Positions 1-64,000 of a DNA stretch of 64,000 nucleotides are shown here, in pieces (positions within the stretch are counted from its first letter, which is position 1; every line of letters starts with the position of its first letter). The translations under genes were made by a program, and so were the position numbers. The stretch covers positions 12,840,001-12,904,000 of the forward strand of contig OX419762.1 in assembly GCA_948567375.1 (NCBI GenBank), read 5' to 3'. The notes beneath the pieces are model-generated. The model had not been told where the DNA came from and ran no database searches. It saw only the letters and a list, made by a program, of their open reading frames with translations. Source of the DNA: Lunularia cruciata. Its lineage: Eukaryota > Streptophyta > Marchantiopsida > Lunulariales > Lunulariaceae.

Positions 1-173
1 AGATGTTATATATACTACGTCATCTCTAGGTTCATCAATTTGTTTCTTTAGCCTACATTTTGGAGAACATTCCTTTGATGGATGATTCTCATACCCAAGT
101 GGTGGTGAGTACACATCAAGTCCATTCTTGGATGGAACCTGTCATGTTATTGGATGCAACTAATGTAACAATA
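1..173 (+). mobile_element. Family B retroelement B1, segment 1 (DNMT motif VI region)
   Basis: This is the left-edge piece of a Ty3/gypsy element that continues at 5559, 11863 and 20669. It aligns base for base in order with 31143-31316 of copy B2. One frame reads a cytosine-5 methyltransferase motif VI (YILENIP, with Glu at 63-65 and Asn at 66-68), followed by a Q-rich stretch ending at LLDAT. It stops at the family A insertion at 174. The upstream gag, PR and DNMT motifs I-IV of this copy lie outside the window. The methyltransferase call rests mainly on the fuller copy B2. Confidence 0.72.
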
Positions 174-530
174 TGGAGTTTAACAATAGAGTTAGTTAGG
201 ACTAACAAAGTAGAGAATAGGCCAAATTAGCCTAGAATATTCTAGAAGTATCTAGGAAGCTTCTTGGGAAGCTTCCTAATTAGCTTAACTTGCACTCCAA
301 GTAGGTACCTTCTAGAAGGAAGCTTTTAAAAACTTCCAACTAGCTTAGCTTGCAAGCCAAGTAGACAACTTCTAGAAGGAAGCTTCTTGAGAAACTTCTC
401 AAGAGCCTTATATGCTCCCTATAAATACCAAAGTCAAAGCTCATGCTAGGCATTGGGAGTTTTTCTCATTCAAGTGTTCAAATGTGAACTTCCATTCTCC
501 TATTTCTCTCCTTGGTCTTGATCTTTTACA
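174..530 (+). repeat. 5' LTR of A1
   Basis: It starts TGTAACAATATGG and ends TTTTACA. A TATA box (TATAAAT, 420-426) lies about 100 bp before the end. Upstream are several GAAGCTTC-type palindromes and TTCTAGAAG repeats shared with all family A LTRs. The 3' partner is the truncated LTR at 5352-5558. Confidence 0.85.
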
Positions 531-531
531 T

Positions 532-1112
532 TGGTATTGAGGACAAGAGAACTCTCCAAGAGAGAAAATGCAAGTTTCACACTCAATACTTGGATGTTCA
601 AAGGAGCACCTTCTCTTTATTATATAGCAAAGATGATCTCCTCAAAGAAAGTTCTACCCTTGGATTAGATATATGGAATGGTGACCTGTCAGGGAGCTCC
701 ATCCTTGGATTAGTTGTTTGGATGGGTCACCAGTCAATCCTTGTCCTTTCTAGTTGGTCAAATAGGTTTGATAGATGGGAATCTTTAAGAAATCTTCCTA
801 TAAGGAGCTCAAAATCACATGGGTGAGGTACCATTGGAAAGCTTGCAACAACAAAAAATCCTAGGGGTGAAGGTAATCTTTCCTCCCTTGAGAGAAAGGA
901 ATCTTTCGATTTTTGAGGCCTAATTCATCAGTTTAAGCCTCCAAAATTAGCTCTAAACTTTTTAGGTTATTTTTGCTTTTGCCCTATTAGTAGAAGTATT
1001 CTTTTAGTGACACCTCTATTTGATCTTCCTAGTACATTGTACACAACATCCTTCTGGATGTTACCAAGCCAATTTTTACCTCCAAATAATATGTCTAACT
1101 ACTTGTTTTACA
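532..1112 (+). mobile_element. Family C solo LTR (short form) at the PBS of A1
   Basis: This stretch aligns over its length with the family C LTRs at 9917-10672 and 19636-20365: the segment around CAAGTTTCACACTC, a TATA-like run, a 'GGTCACC/GGTGACC' segment and the 3' block ending TTTTACA. It carries a single copy of the roughly 160-bp 3' block that is duplicated in the longer family C LTRs. It replaces the A1 primer-binding site; A1 leader sequence resumes right after it. The ends are diverged, so the left boundary is approximate and target-site copies are not clear. The open frame at 512-826 is just LTR sequence. Confidence 0.65.
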
Positions 1113-1132
1113 TGTGTAAAAGTAGGAATGGG

Positions 1133-1315
1133 ATGGATGGAATCTATGGACCACCAAATCCATTACCACTAAACCATTGGGATTTTCATGTCCGGGTACT
1201 ACCCAAACATCATTTCATATACTTCATCATCTCACGTTTTGGGCAAAATTTCATGAATGCAATCACCTTATCCGAGGAACCTTTGGTACTTCCAATTGTA
1301 ACTTATGGAGAATGA
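1133..1315 (+). pseudogene. Family A leader ORF (about 60 codons), A1 copy
   Basis: A short frame follows the family A primer-binding region, starts MDGIYGPPNPLP and ends VTYGE. The same frame is open in A2 (6409-6600), A3 (14279-14491) and A5 (52498-52683), with mostly conservative changes. In A1, A2 and A5 it is in the same frame as the downstream gag start but separated by stops. I do not recognise a domain. It may be an upstream ORF, or the original N-terminal part of Gag. Confidence 0.45.
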
Positions 1316-1381
1316 TCGACATGTTGCATCTATTTGTTAGTAAATTAGATAGATTGGAGGTAGTGTAATATAGTAGTACTC

Positions 1382-2296
1382 ATGGCAGCAATGCCTAAGG
1401 TTATCATTGCTATGTAGCAACAAACCGAGCACCTTACTTGATTGTTGGATGAATGAGACCAACAACAACAAGAGCACGTAGAGAGAGCACCAATTCAAGA
1501 AGGAGAAGATTGAATCTAATTTCCAAAATCCAAGGTTTTTGATGGCAAGAATCTTTTAAGCATTGTGGAGAATTTTATATTTGATTGTGAATGTTATTTC
1601 AAGGCTATAAATCTTCAAGCTAAGAAAAAAAATCTCTTGGCTTCAACCCAATTGGACAAAGTAGCAAAGCTATGGTGGCAATTCCAAGTGGAGCAAGTAA
1701 TAAAAGGCAATATTTTACACCAATCTTGACATGGGAAGAATTCAAAGGTGCAATAATTGGACAATTCCAAGCAATAAATACCACACAAGCTGCATAAGAT
1801 AAGTTGGTAAAGTTGAAGCAAATTGGTTCTGTACAAAGCTACATCACGTAATTCTAGAAAACCATTATGCAAATTCCAGAAATAATATATGGTGAAGCTC
1901 TAGATCAATTTGTGAGGGGCTTGAAGTTATGAACCAAACCTGAAGTGATTATGCAAGAACCAAAATACTTGGAAGAAGCCATGCAGCTAGCAAAGCGCTT
2001 TGATTCCTTGGTTGCAACAACATGGTCCTGACCTCAACCTTCACAAAAACAACTAGCACATTACACACGTGTGTAGGAGTCGGCATCAATGGAGATTGAT
2101 GCAATCCAATGGAGACCACTTGGTAAAGTGGATTGGGAAAGATTATGGCAAAATGATGGTTGCTTTTATTGTTGTCGAATTGGGCATTGCATTATTGAAT
2201 ATCCACTCAAGAATGGGAGATCTTGACAAATTGCCCAAATGGAGGTCGTGGAGTAGAATGATAAGGAAAATAAGGAATCCCAATAGGAGATTTTGA
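1382..2296 (+). pseudogene. gag relic of A1
   Basis: Gag of a Ty3/gypsy element, the structural capsid protein. It begins MAAMPKVIIAM and shows the family's capsid phrases (FPKSKVFDGKN, NFIFDCECYF, AKLWWQFQVEQ) followed by a decayed CCHC region near 2160. Several in-frame stops (for example after IIAM) and frameshifts prevent translation. Identification rests on alignment to the better preserved A5 gag. Confidence 0.7.
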
Positions 2297-2299
2297 GCT

Positions 2300-2667
2300 A
2301 CCTATTGTGAACTTGATTAGCTCTAATGGGATTGAAGGCTTGACCTATGCAAGGTTGCTTCACTTGCAAGTATTATATCTGATTGTGGTTGTAGGATTTG
2401 GTTGATTCTTGAAATTTAGAGAATGGTATGTCTATACAATTAGCAAAGGAATTGGGTATTCCTATCAAACTAGTAATTGGAAGTAGATTGATGATGGCGG
2501 ATGGTAGAAAAGGTTTTGCATTCCGTATTTTGCATCTTGTTACCTTCAAGGTTGGGAAGGAGTATTTGGGATGTATGAGGTTTGTAGTGGCACTTCTACA
2601 CTATGATGTCATTTTAGGACTACCTTGGCTTGAATATCATAAGGTTCAATTTGATTGGACCCTATGA
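2300..2667 (+). pseudogene. Aspartic protease relic of A1
   Basis: Retropepsin region that would cut the polyprotein. The catalytic DSG of the A5 copy (ILVDSGSSEN) is destroyed here: the matching codons read 'WLILEI' with a stop. The C-terminal core, AKELGIPIKLVIGS to LHYDVILGLPWLEYHKVQF, remains open from 2428 to 2667. Confidence 0.65.
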
Positions 2668-2748
2668 CAAATTCAATTACAACACCAAGGTATCAATTTC
2701 CAATTAGGTTGTTTGGCACCTTTGAGTAAAACACCTAAAAATAGTTAG

Positions 2749-2928
2749 TCCCAAGATGGGAAGTTTGTAAAGAGAAATGCCATAAAGCAAGCTTTGAAGG
2801 AAGAGAAGTCCCAAGATGAGAATTCTGTCAAGAAGGCAACTATAAAGCACGCCTTGAAGGAAGATAAGTCCCTAGATGGGAAGTTTGTCAATGAAGCAAC
2901 TATAGAGCAAGCTTTGGAGGAAGATAAA
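2749..2928 (+). repeat. 60-bp x3 coding tandem repeat, PR-RT linker of A1
   Basis: Three 60-bp units each encode about 20 residues starting SQDGKF / SQDENS / SLDGKF and ending in acidic KE(E/D)K-type motifs. The array joins protease to RT. The same three-unit array is in A2 and A5, whereas A3 and A4 have only one unit. Confidence 0.8.
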
Positions 2929-2997
2929 TTTGTTTTTAGGGTGTGGATCAAGCCAATTTCACAAGGAGAATTTAAGGAGAGTTAGGAGCCTCTTTGA

Positions 2998-4360
2998 GCA
3001 ATGGTTGATCAAATAGTTCAGGAGTTTGTAGACTTGTTTTTGGATGATTTTCCAAAGGGATTACCCTTTGATTGTGGTATGCCCTTCAAGATTGAGTTAT
3101 AACCATGGAGTACTTTGGTGAGGAGACCAATCTATTGGCTCTCACGAAAAGAGTTTGAGGAGTTGCAAACAACACTTACTAAGTTATTGAAGAAGGATTT
3201 CATATGATATAATACATCTCCTTGGGGAGCACTATTTATTCCAAAGAAAGATGGAGGACTTTGTTTCTATATTGATAACTATGGGCTCAATAAACATATA
3301 GTGAAGAATACATACCCCTTGCCTCAAATTGATGACTTTATTGATCAATTGAGTGGAACATGATAATTCTCCAAGCTAGACCTTTGCAATGGCTATTGGC
3401 AAATCCCTATTGACAAAGAGGATGTGCAAAAGACTTCCTTTCACACAAGGTATGGACATTTTGGGTGGAGAGTTTTGCCTTTTGGGCTCATTAATGCTCT
3501 ATCAATCTTCATGGATCGGATGCATTGGATGTTGGATAAATTGTTAGGTTGCTACATGGTGGTGTTCTTGGATGATCTCTTAATCTATAGCAAGATAGAG
3601 ACATACCATGTGAATCACATGCAAGAAATCCTATGACAACTATGATAGTGGAAGTTTTACTACAAGAAGTCAAAGTGTGCCTTTTGACAAAAGGAAGTTA
3701 CCTTCTTGGGTCACAAGATCTCATTAGAGGGGATCAAGATGGAAGAGGAGAAAATCAAGGCCATCATTGATTGGCCTACTCCAAAGGATGTTACTAAAGT
3801 ACGGGCATTTAATGGATTAGTTAGTTTTTATCAACGGTTCATCCACTACTATGCTCATGTAGCCGCACCAGTGAACAATCTCTTGGGGAAGAACTCAAAC
3901 TTTCAATGGACCAACAAGCACAAAGAAGCATTCCAAAAGCTAAAACACATGGTGTCTTCAAGACCAATTCTTCAACCATATGATCCTCAACTACCATGTG
4001 TGGTGGATTTTGATGCTTCTAACTTTACAATTGGAGTTGTGTTGCAATAAGAATTCACAAATAGATTACATCCCATTGCCTTTGTGTCTCATTGACTAAA
4101 CACAAAAAAAAGGAATCACTCTACTTGAGATCAAGAACAACTAGTGATGGTATAAGCTACTAAGGTATAGAGGCATCATCTCTTAGGGAAAAAAGTGGTC
4201 ATGCAAACTAATCACAAGCCCTTGTTGCAGACATTACATTTGGAATACATGAAGAGTTGACATCATTGATTGGAGGAACAACTATAGTTTTTTGACATCA
4301 AACTTGAGTATAAACTTGGTTGGTTCCATGTCAATCTTGATGCCCTATCACGACAACCTA
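2998..4360 (+). pseudogene. RT-RNase H relic of A1
   Basis: Reverse transcriptase and RNase H of a Ty3/gypsy pol. Visible RT motifs: a start MVDQIVQEF, a palm region [19 protein letters not shown], and the catalytic core VVFLDDLLIYS with both Asp retained (about 3560-3592). A connecting frame 3706-4050 (MGHKISLEG to VVDFDASNFTIGVVLQ) spans the RT thumb and first RNase H Asp. The remainder to 4360 contains stops. It is broken in at least four places. Confidence 0.85.
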
Positions 4361-4399
4361 ATTTGAAGTCTCTTCTTCTCATCACAATAGCAATCAGTA

Positions 4400-5357
4400 G
4401 ACTCCAAGGTCCAAATCAAGTTTAGGACAGCTCTACTACAAGGTTCATTCTTTCAAATAGTACAAGGTCATCTTGCAACCACAAACAAAGGGTAAAACAC
4501 CTTCTCTTTCAAGGAAGACCTTCTATATTATGAGGACCAAATCTATATTCCAACCAAGGGTGATCTCCAACTTGTACGCCTCCAAGAAGCCCATGACTTA
4601 CCAATTATTTTTCAAATGGGTGTGGACAAGACCTTTGGTGCACTCCAACTCCAATGGTGGTGGCCCAATATGACATGAGATGCCCAAAGTTTGTCCAATT
4701 GTGTGAGAGATGCTAACTCAATAAGGCCAACATTTAGAAACCGAGTGGACTCCTTCAACCACTCCCCATTCCATCTACTCAATGGGAACTTGGTGAGCTT
4801 GGATCTCATCACATCCTTACCCAAGACAAAGCAAGGACACACAACAATTGTGGTGTTTATGGATAAGCTTAGTAAGCAAATCCTTTTTGCACCAACCTTT
4901 GATACCATGGATGCTTCCAACCTTAGCATAGATCTACTTTGATAATTTTTTCAAGCATCATGGGATGTCACATGTACTCATCTTTGACCGTGATCCTTGA
5001 TTCACTAGAAAGTTTTGGCAAGCACTCTTCTAGATACTTGGCACCAAGCTTGCTTTGTCCATGGCTTATCATCCTCAAACAAATAGACAAATTGAACATA
5101 AAATTTCACATTGGAGAATATCCTTCATGCCTTAGTCAACATTCACCATACTTATTGGCATGGATTCTTGCATTTATAGAGTTTGCATACGATAATTCAA
5201 AACAAGCAAGCACTAGATTCTCTTCTTTTTTCCTCAATTTTGGCCAAGATCCACTTGTTCTAGATTCACTTCTTGCTCCTCCTTCCATCTCATGTCCCTC
5301 ATACTTCCACCTTCTTGACCATCATATGTCAATCCCTCCAACAAGCCAAATCTCTTG
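4400..5357 (+). pseudogene. Integrase relic of A1
   Basis: Integrase fragments: a DDE-core stretch with the first Asp context LDLITSLPKTKQGH (about 4797-4845), VFMDKLSKQI, and a later FAYDNSKQASTRFSS segment (5170-5222). Frameshifts scatter it over three frames. The coding sequence ends at a deletion junction into LTR near 5351, so no C-terminal or chromodomain part is left. Confidence 0.7.
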
Positions 5358-5558
5358 AGAAGCTTCTCGGTTAACTTGGCTTGCACTCCAAGAAAGTGGT
5401 TCAAGGAAGCTTCTTGAGAAGCTTCTCAAGAGCCTTGTATGCTCCCTATAAATACCAAAGCCAAAGCTCATGCTAAGCATTGGGAGTTTTTCCTCATTCA
5501 AGTGTCCCAATGTGAACTTCCATTCTCCTATTTCCTTCCTTGGTCTCAATCTTTTACA
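5352..5558 (+). repeat. Truncated 3' LTR of A1
   Basis: Only the 3' half of the LTR is present, from the CTTGAGAAGCTTCT block through TATAAAT to TTTTACA. The 5' half was lost in the same deletion that removed the integrase end. It is followed by target-site copy ACTAG. Confidence 0.8.
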
Positions 5559-6021
5559 ACTAGAGTGGGATCACATGTTCATCTAACTAACATCTTTGTC
5601 ATTGGTGGATGAACCTCTTACTTAGAAAGGTTCTACATCATGCTTATGATGGGATCCAACAACTAGACCACCTTACTATTGATGACATTTTGGATATTGA
5701 GCACTAGTCTTAGATGGTGGTAGTGGTTGATAGGTCACCTATGGTGATAGTAAACCTTGTTGGACAACCTAAAGTTGCTTTACCTACACTTATGAGTTTC
5801 CCAAGCTCCCATTCTTTTAGAGAAGGAGGTCTTGGACTTGTTTGCGACTTATAGTTATAGCAATTGGTGGAGTCTAACAATGATGAGAGAGAGCAAGCGA
5901 TGGGTTTTCATACTAATATTACTGTTTTTACAGTAGTGTAAGAGGCATCTAGGTGTTAGGTTTTAGGTCAAGCTATAGACTTGAATTATTTGACTTGGAT
6001 TTTGAGCCTTGGTTTGGCAAA
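5559..6021 (+). mobile_element. Family B retroelement B1, segment 2 (DNMT motifs VIII-X)
   Basis: This continues segment 1 in frame (T-RVGS) and matches B2 31317-31790. It encodes the C-terminal part of the methyltransferase domain: a motif VIII-like RVGS-H block, the stretch VDRSPMVIVNLVGQP, ALPTLMSFPSSHSF, the motif IX region around the GA-rich codons (5884-5895) before GCGATGGG, and motif X, VLGQAIDLNYLTWI (about 5958-6000). Stops interrupt it. It ends at the A2 insertion. Confidence 0.75.
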
Positions 6022-6386
6022 TGTAACAATATGGAGTTTAGCGATGTAGTTAGTAAGGCTAACAAAGTAGAGAATAAGCCAAATCAGCCTAAAATATCCC
6101 ATAAGCATCTAGGAAGCTTCTTGGGAAGCTTCCCAACTAGTTAACTTATGCTCCAAGTAGGTAGCTTCTAGAAGGAAGCTTTTAGAAGCTTCTAACTAGC
6201 TTAGCTTGCACGCCGAGTAGACAACTTCTAGAAGGAAGCTTCTTGAGAAGCTTCTCAAGGGCCTTGTATGCTACCTATAAATACCAAAGCCAAAGTCATG
6301 CTAGGTATTTGGAGTTTTCCCTCATTCAAGTATCCCAATGTGAGTTTCCATTCTTCTATTTCTCTCCTTGGTCTTGGTCTTTTACA
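6022..6386 (+). repeat. 5' LTR of A2
   Basis: TGTAACAATATGG...TTTTACA. It has a TATA box (TATAAAT) near 6275 and upstream GAAGCTTC palindromes. It is shorter than its 3' partner (11453-11862), so one of them has internal indels. Confidence 0.9.
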
Positions 6387-6387
6387 T

Positions 6388-6399
6388 TGGTATCAGAAC
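6388..6399 (+). other. Primer-binding site, initiator-Met tRNA type (A2)
   Basis: TGGTATCAGAAC begins 2 bp after the 5' LTR and matches the plant initiator-Met PBS TGGTATCAGAGC at 11 of 12 bases. Confidence 0.85.
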
Positions 6400-6408
6400 A
6401 GGAATGAG

Positions 6409-6600
6409 ATGGATGGAATTTATGGACCACCAAATCCACTTCTGCCAAACCATTGGGATTTTCATGTCCAGATATTATCCAAGCATTGTTTCACACAATT
6501 CATCACCTCACGCTTTGGGCAAGATTTTCTACATATGATCATCGTGTCTAAGGAACCCTTGATACTTTTGGTTGTAACTTATGGAGAACAGTGGACATGA
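6409..6600 (+). pseudogene. Family A leader ORF, A2 copy
   Basis: MDGIYGPPNPLLPNHWDFHV... to GEQWT, directly downstream of the PBS. It is the counterpart of the A1, A3 and A5 leader frames, and in frame with the gag ATG at 6658 but separated by several stops. Function unknown. Confidence 0.45.
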
Positions 6601-6657
6601 TGAATCTATGTGTTAATCAATTAGATAAAGTGAGAGTAATGGGATAGAGTAGTAGCT

Positions 6658-7574
6658 ATGGCGGCAATACTAGACGTCATCCTTGCAATGCAATAACAAA
6701 TCAAGCACCTGACTTGATTGTTGGATGAATGAGATCAACAACAATGAGAACATATAGAGAGAGCGTCAATTTGAGATGGAGAAGATCACATTTGATTTCC
6801 AAAACCCAAGGTGTTTGAAGGTAAGAATCTTCCAAGCACAGTGGAGAATTTTTGTGTTTGATTGTGAACATTACATTGAAGCCACCAATCTTCAAGATGA
6901 ACAGAAACAAATTCTCTTGGCCTCTAGCCAATTAGATGGTATGGCAAAACTTTGGTAGCAATTTCAAGTGGAGCGAGCTAAACGACAAATTGTTGTACCA
7001 ATTTTGACATGGGCAGAGTTCAAGGATGCAATATTGGGTTGCTTTCAAACTATAAATGCCACCCGTGCCGCACAAGATAAATTGGTAGAGTTGAAGCAAG
7101 TTGGCTTAGGAAGGAGCTACACCACACAATTTCAGAACATCATCATGCAGATTCTATTTATACAAGAAGGTGAAGTTCTAGATCGATTTGTGAGGGGATT
7201 GAAGTCACAAATCAAATTGGAGGTGATCATACGGGAACCACAAAATTTAGAAGAAGCTATGCAATTGGCTAAGCACTTTGATTCCTTGGTCACACAAACT
7301 TGGTCTCGCCCTTGACCTACACAAGGCCTACCAGTACACTATGCATGGGTGGAAGAACCAACACCTATGGAGATTGATGCTATCCAACGGAGACCACTTG
7401 GTACAATGGATAGAGAAGAATTGCAACAAAATGGAGGTTGTTTTTATTGTTGCCAAGTTGGACATCACATTGCTTAATCCTCACTTAGTAATGGACAACC
7501 TTGACAAGTTGCCCAGATGGAGATTGTGGAACAAAATGATCAGGAAAATGAGGAATCCCAATAGGAGATTTTGA
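6658..7574 (+). pseudogene. gag relic of A2
   Basis: Starts MAAILDVILAMQ followed by an in-frame stop. The capsid core is preserved from about 6968 to 7315 (LTWAEFKDAILGCFQTINAT, QLAKHFDSLV). The CCHC knuckle nucleotides (about 7438-7480) are present but are read through by a frameshift. Role: nucleocapsid and capsid of the element's particle. Confidence 0.75.
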
Positions 7575-7950
7575 GCCGCCTATTGGGAGCTTGATTAGTT
7601 CCAATCGGATTGAAAGTTCAACTTATGCAAGTTTGCTTCACTTGCAAGGTACAATATCTAATCGGGGTTGTAGAATTTTGGTTGATTTTGGAAGTTGAGA
7701 GAACTACATGTCTATGCAAGTAGCAAAGGAATTAGGTATTCCTATCAAGCTAGTGTTTGGAAGTAGTTTGATGATGGCGGATGGCAGAAAGGGTTTTGCA
7801 TTCCGCACCTCACATCCTGTTACCTTCAAGATTAGGAAGGAGTATTTGGAGTGTATGAGGTTTGTAGCGGCACCTACACTATGATTTCATTTTGGGTCTA
7901 CCTTGGCTTGAACATCATAAGGTTCAATTCAATTGGACCCTACGACAAAT
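7575..7950 (+). pseudogene. Aspartic protease relic of A2
   Basis: Aligns with the A5 protease. The catalytic Asp codon is kept but DSG is changed ('VDFGS', then a stop at the following codons). Conserved blocks follow, AKELGIPIKLVFGS and LPWLEHHKVQFNWT. A one-base deletion near 7875 shifts the frame before the ILGLPW motif. Confidence 0.65.
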
Positions 7951-8026
7951 TCAAGTACAACACCAAGGTAAGAATTTCCTAGTAGGTTGTTTAGCACCTC
8001 TAAGTAAGACACCTAAGAATAGTCAA

Positions 8027-8206
8027 TCCCAAGATGTGAAGTTTGTCAAGAAGGTAACCATAGAGCAAATTTGGAAGGGAGATGAGTCCCAAGATGGGAA
8101 GTTTGCCAGGAAGGCAACCATGGAGCAAGCTTGGAAGAGAGATGAGTCCTTAGAAGAGAAGTTTGTTAGTAAAGCAGCCATAGAGCAAGCTTTGGAGGAA
8201 GATAAG
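8027..8206 (+). repeat. 60-bp x3 coding tandem repeat, PR-RT linker of A2
   Basis: Three 60-bp units encode SQDVKF.../SQDGKF.../SLEEKF..., each about 20 residues and ending WKGDE, WKRDE or LEEDK. The reading frame is intact across the array. Same position and unit number as in A1 and A5. Confidence 0.85.
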
Positions 8207-8279
8207 TCTGTATTTGCGGTGTGGATCAAGCCAATTGCACAAGAATAATCCAAGGAAGGCCAAGAGCCTCATCAAGCAA

Positions 8280-9640
8280 TGGTTGATTAGATAGTTCAAG
8301 AGTTTATGGAAGTGTTTCTGGATGATCTGTCAAAGGAATTACCTCCAATCGAGGTATGCCCTTCAAGATTGAGTTATTACCAAAGAGTACTCTAGTGAGT
8401 AGACCGATCTATTGGCTCTCACCAAAGGATTTGGAGGAGTTGCAAACAACACTTACAGAGTTGTTGGAGAAGGATTTTATACGACATAGTACCTCTCCTT
8501 GGGGAGCACTGATACTATTTGTTCCAAAGAAGGATGGAGGACTTTGTTTTTGTACTGATTATCATGGGCTCAATAAGCAAACCATGAAGAATGCATATCC
8601 CTTGCCTCAGATTGATGACTTGCTTGATCAACTAACTCGAACACGCTACTTTTCCAAGCTAAATCTTTGTAGTAGCTATTGGCAAATTCCTATTGAGAGG
8701 GAGGATGTGCAAAAGATTGCCTTTTGCACAAGGTATGGGCATTCCAAGTGGAGAGTTCTACCTTTCAAACTCACTAATGCTCTAGCAGTCTTCATGGATC
8801 AGATGCATCGGGTGTTGGAGGGACTATTGGATCAGTCCGTAGTGGTGTTCTTGAATATCTTAATCTATAACAAGACAAAGGTAGAACACATGAATCATGT
8901 GTGAGAAGTCCTAAGACGACTACAACAATGTAAATTTTATTGCAAGAAGTCAAAGTGTACCTTTTGGCAGAAGAAGGTTACCTTCTTGGGTCATAAGATC
9001 TTATTAGAGGGAATCAAGATGGAAGAACAGAAGATCAAGGCCATTACTAATTAGCCTACCCCAAAGGATGCTACAAAAGTACGAGCATTCAATGGATTGG
9101 CCAGTTTGTACCGACGGTTCATCCACTATTATGCTCATGTGGCTACACCATTAACTAACCTCTTGGGAAAGAACTCGAGTTTCCAATGGACCACCAAGCA
9201 TGAAGAAGTATTCTAGAAGTTAAAGCATATGGTGTCTTCAAGACCCATTCTTCAACCATATGATCCTCAACTACCTTGTGTGGTTGATTTGGATGCTTCT
9301 AACTTTGCAATTGGAGTTGTGTTGCAACAGGAATTCCCAAATGGACTACATCCCATTGCCTTTGTGTCTCACCAACTAAATATAGCTGAAAGAAATTACT
9401 CTGCTTGAGATCAGGAACAACTTACAATGGTATATGTCACCAAGGTATGGAGGCATTACCTCTTGGAGAAACAAGTGGTCATGCGAACTAATCATAAGCC
9501 ATTGTTGCAGACCTTACACTTGGAACACATGAAGAGTCAACATCATCAATGGGAAGAGCAACTCCAATTGTTTGATAACAAACTTGAGTACAAACCAGGT
9601 CGGTTCTATGTCATCCTTGATGCTCTATCACAATGACCTA
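8280..9640 (+). pseudogene. RT-RNase H relic of A2
   Basis: An RT frame of 182 codons is open at 8356-8904: [61 protein letters not shown], then VVFLNILIYN. The catalytic YXDD-type motif has lost an Asp and one codon (FLDDIL to FLNIL). RNase H follows with its first Asp context VVDLDASNFAIGVVLQQ (about 9277-9330) and the connection KVWRHYLLEKQVVMRTNHKPL (9427-9500). Stops and frameshifts separate the parts. Confidence 0.85.
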
Positions 9641-11290
9641 ATTTGAAGTCTCTTCCTCTCATCACGGCGGCAATTACAATAGTGTCAATTGACCCCAAGG
9701 TCCATAATGAGTTCTAGTCAACTCTACAACAAGATCCCTTCTTCCAAATGGTACATGGTCGTCTGACAACATGCAACAAGGAGTACAACACCTTCTTCTT
9801 CAAGGAAGGCCTTCTATTCCATGCGAACCGGATCTATGTTCCAACCAAAGATTATCTTCGACTTGTGCGCCTTCAAGCAGCCCATGATTTACCAATAGCT
9901 GGTCACGTGGGGGTGGTGTAATACTCCAAGGATAGGAGACCTGAAGAGAAACACTCCATGAGATACACACACTTTCACACTCAAACTCTGATGCCCCAAA
10001 GGAACAACTTCTCTTTATTATATAGGCAAAGCGGATCTCCTCCAATGAAGCTCCACCATAGGATTAGGTACATAGATAGGTGACATGTCAGCAAGCTCCA
10101 CCCTTGGATTCCTTACTTGGATGGGTGACATGCCGGTCCTAGTCCTATCTGGTTGGTCAAACAAGCTTTGATCAAAGGGAATCTTTTAGGGAATCTTCTT
10201 ATAAGAATCTCAGAATCACACAAGTGAGGTACCGTTGGAAAGCTCTTGACAAGACAAAGCAGGAGGGAGGGGAGGCAAGCCTTCTCTCTATTGGGAGGGG
10301 GGTTCCACACATTTTCAAGGCCTAATTCATCCGTTTAGGCCTTTGAAATTGCCTTCAAAGATTTTAGGCATATTTTGGTTCCAACTCTACTAGTAGAAGT
10401 CCCCTTTTGGTGATACCTCTTTCTGATCTATTTAGTCCATCTTGTGTAACCTCCTTCCAGATGTTACCAACCCAATTCTCACCTTCAAATCATATGTCTA
10501 ACTATTGGTTCTAAGGTTTTCAAATCTATTTTGGTTTTTTGCCCTATTGGTAGAAGTACCCTTTTGGTGATACTTCTATCTGATCTATTTTGACCATCAT
10601 GTATAACATCATTCCAGATGCTACCAAACCAAATTTCACATCTAGATCATATGGCTAGCTCTTGGTATTATAGGTGGATAAGACCTTGGGTACCCTCCAA
10701 CACCAATGGTGGTGGCCCAACATGACGCAAGATGTTGTGGAATTTGTCCAATCGGGTGAGAGTTATCAATGCAACAAGGCCAATAACCAGAAGCCAAGTG
10801 GACTCCTTCAACCACTTCCCATTCCAACTACTTGTTGGGAACATGTGAGCTTAGATCTCATCACCTCCTTGCCCAGGACACAACAAGGTCACACAACAAT
10901 TGAGGTGTTTGTGGATAAGCTTAGTAAACAAATCCATTTGGCACCAACAGTTGATATTGTGGATGCTCCAACCTTGGGGCAACTCTACTTCAATAATATA
11001 TTCAAACATCATGGGATGCCACGTGTACTCATCTCCAACCGTGATCCTTGCTTCACTAGAAAGTTTTGGCAAGCCCTCTTCTAGATACTTGGCACCAAGC
11101 TTGCTTTGTCCACAGCCTATCATCCTCAAACTGATGGAAAAACTAAATGTGCAAATTGCACCTTGGAAGATATGCTTTGTGCCTTCATCAATGTTCACTA
11201 TACCAATTGGGATGAATGTCTTGCAGTTGTGGAGTTTGCATACAACAAATCTAAACAGGCAATCATCGGATTTTCTCCTTTCTTCTTCAA
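9641..11290 (+). pseudogene. Integrase relic of A2, split by a solo LTR
   Basis: The N-terminal zinc-binding region (AHDLPIAGH) ends at 9916. After the family C LTR it resumes at 10673 with VDKTLGTLQHQWWWPNMTQDV, LDLITSLPRTQQGH (first catalytic Asp), HHGMPRVLISNRDPCFTRKFW (second Asp region; the first of the two is changed to Asn) and AYHPQTDGKTKCAN, where the catalytic Glu of TDGQTE is Lys. The core is therefore catalytically dead. A deletion near 11281 removes the C-terminal part. Confidence 0.85.
9917..10672 (+). mobile_element. Family C solo LTR (long form) with perfect TSD
   Basis: TGTAATACTCC... to ...TATTATA, flanked by identical 5-bp copies GGTGG (9912-9916, 10673-10677). Removing it and one GGTGG rejoins the integrase reading GHVGV-DKTLGT. 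TATA-like sequence lies near 10015. The last third consists of two tandem copies of a roughly 160-bp block (about 10360-10515 and 10516-10672). There is no internal coding region, so this is a recombined solo LTR. Confidence 0.92.
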
Positions 11291-11299
11291 GGACACCAT

Positions 11300-11410
11300 C
11301 AACATACCGAGGACAAGGTCCTTTGGAAAGGGTATCCCCTTCATAATACCACATGGGAACCTCTTTCTCACCTCCAAAATGCACAAACAGCCATCCTAGA
11401 GTTTGAAGCT
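11300..11410 (+). pseudogene. Chromodomain remnant of A2
   Basis: One frame reads KVLWKGYPLHNTTWEPLSHL, the second half of a chromodomain, with the aromatic Trp and the TWEP signature. It is joined to the integrase core by the deletion near 11281, so the first half is missing. Confidence 0.8.
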
Positions 11411-11452
11411 TCAATAGCAACGAGAATATCACCAACTAGCGGTGGGCAAATA

Positions 11453-11862
11453 TGTAACAATATGGAGTTTAACAACGTAGTTAGAAAGGCTAGCAAAGTA
11501 GAGAATAAGCCAAATTAGCCTAGAATATTCCAAAAGCATCTAGGAAGCTTCTTGGGAAGCTTCCCAACTAGTTAACTTGCGCTCCAAGCAAGTAGCTTCT
11601 AGAAGCTTCTAACTAGCTTAGCTTGCACGTCAAGTAGGCAGCTTCTAGAAGAAAGCTTCTTGAGAAGCTTCCTAGTTAACTTGGCTTGCATGCTAAGAAA
11701 GCGGCTCAAGGAAGCTTCTTGAGAAGCTTCTCAAGGGCCTTGTATGCTACCTATAAATACCAAAGCCAAAGTCATGTTAGGTATTCAAAGTTTTCCCTCA
11801 TTCAAGTGTTCCAATGTGAGTTTCCATTCTCCTATTTCTCTCCTCGGTCTTGGTCTTTTACA
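11453..11862 (+). repeat. 3' LTR of A2
   Basis: Full length, preceded by the purine-rich GGTGGGCAAATA. Contains a perfect three-box GAA/TTC array at 11597-11609, TATAAAT near 11752, and ends TTTTACA next to target-site copy GCAAA. Confidence 0.92.
11597..11609 (+). promoter_or_regulatory. Heat-shock-element-like array in the A2 3' LTR
   Basis: TTCTAGAAGCTTC gives three alternating TTC/GAA/TTC boxes with 2-bp spacers, the canonical heat-shock factor site, about 145 bp upstream of the LTR TATA box. Activity is inferred only. Confidence 0.5.
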
Positions 11863-13768
11863 GCAAAGATGCTTAGGATGCGCCTAATAGGCATCACCAC
11901 TCAAACACTTGTGAGCTCTATGCCTATCAATATGATTTAGGCACATGTTGGGATGATGGACCAAGTGGGTAGGGTATACTTGGGACATAGCTAGTGGCTA
12001 CTAGTGAGAGTGGTCTACTTGGAGTCCATCCAAATAAGCGTGGTCTACTTGGGTTACACCCTTGGTCTACTTGAGATACAACTAGAGGACATATAAAGCT
12101 TGCAACTAGAGCATAGGGAGTTTTCCACATTGAGGTTGGAAACTCTAGTGGTTGAGAGTATGACATTGCTCTCAAAGGCCCAATGTAGTAGCCAATTAGT
12201 GCATCTTCCACTCCTACATTGGTTATAGAGGATACTTTGGAGACAAATATTAGATCCAAGCTTACAAGAGTAGAAAAATGGAGAGTTTGGAGGTCCTTGA
12301 GGAGCTACACAAGTTTTTATGCCTTTAGTATGAAGGATTTGGATGGAATAGGTATTTAGATTGAGCTTGCTAGTGATATACTAATTTTTTAATATTTCTA
12401 TAGATATAGTGATATGGAGAGAGCATTGATTTAGAGCTGGAGTAGAGAGCTTCTTGAAGCTAGTTTTGTATAGAAATTTCACATGGAAAGTATGCTTCAA
12501 CTATAGTGATGCCAACCAAGAAGGATAAGCATAACAATTACATAAATAGTCAAATGTATGGAGATTACTATCCTATTAACCAATAGACTAGGACTGATTG
12601 GTATGCTATGCCCACAAAAGGGGAGATCTTTGATGCGATTGGGCATGCAAAGGCATTCAATACTTTGGAACTTTGAGCAAGATATCATTAGTTGCCAATC
12701 AAGGAGGAAGATAAGTCCAAGATAGCATTTTGGGCTATTGATCCTCATGGCAAGGATGTATTATATTAGTGGAGGTTTTTACCATTTGGGTTAAAGAATA
12801 CTCTTGTAAAGTTATAGAGGGTCTTGGACAAGATCCTAATAAGATTGGATTTTGCTCAATACAAAATTGATGACATTTTGGTCCATAATACTACTATGGA
12901 GGAGCATGAGAGATATTTGATGGAGGTGTTTGAGAGATTGAGATCTCATGGACTCAAATTACATCTTAGAAAGTGTAGATTCTTCCACAAACAAGTAGAG
13001 TATTTTGGTCACACTATCTACCCTAGAGGACTTGGTGTTCCACAAACCAAGGTAGAGGCTATTTCGCATTTTCCTTGGCCTACAAATGTGAATAGAGTGT
13101 GAGCATTCCTTTGGTTTGCAAAATTCTATTGCTGATATGCTAGAGGATTTAATGTTATTGCCAAGGCCTTGAAAAGCTGATCAAGCTTACACAAGAGTGG
13201 TGTTGGAGAGATAAGCAAGAAAGAGCTTTTTTAGAGCTCAAGAAAATGTTGATATTTGCTCCTATTCTTGGGAGACTGGTCAAAGGATGACCATTCCAAG
13301 TTCACGCTGATTGGAATATGTTGGAGCTTGGAGTAGTGCTCACCCAACATGATGATGAGGGGAATAAGTTTGTAGTGGCCTATGCTAGTTGCTCCAATAG
13401 TTCAATGGAGGCAAAGTATAGTTCATGTGAGGGAGAGTGCTTGGCAACAATATGGGTAATAGCACATTTTTGATATTACCTATTTGGTCACCCCTTCACT
13501 CTCATCAATGATCAAAAACCATTGAAGAAATTGATGGAGTCCGACAAGCTTTCAAGGAAGCTTGCACAATGGGCTTTGATTTCACAAGAGAATGATTTTA
13601 TGGTTATTTATAGACCTAAAGTGGTGAACCATGATGTAGATGGGTGAGTAAAAACCCATGTCCCAACCAACAAGATCAAACCAAAGCACATTTACAAGGT
13701 GAGATAGATGAGCAGATGGTGCTAGGTTGGCATGTATCTACCTTTTTATGTATATTTTTTGAGGCTTT
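11863..13768 (+). mobile_element. Family B retroelement B1, segment 3 (RT-RNase H)
   Basis: Colinear with B2 31791-33711. It encodes a decayed RT: MPTKKDKHNNYIN, GDYYPINQ-type fingers, FWAIDPHGKDVLY, and the core region YKIDDILVHNTTMEEHERYL (12860-12920), where IDD is intact. RT then runs HGLKLHLRKCRFFHKQVEYFGH into the RNase H region near 13290-13610 (ECLATIWVIAHF, PKVVNHDVDG). Stops are scattered. It is interrupted by A3 at 13769. Confidence 0.85.
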
Positions 13769-14256
13769 TGTAACAATAAGGAGTCAACCAAAGAGTTAGT
13801 TGAGACTAAAAAAGTAGCACATAGGACAAATTAGCCAAATATTACAAGAATGTTCTAAAAGCATTTAAGAAGCTACTTGGTACCTCCCAAGTATTGGGTA
13901 AGGAGCATGCCAAGTGATGAATTCTAGGAGGAAGCTTCTTGGGAAGCTTCTTGGCTAGCTTAGCTTGCATGCCAAGTAAATGACCTCTAGAAGGAAACTT
14001 CTTGGGAAGCTTCCTAACTAGCTTAGCTTGCACACCAAGTAGGAGACTTCTAAAAGGAAGCTTCTTGTTTAGCTTGGCTTACATTCTAAGAAGGTGACTT
14101 TTAGGAAATTTCTTGAGAAGTTCCTCAAGAGCCTTGTATGCCCCTTGTAAAACCAAAGCCCAAGTTCATGCTAGGTATTTGGAGTTTCCCTCATTCAAGA
14201 GTCCCAATGTGATCTTTGATCTTCCATTCTCCTATTTCTCTCCTTGGTTTTTTACA
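13769..14256 (+). repeat. 5' LTR of A3 (long subfamily)
   Basis: TGTAACAATAAGG... to TTTTACA. It has the subfamily-specific segment GCTACTTGGTACCTCCC and repeated CTTCTTGGGAAGCTTC blocks. The TATA region is mutated (TGTAAAACC instead of TATAAATACC). Confidence 0.88.
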
Positions 14257-14257
14257 T

Positions 14258-14269
14258 TGGTATTAGAGT
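14258..14269 (+). other. Primer-binding site of A3 (degenerate)
   Basis: TGGTATTAGAGT matches the initiator-Met PBS at 10 of 12 positions and begins 2 bp after the LTR. Confidence 0.75.
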
Positions 14270-14278
14270 AAGAATGGG

Positions 14279-14491
14279 ATGGATGGAATTTATAGACCAC
14301 CAAATCCATTTCTACAAAACCATTGGAATTTTTTTGTCCATGTACTACCCAAGCATCATTTCATATGGTTCATCATCTCACACTTTGGGTATAATTTTTT
14401 GAATGCGATCACCTTGCAAGATGAACCCTTGGTCCTCCCAATTGTAACTTATAGAAAATTGTGGACGTGTTTCATTTATATGTTAACTTAG
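14279..14491 (+). pseudogene. Family A leader ORF, A3 copy
   Basis: MDGIYRPPNPFLQNHWNFFV... is open for 70 codons right after the PBS and aligns to the other leader frames. In this copy it is not in frame with gag. Function unknown. Confidence 0.4.
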
Positions 14492-14522
14492 ATAAATTTT
14501 AGGTAGTTGATAGGTAGTAGCC

Positions 14523-15400
14523 ATAGCGACAATGCCCAAAGTTATCATTTCCATGTGACAACAAATCAAGCATCTTACTTGATTATTGGAAGAACAAGAT
14601 CACCAATGATAACAACATGTAGAGAGAGCACCAATTTAAGAAAGAGACAAGCATATCTAAATTTTGAAACCTAAGGTATTGAAGGCAAGAACCTCTCAAA
14701 TGTAGTTGAGAATTTTATATTTGATTGTGAATATTATTTTGAAGTTACAAATCTTCAAGATGAATAATGGAAGATTCTCTTGTCTTCAAGCCAATTGGAT
14801 GGAATTGCAACACCATGGTGGCAATTTCAAGTGGAGCAAGTTGAATGGCAAAATTCAAGAGTGAAATAATTAGGTGATTCTAAGCTATAAATGCTAAATG
14901 AACTAGAGGACATAGGTTGACATAATTGAATTAGATCAGTTTTGTAAGAAGTTACATCATTCAATTCCAAAACACCATAATGCAAAATTCCAGATATATT
15001 AGAAGGTAAAGCTTTGGATTGATTTGTGTGGGGCTTGAAGTCACACACCAAATTGGAAGTGACCATACAAGAGCCTAAACACTTAGAGTATGTCATGCAG
15101 TTTACTAAGTTTTTTGATTCCCTAGTTACGACAACTTGATATTGACCTTGACATTCACAAAACCTACCCACACACTGCACAAGTGTGGATGAGTTGGCAC
15201 CAATGGAGATTGATGCCATCTAATGAAAACCACTTGGACTTATAAATAGAGAAAGATTGTGACAAAATGATGGTTTCTTTTATTGTTGTTAAATTATTGG
15301 CATTGTGTTGTTTAATGTCCACTCAAGAATGGACGACCTTGACAAATTACCTAAATGGAGTTCGTGAAGCATGGAGATCAAGGAAATGAGGAATTTCAAT
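14523..15400 (+). pseudogene. gag relic of A3
   Basis: The start is mutated (ATAGCGACAATG). Recognisable stretches correspond to A5 gag (ENFIFDCEYYF, WWQFQVEQ, the QFQNTIMQ region) but are split by frequent stops. The knuckle region lies near 15270. No ORF above 65 codons on the sense strand. Confidence 0.65.
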
Positions 15401-15419
15401 AAGATAAATCAAGCCACCT

Positions 15420-15960
15420 ATTAGGAATTTGATTAGTTATAATAGGATTGAAAGCTCAACCTATGCAAGTTTGTTTTATTTCCAAGGTATGATATTTAAT
15501 AATGGTTATAGGATTTTGGTTGATTTTGGAAGTTTAGAGAATTGTATAATTATAAAAATTAGTAAAGGAATTGAGTATTTTTATCAAGCCAATAATTGGA
15601 GGTAGATTGATGATGGCGGTAGTAGAAAAGATTTTGCATTCCGTACCTCTTATCTTGTTACATGAAAGATTGGGAAGGAGTATTTGGAGTGTATGAGGTT
15701 TGTAGCAGCACCTCTATACCATGATATCATTCTAGATTTGCCTTGGCTTGAACATCATAAGGTTGATTTGATTGGACCCGATGATAAATTCATGTACTAC
15801 ACCAAGGTAAGAATTATCAATTTGGTTGTTTGGCACCTTTGAGTAAGAAATCTAAGAATAGCCAACCCCAAGATGGGATGTTTGTCATTAAAGCAACCAT
15901 GGGCAAGCTTTGGAGGAAGATAAGTTTGTTTTTATGATGTAGATCAAGCCAATTGTACAT
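15420..15960 (+). pseudogene. Protease and single-unit linker relic of A3
   Basis: Protease homology (GFWLILEV-like remnant of the active site, a GGR-LMMA block, YLECMRFVAAPLYHDIIL, LPWLEHHKV) is broken by frameshifts. The following linker has only one 60-bp-type unit (PQDGMFVIKAT, about 15866-15925), unlike the three units of A1, A2 and A5. Confidence 0.6.
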
Positions 15961-15989
15961 GGAGAATCTAATGAGGGCCAAAAGTCTCA

Positions 15990-17935
15990 TCAAGCAATGA
16001 TTGATCAAATAGTTCAAGAGTTTGCAAGTATATCTCATGATGATTTGCCAAAGGGATTACTCTTTGATCGGGATATGCACTTCAAGATTGAGTTATTACC
16101 AAGAAGTACTCCAAGGAGTAGACCTATCTATTGACTCTCACCAAAGGAGTTGGTTGAGCTTCAAACAACACTAATGAAGTTGTTGGAGAAGGATGTCATA
16201 CAATATAATACATCTCTTTGGAGAGCACTAGTACTATTTGTTCCAAAGAAGAATAGAGGACTTTGCTTCTATATTGATTATCTTAGCCTTAGTAAATAAA
16301 CAATGAAAAATGCATATCCCTTGCCTCAAATTGATGATTTGCTTGATCAATTGAGTGGAGCATAATACTTTTGGATCTCCAAAATATCTATTGGTAGATT
16401 CCTATTGATCAAGAGGATGTGCAAAAGATTACTTTTTGTACCAAGTATGGACATTTTGAATGGATAGTTTTACCTTTCAGGCTCACTAATGTTCTAGCAA
16501 TCTTCATGGATCAAATGCATGAGGTGTTGGATAGGTTATTGTATTAGTATATGGTGGTGTACTTGGATGATATTTTGATCAATAACAAGATAGAGGCAAA
16601 GCACACAAATCACGTACAAGAAGTCCTACGATGACTACATCAATAGAAGTTTTACTACAAGAAGTCAAAGTATTCCTTTTGGTAGAAAGAAATTACCTTC
16701 TTGGTTCATAAGATCTCATCAGAGGGGATCAAGATGGAAGAGTAAAAATCAAAGTCATTATTGATTGGCTTATTCCAAAAGATGCCATAGAAGTGCGGGC
16801 ATTTAATAGATTGGGAAGTTTTTTTATATGATTCAGTCACTATTATGCTCAAGTGGCTGCACCATTGACCAACCTCTTGGAGAGGACCTCAAGCTTTAAA
16901 TGGACTACAAGCACAAAGAAGCATTCTAGAAGTGAAACATATGGCACCTTCAAAACCCAATTTTCAACCATATGATCTTCAACTACCTTGTGTAGTTGAT
17001 TTTGATGCTTTTAACTTTGCCATTGGAGCTATATTGCAATAGAAATTTCCAATTGGGTTACATCCCATTGCCTTTGTGTCTTGCAAACTAACACTGTAAA
17101 AAAGGAATTACTTTGCTTGAGATCAAGAACAACTAGTAATGGTATATATCACTATAATACCAATAGCTATACACATGATCTAGAGGTGAAATTTGGTTTG
17201 GTACCATCTGGGAGGATGTTATACATGATGGACTAAATAGATCAAACATAGGTATCACCAAAAGGATACTTCTACTAATAGGGTAGAAACCGAATTATGC
17301 CTAAAATCTTAAGAGGTAAATTTGAGGGCCTAAATGGATGAATTAGGCCTCAAAAATCTGCACACTCCTCCCCCCCAAATGAAGGAAAGACTATCCTTCC
17401 TTCCTCCTAGATTTTTCTTGTCAAGAGCTTTCCAATGATACCTTATGAAGATTCTTACAAGAAGATTCCCTAAAGATTCACTATGGTCAAAGATGGTTTG
17501 ACCAACCAGATAGGATCAAAACCAACATGTCACCCATGCATGCAACCAATCTAAGGGCTGAGCTTGCTTATAGGTCATCAATCCATGTACTTGATCCAAG
17601 GGTGGAGTTTCCTTTAATGGAGTTCCTTTTGCTATATAAGACAATCTAGGTGCTCCTTTGGGGCATCGGAGTTTGAATGTGAAACTTGTGCTTTCTCTTC
17701 TATGTTTCTCTACTATCCTCGAAACATTATAGCCACCAAGGTATAGAGATATTATCTCTTGGGAAAATAAGTGATCATATGCACCAATCACAAACCCTTG
17801 TTATAGACATTACATTTAGAGCACATGAAGAATTGATATCATCAATAGGAAGAACAACTACAATTTTTTTACCTCAAACTTGAATACAAACCCAATAGGT
17901 TCCATGTCATCTTCAATGCTCTCTCACAATGATTT
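15990..17935 (+). pseudogene. RT-RNase H relic of A3, split by a solo LTR
   Basis: RT begins near MIDQIVQEF (15999) and shows [24 protein letters not shown] and VVYLDDILINNK (about 16553-16590) with both catalytic Asp kept. RNase H (VVDFDAFNFAIGAILQ, about 16992-17040) continues to 17152 and resumes at 17732 after the family C LTR with TKV-RYYLLGK and the HKPL region. It contains many stops. Confidence 0.75.
17153..17731 (-). mobile_element. Family C solo LTR (short form), minus strand
   Basis: Reverse complement of the family C LTR. The ends read TATAATA...CATTATA, eroded TGTAATA/TATTACA. Flanks ATCAC (17148-17152) and GCCAC (17732-17736) are a diverged target-site pair; intact elements read GCCAC here. 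It carries only one copy of the roughly 160-bp terminal block. It interrupts the A3 RNase H coding region. Confidence 0.85.
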
Positions 17936-18960
17936 GATTTGAAATCTCTTCCTTTCATCATAGTTGCAATTATGATAGTGTCAATCAATTCAAAAGTCCA
18001 AATCAAGTTTAGGAATGCTTTACAACAAGATCCCTTCTTTAAGATAGAAAAAGGTTGCCTTGCAATACACAACAAGGAATATAACACCTTCTCTTTCAAG
18101 GAAGACCTTCTATTCTATGAGAACCAATCTATGTTCTAGAGAATGGTGATCTATGACTTGTGCACCTTCAAGAAGCTCATGACTTACCAATTGTTGGTGA
18201 CATGAGTGTGGACAAGACCTTGGGTACCCTTCAACACCAACGGTGGTGGTCCAACATGGCACAAGATGTTTAAGAGTTTGTCAGATCTTGTGAGAGCTGC
18301 CAATGCAACAAGGCCAGCAACCAAAAACCAAGTGGACTCCTTCAACCACTTCCCATCCCATGCTCAATGAGAAAACATGAACTTTGATCTCATCACATCC
18401 TTGCCCAAGACAAAGTCAGGTCACATAGCAATTGTGGTGTTTGTTGATAAGTTTAGTAAGCAAATCTATTTTTCACTAACCTATGATATAATGGATGCTC
18501 CAACATTGACCCATCTACTTTGACAATATCTTCAAGCATCATGAGATGTCTCATGTACTCATCTTTGACCGTGATACTCAATTCACCAAAAAAATTTCGC
18601 AAGTACTCTTTAGATACTCAACACCAAGCTTGCTTTGTCCACAACCTATCATCCTCAAATTGATGGATAAACTAAACATGCAAATTGCACCTTGGAGGAT
18701 ATACTTTATGTTTCCGTCAATGTTCATCATACCAATTGGGATGAATGTCTTACAATTGTTGAGTTTGTCTACAATAATTCTAAATATGCAAGCATCAGAT
18801 TCACTCCTTTCTTCCTTAATTTGACCAAGATCCACTTGTTCCAAATTTTCCTCCGTGCTCCTCTTCCATCTTGTGTCCCGTATACTTCTACTTCTTGATC
18901 GCAATATTCTAATCCCTACAACAAGCCAAATCTCATCTCCTTGTTGCTCAAAATTGATAA
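17936..18960 (+). pseudogene. Integrase relic of A3
   Basis: Visible: KSLPFIIVAIMIVSI and KEDLLFYENQ (N-terminal extension), HDLPIVG (zinc-binding region), LSNQHQRWWSNMAQDV, ESCQCNKASNQKPS with both Cys of the HHCC module, LITSLPKTKSGH, LIFDRDTQFTKK and VEFVYNNSKYASI. The D,D,E core is spread over three frames. Confidence 0.7.
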
Positions 18961-19245
18961 AAAAGTATGTAGATAAACATTGTGATGATCTTGGTGATAA
19001 GATCATAATTTCTTCTAGTAACCTACCCCTCCTACTTGATACCCAAGTCTGTAAACTTACTCCTAATTAGATAGGACTATTGATGTCACCCAAATAATTT
19101 CTCTTGTTTCTATTGACTTGCCTTGCCTTGTTATATGTAAATCCACCTTGTCTTTCATGTCTCCAAGTTGAAACCTTTTGTTTCTAATCCATCTTATTTA
19201 TCCTCTTGTGTCCAACCTCCTCTTCCTCCTAACCCTATCAACAAT

Positions 19246-19440
19246 CATGAGGAGTATGAAGTTGATCATATCCTTGCATGTTGCCACATTCAACATGGCC
19301 AACAACAACATATAAAGTACAAAGTTCTTTAGAAAGGATATCCCCTTCAAGATGCCACTTGGGAGCCTCTTTCTCATCTCTAGAACACAAAAACGGCTAT
19401 CCAAGAGTTTGAAGCTTCCATGGTGATGAGTATGTCACCA
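19246..19440 (+). pseudogene. Chromodomain relic of A3
   Basis: EYEVDHILACCHIQHG, then YKVL-KGYPLQDATWEPLSHL aligns with the A5 chromodomain. The Trp of VLWKGY is a TAG stop. This is the heterochromatin-targeting reader typical of chromoviruses. Confidence 0.75.
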
Positions 19441-19458
19441 AATAGCAATGGGAGAATA

Positions 19459-19635
19459 TGTAATAAATTGGAGTTTACTGATGAATCAGTAAACTTAAAA
19501 ACATAGTAAATAGAACAAATGAGCCAAATATTATAAGAATATGCTACAAGCATCTAAGAAGCTACTTAGTACCTTCCAAGTATTAGATAATATGCATGCC
19601 AAGTGGTGACTTATAAGAGGAACCTTCTAGCTAGC
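19459..19635 (+). repeat. 3' LTR of A3, left part
   Basis: Starts TGTAATAAATTGGAG after the purine-rich AATGGGAGAATA and runs to the family C insertion. It continues at 20366. Confidence 0.85.
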
Positions 19636-20365
19636 TATAATATTCCAAGGATAGTAGAGAAACACAAAAGAAAAACACAAGTTTCACACTCAAACTCCGG
19701 TGCCCCAAGGGAGCACATTCTCTTTATTATATAGCCAAAGAGGATCTCTTCCAAGGATGCTCCACCATAGGATTAGGTACATGCATAGGTGACCTGTCAG
19801 TAAGCTCCACCTTCAGATTACTTGCTTGGATGGGTGACATGTCAATCTTGGTCCTATCTGGTTGGTCAAACAAGCTTTGACTAAAGGGAATCTTCCTATA
19901 AGAATCTCAAAATCATGTGGTGAGGTATATTTGGAAAGCTCTCAGTGAGACAAACCAAAGGGGAGGGAAGGCCAACCTTTTGCCTATTGAGGAGGGAATT
20001 TGCATATTTTCAAGGCCTAATTCATCTGTTTAGGCCTCCGGACTTGCCTTTGAAGTTTTCAGGTCTATTTTGGTTTCTACCCTATTAGTAGAAGTGCTCT
20101 TTTGGTGATACCTCTACCTGATCTACTCTGTCCATTATATGTAACATCCTTCCAAATGTCACCAACCCAAATTCTACCTTTAGATCATATGTTTAGCTAT
20201 TGATTCTAAAGTCTTCAAGCATGTTTTGATTTTTGTTCTATTAGTAGAAGTACTCTTTTGGTGATGCCTCTATCTGATCTACTTAGTCCCTCATGTATAA
20301 CATCATTCCAGATGTTACCAAATCAAATTCATCTCTAGATCATGTGTCTAGCTATTGGTATTACA
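19636..20365 (+). mobile_element. Family C solo LTR (long form) inside the A3 3' LTR
   Basis: TATAATATTCC...GGTATTACA. Flanks CTAGC (19631-19635) and TTAAC (20366-20370) match at 3 of 5 bases, and the uninterrupted LTR reads CTAGC at this place. The roughly 160-bp 3' block is duplicated in tandem as in 9917-10672. Confidence 0.85.
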
Positions 20366-20668
20366 TTAACTTAGCTTGCATGCCAAGTAGGTGACTTCTA
20401 GAAGGAAGCTTCTTGGGAAGCTTCCTAACTAGCTTAGGTTGCATACCAAGTAGATAATTTCTAGAAGGAAGCTTCTCAATAAGGTTGGCTTGCACTCTAA
20501 GAAGAGGGCTTTTAGAAAGCTTTTTGAGAAGCTTCTCAAGAGCCTTGTATGCTCCCTAGAAATACCAAAGCCAAAGCTCATGCTATGCATTCAAAGTTTC
20601 TCTCATTCAAGAGTTCCAATGGGATCTTTAATCTTCCATTCTCCTATTTCTTACCTTGGTCTTTTACA
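20366..20668 (+). repeat. 3' LTR of A3, right part
   Basis: Resumes the LTR at ...TTAGCTTGCATGCC and ends CTTTTACA. It contains GAAGCTTC blocks and a mutated TATA (CCTAGAAATACC). Confidence 0.85.
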
Positions 20669-22341
20669 CTTTGGAGATATCTCTCTCAATGCATACAAGA
20701 GGAGTTATTGAGGTCATTGACCCAAAGAGTGGAGATATTGGTATAGTTCAATGAGACATTCATGATGATGTCTTAGTGATGGATTATCTTTGCATTGGTG
20801 TTGTAGGTGGTACAATTAGTGCCATTATGTTCTTTAGCAAGCCAGATGGTTTAGATTGGAGTGCATACATCTTCTTTATGTATGAGAGGATGGTAGAGTG
20901 CAAGTAGGACCACTTCCATCTCATAGACTACAGTTGGTCCATCATGCTCATAAGGAGCTAGGACATTTTAGAGTACAATAGACATATAGCTTACTCCAAA
21001 GCCATTATTGGGTGGTGTGGTATGTTGATTGATGTACAATAGTTAACTGCAAGATGTGTGGTATGTGATTGAGTTAGAGCATCATTTAATGCTCTTACAT
21101 CATAATTACACCCATTACCTATCATGTGATTGGGTTATCATTGAAGTTTGGACTTTGCCTGACCTTTCTTGTTGATTATGAGACGTCATTGGTATGTTTC
21201 GGTTATGATGGAGCAATTCTCCAAGCGGATTGAGTTGGTGGCACTTCTTGACAAGTCCAATGAAGAGATAGATTACTTGTTCCTAGATCAGGTTCTTAGT
21301 CATGTTGGTGCACCAACTAAGCTTTTGACTAATTAGGGTATACAGTTCTGGGGAGAGTTTTAGGTCTTGCATGACAAAGTTTTGATTGATCATCATACTA
21401 CCTTTGAGACCACCTTGACGCAGATTGCTTAGCAAAGAGAGTGGTTCAGATGGTGAAGAAAGGATTGAATAAGTATGGTTTGTAGAGAGGCCACCTAGGA
21501 GATTGGGATCTCTAATTACCTTGGTTGGCCATGGGGTATCAATTGAGCAAGCAAGCCTCCTTAGCATCCTTCTCTCCTTACTTTATACTCTATGGACAAG
21601 ATCCAAATCTACTTTCAAACATTCATCAAGATGCTAATGTAGTTTAGGACTTGGATGATTCAAACATATGGGTGAATGCATGTTCTCAATGGCAAAGATC
21701 TTTCAGAGAGTGATGCCAAAGGTCTTTGAGAACTTGGTGATTGTTCAGCGTAGAGATACCTTATGCTATGCTACTATTTGAGGAGGAAGTTATAGATCTT
21801 CAATCCATTGATTTCATCCAGGTAACTACGTATATCTACAAGAGATAACATCAATGACTCTTGATGTTACTACAAGCTGCACTATCTTAAGAGTGTATGA
21901 AGTTTTCCTTTTAGAGTCCTCATGTTGCAAGGACAATATGGTATTTTTTGGACGGATCATATGTGCCATGCCACCTCCTAAACATTGATGGCACTATGGA
22001 CCCAAGCTTGGCTCTTGTACATGTAGGCTTGCGGTTATGTTATGCGGCTCTTATAGTGGAGCTACTACTATGTTGGTGTGTGATAGCTATTTGAGAGGAT
22101 GGCATATGGCTTGTTTGACTTCTCCACTCATGGTGGTTCCTCAAGGACAATAGTTATATCCTAGATGTACTTGATCTATAGCTAGTTCACCCTTTATGTG
22201 GTATAGATTGCAAGGAGGTAACTAATAATGGGACTCGATAGCACCTAGCCTCTTGATCTTTGCTCACCATTGGGTATACCACATACTTGGAGTAGATGGA
22301 TATTTGGAGTTAAAGGGACCTAATTGCTAACTAGGGGCAAT
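20669..22341 (+). mobile_element. Family B retroelement B1, segment 4 (integrase and PHD finger)
   Basis: Colinear with B2 33712-35391. Integrase parts seen: YSLLQSHYWVVWYVD-type zinc region near 20990, VCD-VRASFNALTS-like HHCC tail, RHHWYVSVMMEQFSKRIELV, an LTN-GIQFWGEF second catalytic region and RVVQMVKKGLNKYGL near 21440. The C-terminal tail leads to the PHD finger annotated separately, ending in a stop at 22172-22174. The remaining 170 bp to the LTR is non-coding with a purine-rich AGGGGCAA before the LTR. Confidence 0.8.
22034..22174 (+). pseudogene. PHD finger at the C-terminus of B1 pol
   Basis: C-terminal module after integrase. Readable: VMLCGSYSGATTMLVCD, YLRGWHMACLTSPL, VVPQG, then YPRCT before the stop. 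This is the PHD signature (Cys-x2-Cys, Met-Leu-x-Cys-Asp, Gly-Trp-His-x2-Cys-Leu, Trp-x-Cys-x2-Cys). In this copy the first Cys is lost to a one-base deletion, the fourth ligand is Tyr, the invariant Trp is a TAG stop and the seventh ligand is Tyr. Copy B2 retains the lost first and seventh ligands, so the two copies together show 7 of the 8. Confidence 0.78.
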
Positions 22342-22426
22342 TGTGGCACTTTAGAGTTCATGTATGACTTATGTGTGAGTTGTGTTTGTATAGAATATGA
22401 TGTTGACAACAATATATATTATGTAA

Positions 22427-22489
<63 letters not shown>

Positions 22490-22938
22490 TAATAGCTATC
22501 ACAATATTTGTAGCACCAAAGCTAGGTTGCTTTGATGTTGGAGTGGTAGTGTTGGTAGTCATAGGTATTTTAGTAATTACTCATGGATTTCTTATTGGTG
22601 GTCCAATTTTATATTAGGGCTACTGATCACATGGTAGGACCTACCATCACTTGCACCATTCGTACCATCAGATGTATTGTCAATTGTGCCGTTAGGGTTG
22701 GAGACCTAGGTTGAGCATAGGGGTATACCTTTGAGGTGCACTTCCAAAGAGCTCACTTCTTTGATGTTGAGCCTTTGAGTTCTTGGCTACACTACTACTA
22801 AGCATCACCTTGAATTTCTTAGCTAGAGTGGGTGTGGCTTGACTATAATTAGTGCCTAGTTGTGGGTAAATTTTTGAGTGAAAGATAGAGTACATATTTA
22901 ATTTGAGTGTGATTTGAGTGGAATAATGAACTGCTTAT
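22342..22938 (+). repeat. 3' LTR of family B element B1
   Basis: Starts TGTGGCACTTTAGAG after a purine-rich tract and matches B2 35392-35950 and the partial LTR at 25748-26201. Contains an (AT) microsatellite. The terminal base pair is unclear; no CA end is visible. Confidence 0.75.
22429..22486. repeat. (AT)n microsatellite, about 58 bp
   Basis: Uninterrupted AT dinucleotides inside the B1 3' LTR. The other family B LTRs have only a few units here. The YIYIYI open frame across it is not a gene. Confidence 0.95.
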
Positions 22939-23036
22939 TGTGGTACTTTAAAATTCATATTTGACTTATGTGTGAGTTGTGTTTCTATAGTATATGATAT
23001 TGACAATGATGTATATTGTGTAGCAATGTATATACA
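22939..23036 (+). repeat. Second partial family B LTR start, abutting the first
   Basis: TGTGGTACTTTAAAATTC repeats the first 95 or so bases of the LTR directly after its end. The same arrangement is present after the B2 LTR (35951-36038). Confidence 0.75.
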
Positions 23037-23889
23037 CATAATAATACCCTTGACATCTAATGTGATAAGCTCTCGTGCACTCCATGACAATGTTTTGAAT
23101 GTTGAATGTTGTATCCATTGCTCTACATAACTCCAAGGCTAGAGGAACAAAGAAGTGACTTATTGCATGCCTCTATAATTGGAGTCTTGGAGACCTTACT
23201 TGCTACTACTCCACTCATTGCCCATCCAAGAGGTGAGTAATCACTCCCTCCAACTGCATCATGATTAGGAAGGGTAAGTTTCTTGTTCTACCCACTTAAG
23301 AACTAACCTACCATTTGTAGTAGCTAATGTTGGACCTTAAAAGGTTTAAGTGGTTGCATCTCCCCGTCCCATCCAAATAATTTCTAGAGTAACTCAAATT
23401 ACTATGTTAATAATCATATAAATCTAAAGTCTAAAAAAATATCCTTACACATGGGAATAATCCCATGATTAGATGTTCTTATCCTCATCTATCAAATAAG
23501 TCAAGGATCCCTTCACATAGACTATCCTTGGACTAGAGAAAAGTCTATAACCAAATGGCTTGTGGACCCAAGAGTTCTCAACTCTTTCCTCAAAGTCAAA
23601 CATCCAAAAATAATACAAAATCAATACACTAGAATCCAAAAAGATGATGCTCACTCTTTCAACTTTCTCTAAAGTAGAATCTCCTCTATCTTGGTTATGA
23701 TTAACTCTAGCTAATCAAGGCTAATGTAAAAGCTTGGCTAAGCATTATAAAGATAATACCTCTCAACTACTTGCAATATCAAATTTAATATTCCCATAAA
23801 GCATACATGCATCAATAACTATTATAGGTTTGGGTTAGGGTCTCACTACCACGTATAAAGTAGGAATCAAGGAGAAGCCACCCTTGTGG
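23037..23889. other. No recognisable gene
   Basis: AT-rich sequence with stops in all frames. The 61-codon minus frame at 23469-23654 shows no domain and looks like chance. Confidence 0.6.
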
Positions 23890-24413
23890 GGTTCAAGTGC
23901 AACACCCCAAAAGAAAATTTTAGATGGGAAAACTCTAACTTATGCAACCTCCAAAGGCGGGTGAATCTTCTACCAATATGGCAGATCTCCAACTCTTTTG
24001 CCAAATGTGGACCTCTTAATCAAGCTAATCTTTCTAATTCAAGGCATAGGAAACTTTAAATCCCTAATTTGAGGAGATTTGTTCCCAAATCTAGCCCCAA
24101 TTTGCTTCTTTGCTCAATTTTTGAGTCCCAACCACCAATTCCACTCCTCACTTTCAAATGGACCTCTCCAATAATCAAAATTGAACTTCCACTATCTCCA
24201 ATTTGCCTCAATTCTAAGAAATTTGGGTAGTGCTTCCATAGACTATCAGCCCAACTATCAAAATTGCATCAATTTTCACAATACTTTTGCACATGATCCA
24301 TTCAATTGAATAGAAATTGAGTAATAGCATTCATTAATAATGGAGATACCACTAGGTTGGAGATACCACCAATATCCATAGTTCTTACACCCAATGTCCC
24401 CTTAATTCTTTGA
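23890..24413 (-). repeat. Family B leader fragment, minus strand
   Basis: Its reverse complement aligns with the start of the B2 leader (26202 onward), including GGTGGTATCTCCAA and the 'GGGxxATTGGGTGxxAGAACTA' block. No coding capacity. Confidence 0.6.
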
Positions 24414-24699
24414 TATACTCAAATTGTCATGAACTCAACTCATACTAGAAACTTAACTCTCAATTCAATAAACTTCCAACAATGTGCTTTGATTACACAA
24501 TCAATCTTCATGTACTTTAGCTAAAATAATCCATATGATACTCACCAACCTCTATCCATCATAACTAAGAGCTCAAAGGCTCAACATCAAAGAAGTGAGC
24601 TCTCTAGAGTTGCACTTCAAAAGTATACTCTCTTGGAATGACAAAGAATCTCGCCTTAATGGTATGTTTAACAATCCGATTGATGGTGCCAATGGTAGT
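24414..24699 (-). repeat. Family B LTR fragment, minus strand
   Basis: The reverse complement shares AGAGAGCTCACTTCTTTGATG and GTTGAGCCTTTGAG with the family B LTRs. It is interrupted at 24700 by a family A solo LTR. Together with 23890-24413 it is an inverted relative of 25748-28500. Confidence 0.65.
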
Positions 24700-25171
24700 T
24701 GTAATTATATGATCAATAGTCCTAACACAAAATTTAGTTATAACTAAGTGGTCTTTAGTCTATGACAAGCTAGTCAAGACTAATGGAATAGAAAATAGGC
24801 CAAATAAGCCAAGAATTACAAGAATATTCTAGAAGTATATAGGAAGCTACTTGGTACTTTCCAAGTATTGGGTAGTATGTATGCAAATTGGTAACTTCTG
24901 GGAGGAAGCTTCCTTAGCTTGCATGCTAAACAAGTGGCTTCGAGAAGGAAGCTTGTTGAGAAACTTCTCAACTAGCTTAACTTGCATGCCAAGTAAGGCA
25001 ACTTCTAGAAGGAAGCTTCTTGAGAAGCTTTTCAAGAACCTTGTATACTTTCTTATAAATACCAAAGCCTAAGCTCATGCTAGGCATTCAAATTTTCCCT
25101 CATTCAAGAGTTCTAGTGTGATCTTTCACCTTTATCTTCCATTCTCATATTTCTCTCCTCAATATTTTACA
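24700..25171 (+). mobile_element. Family A solo LTR (long subfamily)
   Basis: TGTAATTATATG... to ATTTTACA, with the GCTACTTGGTACTTTCC block and GAAGCTTC repeats. Flanks GTAGT (24695-24699) and ATAGT (25172-25176) match at 4 of 5. No internal region, so it arose by LTR-LTR recombination. Confidence 0.82.
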
Positions 25172-25663
25172 ATAGTTATGACTAACAAGACTAACCCACC
25201 AGCATCCGGGCAAACTAGCTTTGGCGTTGCAAATGTTGTAATATAGATGAACTTCTATCATGGCCTATTGACGATTGGGTTTCAATAAAAAAAATTGCAA
25301 CTAAGGGTACTCATAAAAAGGCATATGAACTATATGGATATGATATAAGAGCTTGCTAGTATAGTCATCAACCCAAAAGATAGTATCTAAGTACCAATGA
25401 TGACACAACATATGATAGTGAAATTGCTTATGTGGATGTACCTTGTACTAAAGAAAGTTATAATCTAATCCTCTTTCCATATACATGCATTCCTTAGCTT
25501 TTATGAGGATATGTCAAATTTCTCTCTAATTTTTCATTTTTAAATCTTACTTATAATTCCTTGATTTATTCTAAAATATCTAAGTTTTGTAAATTTATTT
25601 TTTCTACTCTCTAATTGTATAAACCAAGATCATTGAATTGTAGAGGATTTTGAATTTTGAAAT
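25172..25663. other. Unidentified decayed coding-like stretch
   Basis: One frame between about 25296 and 25450 reads THKKAYELYGYDIRA and YLSTNDDTTYDSEIAYVDVP between stops, with less AT-biased composition than its neighbours. I do not recognise it; a transposase or captured gene fragment is possible. Confidence 0.3.
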
Positions 25664-25747
25664 TTTGACCATCATGTATAACATCATTCTAGATGTTACC
25701 AAACCAAATTTCACATCTAGATCATATGGCTAGCTCATGGTATTACA
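25664..25747 (+). repeat. Family C LTR 3'-end fragment
   Basis: The last 84 or so bases of the family C LTR (ATCATGTATAACATCATTC... to GGTATTACA). Its left part is missing. It abuts the family B LTR remnant at 25748. Confidence 0.8.
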
Positions 25748-26201
25748 AGTATGATGCCATTTGTAGTGTTGCATCTAGATTGCTCAGACACTAGAGTTGC
25801 AATGATAGTAGTTAGAGGTATTTTAGCAATCACTTGTAGACTATTTCCCAACAGTCAGATTTTGTATTTGGGGTATTGACTTCATGGTGGGGCACACCGT
25901 CACTTTGCACCGTTTGCACCGTTGGATGTGCCTTCAACAGGACCGTTAGGGTTTCATAACTTGCTCAAGTCCAGTGATATACTTTCAAAGTGCAACCCTA
26001 GAGAGCTCACTTCTATGATGTTGAGCCTTTGAGTTCTTGGCTATGATGGACAAAGACCAATGAGCGTTACCTAGATTCTCTTAGCTAGAGTGGGTGTGGC
26101 TTGATTGTAATCAATGCACAATTGTTGGCAGTTTATAGAGTGATAGATCAAGTACTAATCTGACTTGAGTTGATTCAATTGGTGTTATGGAACTGATTAC
26201 A
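25748..26201 (+). repeat. Partial family B LTR, probable 5' LTR of B2
   Basis: Aligns to 35505-35950 and lacks the first 110 or so bases. It is followed without a break by a leader-type sequence, as expected of a 5' LTR. No primer-binding site can be recognised. Confidence 0.65.
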
Positions 26202-28530
26202 TCAAAGAAGTGAGGTCAAGGGGAAATTGGGTGCTAGAACTACAAGTGTTGGTGGTATCTCCAAGCTCAGTGGATTGTTGGTAGCTTGATTGAAGTTTAG
26301 GTTTTCCTTGGTGTGCAAAAGCTCATTGATTGATGTGGATTTGGTAGTAAAGTGGAATGTGTGTAGAAGTGCTGGCCAAACTTTGAGCAAAGATAAGCAA
26401 TTTTTGAGCAATGGGTTGTGATTTTTAGCTTAAGAGGTGAAAGCATGACAAATTTGTTACAAGTTGTGTTCAAAAAGTGAAATTGAAGGTGGAGTTAGGA
26501 ACCAATCCTTGTGAATTTGTGATCTAGAAAAACCTATCATTTCAGTTTAGCTGGAGTGGAGAGTTAGTAGAGGATTTGGTGGTCAACCAACTTTAGAGTT
26601 TAGGTCAGATTTTTGCTAGAGTTTACATCAGATTTTGGCCAGATTTGGAAGAGCTTCAAAATGACAGATTTTGGCTAGAGTTGGTGGAGTTTTACCAGAT
26701 TTGGAGAGGGTTTGAAGTGGCAAGAAGAAAGGCCTTATTTGGGCATTTAGAGGCTTTGAGGCTTAAAGATGTAGGAAATGAAAGCCTAGAAGGTCCAGCT
26801 TGTTGGCATGAGGGTAGCTAGTTTAGAGTAGATCTTGGTTGTTGATTGGCAAAATCTGCCCATCTTGCTAGATTGTGCGCAATAGGGTTTGACCCCTAGA
26901 TCTTTGGTTCCTAGATTGGCGCCCTAGCCAACTGGTTCACCCTCACTTGTTGTCTTAGTGACTGGCCCACTATTATCTATACACTTATAGCTTTGGCTAG
27001 GAGAGGCAGTTTGATCCCATTCTTGGTGATCCTAGTAGCTTAGGACTTAGATAGGAACTCCTATTATATCAAATGCCAAATGGTGGTACTCCTATTATAT
27101 CAAATGCCAAATTGTGGTTTAGATTTCTTGTGATTGGACCCCTTCCATTCTTTACTTCCTGTTTGTGCACCATGTTTGTGTGAGGTGACCTAAATTTAGA
27201 GCGTTGGTGCTCTAGTGTGCTCTTGGTAGTGAGGTTGGAGTGATGACCAATAAGATTACTTTTTTTCTCTCTAGTGAGACAAGAAGTGATGACATGTAGA
27301 CCGTGAGAGTGCATCTTGTGATGGTAGGGTACAAGTTGCCCTTTCCCTTAGTGTAGTTATCATAGTTAGGGCTACATTAGTGGGTGGTGTAAAAGACCAA
27401 AACCGAGGAGAGAAATAGGAGAATGGAAACTCACATTGGGACACTTGAATGAGGGAAAACTCCGAATGCCTTGCATGAGTTTTGGCCTTGGTATTTATAG
27501 GTAGCATACAAGACCCTTGAAGCTTCTCAAGAAGCTTCCTTGAGCCTCTTTCTTGGAGTGCAAGCCAAGTTAACTAGGAAGCTTCTCAAGAAGCTTCCTT
27601 CTAGAAGCCGCCTACTTGGCTTGCAAGCTAAGCTAGTTAGAAGCTTCTAGAAGCTTCCTTCTAGAAGCTACCTGCTTAGGGCGCAAGTTAACTAGTTGGG
27701 AAGTTTCTTAAGAAGCTTCTTAGATGCTTCTAGAATATTCTAGGCTATTTTGTCTTATTCTCTACTTTGTAAGCCCGACTAACTTTGTCACTAAACTCCA
27801 TATTGTTACAGGTGGTGCTTGGTTGGTATTGGTACTTGATGGTGTTTGGTTAGTGGTGTTGATTCTTGGTGGGGTACTTGTAGTTGCGATTGGTGGTTTA
27901 TGGTCACTTTGTCATGATGGAGTTTTTTGGGGATTCTAGAGGAGATAGTCCTATAGTATGCAATGGGTTTACTCAGAGTGGCACTCAATATCAATCTGTA
28001 TCTTAGGTCCTAGTGAGAGAGGAGATTGACTTTGAGTTGGAGTTTGACATAGGAGCTAATTCAGTTGAGAGTGCACTTGGCATGTCTGCACCGTTGTTGT
28101 GGGATATGGATGACATTTATGGGGCCTCCAAAGGCCCTATAAATCTCATTGAGTTAGTCTGGTATAGTGGGTTCCATTGAGTTGGATGATTTCATTGAGG
28201 AGTTTGATAGTTGATGTGATCTACAGTAAATGTGAAACTCAACTTTGTTCATACCCTTCATGGCATGGAAGAGCTTGTTTCAACATTTGGAGAGTACGCC
28301 AATTGGCAACTACCATGAGTTTAGGAGAGCTTACTTGGAGGAGATTGAGTAATGGAAACAATAGTGGTCTCCAAACTATATCTCCATTACTTTAGGCTTA
28401 GTTTTTAGGGGTAGATTGGCTGTACCCACAAGTTCTAGCTCTAGTAGCATTGGTGGATCTCTTGGAGATAATGCTACTACGAGTGGAGGTACCGCTATAG
28501 GAGGTGGTGTAGTACTAGGGTTTAACCCCA
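26202..28530 (+). mobile_element. Long leader of family B element B2
   Basis: A 2-kb stretch between LTR and gag without credible ORFs; the first half is repeated inverted at 23890-24413. A family A solo LTR (27388-27810) lies in it. From about 27950 faint gag-like frames begin. Unusually long for a plant Ty3 element leader, so it may include unrecognised insertions. Confidence 0.5.
27388..27810 (-). mobile_element. Family A solo LTR, minus strand, perfect TSD
   Basis: Reverse complement of the family A LTR (TGTAAAAG... to ...TTGTTACA on the plus strand), flanked by identical GGTGG (27383-27387 and 27811-27815). The repeated GAAGCTTC/TCTAGAAG blocks and the TATA (TATTTATAGG on the plus strand) are intact. 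Relatively young by sequence. Confidence 0.92.
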
Positions 28531-29381
28531 TGGTGGAGTTCTTTTAGTGTTTGAGGTAGAACTACCAAGGAGTGCGGATTGACAAGCTGAGGAGCTTGTA
28601 GGTGTTCTAACGGAAGGCTGGAGAGAGCATACACAAGGCAAACACTTGCATGAAGCGGCTGATCAATTTCACTCAGGGAGATATTGAGGCCCAAGCAGTC
28701 CAATTTTGGTATGGGATATTGGACAAGGAGTTGCAATGTAGAGTTTGTGATACTATGTTGTTATAGGCTACTTTACCTACTTTGGCATTGGTCTTTGGTT
28801 TGGGTGAGCATATTGAGCTCAACATGGTGGAGGAGAGAGTGGTGATATCTGGATTTGGTAAGGAGACCTTATCCACAATTGTGACTTCTTCTAGGTTGTA
28901 GTAGAGTGCACCATGCCCTATTGGTTTTCAAGGATAGGGTGTATAGCCCAGATCCTATGGAGTGAGTGGAGTGCCTAGTGGAGCTAGATCCTTACCTTCA
29001 TTTTTGGGTCAACAACAACCAATGAGTGGTGATGTTGCTTGTTGGACTTGTGGTGGACCTCACTATAGAAGAGAGTGTACTCAGAGTAGCAGGCTTGATA
29101 CCTTTGGTGCATCACAACCAACACAAAGACAATGTGAGCATTGTCAAAGATATGGTCACTTTAATGACCGATGCTTTGACATACACCCAAAGTTACAGAG
29201 TGGTAGGACTACTATGGCAAGTAGTAGAGGAGGTCCAGTTCATGCTGGACAAGGTGGTAGAGGTGGTAGTAGAAGATCTAAATTGAGTAGGAGTGCAATA
29301 CCTACCCTTACTTCTGATACAACTATGGCTACTTGGATTGAGCAATTGGAGCAAAGATTGGCTAGTATAGCCATTGCATAG
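28530..29381 (+). pseudogene. gag of family B element B2
   Basis: Capsid region RLINFTQGDIEAQAVQFWYG (about 28656-28715) upstream of two zinc knuckles: CWTCGGPHYRREC (29039-29077, Cys-x2-Cys-x3-His-x4-Cys) and CEHCQRYGHFNDRC (29130-29171, canonical CCHC) followed by FDIHPKL. A Gly/Arg-rich tract comes after. The last 139 codons (28962-29381) are open and the earlier part contains stops. Role: nucleic-acid-binding structural protein of the particle. Confidence 0.8.
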
Positions 29382-30425
29382 AGGAGATCAGATTTGGGTG
29401 CTGAGGCTTCTACTTCATATGCTAGTGATAGAAATGATTTGGACTTCGTGCGTAGAGCAACATAGGTGGATGCATTTGTAGTAGTGAATAGGAGTGTAGT
29501 ATGTGCTCTAGAGCCTAGAGGAGCATCAATGGAGTTGGACCCATAGAGAGGAGAGGTTAGGAGGCAGGTTAGACTTCCCCAATCTTTCATGATCTTTGAG
29601 GCCTTATGGACGTCATCTAGGGCTTCTAGATGTCCTACTGCAAGTGTGGTAGGTAGTGATGGGATGCATGATGAACTACCTACTATTCAACCATTTGTTA
29701 CTACATAGATTGAGTCCTGCATGATGTTGGAGGTGGCTCAGTTGATTATGCACTATCCTTTATTTTCAACCAATGACATGTGTATATTGGGAGTTGATCC
29801 AACCCTAGTGTTCAGATTGGTTGTTGTGCTTTACAAGAGTAGGGATGATGTGGTTCCTAATACTAGATCATAGATGGTTGATAGTGGAGTTGACTTGGTT
29901 GAGGAGTATGGGATTTGCTCAGCAACCAATGGTTTACGGCAAGCAACAACGGCTAGATTGGAGGAGTTGCCAACTAGACCGGCCTTTGAGAGAGCAGGGT
30001 TCACACCTAGTGTTTTCCTATTGGATAACTAAAGGAGGATTTTCTATTTGGTGGGACCTTCAAGGAAAGTCTTTACACCACAGAGAGTTTTATTAGACTT
30101 TGGTGCGTAGCCTCTTATGTAGAGGAAGGCTACAATTGTTGGTCTAAGGTTACAAAAGACCGATGTAGAGAGGTATCCATTTCATATCCAAACATCCCTC
30201 TAGGAGGTGGTTTGACACAATATATCACACGTGGAGAGCTAGTCGTTCAGATTTAGCCTAGTCAACTAACTAATAGTTTGGCGGTGAGAGCTTAGGCTAT
30301 TGCAACAATGGTTGAGTCATATGATGTGTTTGTTGGTGGAGTAGTGTTATACCCCATAGGTTTCAGTATTGACTACTGGGAGGAGAAAACCTCCTATATA
30401 CCAGGTTGGAAATCAAGTGATGGAT
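29382..30425 (+). pseudogene. Protease region of family B element B2
   Basis: After a spacer, a stretch around 29790-30060 reads KSRDDVVPNTRS, GICSATNGLRQATTARLEEL and VFTPQRVLLDFGA, then PLM. The LLD-x-GA motif (about 30087-30105) is the retropepsin active site with Ser changed to Phe. The C-terminal part reads YDVFVGGVVLYPIGF (30320-30364) and WEEKTSYIPGW. Stops and at least one frameshift. Confidence 0.7.
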
Positions 30426-30487
30426 GAGTTTAGCACCTACCAATATGCTTAAGTAGTAGCAAACTTGGCTCATTATAGTCGAGGACC

Positions 30488-31790
30488 ATGGCAACATTAG
30501 TTTCAGCTTTTAGTGGTGTAGTTACTTGGCCTGGTGATTTATTGGAAGGGAATGCCCAGGAAGAGGATACTCTAGTACCAGAGGAGATCACTTGGATTTG
30601 GAGTATAAGTGGGATTGTTCTATCCACCTTGGATGTTCCATTGTGGAGTTCAAAGGAAGCATTGCAACAACATGCAGGTTGGTTGGTGCAACAAGCTTGG
30701 GGTGGAGCCTTTGTACCACTAAGAGATGAGTGTGAGGATGAGTATCTAGAGTCAACTATGTTGACCCCTCTAGATATCAAACTCATTGCTTGGCAATAAC
30801 TAGTAGAAGGAGTATGTCTATTAGAGTTGTTTGGTAGGATTAGCATTGGACTAGTTGCAATCCTACAAGTGGGTATACAAGTACAAAGGTACTTGTATGT
30901 GGAGAGAGATGAGACTGCTAGGTGAGTCTCTCTACATCATGTGGCACACTTGGCTTATTGATATCTTGAGTTATTACTGATGTCAATAGTCAAGGGTTAT
31001 GAAAAGGCCCTACAAATAGACATTTCCTTATTGGGAGCACATGATCTGGAGAGACATGGGCCTATTCATTTGGTGATTTCTAGATGGTCATGTGAGGGAT
31101 ATACACACATTGGCCAAGGTTTGGGTCTTCAAGATCCCCAATATGGTGTGTTTTGAGAGATGTTATGGATATTGCAACATCTCTAAGTTCATCAGTCCGT
31201 TTCTCCAACTTACATATTAGAGAACATCCCTTTGATAGATGATTCTTGCACCTAGGTGGTGGTAAGTATACATCAAGTCCATTCTTGGATGGGGCATGCT
31301 ATGTTTTTAGATGAAGCCAGAGTGGGATCACGGGCTCATTGCGTTTGTCTTTGGTAGACAAACCTTTGACCTAGAAAGGTTCTACAACATACTCAGGATG
31401 GGATTTAGCAACTAGACCATATTATTGTTGAAAACATCTTGGATGTTAGGCATCAATCTCAGACGTTGGTAGTGGTTGACAGGTCACTGATGGCATTGGT
31501 GAACCTAGTTGGACAGCCTAGAGCCACTTTTCCCACACTTATGAGTTTCCTAGGCTCTCATGCTTTTTGGGAGGGAGGTCTTGGATTGGTTTGGAACTCA
31601 CAATTATAGCAATTGGTGGAGCCCAATGCCGATGAGAGAGAGAGAGAGAGAGAGAGAGCATACGATGGGTTTTTACAATGGTATTACTGTTGTTCTAGTA
31701 GTGTTAGAGGCATCCATGCATCAGGTGTTAGGTCAGGCTATGAACTTAAATTTTTTGACTTGGATCGTGAGCCTTGGCTTGGCAGAGTAG
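30488..31790 (+). pseudogene. Cytosine-5 DNA methyltransferase domain in B2 pol
   Basis: A DNMT domain lies between protease and RT. A single frame, with only point stops, runs from a linker (30488-30799, EALQQHAGWLVQQAWGG) into motif I LLELFGRISIGL (about 30818-30853), motif II YLYVERDETA, motif IV VISRWSCEGY (catalytic Cys codon 31091-31093; Pro before it is Ser, Gln after it is Glu) with GLGLQDPQYGVF, motif VI YILENIP (Glu 31220-31222), motif VIII-like ARVGSRAHC...LW, and a target-recognition stretch MALVNLVGQPRATFPTLMSF. Motifs IX (DERER...MGF) and X (HQVLGQAMNLNFLTWI) follow, the frame shifting at a GA microsatellite. Known use of the family: transfer of methyl groups to C5 of cytosine. 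The AHR-type motif VIII looks DNMT3/DRM-like rather than DNMT1-like; this is my reading. Too decayed to be active. Confidence 0.85.
31634..31658. repeat. (GA)n microsatellite in DNMT motif IX
   Basis: About 12 GA units encode the Arg-Glu run of the motif IX region. Copy B1 has only about five units at 5884-5895. The expansion shifts the frame between motifs VIII and X. Confidence 0.9.
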
Positions 31791-33656
31791 CATAGGATGT
31801 GCTTGATAGGCATCACCACTCAAACACTTGTGAGCCCTATACCTATCGAGATGATTCAGGCACATGTTGGGGGCAATGGACCAAGTGGGCAGGGTATTCT
31901 TGGGACATAGTCAATGGCTACTAGGGAGAGTGGTCTACCAGGAGTCCATCTAAGTGAGCATGGGCTACTTGGATTACACTCTTGGTCTACTTTGGATGCA
32001 GCTAGAGGACATATGGAGCTTGCAGCCAGATTGGAAGGAGTTTTTTACACTAAGGGTTGGGACCTCTAGTGGTTAGGAGCATGACACTATTGCTCCCAAG
32101 GGTCTAGTGTAGCATCTAGTTAGTATGTCTTCCACTCCAACAATAATTATAGAGGATACTTGGGAGCCAAATCTTGGACCCAAGCTTCCAAGAAAGGAAA
32201 GACAAAGAGTTTGGAGGTTCTTGAAGAGCTACACAAGTTATTTTTCCTTTAGTATGAAGGATTTGGGTGCTCTAAAAAGACCTAGTATATGGATTGAGTT
32301 GACTAGCAATACACCAATTTTTTGACGTCCTTATTGATATAGTGACATGGAGTGAGTATTGATTCAAAGTCAAAGTAATGACCTTTTTGAGGCTGGTTTG
32401 GTAGAGATTTCACATGGAGAGTATGCATCAGTGATAGTGATGCCAACCAAGAAGGATATGCATGGCAATAATACAAATAGGCAGATGTGTGGAGATTATC
32501 GCCATATCAATCAATAGACTAGGGCTGATTGGTATGCCATGCCTACACTAGAGGAGATCTTTGATGCAATTGGGCATGCAAAGGTCTTCAGTACTTTAGA
32601 TCTTTGAGTATTATATCATAAGTTGCCACTTAGGGAGGAGGATAAGTCCAAGATAACATTTTGGGCTATTGATCCTCATGGCAAGGATGTGTTATATTAA
32701 TGGAGTTTCTTACCATTTGGGTTAAAGAATGCTCTTGTTGAGTTCTAAAGGGTCATGGAGAGGATCCTAGCTGGACTGGATTTTGCTTGGTGCTATATTG
32801 ATTACATTTTGGTCTATAGCACTACAGTGGAGGAGCATGAGAGACAATTGTTGGAGGTGTTTGAGAGGTTGAGATCTCATGGACTCAAATTACATCCTAG
32901 GAAGTGTAGGTTCTTCCACAAGCAAGTTGAGTATTTGGGTTGCACTGTGCACCCCAGAGGACTTGGTGTTCAGCAGACTAGGTGGAGGCTATTACGTGTA
33001 TTCCTTGGCCTACGGATGTGAGCAGAGTGTGAGCATTCCTTGGGTTGGCAAACTTTTATTGCTGCTATGTTAGAGGATTTAGTGCCATTGCCAAGGCCTT
33101 GAAGAAGCTAACAAAGCTTACACAAGAGTGGTGTTGGGGAGATGAGCAAGAGAGAGCTTTTGTAGAGCTCAAGGAGAGGTTGCTCAAGGAGAGGACATCT
33201 GCTTCTATTTTGAGGAGACTGATCAAAGGACGGCCATTTCAAATTTGCATTGATTGGAGTATGTTGGGGCTTGGAGCAGTGCTCACCTAACATAATGATG
33301 AGGGGAAAAGTTTGTAGTGGCCTATGCTAGTCACTCCAACAATTTAGTGGAGGCAAAGTATAATTCATATGAGAGAGAGGCTTGGCAACAATTTGGGTAG
33401 TAGTACATTTCTGATGTTATCTTTTTGGTAACCCCTTTACTCTCATCACTTATCATCAGCCATTGAAGTGGTTGATGGAGTCTGATAAGCTTTTAGGGAA
33501 GCTTACACAATGAGCTCTGATTTTACAAGAGTATGATTTCACGGTTATCACAGACCTGGAGTGGTGAATCATGATACAGATGGGTTGAGTAAAAACCCAT
33601 GTCCCAACCAACAAGATTAGACCCAAGCACGTTGGCATGGTGAGATATATGAGGAG
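31791..33656 (+). pseudogene. RT-RNase H of family B element B2
   Basis: A linker (to about 32160) precedes RT: WEPNLGPKLPRKERQRVWRF, VIVMPTKKDMHG, MCGDYRHINQ, ADWYAMPTLEEIFDAIGHAK, KDVLY, LPFGLKNAL and catalytic YIDYILVYSTTVEEHE (about 32791-32838), where YIDD is mutated to YIDY. It continues GLKLHPRKCRFFHKQVEYLG, then the connection region NFYCCYVRGFSAIAKALKKL. RNase H follows: ICIDWSMLGLGAVLT with the first Asp (about 33247-33290), HQPLKWLMESDKL and DGLSKNPCP near the end. The family is Ty3/gypsy, clearly distinct from family A. Confidence 0.88.
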
Positions 33657-34889
33657 ATGGTGTCTGGTTGGCATGCATCTACCTTTCTCTATATATTTTC
33701 TAAGACTTTGGTGGTATCTCTCTCAATGCATACAAGAGGAGTTATTAAGGTCACAGATCTAGAGAGTGGAGATAGTGGTACAATTCAGCAAGACATTCAT
33801 GATGATGTCTTAGTGATGGACTATCTTTGCACTGGTGTTGTGGGTGGCACAATTGGGGCCAAGGAGAGAGACCGTGTCTTTCAGCAAGCTAGGTGGTTCA
33901 AATTGGAGGGCAAACACCTTTTGCGTGTATGGGAGGATGGTAGAGTGAGAGTAGTACCACTTCTATCTCAAAGACTATAGTTGGTTTGTCATGCTCATGA
34001 GGAGCTAGGACATTTTGGAGTAAAGCGTACATATAGCTTACTCTAGAGTCATTATTGGTGGTGCGGTATGCATACCAATGTAGATATTTTGTTGCCAGAT
34101 GTGTAGTTTGTGACCAAGTTAGAACATTGTTCAATGCTCCTATGCCATAGTTACACCCATTACCTATCATGAGATTGGGTTATCATTGGCGTTTGGAATT
34201 TGTTGGACCTTTATCATTGACTGTGAGACATCATTAATGTGTTTTGGTGATGATGGAGCACTTCTCTAAGTGGATTGAGTTGGTGGCACTTCCTGACAAT
34301 TCAAATGAAGGGACGGCTTAGTCATTCCTAGATCGGGTTCTTAGTCATTTTGGTACACTAGTTGAGGTCTTGACTGATCAAGGTATAGATTTCTTGGGGA
34401 GTTTTATGTCTTGTGTGATAAGGCTTTGATTGATCATCGTATTACATCCCAAGATCACTCTGAGGCAAATGGCTTAGCAGAGAGAGTGGTTCAAACAATG
34501 AAGAGAGGATTGCAAAAGTATGGTTTGCAGAGAAACCACCAAAGACCACTTACCTTGGTTGGCCATGGGCTATCAATTCAGCCGGCATGCCTCCTTAGCA
34601 TTCTTCTCTCCTTACTTGCTACTCTATGGACAAGATCTTGATTTACTTACAGCCATTTATCGAGATGCTATTGTAGTTTTGGACTTGGGATGATTCAGAT
34701 GCATGGATGAGCGCATGTTCTCAACGGGCACAGATCTTTTGGAGAGTGATGCCAATGGCCTTTGAGAACTTGGCAATTGCTCAACATAAAGATCCCTTAC
34801 ACTATGCTACTATTTGAGGAGGAGGTTATAGACCCTCAATCCATCAAGTTCATCCAAGGGACTATGTATATCTACAACAGAGAGCACCG
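33657..34889 (+). pseudogene. Integrase of family B element B2
   Basis: An open N-terminal frame 33657-33980 includes IQQDIHDDVLVMDYLCTGVV and LLRVWEDGRVRVVPLLSQRL. Beyond it, HAHEELGHFGVKRTYSLL supplies the His ligands of the HHCC module. The first catalytic region (LGYHWRLEFVGP-like, near 34175) and second (LTDQGIDFLG, near 34372) are recognisable, and the third reads SEANGLAERVVQTMKRGLQK (34459-34518) with Glu kept. Frameshifts scatter it over three frames. Confidence 0.78.
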
Positions 34890-35223
34890 ATGACACTTGC
34901 TGTTTCTATAAGCTGCACTACCTTGAGAGTGCATGAGGTTTTGCCATCTGGAGTCCTTGTGTTGGAAGGAAGTGATGGAGTTGTTTGGAAGGATCATGTG
35001 CGCAATCGTGTGCCATCCCAACTCCCAAACATTGATGGTATTATAGACCCAAGCTTCGCACTTGTACGTGCAAGCTTGCGGTGTATGTTATGCAACTCTT
35101 CTGGTGGAGCTGTTATTATGTTAGTGTGTGATAGATATTTGAGAGGATGGCATATGACATGTATTGACTCCTCCCCTCATAGTAGCTCCATAGGGATTGT
35201 GGTTATGTCATAGATGTACTTGA
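34890..35223 (+). pseudogene. Integrase tail and PHD finger of B2 pol
   Basis: The frame from 34890 reads VHEVLPSGVLVLEGSDG, VKDHVRN-type segment and NIDGIIDPSFALVRASLR, then a PHD finger: C-x2-C at 35082-35093, MLVCDRYLRGWHMTC, and after a +1 shift near 35160-35195, GLWLCHRCT and a stop at 35221-35223. Seven of eight zinc ligands (Cys4-His-Cys3) are visible; the fourth is Tyr (TAT), as in B1. PHD fingers in general read histone H3 tails; here it sits where chromoviruses carry a chromodomain. Functional role is inference. Confidence 0.8.
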
Positions 35224-35391
35224 CTTATAGCTAGTTCATCCTATATATGGTATAGATTGCAAACAAGCTACTAACGATGGGGCTTAAGAACACCTGACCT
35301 CTTGATCTTTACCCATCATAGGGTATACCATATACTTGGAATAAATGGCTAGTTCAAGTTAGAGGGACCTAAATGCCAACTAAGGAGTAAT

Positions 35392-35950
35392 TGTAGCACT
35401 TTATAGTCTATGTATGACTTATGTGTGAATTATGTGTCTATAGTGTATAATGTTGATAGTGATGAATGTTGTGTAGCAATGTATATATGCATGATAGTTG
35501 GCATACTTCTTGTAGTGTTGCATCTAGATTGTTCAGACACTAGAGTTGCAATGATAGTAGTTAGAGGTAGTTTAGCAGTCACTCGTAAACTACTTTCTAA
35601 TGGTCAGATTTTGTGTTTGGAGTATTGACTTCATGGTAGGGCCCAACGTCACTTTGCAGTATTTGCACCGTTGAGTGTGCCGTCAGTGGGACCATTAGGG
35701 TTTCAAACCTAGCTCAAGTCTAGAGGTATACTTTTGAAATGTAGCCCCATAGAGCTCACTTCTCTAATGTTGAGCCTTTGAGTTCTTGGCTATGGTGAAT
35801 AGAGGCCGGCGAGCGTCAAATAGATTCTCTTAGCTAGAGTGGGTGTGGCTTGACTGTAATTAGTACCCAATTGTTGACAACTTATAGAGTGACAGATCAA
35901 ATACTGATTTGAGTTGAGTTAATTTGAGTGGGTGCAAACGAATTGATTAT
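35392..35950 (+). repeat. 3' LTR of family B element B2
   Basis: Starts TGTAGCACTTTATAG after a purine-rich CTAAGGAGTAAT and aligns with 22342-22938. Confidence 0.75.
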
Positions 35951-36038
35951 TATGACACTTTAGAGTCCATGTATGATTTATGTGTAAGTTATGTGTCTAT
36001 AGCGATGTATGTTGTGTAGCAATGTATATATGCACAAC
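35951..36038 (+). repeat. Second partial family B LTR start after B2
   Basis: TATGACACTTTAGAGTCC repeats the first 90 or so bases of the LTR immediately after it, ending near TATATATGCACAA, the same point as in B1. Confidence 0.7.
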
Positions 36039-36307
36039 AAGAGATATACACAAAGTAATATGGGAAAGGTTGATTCCATAATCATGCTTTACACTTTTGA
36101 ATATAAAGTATTATGGTTGAAATTCAAGATCTTGTTTTATAGTCATGATCATGGAGGAATTTAGTGGTCCTGGTTTCAAATATGTGGACATTGTCTTGTG
36201 GTGAATGACTTCCTCTTCATAGACATGGAATACGGTAGAAAGTCTAATATATTGTGCTTTTGTTTAATTTGTCCTCTTTCTACATTTTATCTTGTTGGTT
36301 TACTCTA

Positions 36308-36500
36308 GGCCAGCCCCAACTTCGAGTCAAATTCTTTGTTTCGCTTGAAAATCTAATCCTTCCGCATTGAATTCTGGTCCGCCGCAGCTTTGAATCAAAT
36401 TCTTTATTTCACTTGGAAATCTAGTTTCTTCAGGTTTAATTCCAGTCCGACTACAACTTTGGATTGAATTCTTCGTTCAACTTGACGATCTAACTAAAAC
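36308..36500. repeat. Degenerate minisatellite, about 68 bp x 3
   Basis: Three diverged units share the core CAAATTCTTTGTTTC...TTGGAAATCTA (cores near 36326, 36393 and 36462). Confidence 0.7.
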
Positions 36501-36879
36501 TGAATTTTGTTTAGAGATTAGGAGGTTTCACTTTAGCAATATCAACGTCAATAACCCTTTTATATAGGATTCTACGGGATGTCCCATAGATTAGGGCATT
36601 TCAATAATGTCTTTTTCATTCCCCATAAAAGTTCTGTAATTTTATTTTAATATCCATGGAATATTTTACAAATAGTGGGTTATTTTACAAGTAGTAAGTG
36701 ATGGATTACTTGAGAAGAAGATTATTCATTTGAACTCTTCATAATAAATGTTCATAAGATTATTCATTTTAGAAAAGATTCATTTGAAAAAAGTTTAACT
36801 CAAGTTATCTTTAATGAAAACAATATTGGACTAGATTATTTGTTGTATTTATATGTGTGTGCATTTTATGACACTAGTG

Positions 36880-37345
36880 TTTTGAATGTCTAAATTTTGC
36901 ATGTTATTGGGCATGGTGTGTGTCTCTCAATTTTTCTATCATAAAGTAAGTCTAATATTTTAAGATTTAAAAGCATGTTAGTGGGTTTAGGGTGTCTCTC
37001 AAGTTTTGTTGCAGATAGGCTAAGTCTAGTATTTCAAGATTTTAAGTCATGTTAGTGCGCATGGTGTGTTTCCAAGTTTTGTTGTGACAAGCTAGGTCTA
37101 ATATTTCAAGATTTAAAGTTATGTTAGTGGTACGGTGGTTTGCTTAGGTTTCACCGTGGCAGTCTAAATCTCAGTTTTCAAAATTTAAAGTCATGTTAGT
37201 AGGTACGGTGTATCACTTCGGTTTTGTTGTGACATGTGATAGGCTAAGTCTAAATTTCAAGATTTAAAGTCAAGCTAAGTTGAAATATTAATGGGTATTG
37301 TGTGTTGTTTGGATTTTTCTCTGGTAGGTTAAATCAAATATTTAA
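36880..37345. repeat. Degenerate minisatellite, about 72-76 bp x 6
   Basis: Units built on TTTAAAGTCATGTTAGTGGG and GTTTTGTTGTGACAGGCTAA, with CATGTTAGT cores at 36900, 36974, 37048, 37120 and 37192 and a last diverged unit near 37280. Confidence 0.8.
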
Positions 37346-37426
37346 ATCAAGCTAAATTGAAATGTCGAAGTGCGAATTGAAATTATTAACATTAACACTA
37401 AATGTATTCATATTAGCCTTCACCAA

Positions 37427-37560
37427 AGTTAGATTTTATCACCTAAAAGCATTTGGAATGAGAATGTAACACATCAAAGTTAGACTTCATTATCTAAAAG
37501 TATTTGAAATGAGAATGTAACAGAAGTTAGATTTTATCACCTAAAACTATTAGATTTGAA
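37427..37560. repeat. Short tandem repeat, about 46-51 bp x 3
   Basis: AAGTTAGATTTTATCACC starts at 37427, 37478 and 37524, with ATGAGAATGTAACA between units. Confidence 0.8.
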
Positions 37561-38481
37561 ACCTGGAAGTTAGTTCTAGAAATATTTGAGTTTGGAATTT
37601 GAAATGGAAGTATTAATCTTGTTCATGAAAATAACCATATTGCGTGAAACTATTCACCTTGTTCACGGGAAATAAATATATTGTAGCCACCTTTTAAGGA
37701 TAAGTTCAGGTATGAAAGTGTATACGTGAGATGTCGTTGTAAAGAGAAGTGTTAGCACTATATTGAAAGGGGGTTGTTGTACAGAGTAAGGGGGTGTCAG
37801 CGCTATATCAAAGTCTGGTGGTTGTACGAGCAGTGAAACGTCATCCTTAGAATCGACTATTCTCTTTCCTTCTCCCATATGTAAGATCTTCAAAATTCTG
37901 GGAAAGTTTAAGATTTTGGGATAGAGAAGACTTCGTATCTTTGAAAGGGAGGAATCTAACATGCGGGAAAGGATTTAAGAGAGTTCACATTCGAGGGAAA
38001 AGATTTATTAATGTCTAAGGGAACCTCAACATAAGTGAAGTGAAATCGAACATTAAATTTTGATGGAATTAACTTGTAAAATTTCCAATAGAAAACTGAC
38101 TCAAAAGAAAAGTCGTTTACTTTTATACACATATAAATATAAAAAGTGTTGGCATTACATATGGGAAAATTTGTGGTCCCGAGCTTTACTAATCACTAAA
38201 CTATGTATCATTCTTACTGCTATGCTACTACTATTAAAATAACTAGGAGAACTCTAATTGCAGTATCTTTATTTCTTTTGTAATTACAGAAGAAATGAAG
38301 ATATTGTTATTGATATAGAGAGCGATAAGAATCAAAGGTACTGTAATTACAATACCGCTCACTCTTATCTCTCTCTCGATACCTTTCACTTTTCAATAGC
38401 CTTGTTTACTTACTCATAGGGAAAAAACAATTGTAGACATGGGGCAAACACTGGATTGCGTTTATAATATTCACGTAAATC

Positions 38482-38519
<38 letters not shown>

Positions 38520-41125
38520 ATTGGATGTTACGTGGTAACTATTGAGTTTCTTTTGACTGGGAAATATATCTTGTGTCTATTGTGAAGTGGTGGAGGAAGT
38601 CAAATCAACTTCAACCGGATAATTTTGGTTGAGCGAGGAATCTAGTAATTGAGATGATTAAGACTCGGCAAACTTTGCGAGAGGGTAGATTCATAACCGG
38701 AGACAATACGTTATTTTGCTAATCGTTGGATGGAATTGTATCTTGATGAATTAATTCTATGTGGTGCATGAGTGAAAATTACCATTACCCAGTTGAGGAA
38801 AGTCCAGATGTCCCCGATAACGACTCCATGTTAGATAGATCTTTGAATTTATCCAGATGTAAACCGAAAAGAGAAACAAAGGTGGTAGAATCTACAAGAG
38901 GAAGTATAAAGCGACAAGAGAAACAAGGGTAGAATCTACAATAGGAGGATAGTGACAGTCCGGGACTCATAGAAAGAACTCTCACTTCAAGAAGAGAGGG
39001 TGTCCCGTCCATCGCATTAGCGTTCAGTGAAACTCAAATACTCAAATCAAAACCTTAAAATCTGAAGTGCACGTTCCTAAGTACTCCTGATTCGGTTTAC
39101 GAGGCCTTTCATCCAATTTATGGATCAGTCTATCTCCTGTAAATTCCGCAACTGAAAGCCCCTATACCTCATGTGGATTTAGTTACCTTAAGAGAAAAGG
39201 TGACCCGCATAAAATAAACGAAGGATGGGAAGACCCATCAAGCCGTGCAAAGGAGAGAAAAAAAAGATAAAATGGAACTAACTCCAATAGAGTCTATATG
39301 ATAAATCTGCTCTAGCGCACCATTTAGTTATCATAAGCGGAGAACATATCATGAGAAATGTGAGAGGAGGGGGTCGCTTCATTATGTGCATGCAAATGGT
39401 CCCATGATGCTCTTTATTGTGGTTAATTTTTACTTATACTTTTTTCCATTTTTAAACAAATTTATAAGGCGGCCCATGACCGTCTTTGACTCTCTCATAC
39501 TCTAACGAACATATAAAGATTGAAAAACTAATATACGTCCGTCACGGAAAAACTATCTTTCTTAGCATTATTTTTTAATGTCGATGCAATGAAATTTGTA
39601 AACATTAACATAGTATTATTGATGGATCTTTCATAAAATAGTTTTTTCGAGATTTGCATTTGGCACATGAGAATGGGGTGGATGCATTTTATATCAATAT
39701 GTAGTTCGAACATGAACATATATAAAAAATTAGAGATTTTCTCAAAATAGAATATAATATATAAAGTGCGGGAAGATTTATGTTGATATAGAAATCTTCG
39801 CTTATATTACTGTTACTACATAAGTGTTTACGAATATGGTTATTTTCATATTCTAAAAATAAAATCTATATATGCCAATTTTTTTATTATGTATCCATCA
39901 AAAAGTTTGACATAAATGAGTATCAGTTTTGGTCGTTGTCATTCTGTTCACACTATTGTGCAAATCGTTTTTTAATTGTAGGCTTTGAAGAATTTCCCGC
40001 TCGCCTGAGTACCTACCAAAAGAAAATGAGTGATTAACATTCAACTTTTTTAAATCTGTAACAACAACGAACATGAATGAAGTATATACTTGTAATAACA
40101 AACAACGATTCATTTTAACAATGATTCAATTTCAACATGCGTAATGTCGGTATAACAAGGCTAATTGACATGACTCGATTAATTCGCCATGAAAGCAACG
40201 GTATTGTATTTTCACTACACATATAACGGTAATCTAAAAGGCAAAGAAAAACCCTTCACAAGGTTCGCCCGGAAAACCTGACAAGATGGTGGGGCACTAC
40301 AGTACCTCGATCAGTTCGATAGACCGCAAAAGCAAAGTCACAAGTTGTTGCGGGTGTAGATGTAGACTCGCGGGGTGTTATCGCAACAGTGAGAGCGGAA
40401 GAAATCTGGCCTCATGTGGGAAGCGAGGAGGAGCAGATTCGTGTCGATCACAAGTAGCGAAGTGTATGCAACTGCTCGTCCGAGGCAATCGGACCAAGTA
40501 AGAGATCTTAATGGTGTTCTCATCCTACGAGGTGCTCTGCCGGGGTATCTTGAGCTATCGTTTCGGGTTTATATAGTTCGGATTTCGAAAATTTGGTTTC
40601 AGTAGAGGACGTTCAGGAGTCCTCAAACTAGCTTTTGGATAGTCACTCCGTCCGATTAGTGATATGGTGGACATTTGTGGACGTCATCCGGTTGTATCAG
40701 TTGGAAAACGTGAGAATACCAAGTTTCTCCAAGGTTTTCGGTGTTAGCTTACTGCGTGATTGTCCACAGAACTGAGCCTGATATCCGGAAACATGACGAC
40801 CATAGGAGCTGCTAAGCCGGTAATTCGCTCTTCTGCATTTGTCTGTTACAGAAATAAAGGGTCTTGGTTGCAATTAATCAGAATAAGCTGCTGCAATCAA
40901 GTTACGATTTGATTCTACACCTTTTACAGTCCATGTCACGATTTCATCGGGATCAGTTGACTGTAGTGGAATGATCTTTCATTCGATAAGCCCATCTGGT
41001 TATGGTTTAGCTCTAGGTCATCAGATGAACATGTTACCGTCCACGTTGCTATTGTTGAAATAGATTAATTAATCGGATAGATTAATTTGATCGGATTTTG
41101 GGATCATCTAACCGTTGTGTACGAT
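37561..41125. other. Intergenic, no gene recognised
   Basis: AT-rich to mixed sequence. It holds an (AT)n run at 38485-38517 and a roughly 40-bp direct duplication (AAGAGAAACAA...GTAGAATCTACAA) at about 38869-38945. GC rises from about 40200, and small frames at 40286-40605 (60-71 codons) have no domain. This part may contain the promoter or 5' exons of the downstream NB-ARC gene, but I cannot show that. Confidence 0.5.
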
Positions 41126-42338
41126 GTTCAGGTGAGCGGCATGATATACGAACTATACAGGCCTGATAAGGAGAAAAGAAAATTGGAAATTTTATTTTCC
41201 ATGGGCTTCAATTTGACAGTCTAGAACCTGAGATCCACCTATCTACTTGGAAGTCGGGAGATTTGGCATCACAGGAAATTTGGCCGAAGATCTGGCTTCC
41301 TGAGCGATTTCCATCAGCTAGAATTTTAACTATAAGATATGATTTTTCTATCATAACCACAGATGATAGTGGTAGATTTGATCTTCATAATGCAGAGGAA
41401 AATCTGGCCCGTGATCTTTAGATCACGCAGGGGTCGGAAAGTCGACTGCTTGCCCAGTGATATTTGTTGGTCACGGGGTCGGTGGACTTTTGATCAAGCA
41501 GTTGTGTATGCATGTCAATCAGAGCAGCAGTTTGTCAAGGCTGCCACAAGAAAAAGTGAAGATGGAGTGTTTGTTAAGGAGCGTCAAAGGGTTATTCTTC
41601 TATGGAACTCCACATGGAGGGATGGCAGAACCTGATGGAATAACCATGCAAAATCCTGGTCCTTTAATGGAGTTCGTAAAATTACTGAGCCCACACGCTG
41701 TAAGACTACACGAAAACCTTGACAACTTGCGTTAGCACTACGAATGGGTTGTTGGTGGAGTTGGAGAGGCCAAGGCAACACGCTTGGCATAGGGAAAACA
41801 AAGACATCGTGGTTAGATTTCATCCTGACAGGAGGTTCTTCAGGGAGCTGTTCCCAGGTAATAAGCCTCGATAACTCCGTAAGTACCTTCTTCTCCTCAT
41901 CAGAATCCTCGGATGGCTCATTTTCATGCCAAAAACTCAAATCTTACTTACATTATTTGCAAGCTGTGAATGGGTTGTGTCAACCGAGAGCTCCATCTGT
42001 AGTTTAAAACGAAGTGTATCAACAACAGATCTTGATAAACTTCGATTTCCTCTTCACTTGGCTGAGCCCCACGCATCCAAATATTATTGAATGATCAAGA
42101 GCAGGTCAGTATTTCTATTGAACGCGACATGTTAAAAGTCATAGGGGCCTTGACATTTGTCGACGTGTATGTACAGGATGGTTTTTATGGTATGGTTGTG
42201 CCCGAAAAATCCGCAAGATATGGTACTCACAGTGGTGGATACAAAGTTGTGGATGCGGATCACTTCACACTGTGCCAACCTGAAACCCGGACATCCGACA
42301 GTTACTTACGTTTGGTTGCCTTTGTGGAGCAGGCACGG
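41126..42338 (+). pseudogene. Hydrolase domain exons of the NLR-like gene
   Basis: Pieces in order: IYELYRPDKEKRKLEI (41140-41187, frame 2); FHGLQFDSLEPEIHLSTW and WPKIWLPERFPSARILTIRY with NAEENLARDL (frame 1, to 41419); then, after a one-base loss near 41419, CPVIFVGHGVGGLLIKQL and FFYGTPHGG (frame 3, 41457-41735). A probable exon 42177-42338 reads VVPEKSARYG and DADHFTLCQP and ends at a good GT donor (42339). The nucleophile elbow is GHGVGG: Gly stands where the family has Ser, so the serine nucleophile is missing. A TAG stop lies at 41733. Confidence 0.8.
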
Positions 42339-42497
42339 GTAAAGTTCGTTGCTGCACATGTTCTAACCTATATCTTGTCTGTCAGATTATGCTTCTCTTC
42401 AAGTTGGCTTGATATACTAGAATATCTCTAAGTTGTCCTCTCATATATTACCATCATCACGTATCACAACTAGTTACTCAATCCACGTCTATCGTGC

Positions 42498-42564
42498 AAT
42501 GTTTCAGGTTACTAGAGTAGTAGAAGATCGGGGTTCTTCCACTACTCTAGTAAACTGAAACATT
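42498..42564. repeat. 67-bp near-perfect inverted repeat in an intron
   Basis: Arms 42498-42527 and 42535-42564 pair over 30 bp with two mismatches around a 7-base loop (TCGGGGT). It lies between the hydrolase and NB-ARC exons, just upstream of the NB-ARC coding region. Confidence 0.9.
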
Positions 42565-42639
42565 CAGGTTCTCGTTTGAAAACAAGCCTCAGCACGTATG
42601 TCCCACTTCCAGACATAGGGGCAAGCATTCGGGAAGCGT

Positions 42640-44120
42640 TGGGAAAACGAAGATGTAGTTTTGTTGTATGGCAATCCTGGAAGTGGAAAGTCCACTCTAT
42701 CCAGATACATAAGAGATCACTACTCACGTAGTCCTCATGGACTGGAGGGCATGAACAAAGTTGCAACTGGATCCAGCCGGGATGATACGGTTTTTGAGCC
42801 CAGAAAGTCCATCGTTGTTTTGCTGGAATGGTGGCGCGGGGCGGAGGTTGCATCCAAGCTCTTGGAACTTTTCCAAACCCTCAGTTGAAAGCAAGTTCCA
42901 GGCAAAACTACAGGTCAGATCAAAGTGTTCTGATCAAACAAGAAATACGCAATGCAAGAGACTTTGATAATCTTGGATGACGTCTGCGAACAGCGTTTCA
43001 TCAAAGCTTTCGTTGATGACCTTGCGTTTGATTTACCCGGTCAAGTGAAATTTCCAATCACCTCAAGAAAGGCCACCATATGGAATTCTTCAATTTTCAT
43101 AGAAATTCCACCAATCAGTTTGAAGAATGCAGAACATATCCTGGCAGCGCATGCAGGACTTTCAGACCAAGAACTACCGTCCAACTTGAAGGTTTGACCT
43201 ACCACCTCCATGCAACTCTCGTGATCAATCGCAAAAGATGAATGGAGAAATGGTTCCAATTTCTCATTCTAAATCCTGTATACTGTTGGATACTGAAGCC
43301 ATGTCATACAAAGTCCCTATTATACATCGTCTATTTTTTCAGCCAGGCTAGTTCAAAGCTGAACGTTATTGACTGCTCCACATTTTTTATGATCTCGATG
43401 AAGTTCTCTGTAACTTAACTGAACAGAGCTTAACAGAAACTCGTGCCCGACCATGTTATAAGGAATAATATCTTGCATTGAGTGAAGGAATATCCAGGTT
43501 GTCATATTGCATGACACAAGAGGAAAATCTAATTTAGTCCTACAAAAACTGCAGGGTATTGCTGGCCGTTTGATAAAACAAACAGAGTGCAATCCCTTGG
43601 CTCTGGCTATGGCGGGGTCGAGAATAACCAAGAGCAAGAACACTATCGACAAGGACTGGGACGAGGTGGCAAAAGGCTACTCGACCACCATAAGAGGGGA
43701 AGTGAAAGGCACAGGCACAAGTTCCCGATTCACACCGGTTTTTGGTTCTCCGTACGAAAAAATCATTGGGGAATCATTGCTGATGACATACCATGACCTA
43801 TCAAAGAATTCTCGACGTTTGCTTATCTTGATCGCAAACTGTGAAGGGAAAACCATCCCCGTTCAAGTTGTGCGCAGGTTGTACACTACAGTACAGGAAG
43901 GAGAATATCCAACGACATTCCGCGATCACCTCAAGCAACTGAGAGGCGATGGAACGATGCTGCAAGTGAACGTCAATTCGATTGCAGTCTTTGATCCGGA
44001 ACTTGCTATCAGGTCGTCGAAGCCATACGCGTGCAGTTTGTTGAACTTCGAAAATGGGGGGTTTCACGATTTACATCGGAAGTCATCAACAACCATGATG
44101 AGACCAGAGATAGAGTCGGG
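42640..44120 (+). pseudogene. NB-ARC region of the NLR-like gene
   Basis: ENEDVVLLYGNPGSGKST carries Walker A (42670-42696; GxPGSGKST in place of the plant GGVGKT). The next frame gives RNBS-A-like RGAEVASKLLELFQTLS, then a +1 shift. Kinase-2 LIILDDV is at 42964-42984, RNBS-B-like VKFPITSR, and ILAAHAGLSDQELP before a GT donor at 43192. The next exon starts at 43555 after CAG: CNPLALAMAGSRI (GxP motif, 43588-43626) and an ARC2 region LSKNSRRLLILIANCEGKTI. A frameshift at about 44010 moves to the frame reading RKWGVSRF. Confidence 0.85.
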
Positions 44121-44480
44121 GAGTTGATGGATTCCTTACTGGATACCTGTCGCAATGGGACACCCTCTGTACAAAACACAACAGATGAACACCGCAGCGC
44201 CAGCGAAGAAGTCCTTGCACTTTGCATACTTTATGTAAGGAAGCAGTATGCACAGAGAGCCGCCAAATACCTGGGAATACGTGATCCAGACTGCAAGCTT
44301 TTCAAGGAACTACGGGTTGCGTTAGGAACTCTTGTTATCCTGTTGTGTGAGCAACTCTCAGAGGACGAAGGCCGCCAGTACGAAAGCTCAGAGAGTGAGG
44401 AGGAGAGCAACCAACCGTCATGGAGAGAGAATAAGGGCGAAGTGGTCTTGGACAAATGATTTGTTGTGCGAAGCAGGTAC
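44031..44480 (+). pseudogene. Helical linker of the NLR-like gene
   Basis: A frame of 142 codons, FVELRKWGVSRFTSEVINNH to KGEVVLDK, is rich in Glu/Ser near its end (SEDEGRQYESSESEEE). It sits between NB-ARC and ARM repeats; no domain recognised. A candidate GT donor lies at 44477-44480, followed by an intron to the CAG at 45054-45056. Confidence 0.65.
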
Positions 44481-45056
44481 GGGATGGATACTTCCTGAAG
44501 GATATAGCTGTGTGTTTTTCACCTGGTAAATGCATGAGACCCAATATTCAAACCTTAGTTATAGACATTAAAGGTACCTTCCCTAAACTCCGTGAACCTT
44601 TCTGGTCATGAAATTGTTAGCTATTTCTTATGTGGCTAAGTTAATCAAGGTTACTGTTATTTAAGTTAAATAGCTTTTTGTCCACGTCCACTGGGAGATA
44701 CTAAGCCTATATAGCTCTTACTTGCTCTTGGGGAAATTTCTCATGAACTCCTTGCAATGAACAACGTTGCTATTAACCGAAGCTACATAATTTTGCGAAT
44801 GAACAACCTCTGACGGGTTAATATTTGATTTCATGAGGTTTAATTCTTTTTTATCAGAGATCTTGTTTTAGTTAATAGAGTGGACATCTAGCATGTGCAT
44901 AGGGTTTAAAGATTGAGGCTTTTACGAGGGAATTTCGTAAATCTCGTTTTGTGTTTTTGGCTTTGACTAGAAGTGAGTTACTATAATCACCATAAATTAA
45001 TCCTGTCTAGTTTTGCTTCTAATGAGGGGAAGTGAACGCATTTTCCCCTTGCGCAG
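44481..45056 (+). other. Putative intron before the ARM exon
   Basis: AT-rich, stops in all sense frames, bounded by CAG/GTACGG and a pyrimidine tract TTTTCCCCTTGCGCAG. Confidence 0.6.
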
Positions 45057-47907
45057 GTCATGATCAAGATCGTTTTGCAACGGTGAACTCCACGACCATA
45101 GTCTTGTAACTTTGCTGTCCTCTTTGAAGTTTGGGCCAGCCATTGCCTCCGTATTGGTGAACCTATCCTACACGAGATTGCTCTCAACACTGAAGGGTCA
45201 CATACCCTGGACGATCCAGAGGTTGATCGATTCTTGGCAAGGAGATATAAGCCAACCACCGCATATCAGGGCAGTTCACTTGCGTTGTCTTTCTTGGCTA
45301 CTGTACTTCCCCGGTCCTGCACAAGGCATTCAAGCATTACCTGGTGCCATTGAGGCACTGGTGAATTCCTACTGGCTTGATCATGGGGATTGTTTTGTGT
45401 TCTCGCTACACAAAATAGATACTTTGGTTACTTTGGCTTGCCACGATGTACTCAGGAAGAACACAGGACAAGTCCGTGGGGCCATCCCCAAGCTGCTGTC
45501 ATTCATCCAGAAGGAAAGCGGGAAAATTGCTTTACAAGAGGCATTGATGATGGCGTTGTGCAATTTGACAATCACGAATGAGTCCAATTGTAAGCAGATT
45601 CTGGAACACCATTCCGGTGTTGGAGGACTGGTGAAGCTATTGGACGGTGAGACGAGCTCCGACTTACTTAATGGTTTAGCACGGACACTAGGGGATGTGG
45701 CAATCGACATAGAAGGAACGAAGAAAATCGGAGAAGTCCGTGGGTAATCCCCAAGCTGCTGTCATTGATCCAGAAGGATAGCGGGAAATTGCTTTACAAG
45801 AGGCATTGATGATTGCGTTGTGCACTTTGACAAACGCGAATGAGTCGAATCGAAAGCAGATTCTGGAACACGATTCCGTTGTTGAAGGAATGGTGAAGCT
45901 ACTGGACGGTGAAACGAGCTCCGATTTACTTGATGGTTTAGCACGGACACTAGGGAATGTGGCAATCGACATAGAAGGAAGGAAGAAAATCGGAGAAGTC
46001 CGTGGGGCCATCCCCAAGCTGTTGTCATTGATCCAGAAGGATAGCGAGGAAATTGCTTTACAAGAGGCATTGATGATGGCGCTGTGCAATTTGACAATCA
46101 CGAATGAGGCCAATAGTAAGCTGATTCTGGAACACCATTCCGGTGTTAAAGGACTGGTGAAGCTCTTGGACGGTGAGGTGAGCTCCCCGTATCTTTGTAG
46201 TTTGGCACGGACACTAGCGAGTGTGGCAATCGAAATAGAAGGAACGAAGAAAATCAGAGAAGTCCGTGGGGCCATCCCCAAGCTGCTGTCATTGATCCAG
46301 AAGGATAGCGGGAAATTGCTTTACAAGAGGCATTGATGACTGCATTATGCAATTTGACGAACGCGAATGAGTCGAATCGAAAGCAGATTCTGGAACACCA
46401 TTCCGGTGTTGAAGGACTGGTGAAGCTATTGGACGGTGAGACGAACTCCGACTTACTTAATGGTTTAGCACGGACACTAGGGAATGTGGCAATCGACATA
46501 GAAGGAAGGAAGAAAATCGGAGAAGTCCGTGGGGCCATCCCAAGCTGCTGTCATTGATCCAGAAGGATAGCGGGGAAATTGCTTTACAAGAGGCATTGAT
46601 GAGGGCGTTGTGCAATTTGACAATCACGAATGAGTCCAATTGTAAGCAGATTCTGGAACACGATTCTGTTGTTGAAGGACTGGTGAAGCTCTTGGACGGT
46701 GAGACGAGCTCCGACTTCCTTGATAGTTTGGCACGGACACTAGGGAATGTGGCAATCGACATAGAAGGAAGGAAGAAAATCGGAGAAGTCCGTGGGACCA
46801 TCCCCAAGCTGCTGTCATTGATCCAGAAGGATAGCGGGAAATTGCTTTACAAGAGGCATTGATGATGGCGCTGTGCAATTTGACAATCACGAATGAGGCC
46901 AATAGTAAGCTGATTCTGGAACACCATTCCGGTGTTAAAGGACTGGTGAAGCTCTTGGACGGTGAGGTGAGCTCCCCGTATCTTTGTAGTTTGGCACGGA
47001 CACTAGCGAGTGTGGCAATCGAAATAGAAGGAACGAAGAAAATCGGAGAAGTCCGTGGGACCATCCCCAAGCTGCTGTCATTGATCCAGAAGGATAGCGG
47101 GAAATTGCTTTACAAGAGGCATTGATGACTGCGTTGTGCAATTTGACGAACTCGAATGAGTCGAATCGAAAGCAGATTCTGGAACACCATTCCGGTGTTG
47201 AAGGACTGGTGAAGCTATTGGACGGTGAGACGAACTCCGACTTACTTAATGGTTTAGCACGGACACTAGGGAATGTGGCAATCGACATAGAAGGAAGGAA
47301 GAAAATCGGAGAAGTCCGTGGGGCCATCCCCAAGCTGCTGTCATTGATTCTCAAAGAAGACGGCTGTACAGAATCACAAGAGGCACTGACGGAAACTTTA
47401 AAACAATTAGCCACGTTGGAAGCTAACCGGATCCAGATCATGGGGGATCCGGGCACTCTCGAGGGATTAGTGAAACTTGTTGATGTTGGTAAGGGTTTTG
47501 GGTACCTGTACGAGCTTTGTCAGACAATATATTTTCTGTCCATTGAAAGTGAAGGTGCGATGAAACTAGGGAATGGTTCTGGCGCTATTTCCAAGGTGCT
47601 AACATTCATTCTGCAAGATGATGGGAGTATCCCATATGCCGTTCAAGAGATATTAGTGTTACTCTTTCAACGTTGAATGGTGGTCAAAGGTAATCGAAGG
47701 CAGATTCTAGAAACTCGTGGAGGACTAGAGGGATTGTTGCAACTGGTGGATGGTTGGAAGAGTTCTAGGTACTTTGAAGGGGTGGCATCCATATTGGCTA
47801 GCGTGGCAATTGACGCAGAAGGTACTAAGTACGCAGGAGTAGTTTCTAGAGCTATATCCAAGCTCGTAATCTTTGTCTTACAAGATAAACTATTGTGGTG
47901 CATTTGA
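45057..47907 (+). pseudogene. ARM-repeat C-terminus of the NLR-like gene
   Basis: Begins with a non-repeated part (SSLKFGPAIASVLVNLSYTR, LSWLLYFPGPAQGIQALP). Eight 88-residue units follow, starting at 45471, 45735, 45997, 46261, 46524, 46787, 47050 and 47313, each made of two ARM helical repeats (GAIPKLLSLIQKDSG...NLT, then GVEGLVKLLDGE...LARTLGNVAIDIEG). The last unit is diverged (LILKEDGCTESQEALTETLK), and a half unit at 47677-47907 follows an in-frame TGA at 47674. Frameshifts recur at the same place in several units (GCGGGAAATTGC, one base short). ARM repeats form a superhelical protein-binding surface. Confidence 0.88.
45735..47312 (+). repeat. Two-copy 789-bp higher-order repeat within the ARM array
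   Basis: Units 2-4 (45735-46523) and units 5-7 (46524-47312) are each 789 bp and correspond pairwise: units 2/5 share HDSVVEG, 3/6 share NEANSKLILEHHSGVKG and SSPYLCSLARTLASVAIEIEG, 4/7 share NESNRKQILEHHSG and NSDLLNG. This implies duplication of a three-unit block. Confidence 0.9.
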
Positions 47908-49479
47908 AGCGAAGTTGATAGAATCGCTGCTTAGTCGCTGCTTAATCTAGTTGGGACTCACTTCAAAGGCTTTTCACTAAACATGGAGCTCATCGCGAAA
48001 TTTAAAAGACTAAGATAGGGCCGAAGAGAAACAAGAGGTCCTTTGTGCGGTACATGTTTGGCAATGAGTTTGTTGATATTCAAATCGTTTATGTGACATG
48101 ATCATAGTACGGAAAAATAAGCACAGCCTAGTCAATTTACAAAACTCGATCCTGTTAGGTCAGCGATGAATATTGGAACTTTATCATGTGAAGGGCCATA
48201 AATAGGGGAAGCGAACACGTCCAAGTCAAATTCACGGACATGGATGATCTGTTCGTCCTCAGCAAAACCATTTGCCTTCAAATTACACATTTTCATGCGA
48301 AATATCAACCAATCATAGTTCTCCAAAATGAAATGTAGTTAGATGACAGTAGTTTCAAAAGTGCTCGGCCTGCATGGTTTGCAGACTTAAGAATGCAAAC
48401 AGAGCATTGATTCAACACTGTATTCATCAGAAGGTAAACAAAATACTTAGACATGTCGTCATTTCTAAAGTAAACAAGAAATAATGTAACCTATCGAGGG
48501 GGTGGCATACAATTTTCTATTTTTGGATTAAGGGAATTTGAGAAGATAAGATTAAAAATTAGGATAATTTTTTTTTGAGATTATATATATATATATATAT
48601 GAAAAGTTTTATATGTCTTTATACGAAGTGTATGGACTTAAGATGACTTAAAATTAAAATATTTTGAATATATCAGATATATGTGACATTGTAAGCATTT
48701 AGGGTTTAGGGTTTAGCATTTCTTGGCAAATATTCTACCTTTATAAATAAAATAATATTATATGTTACCTCTTTTTTGTGAAAATTTTAAAAAGATATGC
48801 TAATTGATTTTTTTATGTATATATAATATTATTTTTTAAAGGTGTAGAAATATCAATTCATTTTTAAATTGGCATTTTAGTCATGATTCCCACATAGATA
48901 CTAAAAGATGGTCAAACTTTGGTCTTAAAGTACACCAACACTATTTCAAACATTATGGTTTACATACAAACTTTTTGTATATCTTAAATTCGAAGTTGAT
49001 GACAATTGTTTGTGAGCAATGCATAGGTAAACTTATACCTTCCACATGATTGACCAATAATTCTTGAGTTTTGAGATTGAGCTCCTCTCATTCCACTATA
49101 TATAAGCAAGATAATTCCACAAACATAAAGACCTATAGCATCAAGGTGGAGATTGTGAGCATTGTGGATGAGTTTAAGAATAATCTTAAGTCCCTTTAGT
49201 GAGTCATTAGGAATGAATGTTGTTGTAGTGTACTATAGTGACTTATGTGAAGCAACATGAAGTAGAGGGGATACGTGATTGGAGAAGCCTTAATTTACAC
49301 AAAAACTATCTTGTTTCTTTATACATGGACTATAGTAGTCCTCGGTCGAGATAATATCAAGTGTGGCATGAATCTTGAAATAGTTGCTACAACACCAAAA
49401 ATTAGAGAAAAGATGGGATCAAATCTCGTTGCTATTTGAGATGTAGCTATCCAAGATAGTTTTACAGTTTTGCACCAAT
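47908..49479. other. Intergenic, no gene recognised
   Basis: AT-rich, with a short (AT)n near 48583-48600. The small minus frame 48132-48326 (64 codons) has no domain. TTTAGGG occurs only about 2.7 times at 48698. Confidence 0.6.
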
Positions 49480-49940
49480 GTGTTGCAAGTAAGTTAATCA
49501 GTCTTTATGATGTCCATATAATGATTGAGTTCAAATTTTCCATTGACAATCCACGTGAAGGATTGGCCAATTGGAAATTGAATGACAAAAATTTGTGTTT
49601 ATGGAAGGGTATACATTACAACTTTGCATTAGGCGGGTTTCCAAGTTTTCAAGGGTTCATGTGAACGATATACAAGTTGGTGGTGAATTTCTCTCTTTAT
49701 TATGCGATATTACCTCTCTTCAACATTTGAATTTGTCCAAAAACTCAAAATTTCAAGTTAAATTCCTAAGTCTTTAGTAACTTGACTTTTATAAAGGAAC
49801 TTGATCTTAATGAGAAACACTTGATAGGAAAAATACCAATAAAGTTATGGGAATTTAGTGAGTTGCAAAATTTGGTTTTGTTCTAAAATGATCTTACACA
49901 CAACATTACTGGATTTAGCATATTGTTCTAGATAGCACAC
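49480..49940 (+). pseudogene. LRR receptor relic, N-terminal part
   Basis: FSIDNPREGLANWKLNDKNLCLWKGI (about 49534-49610) is the LRR N-terminal cap (a Leu-x-x-Trp, Leu-Cys-x-Trp pattern) of plant LRR receptor kinases. First LRRs follow: LQHLNLSKNSKFQ and, after stops, KELDLNEKHLIGKIPIKLWE and FSELQNLVLF (to about 49890). The LRR series resumes after 57780. Role in intact relatives: extracellular ligand recognition. Confidence 0.7.
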
Positions 49941-52067
49941 AATCTCTCTTGATTTTGTAATTTTTTTTGACCTTGTCGTACTTTGCTTTTCTCTCTTTGG
50001 GAACACACAAGGTGCTGCTGTGGAGCCTATAGATCACACATTGTAGATAACCTATGCCTACTAGTTTGAGCGCCTGTAGAACCTAACTAGTAGAACCCTT
50101 CACTCTAGGTTTTGGTATTCTTGCTATCGGGTAGAGTAGTAACGAGCAACCTAACCTGTCATCATAACACTCACTCCTGGTCTGTTGGTCATCACTTCCA
50201 ACATTACCAAGGAGAAATACACAACACTCTTAGAAGGAAAGAACCTAAGCAAAATGTTCGCATACCAATCAAAACCAACTGGGCGTACAAACAAACATGC
50301 AAGCACAAAGAGGATCCAATCACAAGAAGTCAACAACAACTCTTTGTGCTTTTTGTTAGAATTGAGCTTCAAAGCCCTCTTGCTCTATCATCAAGCTAAT
50401 TTTAACTTGTAATCAAAGCTTCTTCCAATATGCACTTTAACCTTCAACCAATTTGTACTCAAAGTGGTGTAATCCTATATCTTTTTGATGAGGAAAATTC
50501 TATGTAACTTAGATAAGCATAACTTTCTTGATATGAATTTTATTCCATTGTTCTTGGATTTAATAGAAAGCTTGTGAGATAGGCCTTCCAATGATATAAA
50601 ATAAACCACGATTTGATCAATATAGGTCCCCTGAAAAGCTCTCAAACTTGGCCAATTTTCTATAGTTTCACCCTAATTCCGAGCACCCTAATTTAGATTT
50701 TGCTCCTGGTTCTGGGTAGCTTTCCTCAAGTTTCTGGATCAGAGGTGCAGTTCATCCTCATGAACACTCCAAAAACCTAAAACCCTCAATCATAGATACA
50801 CAAATTGGAGAATTGACACTCAATCATAATAGAAGATAGAAATGCTCTACCAAGCTTATGATAGTATTTTAAATAGAGTTTGTTGCATTAGCTCTCACTC
50901 TCAAGTCAACTAAACTTTTCACACTAGCTGTTTGTATCCTTGTCTAAACCTATCTAAATTTTAGTACCTTAATCCAACCCCAAACCAAAGATATGGATCA
51001 ATTCCTAAGCTGGGCTAACTTGTGAGCTCTACAGACCCAAGTATGCTTGATCCAAGACCCTGAATTTTCTATTTGAAGAATTCATATGAAACCTTTACAC
51101 AAAAGTGAAAACTCTAGCCACCAAAATATTAGAAATTTTCACAAGGTGATTCAGAACACAACTTTAGGAGTGACCAAATCTTCAAACCTGATCAACATCT
51201 CATCTCCAACTCTTCACTTTCCAAAGCTCCAACTTCAATTGGCCAGATCTGATTTGAGATTAATCAAACCTGAACATTTCTTGAGCTTAATAGTATAGCA
51301 CTTTGTTAACTCTTTGATCCAACTGACAGATCATGAATATGTATCATGAAGCTCTTTGAATCACCTATTTTGTGCTCTTGGGTATGAATTCTACCCCCAT
51401 TAATTCAATCAATCATATCTCTTAGAGAATTTGCTCAAATCACTTTATTTTAATCTTCAAATTATAGCATGTTAGCTCTTCTCTGCAACCATGGTATTCT
51501 TTCCTCCAATGCACTCTCAAACTCCTTTCATGGTCCAAAAACTCCCAACTTCTCTTCTTGGAACCCAATCTCTTGCAATTTTATCATTTAGCCTCTTCAC
51601 TTTTTGATAAGTGGACCCCATAACTCTACCTTGAAGCTCATGGGAAAAATTGAATCATTCTTCATCTACAAGAGCATATAGATTGTCAAGTTGCAGACTT
51701 GCTTGTAAGTAAGCATAGAATGGACAATAGAATCTCGGTTTTCCATCATCAAACTCTATGAATACTGCCCCAAAACGTGCCACCATCCAATCCCATAAGC
51801 CGTTGCGGTGTAGAATCTGAAGTCTAATGAGAAAAGGATCTGAGAGTGGCAGACTAGGAGCATGAGGTATCTCCTACTCAAATGCTTCCTCTCACTCTCT
51901 AATGCTTGCTCTCTATTACAACTCTCACTCCTAACATCCTCCTTTCACTTGAGACTCCTCAAACTAAAACACACCTTCCTCCCAACTATCCACCAACTAT
52001 ATACCTAAGAACTTCTCAAAGAAGACAAGATCATAATCCATGTGGCCCATCATATACATGTACATAG
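49941..52067. other. Unidentified insertion-like block
   Basis: It separates LRR fragments. No ORF with recognisable domains. The reverse complement of 51200-51660 has the wording of the family B leader (AAAAAGTGAAG...GGAACC, 'AGTTGGAG'), so part may be a minus-strand leader of a related element. Weak. Confidence 0.3.
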
Positions 52068-52211
52068 TGTAACAATATGGAGTTTAACGACAAAGTTAGT
52101 TGGGCTTACGAAGTAGAGAATAAGACAAAATAGCCTAGAATATTCTAGAAGCATCTGAGAAGCTTCTTGGGAAGCTTCCCAACTAGTTAACTTGCGCTCT
52201 AAGCAGGTAGC

Positions 52212-52224
52212 TTCTAGAAGCTTC
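52212..52224 (+). promoter_or_regulatory. Heat-shock-element-like array in the A5 5' LTR
   Basis: TTCTAGAAGCTTC gives TTC/GAA/TTC with 2-bp spacing, 140 bp upstream of TATA. Further GAAnnTTC pairs lie at about 52159-52175 and 52268-52287. Binding by a heat-shock factor is inferred from the consensus only. Confidence 0.55.
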
Positions 52225-52363
52225 TAACTAGCTTAGCTTGCACGCCAAGTAGGTGGCTTCTAGAAGGAAGCTTCTTGAGAAGCTTCTTGGTTAACTTGGC
52301 TTGCACTCCAAGAAAGCGGCTCAAAGAAGCTCTTGAGAAGCTTCAAGGGTCTTGTATGCTACC

Positions 52364-52370
52364 TATAAAT
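52364..52370 (+). promoter_or_regulatory. TATA box of the A5 5' LTR
   Basis: TATAAAT in the context ACCTATAAATACC, retained in most family A LTRs. Confidence 0.75.
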
Positions 52371-52476
52371 ACCAAAGCCAAAGCTCATGCTAGGCATTTG
52401 GAGTTTTCCCTCATTCAAGTGTCCCAATGTGAGTTTCCATTCTTCTATTTCTCTCCTTGGTTTTGGTCTTTTATAT

Positions 52477-52488
52477 TGGTATCAGAGC
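52477..52488 (+). other. Primer-binding site, initiator-Met tRNA (A5)
   Basis: TGGTATCAGAGC, a perfect 12-base match to the classic plant initiator-Met tRNA PBS, 1 bp after the LTR. Confidence 0.95.
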
Positions 52489-52497
52489 AAGAATGGG

Positions 52498-52683
52498 ATG
52501 GATGGAATTTATGGACCACCAAATCCACTTCCACCAAACCATTGGGACTTTCATGTCCAGATATTACCAAAGCATCGTTTCACACAATTCATCACCTCAC
52601 GCTTTGGGCACGATTTTCTACATATCATCACCGTGTCAGAGGAACCCTTGATACTTCCAATTGTAACTTATGGAGAATGGTGA
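52498..52683 (+). pseudogene. Family A leader ORF, A5 copy
   Basis: MDGIYGPPNPLPPNHWDFHV... to VTYGEW, 61 codons, right after the PBS, and in the same frame as the gag start at 52699 with a single TGA between them. Four other copies have it. No recognised domain. Confidence 0.5.
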
Positions 52684-52698
52684 ACGTGTTCCCTTGCA

Positions 52699-53506
52699 AT
52701 GCAACAACAAATTGAGCATCTTACTCGATTGTTGGATGAACAAGACCAACAACGACAAGAACAAATAGACAGAGCACGAGTTCGAGATGGAAAAGATCAC
52801 ATTCGATTTCCAAAACCCAAGGTGTTTGAAGGCAAGAATCTTCCAGGCACAGTGGAGAATTTTGTGTTTGACTGCAAACGTTACTTTGAAGCCACCAATC
52901 TTCAAGACGAACGGAAACAAATTCTCTTGGCTTCTAGCCAATTGGATGGCGTGGCAAAACTTTGGTGGCGATTCCAAGTAGAAAGAGCTGAACGACAAAT
53001 TGTTACACCGATTTTGACATGGGCGGAATTCAAAGATGCAATACTTGGTCTATTTCAAACTATAAATGCCACCTGAGCCGCACAAGATAAATTGGGGGAG
53101 TTGAGGCAGATTGGCTTAGTGACAAGCTACATCACACAATTTCAGAACATCATCATGCAAATTCCAGATATCCAAGAAGGTGAAGTTCTGGATAGATTTG
53201 TGCGAGGATTGAAGTCACAAACCAAATTGGAGGTAAGCATGCGGGAGCCACAAAACGTAGAAGAAGCCATGCAATTGGCTGAGCGTTTTGATTCCTTGGT
53301 TGCAACAACTTGGTCTCGACCTCGACCTACACAAAGCCTACCAGTACACCATGCATGAGTGGAACAACCGGTACCAATGGAGATTGATGCTATCGAACAA
53401 AGACCACTTGGCATAACAGATAGAGAAAGATTACGATAAAATGGAGGTTGCTTTTATTGTTGCCAAGTTGGACATCGCATTGCTGAATGTCCACTTAGGA
53501 ATTGGT
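52699..53506 (+). pseudogene. gag of A5
   Basis: Starts MQQQIEHLTRLLDEQ; other copies have about 12 more residues upstream (MAAILDVIL), lost here in a small deletion. Capsid region: FPKPKVFEGKNLPGTVENF, AKLWWRFQVERAERQ, LTWAEFKDAILGLFQ, RFVRGLKSQTKLEV. A CCHC knuckle CFYCCQVGHRIAEC lies at 53449-53490. Stops at 53074, 53356 and near 53436. It would form the particle core and bind RNA. Confidence 0.88.
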
Positions 53507-53586
53507 GACCTCGACAAGTTGCCCAGATGGAGTTTGTGGAACAGAATGATCAAGGAAACGAAGAATCCTAGTAGGAGAGTTTGAGC

Positions 53587-53954
53587 TACCTATTGGGAGC
53601 TTGATTAGTTCTAATGGGATTGAAGGCTTGACCTATACAAGTTTGCTTCACTTGCAAGGTACGATATCTAATTGGGGTTGTAGGATTTTGGTTGATTCAG
53701 GAAGTTCAGAGAATTGCATGTTTATGCAAGTAGCAAAGGAATTGGATATTCCTATCAAGCCAGTGTTTGGAAGTAGTTTGATGATGGCGGATGGTAGAAA
53801 GGGTTCTACATTTTGCACCTCGCATCCTATTACCTTCAAGATTGCAAAGGAGTATTTGGAGTGTATGAGGTTTGTAGTGACATCTCTACACTATGATATC
53901 ATTCTAGGTCTACCTTGGGTTGAACGTCATAAGGTTCAATTCAATTGGACCTGA
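53587..53954 (+). pseudogene. Aspartic protease of A5
   Basis: Open frame with the active site ILVDSGSSENC (about 53688-53720), flap region SSLMMADGRKGS and the C-terminal DIILGLPWVERHKVQF. The catalytic DSG is intact. A TGA ends the frame before the linker. Confidence 0.88.
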
Positions 53955-54035
53955 CGACAAATTCAAGTACAACACCAAGGTAATTTCCAATTAGGTCGTT
54001 TGGCACCTCTGAGTAAGATGCCTAAGAATAGTCAG

Positions 54036-54215
54036 TCCCAAGATGGGAAGTTTGTCGAGAAGGTAGCCATAGAGCAAATATGGAAGGGAGATGAGTCCCA
54101 AGATGGGAAGTTTGCCAAGAAGGCAACCATAGATCAAGCTTGGAAGAGAGATGAGTCCTTGGAAGGGAAGTTCGTTAATGAAGCGGCCATAGAGCAAGCT
54201 TTGGAGGAAGATAAG
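54036..54215 (+). repeat. 60-bp x3 coding tandem repeat, PR-RT linker of A5
   Basis: Three units: SQDGKFVEKVAIEQIWKGDE, SQDGKFAKKATIDQAWKRDE, SLEGKFVNEAAIEQALEEDK. Amphipathic and charged, likely helical. The reading frame is open through the array and into RT. Confidence 0.92.
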
Positions 54216-54287
54216 TCTGTATTCACGGTGTGGGTCAAGCCGATTGCACAAGAACAATCTGAGAAGGGCCAAGAGCCTCATCAAGCA

Positions 54288-54941
54288 ATGGTCGATCGGA
54301 TAGTTCAGGAGTTTGTAGATGTGTTTTCGGATGATCTGCCAAAAGGATTACCCTCCGATCGAGGTATGCCCTTCAAGATCAAGTTATTGCCAGGGAGTAC
54401 TCTTGTGAGTAGACCAATCTATCGGCTCTCACCAAAGGAGTTGGAGGAGTTGCGAACAACACTTACAAAGTTGTTGGAGAAGGATTTCATACAACATAGT
54501 ACCTCTCCTTGGGGAGCACCGGTACTATTTGTTCCAAAGAAGGATGGAGGACTTCTTTTTTGTATTGATTAGTGTGGACTCAATAAGCAAACCGTGAAGA
54601 ATGCATATCCCTTGCCTCGGATCGATGACCTGCTAGATCAACTATGTGGAGCACGCTACTTTTCCAAACTGGATCTTTGTAGCGGCTATTGGCAAATTCT
54701 TATTGAAAGAGAGGATGTGCAAAAGACTGCCTTTCACACAAGGTATGGACATTTCGAGTGGAGAGTTTTACCTTTTGGACTCACTAATGCTCCAGCAGTC
54801 TTCATGGATCAGATGCATTGGGTGTTGGAGGGACTATTGGATTGGTCCGTGGTGGTGTTCTTAGATGATATCCTTATCTATAGCAGGACAAAGGCAGAAC
54901 ATGTGAATCATGTGCAAGAAGTCCTAAGACGACTACAATAG
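54288..54941 (+). pseudogene. Reverse transcriptase of A5
   Basis: MVDRIVQEFVDVFSDDLPKG, RPIYRLSPKELEEL, SPWGAPVLFVPKKDGG, then a TAG at 54570. After it: [48 protein letters not shown] and catalytic [11 protein letters not shown] with both Asp. A TAG at 54939 ends this part. All seven RT blocks are present. Confidence 0.92.
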
Positions 54942-55670
54942 TGGAAATTTTACTGCAAGAAGTCAAAGTGCGCTTTTTGGCAGAAGGAGGTTACCTTCTT
55001 AGGTCATAAGATCTCATCAGAGGGGATCAAGATGGAAGAAGAGAAGATAAAGGCCATTATTGATTGGCCTACACCGAAGGATGCCACAGAAGTACGAGCA
55101 TTCAATGGATTGGCTAGTTTTTGCTGACGGTTCATCCACCATTATGCTCACGTGGCTGCACCATTGACTGACCTCTTGGGAAAGAACTTGAAGTTCCAGT
55201 GGACCACCAAGCATGAAGAAGCATTCCAGAAGTTAAAGAATATGGTGTCTTCAAGACCCATTCTTCAACCATATGATCCTTAACTACCTTGTGTGGTTGA
55301 TTTTGATGCTTCTAACTTTGCAATTGGAGCTATGTTGCAACAAGAATTTCTAGATGGACTACATCCTATTGCCTTTGTGTCTCGCCAACTAAATACAGCT
55401 GAAAGAAATTACTCTGCTCAAGATTGGGAACAACTTGCAATGGTATATGCCACCAAGGTATGGAGGCATTATCTCTTGGGGAAACAAGTGATCATGCAAA
55501 CTGATCACAAGCCATTGTTGCAAACCTTACACTTTGGAGCACATGAAGAGTCGGCATCATCGATGGGAAGAGCAACTCCAATTGTTTAACATCAAACTTG
55601 AGTACAAACCAGGTCGGTTCCATGTCATCCCTAATGCCCTATCACAACGACCTAATTTGAAGGCTCTTCC
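54942..55670 (+). pseudogene. RT thumb and RNase H of A5
   Basis: FWQKEVTFLGHKISSEG, AIIDWPTPKDATEVRAFNG, then RNase H VVDFDASNFAIGAMLQQ (about 55297-55347), YSAQDWEQLAMVYATKVW and TDHKPLLQTL. A one-base insertion near 55533 shifts frame to MKSRHHRWEEQLQLF and KPGRFHVIPNALSQR. Stops at 55126 (TGA) and 55280 (TAA). Confidence 0.9.
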
Positions 55671-57263
55671 TCTCATCACGGCGACAATTACAACGGTGTC
55701 CATTGACCCTAAGGTCCATACTGAGTTTCAATCAGCTCTACAACAAGATCCCTTCTTCCAAGTGGTACATGGTCGTCTGACAGCATGCGACAAGGAGTAC
55801 AAAACCTTCTCCTTCAAGGAACGCCTTTTATTCTATGCAGACTAGATCTATGTTCTAGCCAAAGGTGATCTTCGACTTTTGTGCCTTCAAGAAGCCCATG
55901 ATTTACCAATAGCTAGTCACATGGGAGTGGACAAGACCTTGGGCACCCTCCAACGCCAATGGTGGTGGCCCAACATGACACAAGATGTTCAAGACTTTGT
56001 CCGATCATGTGAGAGTTGCAAACTTAACAAGGCCATCGACCAGAAGCCGAGTGGACTCCTTCAACCACTCGCCATTCTATCTGCTCACTGGGAGCATGTA
56101 AGCTTGGATCTCATCACATCCTTGCCAAAGACAAAACAAGGACACACCGCAATCGTGGTATTTGTGGATAACCTTAGTAAGAAAATCCACTAGGCACCAA
56201 CTTGTGATATCGTGGATGCTCCAACCTTAGCGCAAATCTACTTCGACAATGTCTTCAAGCATCATGGGATACCATGCGTACTCATCTCCGACCGTGATCC
56301 TTGATTTACCAGGAAGTTTTGGCAAGCACTCTTCCAGATACTCGGCACCAAGCTTGCTTTGTCCACGACCTATCATCCTCAAACTGATGGACAAACTGAA
56401 CGCGCAAATTGTACATTGGAGGATATGTTGCGGGCCTTTGTCAATGTCCACCATACCAACTGGGATGAATGTCTTGCAGCTGTAGAATTTGCCTACAACA
56501 ATTCCAAATAGGCAAGCACCGGATTTCTCCCTTCTTTCTCAATTTTGGCCAAGATCAGCTTGTTCCAGATTCTCTTCTTGCTCCCCCTCTCTCTCAGGTT
56601 CCTCATACTTCCACATTCTTGACCACTATATCCCAATCTCTCCAACAAGCCAAGTCTCACCTCCTTGTTGCTCAAAATTGCCAAAAACAATATGCGGACC
56701 ACCATCGTTGTGATCTCACCTTTGAAGTTGGTGATAAAGTCATGGTATCCTCTAGTAACCTCCCTCTCCCACTTGATACCCAAGTTTGTAAACTTGCCCC
56801 TAATTGGATAGGACCCTTTGATATCACACACATTATCTCTCCTGTTGCTTATCGACTTGCCTTGCCTTGTCACATGCGTATCCATCATGTCTTTCATGTT
56901 TCCAAGTTGAAACCCTTTGTTCCTAACCCCTCTTCCTTTTCCTCTCAAGTCCAACCTCCCCTTCTTCCTGTTCCTATCAATGATCATGAGGAGTACAAAG
57001 TTGATCGTATCCTTTGGAGTTGCCATATTCAACAAGGCCGTCGCCAACATACAGAGTACAAGGTCCTTTGGAAAGGGTATCCCCTTCATGATGCCACATG
57101 GGAACCTCTTTCCCACCTCCAAAATGTACAGATGGCCATCAAGGAATTCAAAGCTTCACTGGCGACGAGGACGTCACCAACTAGCGGCAAGGGAATATAT
57201 AACAATATGGAGTTTAGCGATGAAGTTAGTCGGGCTTACAAAGTAGAGAATAAGACAAAATAG
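55671..57263 (+). pseudogene. Integrase with chromodomain of A5
   Basis: HHCC zinc module: EAHDLPIASH and CESCKLNK (about 55888-56025). DDE core: LDLITSLPKTKQGH (first Asp), LISDRDP then a TGA (second Asp, about 56281-56305), YHPQTDGQTERANC (Glu, about 56371-56415). The C-terminal GPY-type region reads NWIGPFDITHIISPVAYRL, HVFHVSKLKPFVPN. Chromodomain 56988-57150: EEYKVDRILWSCHI, YKVLWKGYPLHDATWEPLSHL. Stops at 55843, 56191, 56302 and 56508. The last frame runs 66 bp into the 3' LTR before TAG at 57261. Confidence 0.92.
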
Positions 57264-57603
57264 CCAAGAATATTCTAGAAGCATCTAAGAAGCTTCTTGG
57301 GAAGCTTCCCAACTAGTTAACTTGCGCTCTAAGCAGGTAGCTTCTAGAAGCTTCTACCTAGCTTAGCTTGCACGCCAAGTAGGCAGCTTCTTGAGAAGCT
57401 TCTTGAGAAGCTTCTTGGTTAACTTGGCTTGCACTCCAAGAAAGCGGCTCAAGGAAGCTCTTGAGAAGCTTCAAGGGTCTTGTATGCTACCTATAAATAC
57501 CAAAGCCGAAGCTCATGCTAGGCATTTGGAATTTTCCCTCATTCAAGTGTCCCAATGTGAGTTTCCATTCTCCTATTTCTCTCCTCAGTTTTGGTCTTTT
57601 ACA
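57198..57603 (+). repeat. 3' LTR of A5
   Basis: TATAACAATATGG (TG start mutated) to TTTTACA. Perfect HSE-like TTCTAGAAGCTTC at 57342-57354, TATAAAT at 57492-57498. A preceding GGCAAGGGAATA is the polypurine-like tract. Confidence 0.93.
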
Positions 57604-57839
57604 CATAGATTGCTCACATGACAATAGCTCAACCGTGGGATCTATCATACAACCTATTCAGTCTTTTTGGAGATAAACCACACTAGTTTACTTTTTCATA
57701 GGCTATGCAAACCACAACACAATAATGTGTACTATTCCTATATTGATGGTGTATCACTACAATTTATGCAATACAGATTTTTCCCACAACAAGTTGATGT
57801 GAAGCATATCATCTAAGTTGGGAGAATTTGTGTAGTTGC

Positions 57840-60530
57840 AAACTCTTTACCTGAATGAAGATGCTTTGATGTGCAACATTCTTACATCTTGGTAAGATTT
57901 TTCAAGTTACCAACCCTTAACCTCTCCAAAAACAAATTGGCAGGCCACATACCAATGGAGTTTGAAGGATTGTGCAAGTTAGAATACCTTTTACATGCAA
58001 CATTCTACCATCCTTGGGAAAATGTGTGAAGTTGGAAAGCCTAAACCTTTCCATGAACAAGTTAGCATGCCACATATCAATTGAGTGGAGAGAATTAGGC
58101 AAGTTGGAATACCTTTCCCTATATGGGAATGTAGATAGGAAATATTCATGTATTTTTAGAAAATTGTGAAAAGTTGCAAAACCTTGACCTCTCCACAAAC
58201 AAATTGACATGCCACATATAGTTTGACTTGGGAGAATGGTGGAATTGGAATATCTTTCTCTACATGGGAATGCATTGATAAGTAACATTCTTGCATCCTT
58301 GGGAAATTGTTCAAAGTTGTAAAGCCTTGACCTTTGCACAAACAAAATGGCAAGCATCATACCAATTAAGTTGGTAGAAGTGAAGGAGTTGGAATAATTT
58401 TCATTTATTTGGGAATGCATTGCAAAGCCACATTCTTATATCCTTGGAAAATTGCTCAAAGTTGCAAAGCCTTGACCTCTCCACAAACAAAATGGCAAGC
58501 CACATACTAGTTGAGTTGGGAGTAGTGGAGGAGTTGGAATACCTTTTCTTGTTTGGGAATGCATTGACAAGCAACATTCTTGCATCCTTGGGAAATAATT
58601 TAAATTTTCAAAACCTTGACCTCTCCACAAACAAATTGGCAAGCCATGTACCAATTGAGCTGGAAGAATTAGAGAATTGGAATACCTTTCCTTTATGGGA
58701 GTGCATTGACTTGCAACATTCCTACATCCTTGGACAATTGTGGAAAGTGTCAAATCCTTGACCTCTCCATGAGCAAATTGGTAAGCCACATACCAACTAA
58801 GTTGGAAGAATTGAGGCAACTGCAAAATTTTCACCTAAATGAGAATGCATTGAAAATCAATATTCTTACATCCTTGGGAAATTCTTCAAAGTTGCAAGGC
58901 CTCAAAATCTCCACAAAAAAATTAGCAAGCCACATAATAATTGAGTTGGGAGATTTAGGGAAGTTGGAATACCCTCCCTTGTATGGAAATGCATTGATAA
59001 GCAACATTCTTGCTTCCTTGGGAAATTATGTAAAGTTGCAAATCGTTGACCTCTCCACAAATAAATTGGCAGCCACATACTAGCTAAGTTGGGAGCATTG
59101 GGGATATTGGAATTCCTTTCCTCATGTGGGAATGCATTGACATGCAAAATCATGCATCCTTGAGGAATTATTCAAAGTCACAAATTATCAACCTCTCCAG
59201 AAACAAATTAGTAGGCCACATACAAGCTGAGTTTGAATACCTTTCCTTATATGAAAATGCATTGAGTTTGAATACCTTTCCTTATATGAAAATGCATTGA
59301 CAAGCAACATTCCTACATCCTTGTGGAATTTTACAAAGTTGCAAACCCTCTACCTCTCCACAAACAAATTTGCATTCCACATACAAGTTGAGTTGAGAGA
59401 ATTGGGGGGAATAAGAAGACATTTTCTTATATGGTAATGCATTGACATGCAACAATTTTGTGAAATTTTTCAAAGTTGCAAAGACTTGTGGTCTTCAATA
59501 ACAATCTTACTAGAAGGCTACATCTAATTGGGGGAATTTTTTGTCTATGGTAGATCTAGATCTTGAGTGGAAGTGACTTTCAGGTGGTATACAGTTTAAC
59601 TTGATTTAAAGAATCTTATGGTTTTTAGCCTTTACCAAAACCAATTATCAAGAGTTATTCCTCAAGATTGGGGGTCCGTATACTTTTCAAGTTTTGGATG
59701 TTTCTCATAATGAATTAGAAGGAATCATACCATCCAACATTAAAAACCTTTCATCCCTACTGAAACTCAAAACTTGATAGCAAAAAATTCATTGGTGCAA
59801 ATCCAACCAACCTCAAACATTGAGTACATTCATTGATAACAATTACTCTAGCTAACAAATTTCTGCATTAAGTAACTACAAAAGCTTATTAATGCTTGAC
59901 TTGAGCTATAAATTTTTCCACAATTCCTTACCAACAAGTTTTAGGAACATAATCAGCTCCTTCCACGTTTGTATTGTGCATTCAAGTAACTTAGTTGGCT
60001 TGTTTCTCTATTGGTTCCCACTATCAACCTCCTTTAGGTGTTGTACCTTTCAAACAACAAATCCTATGGAATTCTTCTTGGAAACTTATAAAAAATGCAT
60101 GATTTTATGAACATGAAAAATATAAACTCCAATGGTGAAGGGAATGCACTTGACAAGGAGATAGTGGAGTCAACAAAAGGTCAAGAGCTTGTCCTAACAT
60201 ACATTTTCTCCATCTAGATTTCCTTTGATGTACAAAATAACAATTTTACAAGCACTAAGTACCTGGGTAATCTTCATGGAATGCGATCTCCTTAATGGTT
60301 CAATACCTTCTCACATGTCCAAACTATTGGTGGTGGAGTCTCGTGATGTATCCAAGAATATCTTATTTGGAGTAATTCCACTTCCTTAGGTGCAACTTAC
60401 CATGTTAGTATATTTCAATATGAGTTTTAATGAGATCAAAGGATATATTCCCATTTCTACTCAATTCAAGTTGATAAAAGCAATGTTTATTAGGAATGCT
60501 AGCCTTTGTGGATGCCTTTAGAGCCATGCA
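57840..60530 (+). pseudogene. LRR receptor relic, repeat domain
   Basis: A long run of leucine-rich repeats of the plant receptor-kinase type: SLGKCVKLESLNLSMNKLA, ELGVVEELEYLFLFGNAL, SLGNNLNFQNLDLSTNKLAS. A 144-bp (two-LRR, 48-residue) unit recurs about ten times between 57930 and 59390, with the phrase CTCCACAAACAAA(T/A)TGGCAAG in most units. Frameshifts break nearly every unit. The C-terminal LRR cap is near 60413-60525 (VYFNMSFNEIKGYIPI, RNASLCGC), followed by a stop; no transmembrane or kinase part is left before element A4 at 60597. Confidence 0.8.
59229..59298. repeat. 35-bp exact tandem duplication in an LRR
   Basis: GAGTTTGAATACCTTTCC... occurs twice head to tail (59229-59263 and 59264-59298). 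35 bp is not a multiple of three, so it shifts the frame. Confidence 0.95.
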
Positions 60531-60596
60531 ATATAGAAACTACAAGAACTTTGACACCACATTCAAAATAGAAGGAGAATACATATACATTAGATT

Positions 60597-61073
60597 TGTA
60601 AAAATATGGAGTTTATTGATGAGTTAGTTGAGACTAATGAAGTAGCAAACAAGAGAAATTAGCCAAAGATTATAAGAATATTCTAGAAGCATCTAGAAAG
60701 CTACTTGGTACCTTCTAAGTATTATGTAATGTGCATACCAAGTGATGACTTCTAAGAGAAAGCTTCTTGGGAAGCTTCCTTGCTAGCTTAGCTTGCATGC
60801 CAAGTAGGTAGTTTCTAGAAAGAAGCTTCTTGGGAAACTTCTTGGCTAGCTTAGCTTGCACGCCAAGTAGACAACTTCTAGAAAGAAGCTTCTTGATTAA
60901 CTTTGCTTGCACTCTAAGAAGAGGGTTTTTAGGAAGCTTCTCAAGAGCCTTGTATATTCTCTATAAATACAAAAGCCCAAGCTCATGCTAAGCATTTGGA
61001 GTTTCACTCATTCAATAATCCCAATGTGATTTTTGATCTTCCATTCTCCTATTTCTCTCCTTGGTCTTTTACA
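60597..61073 (+). repeat. 5' LTR of A4 (long subfamily)
   Basis: TGTAAAAATATGG... to TTTTACA, with the GCTACTTGGTACC block as in A3 and repeated CTTCTTGGGAAGCTTC. TATAAAT near 60962. The PBS following it reads TGATATTAGAGC (10 of 12 to the iMet PBS). Confidence 0.88.
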
Positions 61074-61095
61074 TTGATATTAGAGCATAAATTGA

Positions 61096-62163
61096 ATGGA
61101 TGGAATTTATGGACCACCAACTCCATTTTTTCCAAACCATTGGGATTTTCATGTTCATGTACTAACTAAACATCATTTTACATAGTTCATCATCTCACGC
61201 TTTGGGCAAGATCTTTTGAGTGTGATCACCTTGTTTGATCAACCCTTGATACTTCTAATTGTAGCTTATGGAGAGCCATGGACATGTTGCATCCACAAGT
61301 CAACTTAAATAAATTGTAGGTAGTTGATAGAGTAATAGCCATGGTGGCAATGTACAAATTTTTCATTACCATGCATTAAAAAATCAAGCACCTTTCTTGA
61401 TTGTTGGAAGAACAAGATCATCAATGATGAGAGCATGTAGAGAGAGCACCAATTCAAGAAGGAAAAGATCACATACAATTTCCAAAACCTAAGTTATTAG
61501 AAGGCAAGAACCTCTCAAGCATTGGGGAGATTTTTGTGTTTGATTGTGAACTTTATTTTGAAGCTAGAAATCTTCAAGATAAATAGAGACAAATTCTCTT
61601 GGCTTCAAGCTAATTGGGTGGAATGACAAACCTATGGTGGCAATTTTGAGTGGAGCAAGTTGAATGGAAGATTGTTGCACCAATCTTGACATAAAAAGAA
61701 TTCAAGAGTGTAATAATTAGGCAATGCAAAACTATAAATGTCACACAAGCTACACAAGATAGGTTGGAAAAATTGAAATAGATTGGTTTTGTAAGAAGTT
61801 ACATCACTCAATTCCAGAACACCATAATAAAAATTCTAGATATATTAGAAGGTGAAGCTTTGTTATCAATTCATGAGGGGCTTGAAGTCACACATCAAAT
61901 TAGAAGTGACCATGTGAGAGCCCAAAGACTTGAAGGAAACCATGCAATTAGTTGAGCGCTTTGATTCTCTAGTTGCAACTTCTTGGTCTTGATCTTCATA
62001 AAACCTCCCTACACATTATATATGGGTGGAAAAGCCGGCACCAATGGAGATTGATGCCATCCAACAAAAACCACTTGGGCCTATAGATAAGGAAAGATGG
62101 TGACAAAATGGCAGCTACTTTTATTGTTGCCAAATTGGGCATCACATTGTTAAATGTTCAAGA
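61096..62163 (+). pseudogene. Leader ORF and gag relic of A4
   Basis: The leader MDGIYGPPTPFFPNHWDFHV is cut by a stop after 22 codons. gag homology from about 61341 to 62160 (FPKPK-LEGKNLS, WWQF-VEQVEW, the knuckle region near 62118-62155) is broken by frequent stops. Confidence 0.7.
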
Positions 62164-62660
62164 ATGGACGAGCCTAATAAATCATCCAAATGGAATTCAT
62201 GGAGAGTGAGGATCAAGGAAACAAGGAATCTCAATAGGGAACTCAAGCCAACTATTGAGAACTTGATTAGTTCTAATGGAATTGAGTGCTCAACATGTGC
62301 AAGTTTGCTTCACTTGCAAGGTATGATATTTGATTGTGGTTTTAGGATTTTGGTTGATTTTGGAATTTTAGAGAATTGCATGTCCATACAATTAGCAAAG
62401 GAATTGAGTATTTATATCAAGCCAATAATTAGAAATAGATTGATGAGGACAGATAGTAGCAAGGGTTCTACATTTTATACTTCACACCTTGTTACATTCA
62501 AGATTGGGAAAGAATATTTGGAGTGTATGAGGTTTGTAGTGGTACCTCTACACTATGATGTCATTTTAGGTTTATCTTGGCTTGAAATTATAGTGTTCAA
62601 TTTCATTAGAATTGATGATAAATTTAAGTACAACACCAAGGTAAGAATTAATGCTTAAGT
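62164..62660 (+). pseudogene. Protease of A4
   Basis: A 164-codon open frame: ENLISSNGIECSTCASLLHL, ILVDFGILENCMSIQLAKEL (the active-site DSG reads DFG), YLECMRFVVVPLHYDVILGL. It is followed at about 62697-62756 by a single 60-bp linker unit (SQDEEFVNKATIEQAL, one frameshift). Confidence 0.8.
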
Positions 62661-62829
62661 TGTCTGGCACCTTTGAGCAAGACACCAAGAATAGTCAGTC
62701 CAAGATGAGGAGTTTGTCAATAAAGCAACCATAGAGCAAGCTTTGGAAGAAGATAAGTTTTTTTGATGGTGTGGATTAAAGCAAATTGCGCATGGAGAAT
62801 CTAAGGAGGTCAAATAGCCTCATCAAGCA

Positions 62830-64000
62830 ATGGTTGATCAAATAGTTCAAGAGTTTTCAAATGTGTTTCAGGATGATTTGTCAAAGGGATTACCTTCTTA
62901 TCGTGGTATGATCTTCAAGATTGAGTTATTGCCAAAAAGTACTCTAGTGAGTAGACCAATCTATTGGCTCTCACCAAAGGAGTTACATGAGCTTCAAACA
63001 AGAATGATGGAGTTGTTGGACAAGGATTTCATACAATATATTACATCTCTTTGGGAAGCACCAATACTATTTGTTCCAAAGAAGGATCAACTATTGGATT
63101 GGTACATGATGGTGTTCTTGGATTATATTTTAATTTATAATAAGATGGAGATAGAACACAAAAATCACATGAAAAAGTGCTAAGATGATTACGTCAATGG
63201 AAGTTTTATTGCTAGAAGTCAAAGTATGCCTTCTTGGTAGAAGGAAGGTACCTTCTTGAGCCATAAGATCTCATAAAAGGAGATCAAGATGGAAGAGGAG
63301 AAAATCAAGGCCATTACTGATTGGCCTACTCCAAAGGATACCATAAAAGTATGGGTATGTAATGGATTGGCAAATTTTCACCAACGATTCATCCACTATT
63401 ATGCTCATGTGGTTGCACCATTGATCGACCTTTTGTGAAAGACGTCAAGCTTTCAATGGACCACCAAGTACAAAGAAGTATTCTAGAAGCTGAAATATAT
63501 GGTGTCTTCAAGACCTATTCTTCAACCATATGATCCTCAACTACCTTGTGTAGTTGATTTTGATGCTTCTAACTTTGCCATTGGAGTTTTGTTGCAACAA
63601 AAATTTCCAAATGGATTACATCTCATTGCCTTTGTGTCTTGTCAACTAAACACTACACAAAGGAATTACTTTGCTTGAGATCAAGAACAAATGGCAATGG
63701 TATACGCCACCAAGGTATGGAGGCATTATCTCATGAGAAACAAGTGATCATGTGCATCAATAAAAAATCCTTGTTGTAGACATTACATTATTGATTGGAG
63801 GAGCAACTATAGTTTTTGACCTCAAACTTGAATACAAACTTGGTAGGTCCCATATCATTCTTGATACCCTATCACAATAACTTGATTTGAAGTCTCTTCC
63901 TCTTGTCACGATAGAAATTATGATATTGTCAATCAACTTAAAAGTCCAAATTGAATTTAGGACAATTTTATAACAAGACCCCTTCTTGGAGATGGTACAA
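62830..64000 (+). pseudogene. RT with internal deletion and RNase H of A4
   Basis: The open frame 62830-63183 runs MVDQIVQEFSNVFQDDLSKG, RPIYWLSPKELHEL, ILFVPKKD and then jumps to QLLDWYMMVFLDYILIYNK: the fingers and palm between them (about 280 bp in relatives) are deleted without losing frame, and the second catalytic Asp is Tyr. Thumb (AITDWPTPKDTIK) and RNase H (VVDFDASNFAIGVLLQQ, about 63548-63600) follow with stops up to the edge. Confidence 0.85.

Follow-up and report, generated by a model that had tools for sequence, protein, structure and literature searches.

The locus raises the question of whether a DNA cytosine-5 methyltransferase (DNMT) and a PHD finger are parts of a Ty3/gypsy retrotransposon and, if so, how such an element would use them. 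In the window (the whole stretch of 64,000 nucleotides that was analyzed, apparently of bryophyte origin), the family in question, family B, is present as the copies B1 and B2. B2 is a broken Ty3/gypsy element, in which tblastn with related proteins (P numbers) gives the order gag, protease, DNMT, reverse transcriptase (RT), RNase H, DDE integrase, and PHD finger, with the protease–RT–RNase H–integrase order of Ty3/gypsy elements. This is the order that the earlier note had proposed, and in B1 it is the same from the DNMT onward.

B2 is on the plus strand and begins with the terminal repeat A1 (25746-26199, with an approximate left edge and an aligned core at 25761-26199), which aligns over 440 bp with 35510-35949 at 83% identity. 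Between A1 and gag, a solo LTR of family A is inserted on the minus strand (27385-27810, 91% identical to the LTRs of the family-A element at 52068-57604). The broken gag (28158-30040, 44% to P0028 by tblastn, with 22 stops over 28158-30200) has two CCHC-like knuckles, seen by eye at 28947-29378, for which the Pfam zf-CCHC match is subthreshold (E 0.094). It is followed by a broken aspartic protease (30040-30370, approximate edges), placed by alignment to P0028, which has the D-S-G-A protease pattern at residues 635-641. The broken DNMT (30683-31787, with a linker to 31877) is 54% identical to P0001 (E 3.7e-99) and starts near 30683 and not at 30809, as had been suggested. Many stops interrupt it, as does one frameshift located between 31633 and 31659; the motif IV Cys and motif VI (ENI) are still readable, with motif IV being SCE instead of PCQ. 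The RT (32116-33012; PF00078, E 1.8e-12 for one frame piece; 48% to P0027), the RNase H (33108-33549; PF17919, E 6.3e-07; 58-77% to P0024), and the zinc-binding and core regions of the DDE integrase (33537-34687; 48-55% to P0023 and P0024) are also broken. The integrase C-terminal region (34689-35070, 67% to P0022 over 34689-35165) leads into the PHD finger (35082-35220), which is read in two frames (64% to P0023 over 34689-35165 and 58% over 35164-35220), with one frameshift near 35164.

B1, likewise on the plus strand, matches B2 from the DNMT onward and is interrupted by three nested elements; its gag, protease, and 5' end fall outside the window. The DNMT is split into 3-167 (53% to P0001) and 5603-6022 (59% to P0028) and is followed by RT and RNase H (12219-13766; 36-54% to P0027 and 56-66% to P0023), by integrase and PHD (20829-22171, 46-64% to P0023; integrase at 20829-21710, C terminus and PHD at 21692-22171, the PHD itself at about 22034-22171), and by the 3' B-A-B end (22340-23043; pieces at 22340-22438, 22522-22937, and 22937-23043). 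The DNMT and the PHD finger are thus at corresponding places in both copies, as had been noted earlier. A third family-B copy is a fragment on the minus strand (24349-24633), consisting of an A repeat and the adjoining 5' internal sequence, 73% identical, in reverse, to 25978-26273. The pairwise dN/dS of B1 and B2 is 0.40 for the DNMT (184 codons), 0.69 for RT–RNase H, 0.66 for the integrase, and 0.89 for the PHD (50 codons); decay dominates the divergence of the two copies, and the PHD is without constraint in this comparison. That B1 and B2 are one segmental duplication without other copies is ruled out, because their homology does not extend past the 3' terminus and because other species have relatives. 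No NLR domain was found in the ten window frames scanned with Pfam.

The termini of B2 are split direct repeats with the layout A-coding-B-A-B, complete in B2 and with the 3' part only in B1. Downstream of the PHD, the first B repeat (35390-35496) is followed by the repeat A2 (35497-35949) and by a second B repeat (35950-36037, approximate edge), which is the 3' end of the element and in which 35956-36034 is 77% identical to 35397-35491. No target-site duplication of B2 could be fixed from the flanking sequence. The usual substrates of a gypsy integrase are plain LTRs, and the complete layout rests on one copy, B2, the only one with both ends inside the window; both points are in agreement with the alternative that the 3' B-A-B is a plain LTR in which a stretch was locally duplicated. 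This alternative appears quite improbable, as B-A-B is found in both copies, as the window holds four B copies at E <1e-15 and none was found beside the 5' A repeat of B2, and as an identical layout is described for KnitGypsy-Dnmt3 of Klebsormidium nitens in the available text of de Mendoza 2018 (PMC5890265). With split direct repeats as the preferred reading, it can be asked how such an element replicates, because the same text describes the A-B-A-B layout as typical of DIRS elements and the integrase of family B is a DDE integrase.

The DNMT and the PHD belong to the element itself, as the earlier note had claimed: of the 85 related proteins, 17 carry the two together in a single chain, 13 of them along with RT and integrase. 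Pfam detects no DNMT in the decayed window frames of either copy, and the PHD of B2 stays subthreshold (E 0.029). The Pfam blank was rejected as a verdict against the DNMT, because a search with one literal frame of 30800-31792 recovers 21 of 1446 candidate proteins, with a best E of 2.5e-95. Likewise, 32301-35400 (scored on residues 600-1033) finds six of 2498 proteins, all six with precomputed PF00628. In the relatives, which were chosen as matches, Pfam gives PF00145 in 34/34 scanned (80 carry the DNMT profile), and among 22 PHD relatives it gives PHD in 22/22 and rve in 21/22. No chromodomain is among the families of these 22 PHD proteins, the PHD being at the integrase C terminus instead, and the tyrosine recombinase PF00589 is absent from the families listed for the scanned DNMT and PHD chains (a separate ORF would escape). 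Two weak loci only (25% and 37% identity) were found in the viral contigs scanned. As judged from these protein matches, the lineage extends far beyond the two window copies, with kinship to open proteins of bryophytes and others: P0028 of Marchantia has a gag knuckle, protease, and DNMT, the Sphagnum gene model P0059 has DNMT, RT, and integrase, and the Calypogeia match P0003 is a DNMT fragment only.

The DNMT is DNMT3-like with a linear motif order, as judged from a PDB profile search that gives DNMT3A (9e-16), DNMT3B (9e-14), and HhaI (1e-4), and DRM (1e-11 to 1e-8) over its permuted part only; DNMT1 and CMT are not named in the best 60 of 64 matches. The PHD, a finger of a class that as a rule binds histones, is nearest to those of CHD4, ATXR5, MLL3, DPF3, and PHF21A. 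It might be argued that both modules are carried along as remnants and do nothing for the element, as both are broken in the window copies, as the B1/B2 dN/dS of the PHD is high, and as zinc ligand 4 is lost, being Tyr in both window PHDs. We consider this very unlikely, as at least 90% of 34 rows retain the DNMT residues P139, C140, Q141, E183, and N184, as all eight ligands of the Cys4-His-Cys3 PHD are invariant in 22/22 relatives (all with precomputed PF00628), and as the DNMT identity to P0001 is 73% for P0003 and 77% for P0028. Because ligand 4 is Cys in 22/22 relatives and Tyr in both window copies, the PHD of the window subfamily may have been impaired before insertion.

The DNMT is found in two positions among the relatives, before RT or before integrase, and these positions match tree branches: the RT-DNMT-integrase order is a single branch in the RT and DNMT trees alike (support 100/99). 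In the DNMT tree, which leaves out 21 named rows judged redundant or partial as well as proteins covering fewer than 250 positions of the profile, the window copy groups with Marchantia, Sphagnum, Calypogeia, and further rows (97/88); in the RT tree, which excludes RT spans below 250 residues, it groups with two Marchantia rows (98/96). In the rooted RT tree, the class I proteins do not form a single clade, and the rows with this label include DNMT fragments whose domain order is not visible. Among 21 DNMT-first chains longer than 900 residues with a recognizable motif X, 16 end 88-157 residues past it without RT, and five (P0060, P0062, P0065, P0074, and P0083) continue into RT. This count is apart from the gene models P0030, P0033, and P0036 of Marchantia and P0059 of Sphagnum, which also run from DNMT into RT, and apart from P0057, P0061, P0079, and P0080, in which the motif X pattern is unmatched (an RT stretch being present in P0080 only). 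Those RT-less chains that are placed in the DNMT tree fall within a 24-row set containing the window copy, and the five RT-reaching chains fall outside it. In the window subgroup, the DNMT is probably on the gag–protease ORF, separate from RT–integrase–PHD. The window copies are too broken to show the one polyprotein of the earlier description (15 stops in the frame 30224-31699 alone); P0060 is a single chain, but the window subgroup probably has two ORFs.

The reading that we tend to favor is that family B belongs, as a dead member of bryophyte type, to an old Ty3/gypsy lineage with split repeats, a captured DNMT3-type DNMT, and an integrase-fused PHD, working as follows. The DNMT would be produced as the tail of gag–protease and would therefore be carried in the virus-like particle, and we infer that it could methylate CG in the element's own cDNA or at the new insertion site. 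The PHD, sitting where chromoviruses have their chromodomain, would anchor the integration complex at the tails of histone H3; judging from its homologs, it may be of the kind preferring unmodified H3K4 and would so select the target. Writer and reader would act as separate processed proteins. It is also conceivable, if rather unlikely, that the DNMT is protective, the cDNA being seen as self by host sensors or nucleases or its cytosines being guarded from editing, with the PHD as an unrelated, ordinary tether. Such protection is proposed for SymbioDIRS in the discussion of PMC5890265, as far as its available text goes, and a DNMT on the gag–protease side would be in the particle; however, other retrotransposons of the same genomes are without a DNMT according to that text, as is family A in the window.

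A further possibility, which we regard as less probable still, is that the PHD brings the DNMT to chosen chromatin, so that the insertion and its surroundings are methylated and methylated chromatin conceals or buffers the copies. The joint retention of both modules in one chain across deep divergence argues for it (for 12 of the 13 full chains, compared in 66 pairs, the median identities are 47% for RT, 38% for the DNMT, 43% for the integrase, and 53% for the PHD), as does the ADD domain of animal DNMT3 (PMC12344493, in the part available). However, in the window subgroup the two modules are probably on different chains, and the CpG observed/expected ratio is 0.12-0.18 in the B copies and 0.14 in the neighboring element at 164-5558, which carries no detected DNMT (two others have 0.25 and 0.44). 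Because this element is as depleted as the B copies, CpG depletion was rejected as a self-marking signal, and the earlier suggestion that the element marks its own copies is not borne out, given also the PHD on the integrase, the DNMT probably on the gag–protease chain, and the Tyr at ligand 4. The broadest view, that these elements form an ancient, widespread gypsy clade with circle-type split repeats in which a histone reader on the integrase is coupled to a DNA methylation writer, is put forward as a doubtful extension. Each insertion would then select chromatin by histone state and stamp 5mC on it, and land plants would harbor a mobile, self-contained parallel to host DNMT3 for de novo methylation.

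As the earlier note says, DNMT retrotransposons are described from a charophyte alga and from dinoflagellates (KnitGypsy-Dnmt3 and SymbioDIRS-Dnmt3; PMC5890265, available text). Compared by description, family B shares with KnitGypsy-Dnmt3 the Gypsy composition, an unrearranged Dnmt3-related DNMT in the coding part, the DIRS-like repeats, and conserved catalytic residues, and differs from it in the PHD, which that text does not mention, in the land-plant hosts, and in the DNMT probably being on the gag–protease chain; the 85 related proteins include none named as from Klebsormidium. The SymbioDIRS-Dnmt3 elements of dinoflagellates are similar in having a DNMT3 inside a retrotransposon, A-B-A-B repeats, and two alternative domain orders, but have a tyrosine recombinase, unlike the DDE integrase of family B, and no PHD is mentioned in that text. 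In yeast, the SymbioDIRS DNMT3 methylates CG, and the tests of the KnitGypsy DNMT were inconclusive, no activity being obtained (same source). No description of a DNMT retrotransposon with a PHD was found in the literature among the matches listed, in agreement with the earlier note, with the reservation that the word PHD is absent from the available text of PMC5890265 but its Fig. 4c, drawing the Klebsormidium element, may show one. Known already, then, is a DNMT-bearing gypsy element with split repeats in one alga; new, as far as found, are the PHD-bearing form and the occurrence in land plants.

The pairing of an integrase PHD with a DNMT3 in one element is a testable case of chromatin-reading plus DNA-methylating parts, and the annotation of a tractable plant, Marchantia polymorpha, includes long open frames of this kind; such elements may push counts of plant DNMT3 genes too high. 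In several RT-DNMT-integrase proteins, the tail that follows the PHD resembles, by eye, a second methyltransferase fold, but for four of these tails Pfam found no convincing match (among methyltransferases, N6_N4_Mtase was the best, with E 0.28). ADD domains are PHD-like and read H3K4me0. Family B resembles animal DNMT3 with its ADD finger (PMC12344493, in part) in the DNMT3 catalytic order and in having reader and writer in one gene, but animal DNMT3 is a host gene in which the reader lies on the N-terminal side of the DNMT and belongs to a different type. With chromoviruses, family B shares a chromatin-binding module at the integrase C terminus, but they have a chromodomain, and no DNMT was found in them, in contrast to the PHD and DNMT of family B; the available text of the survey (Neumann 2019, PMC6317226) is without the words PHD, methyltransferase, or Marchantia. 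Chromoviruses are represented in the window by one family-A copy.

The cytosine-5 methyltransferase (DNMT) that the earlier note had read in the Ty3/gypsy family B is borne out when the window is compared with 85 related database proteins (P0001-P0085). DNA_methylase is absent from Pfam scans of single window frames because the copies are too broken; the frame 30224-31699 of copy B2 has 15 stops. Read literally, with stops as X, the frame 30800-31792 matches 21 of 1446 candidate proteins (best E 2.5e-95), including proteins of Calypogeia fissa, Marchantia polymorpha and M. paleacea, and most of them carry PF00145, which Pfam also finds in all 34 relatives scanned. The motifs GWPCQG, ENVP and GSRAHRxRLWWTN show few changes across the DNMT relatives, with exceptions such as PYQ (P0011, P0012) and WECQ (P0060, P0064, P0067, P0071). 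A profile made from eight rows was compared with solved structures, judging the best 60 of 64 matches. DNMT3A (9e-16) and DNMT3B (9e-14) are matched over motifs I to VIII, motifs IX-X coming after these in the printed DNMT3A alignments, and HhaI is matched at 1e-4; DNMT1 and CMT are not named among these best 60 of 64. DRM is matched at just 1e-11 to 1e-8, and there over no more than its permuted C-terminal portion. With DNMT3A and DNMT3B as best matches and DRM matched over the permuted part alone, the family-B DNMT is, on profile evidence, DNMT3-like with linear motif order.

The combination of DNMT and PHD finger is a property of the element, as had been proposed: among the 85 matches listed, the DNMT profile occurs in 80, PHD in 22 and both in one chain in 17, and 13 of these 17 also have an integrase and a reverse transcriptase (RT) span of more than 250 residues. 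A third search, with two DNMTs joined and X-padded as query, gave at least 58 proteins from the best 8000 scored. P0060 (2358 aa) has protease, DNMT, RT, RNase H, integrase and PHD in a single chain. A query with the segment 32301-35400, of which residues 600-1033 were scored, matches 6 of 2498 candidates, all six with PF00628. One of these six, the Marchantia gene model P0022 (Mp_7g09570), joins DNMT remains, the integrase C-terminus and PHD in one chain. The 22 PHD proteins were picked by their zinc-ligand pattern; no protein was lost in this way, since the same 22 carry precomputed PF00628. Pfam confirms the PHD in all of them and the eight zinc ligands are invariant. The solved PHDs nearest to that of P0024 include CHD4, ATXR5, MLL3, DPF3 and PHF21A, several of which prefer unmodified H3K4. 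Zinc ligand 4 is Tyr (TAT) in both window copies, B1 (22079-22093) and B2 (35127-35141), and the source lineage may therefore already have carried this Tyr.

Two domain orders are found. In class I the DNMT precedes RT; in class II (P0063, P0064, P0066-P0073, P0075-P0078, P0085) it lies between RNase H and integrase. Beside these stand P0082 and P0084, in which DNMT is followed by integrase and PHD and RT is lacking. One branch of the DNMT tree (46 rows) has all 14 rows of class II on one side (100/99), and the window copy falls in a ten-row class I set with Marchantia, Sphagnum, Calypogeia and others (97/88). The RT tree (27 rows), which has the gypsy family A as its root, likewise unites class II in one branch (100/99) and places the window copy beside two Marchantia rows (98/96). 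Every DNMT/PHD element separates there from family A (100/100), and class I is not recovered as a single clade. It follows that DNMT and RT travelled together and that the DNMT rarely moved to another position. P0063, P0066, P0068, P0071, P0072 and P0083 have 246-604 extra residues after the PHD, in which a DP[WF]..-and-[SP]P-like pattern occurs; by eye this resembles a second SAM methyltransferase fold, possibly degenerate, and Pfam on four tails gave no convincing match. The chain end of P0069 (class II, residues 2179-2227) matches signal peptidase S26 (PF10502, E 1.1e-10), which may stem from the capture of host sequence or from the fusion of two genes.

The proposal of one polyprotein is borne out for P0060 and the class II chains. 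Of the 21 DNMT-first chains that exceed 900 aa and whose motif X can be recognised, Marchantia and Sphagnum models being kept apart, 16 (P0032, P0041-P0044, P0046-P0055, P0058) stop 88-157 residues past motif X, without RT, and five (P0060, P0062, P0065, P0074, P0083) continue to RT. Marchantia P0028 and P0037 stop 92 and 90 residues past motif X; Marchantia P0030, P0033 and P0036 and Sphagnum P0059 extend into RT, perhaps through splicing by gene prediction. A longest contig of 8955 bp is recorded for both P0042 (gag-protease-DNMT) and P0027 (RT to PHD), which are therefore probably two ORFs on one contig.

Self-comparison places B2 at about 25746-36037 on the forward strand, with A repeats (440 bp, 83% identity) at 25761-26199 and 35510-35949. 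B repeats flank the A repeat on both sides at 35390-35496 and 35956-36034 in B2 and, in B1, which ends near 23043 (forward strand), at 22340-22438 and 22937-23043 (all forward); the repeat search of the window found no B repeat beside the 5' A repeat of B2. A third family-B copy is a reversed fragment (24349-24633). B1 is cut by three nested family-A elements (about 164-5558, 6022-11865 and 13769-20669); further family-A copies lie at 52068-57604 and 60597-64000, and a reversed solo LTR at 27385-27810. In the 52068-57604 copy, the one member of family A scanned at its integrase end (56469-57260), an SH3 and a chromodomain (PF00385, E 1.2e-12) are readable, and on this ground the family is classed as a chromovirus. 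The A-coding-B-A-B ends are shared with SymbioDIRS-Dnmt3, as described in PMC5890265, whose Fig. 4 legend gives the Klebsormidium gypsy element repeats built like those of a DIRS retrotransposon. Family B is therefore the same kind of element as this split-repeat DNMT3 gypsy element.

The anatomy of family B is thus well supported as real. DNMT3 gypsy elements with split repeats were already known; the PHD, the land-plant hosts and the two DNMT positions mark family B and its relatives as a new variant. In the titles and abstract openings of open-access papers, no DNMT-bearing gypsy element with a PHD is reported. PMC12344493 calls the streptophyte and dinoflagellate elements LTR Copia and DIRS, the Copia label conflicting with Gypsy in the 2018 paper (PMC5890265).

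That the relatives keep their catalytic and zinc residues speaks for a use of these domains by the elements. The favoured reading is that labour is divided, such that integrase-PHD would pick the target and the gag-side DNMT would methylate the cDNA or new copy. The family-B copies look long methylated and deaminated, with CpG observed/expected of 0.18 (B2) and 0.12 (B1). The suggestion that the element marks its own copies is not borne out by these values, as neighbours without detected DNMT look long methylated and deaminated too (three elements of family A, at 0.14, 0.25 and 0.44). B1 versus B2 dN/dS is 0.40 for DNMT, 0.69 for RT-RNase H, 0.66 for integrase and 0.89 for PHD; these values, the CpG values and the Tyr at ligand 4 caution against over-reading the function of the host copies.

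CpG is not depleted in the armadillo-repeat region (0.79 over 43500-47700), where open frames in 45112-47673 match PF00514, PF24768 and PF25598 (Pfam) and a 263-bp unit is repeated seven times in tandem (45522-47399). A second tandem region (57957-59403) has ten units of about 143 bp; the minus-strand frame 57920-58420 has no Pfam match. The stretch 38000-40000 is A+T-rich (GC 0.335), with CpG observed/expected of 0.88, and the transposon-filled parts differ from it.
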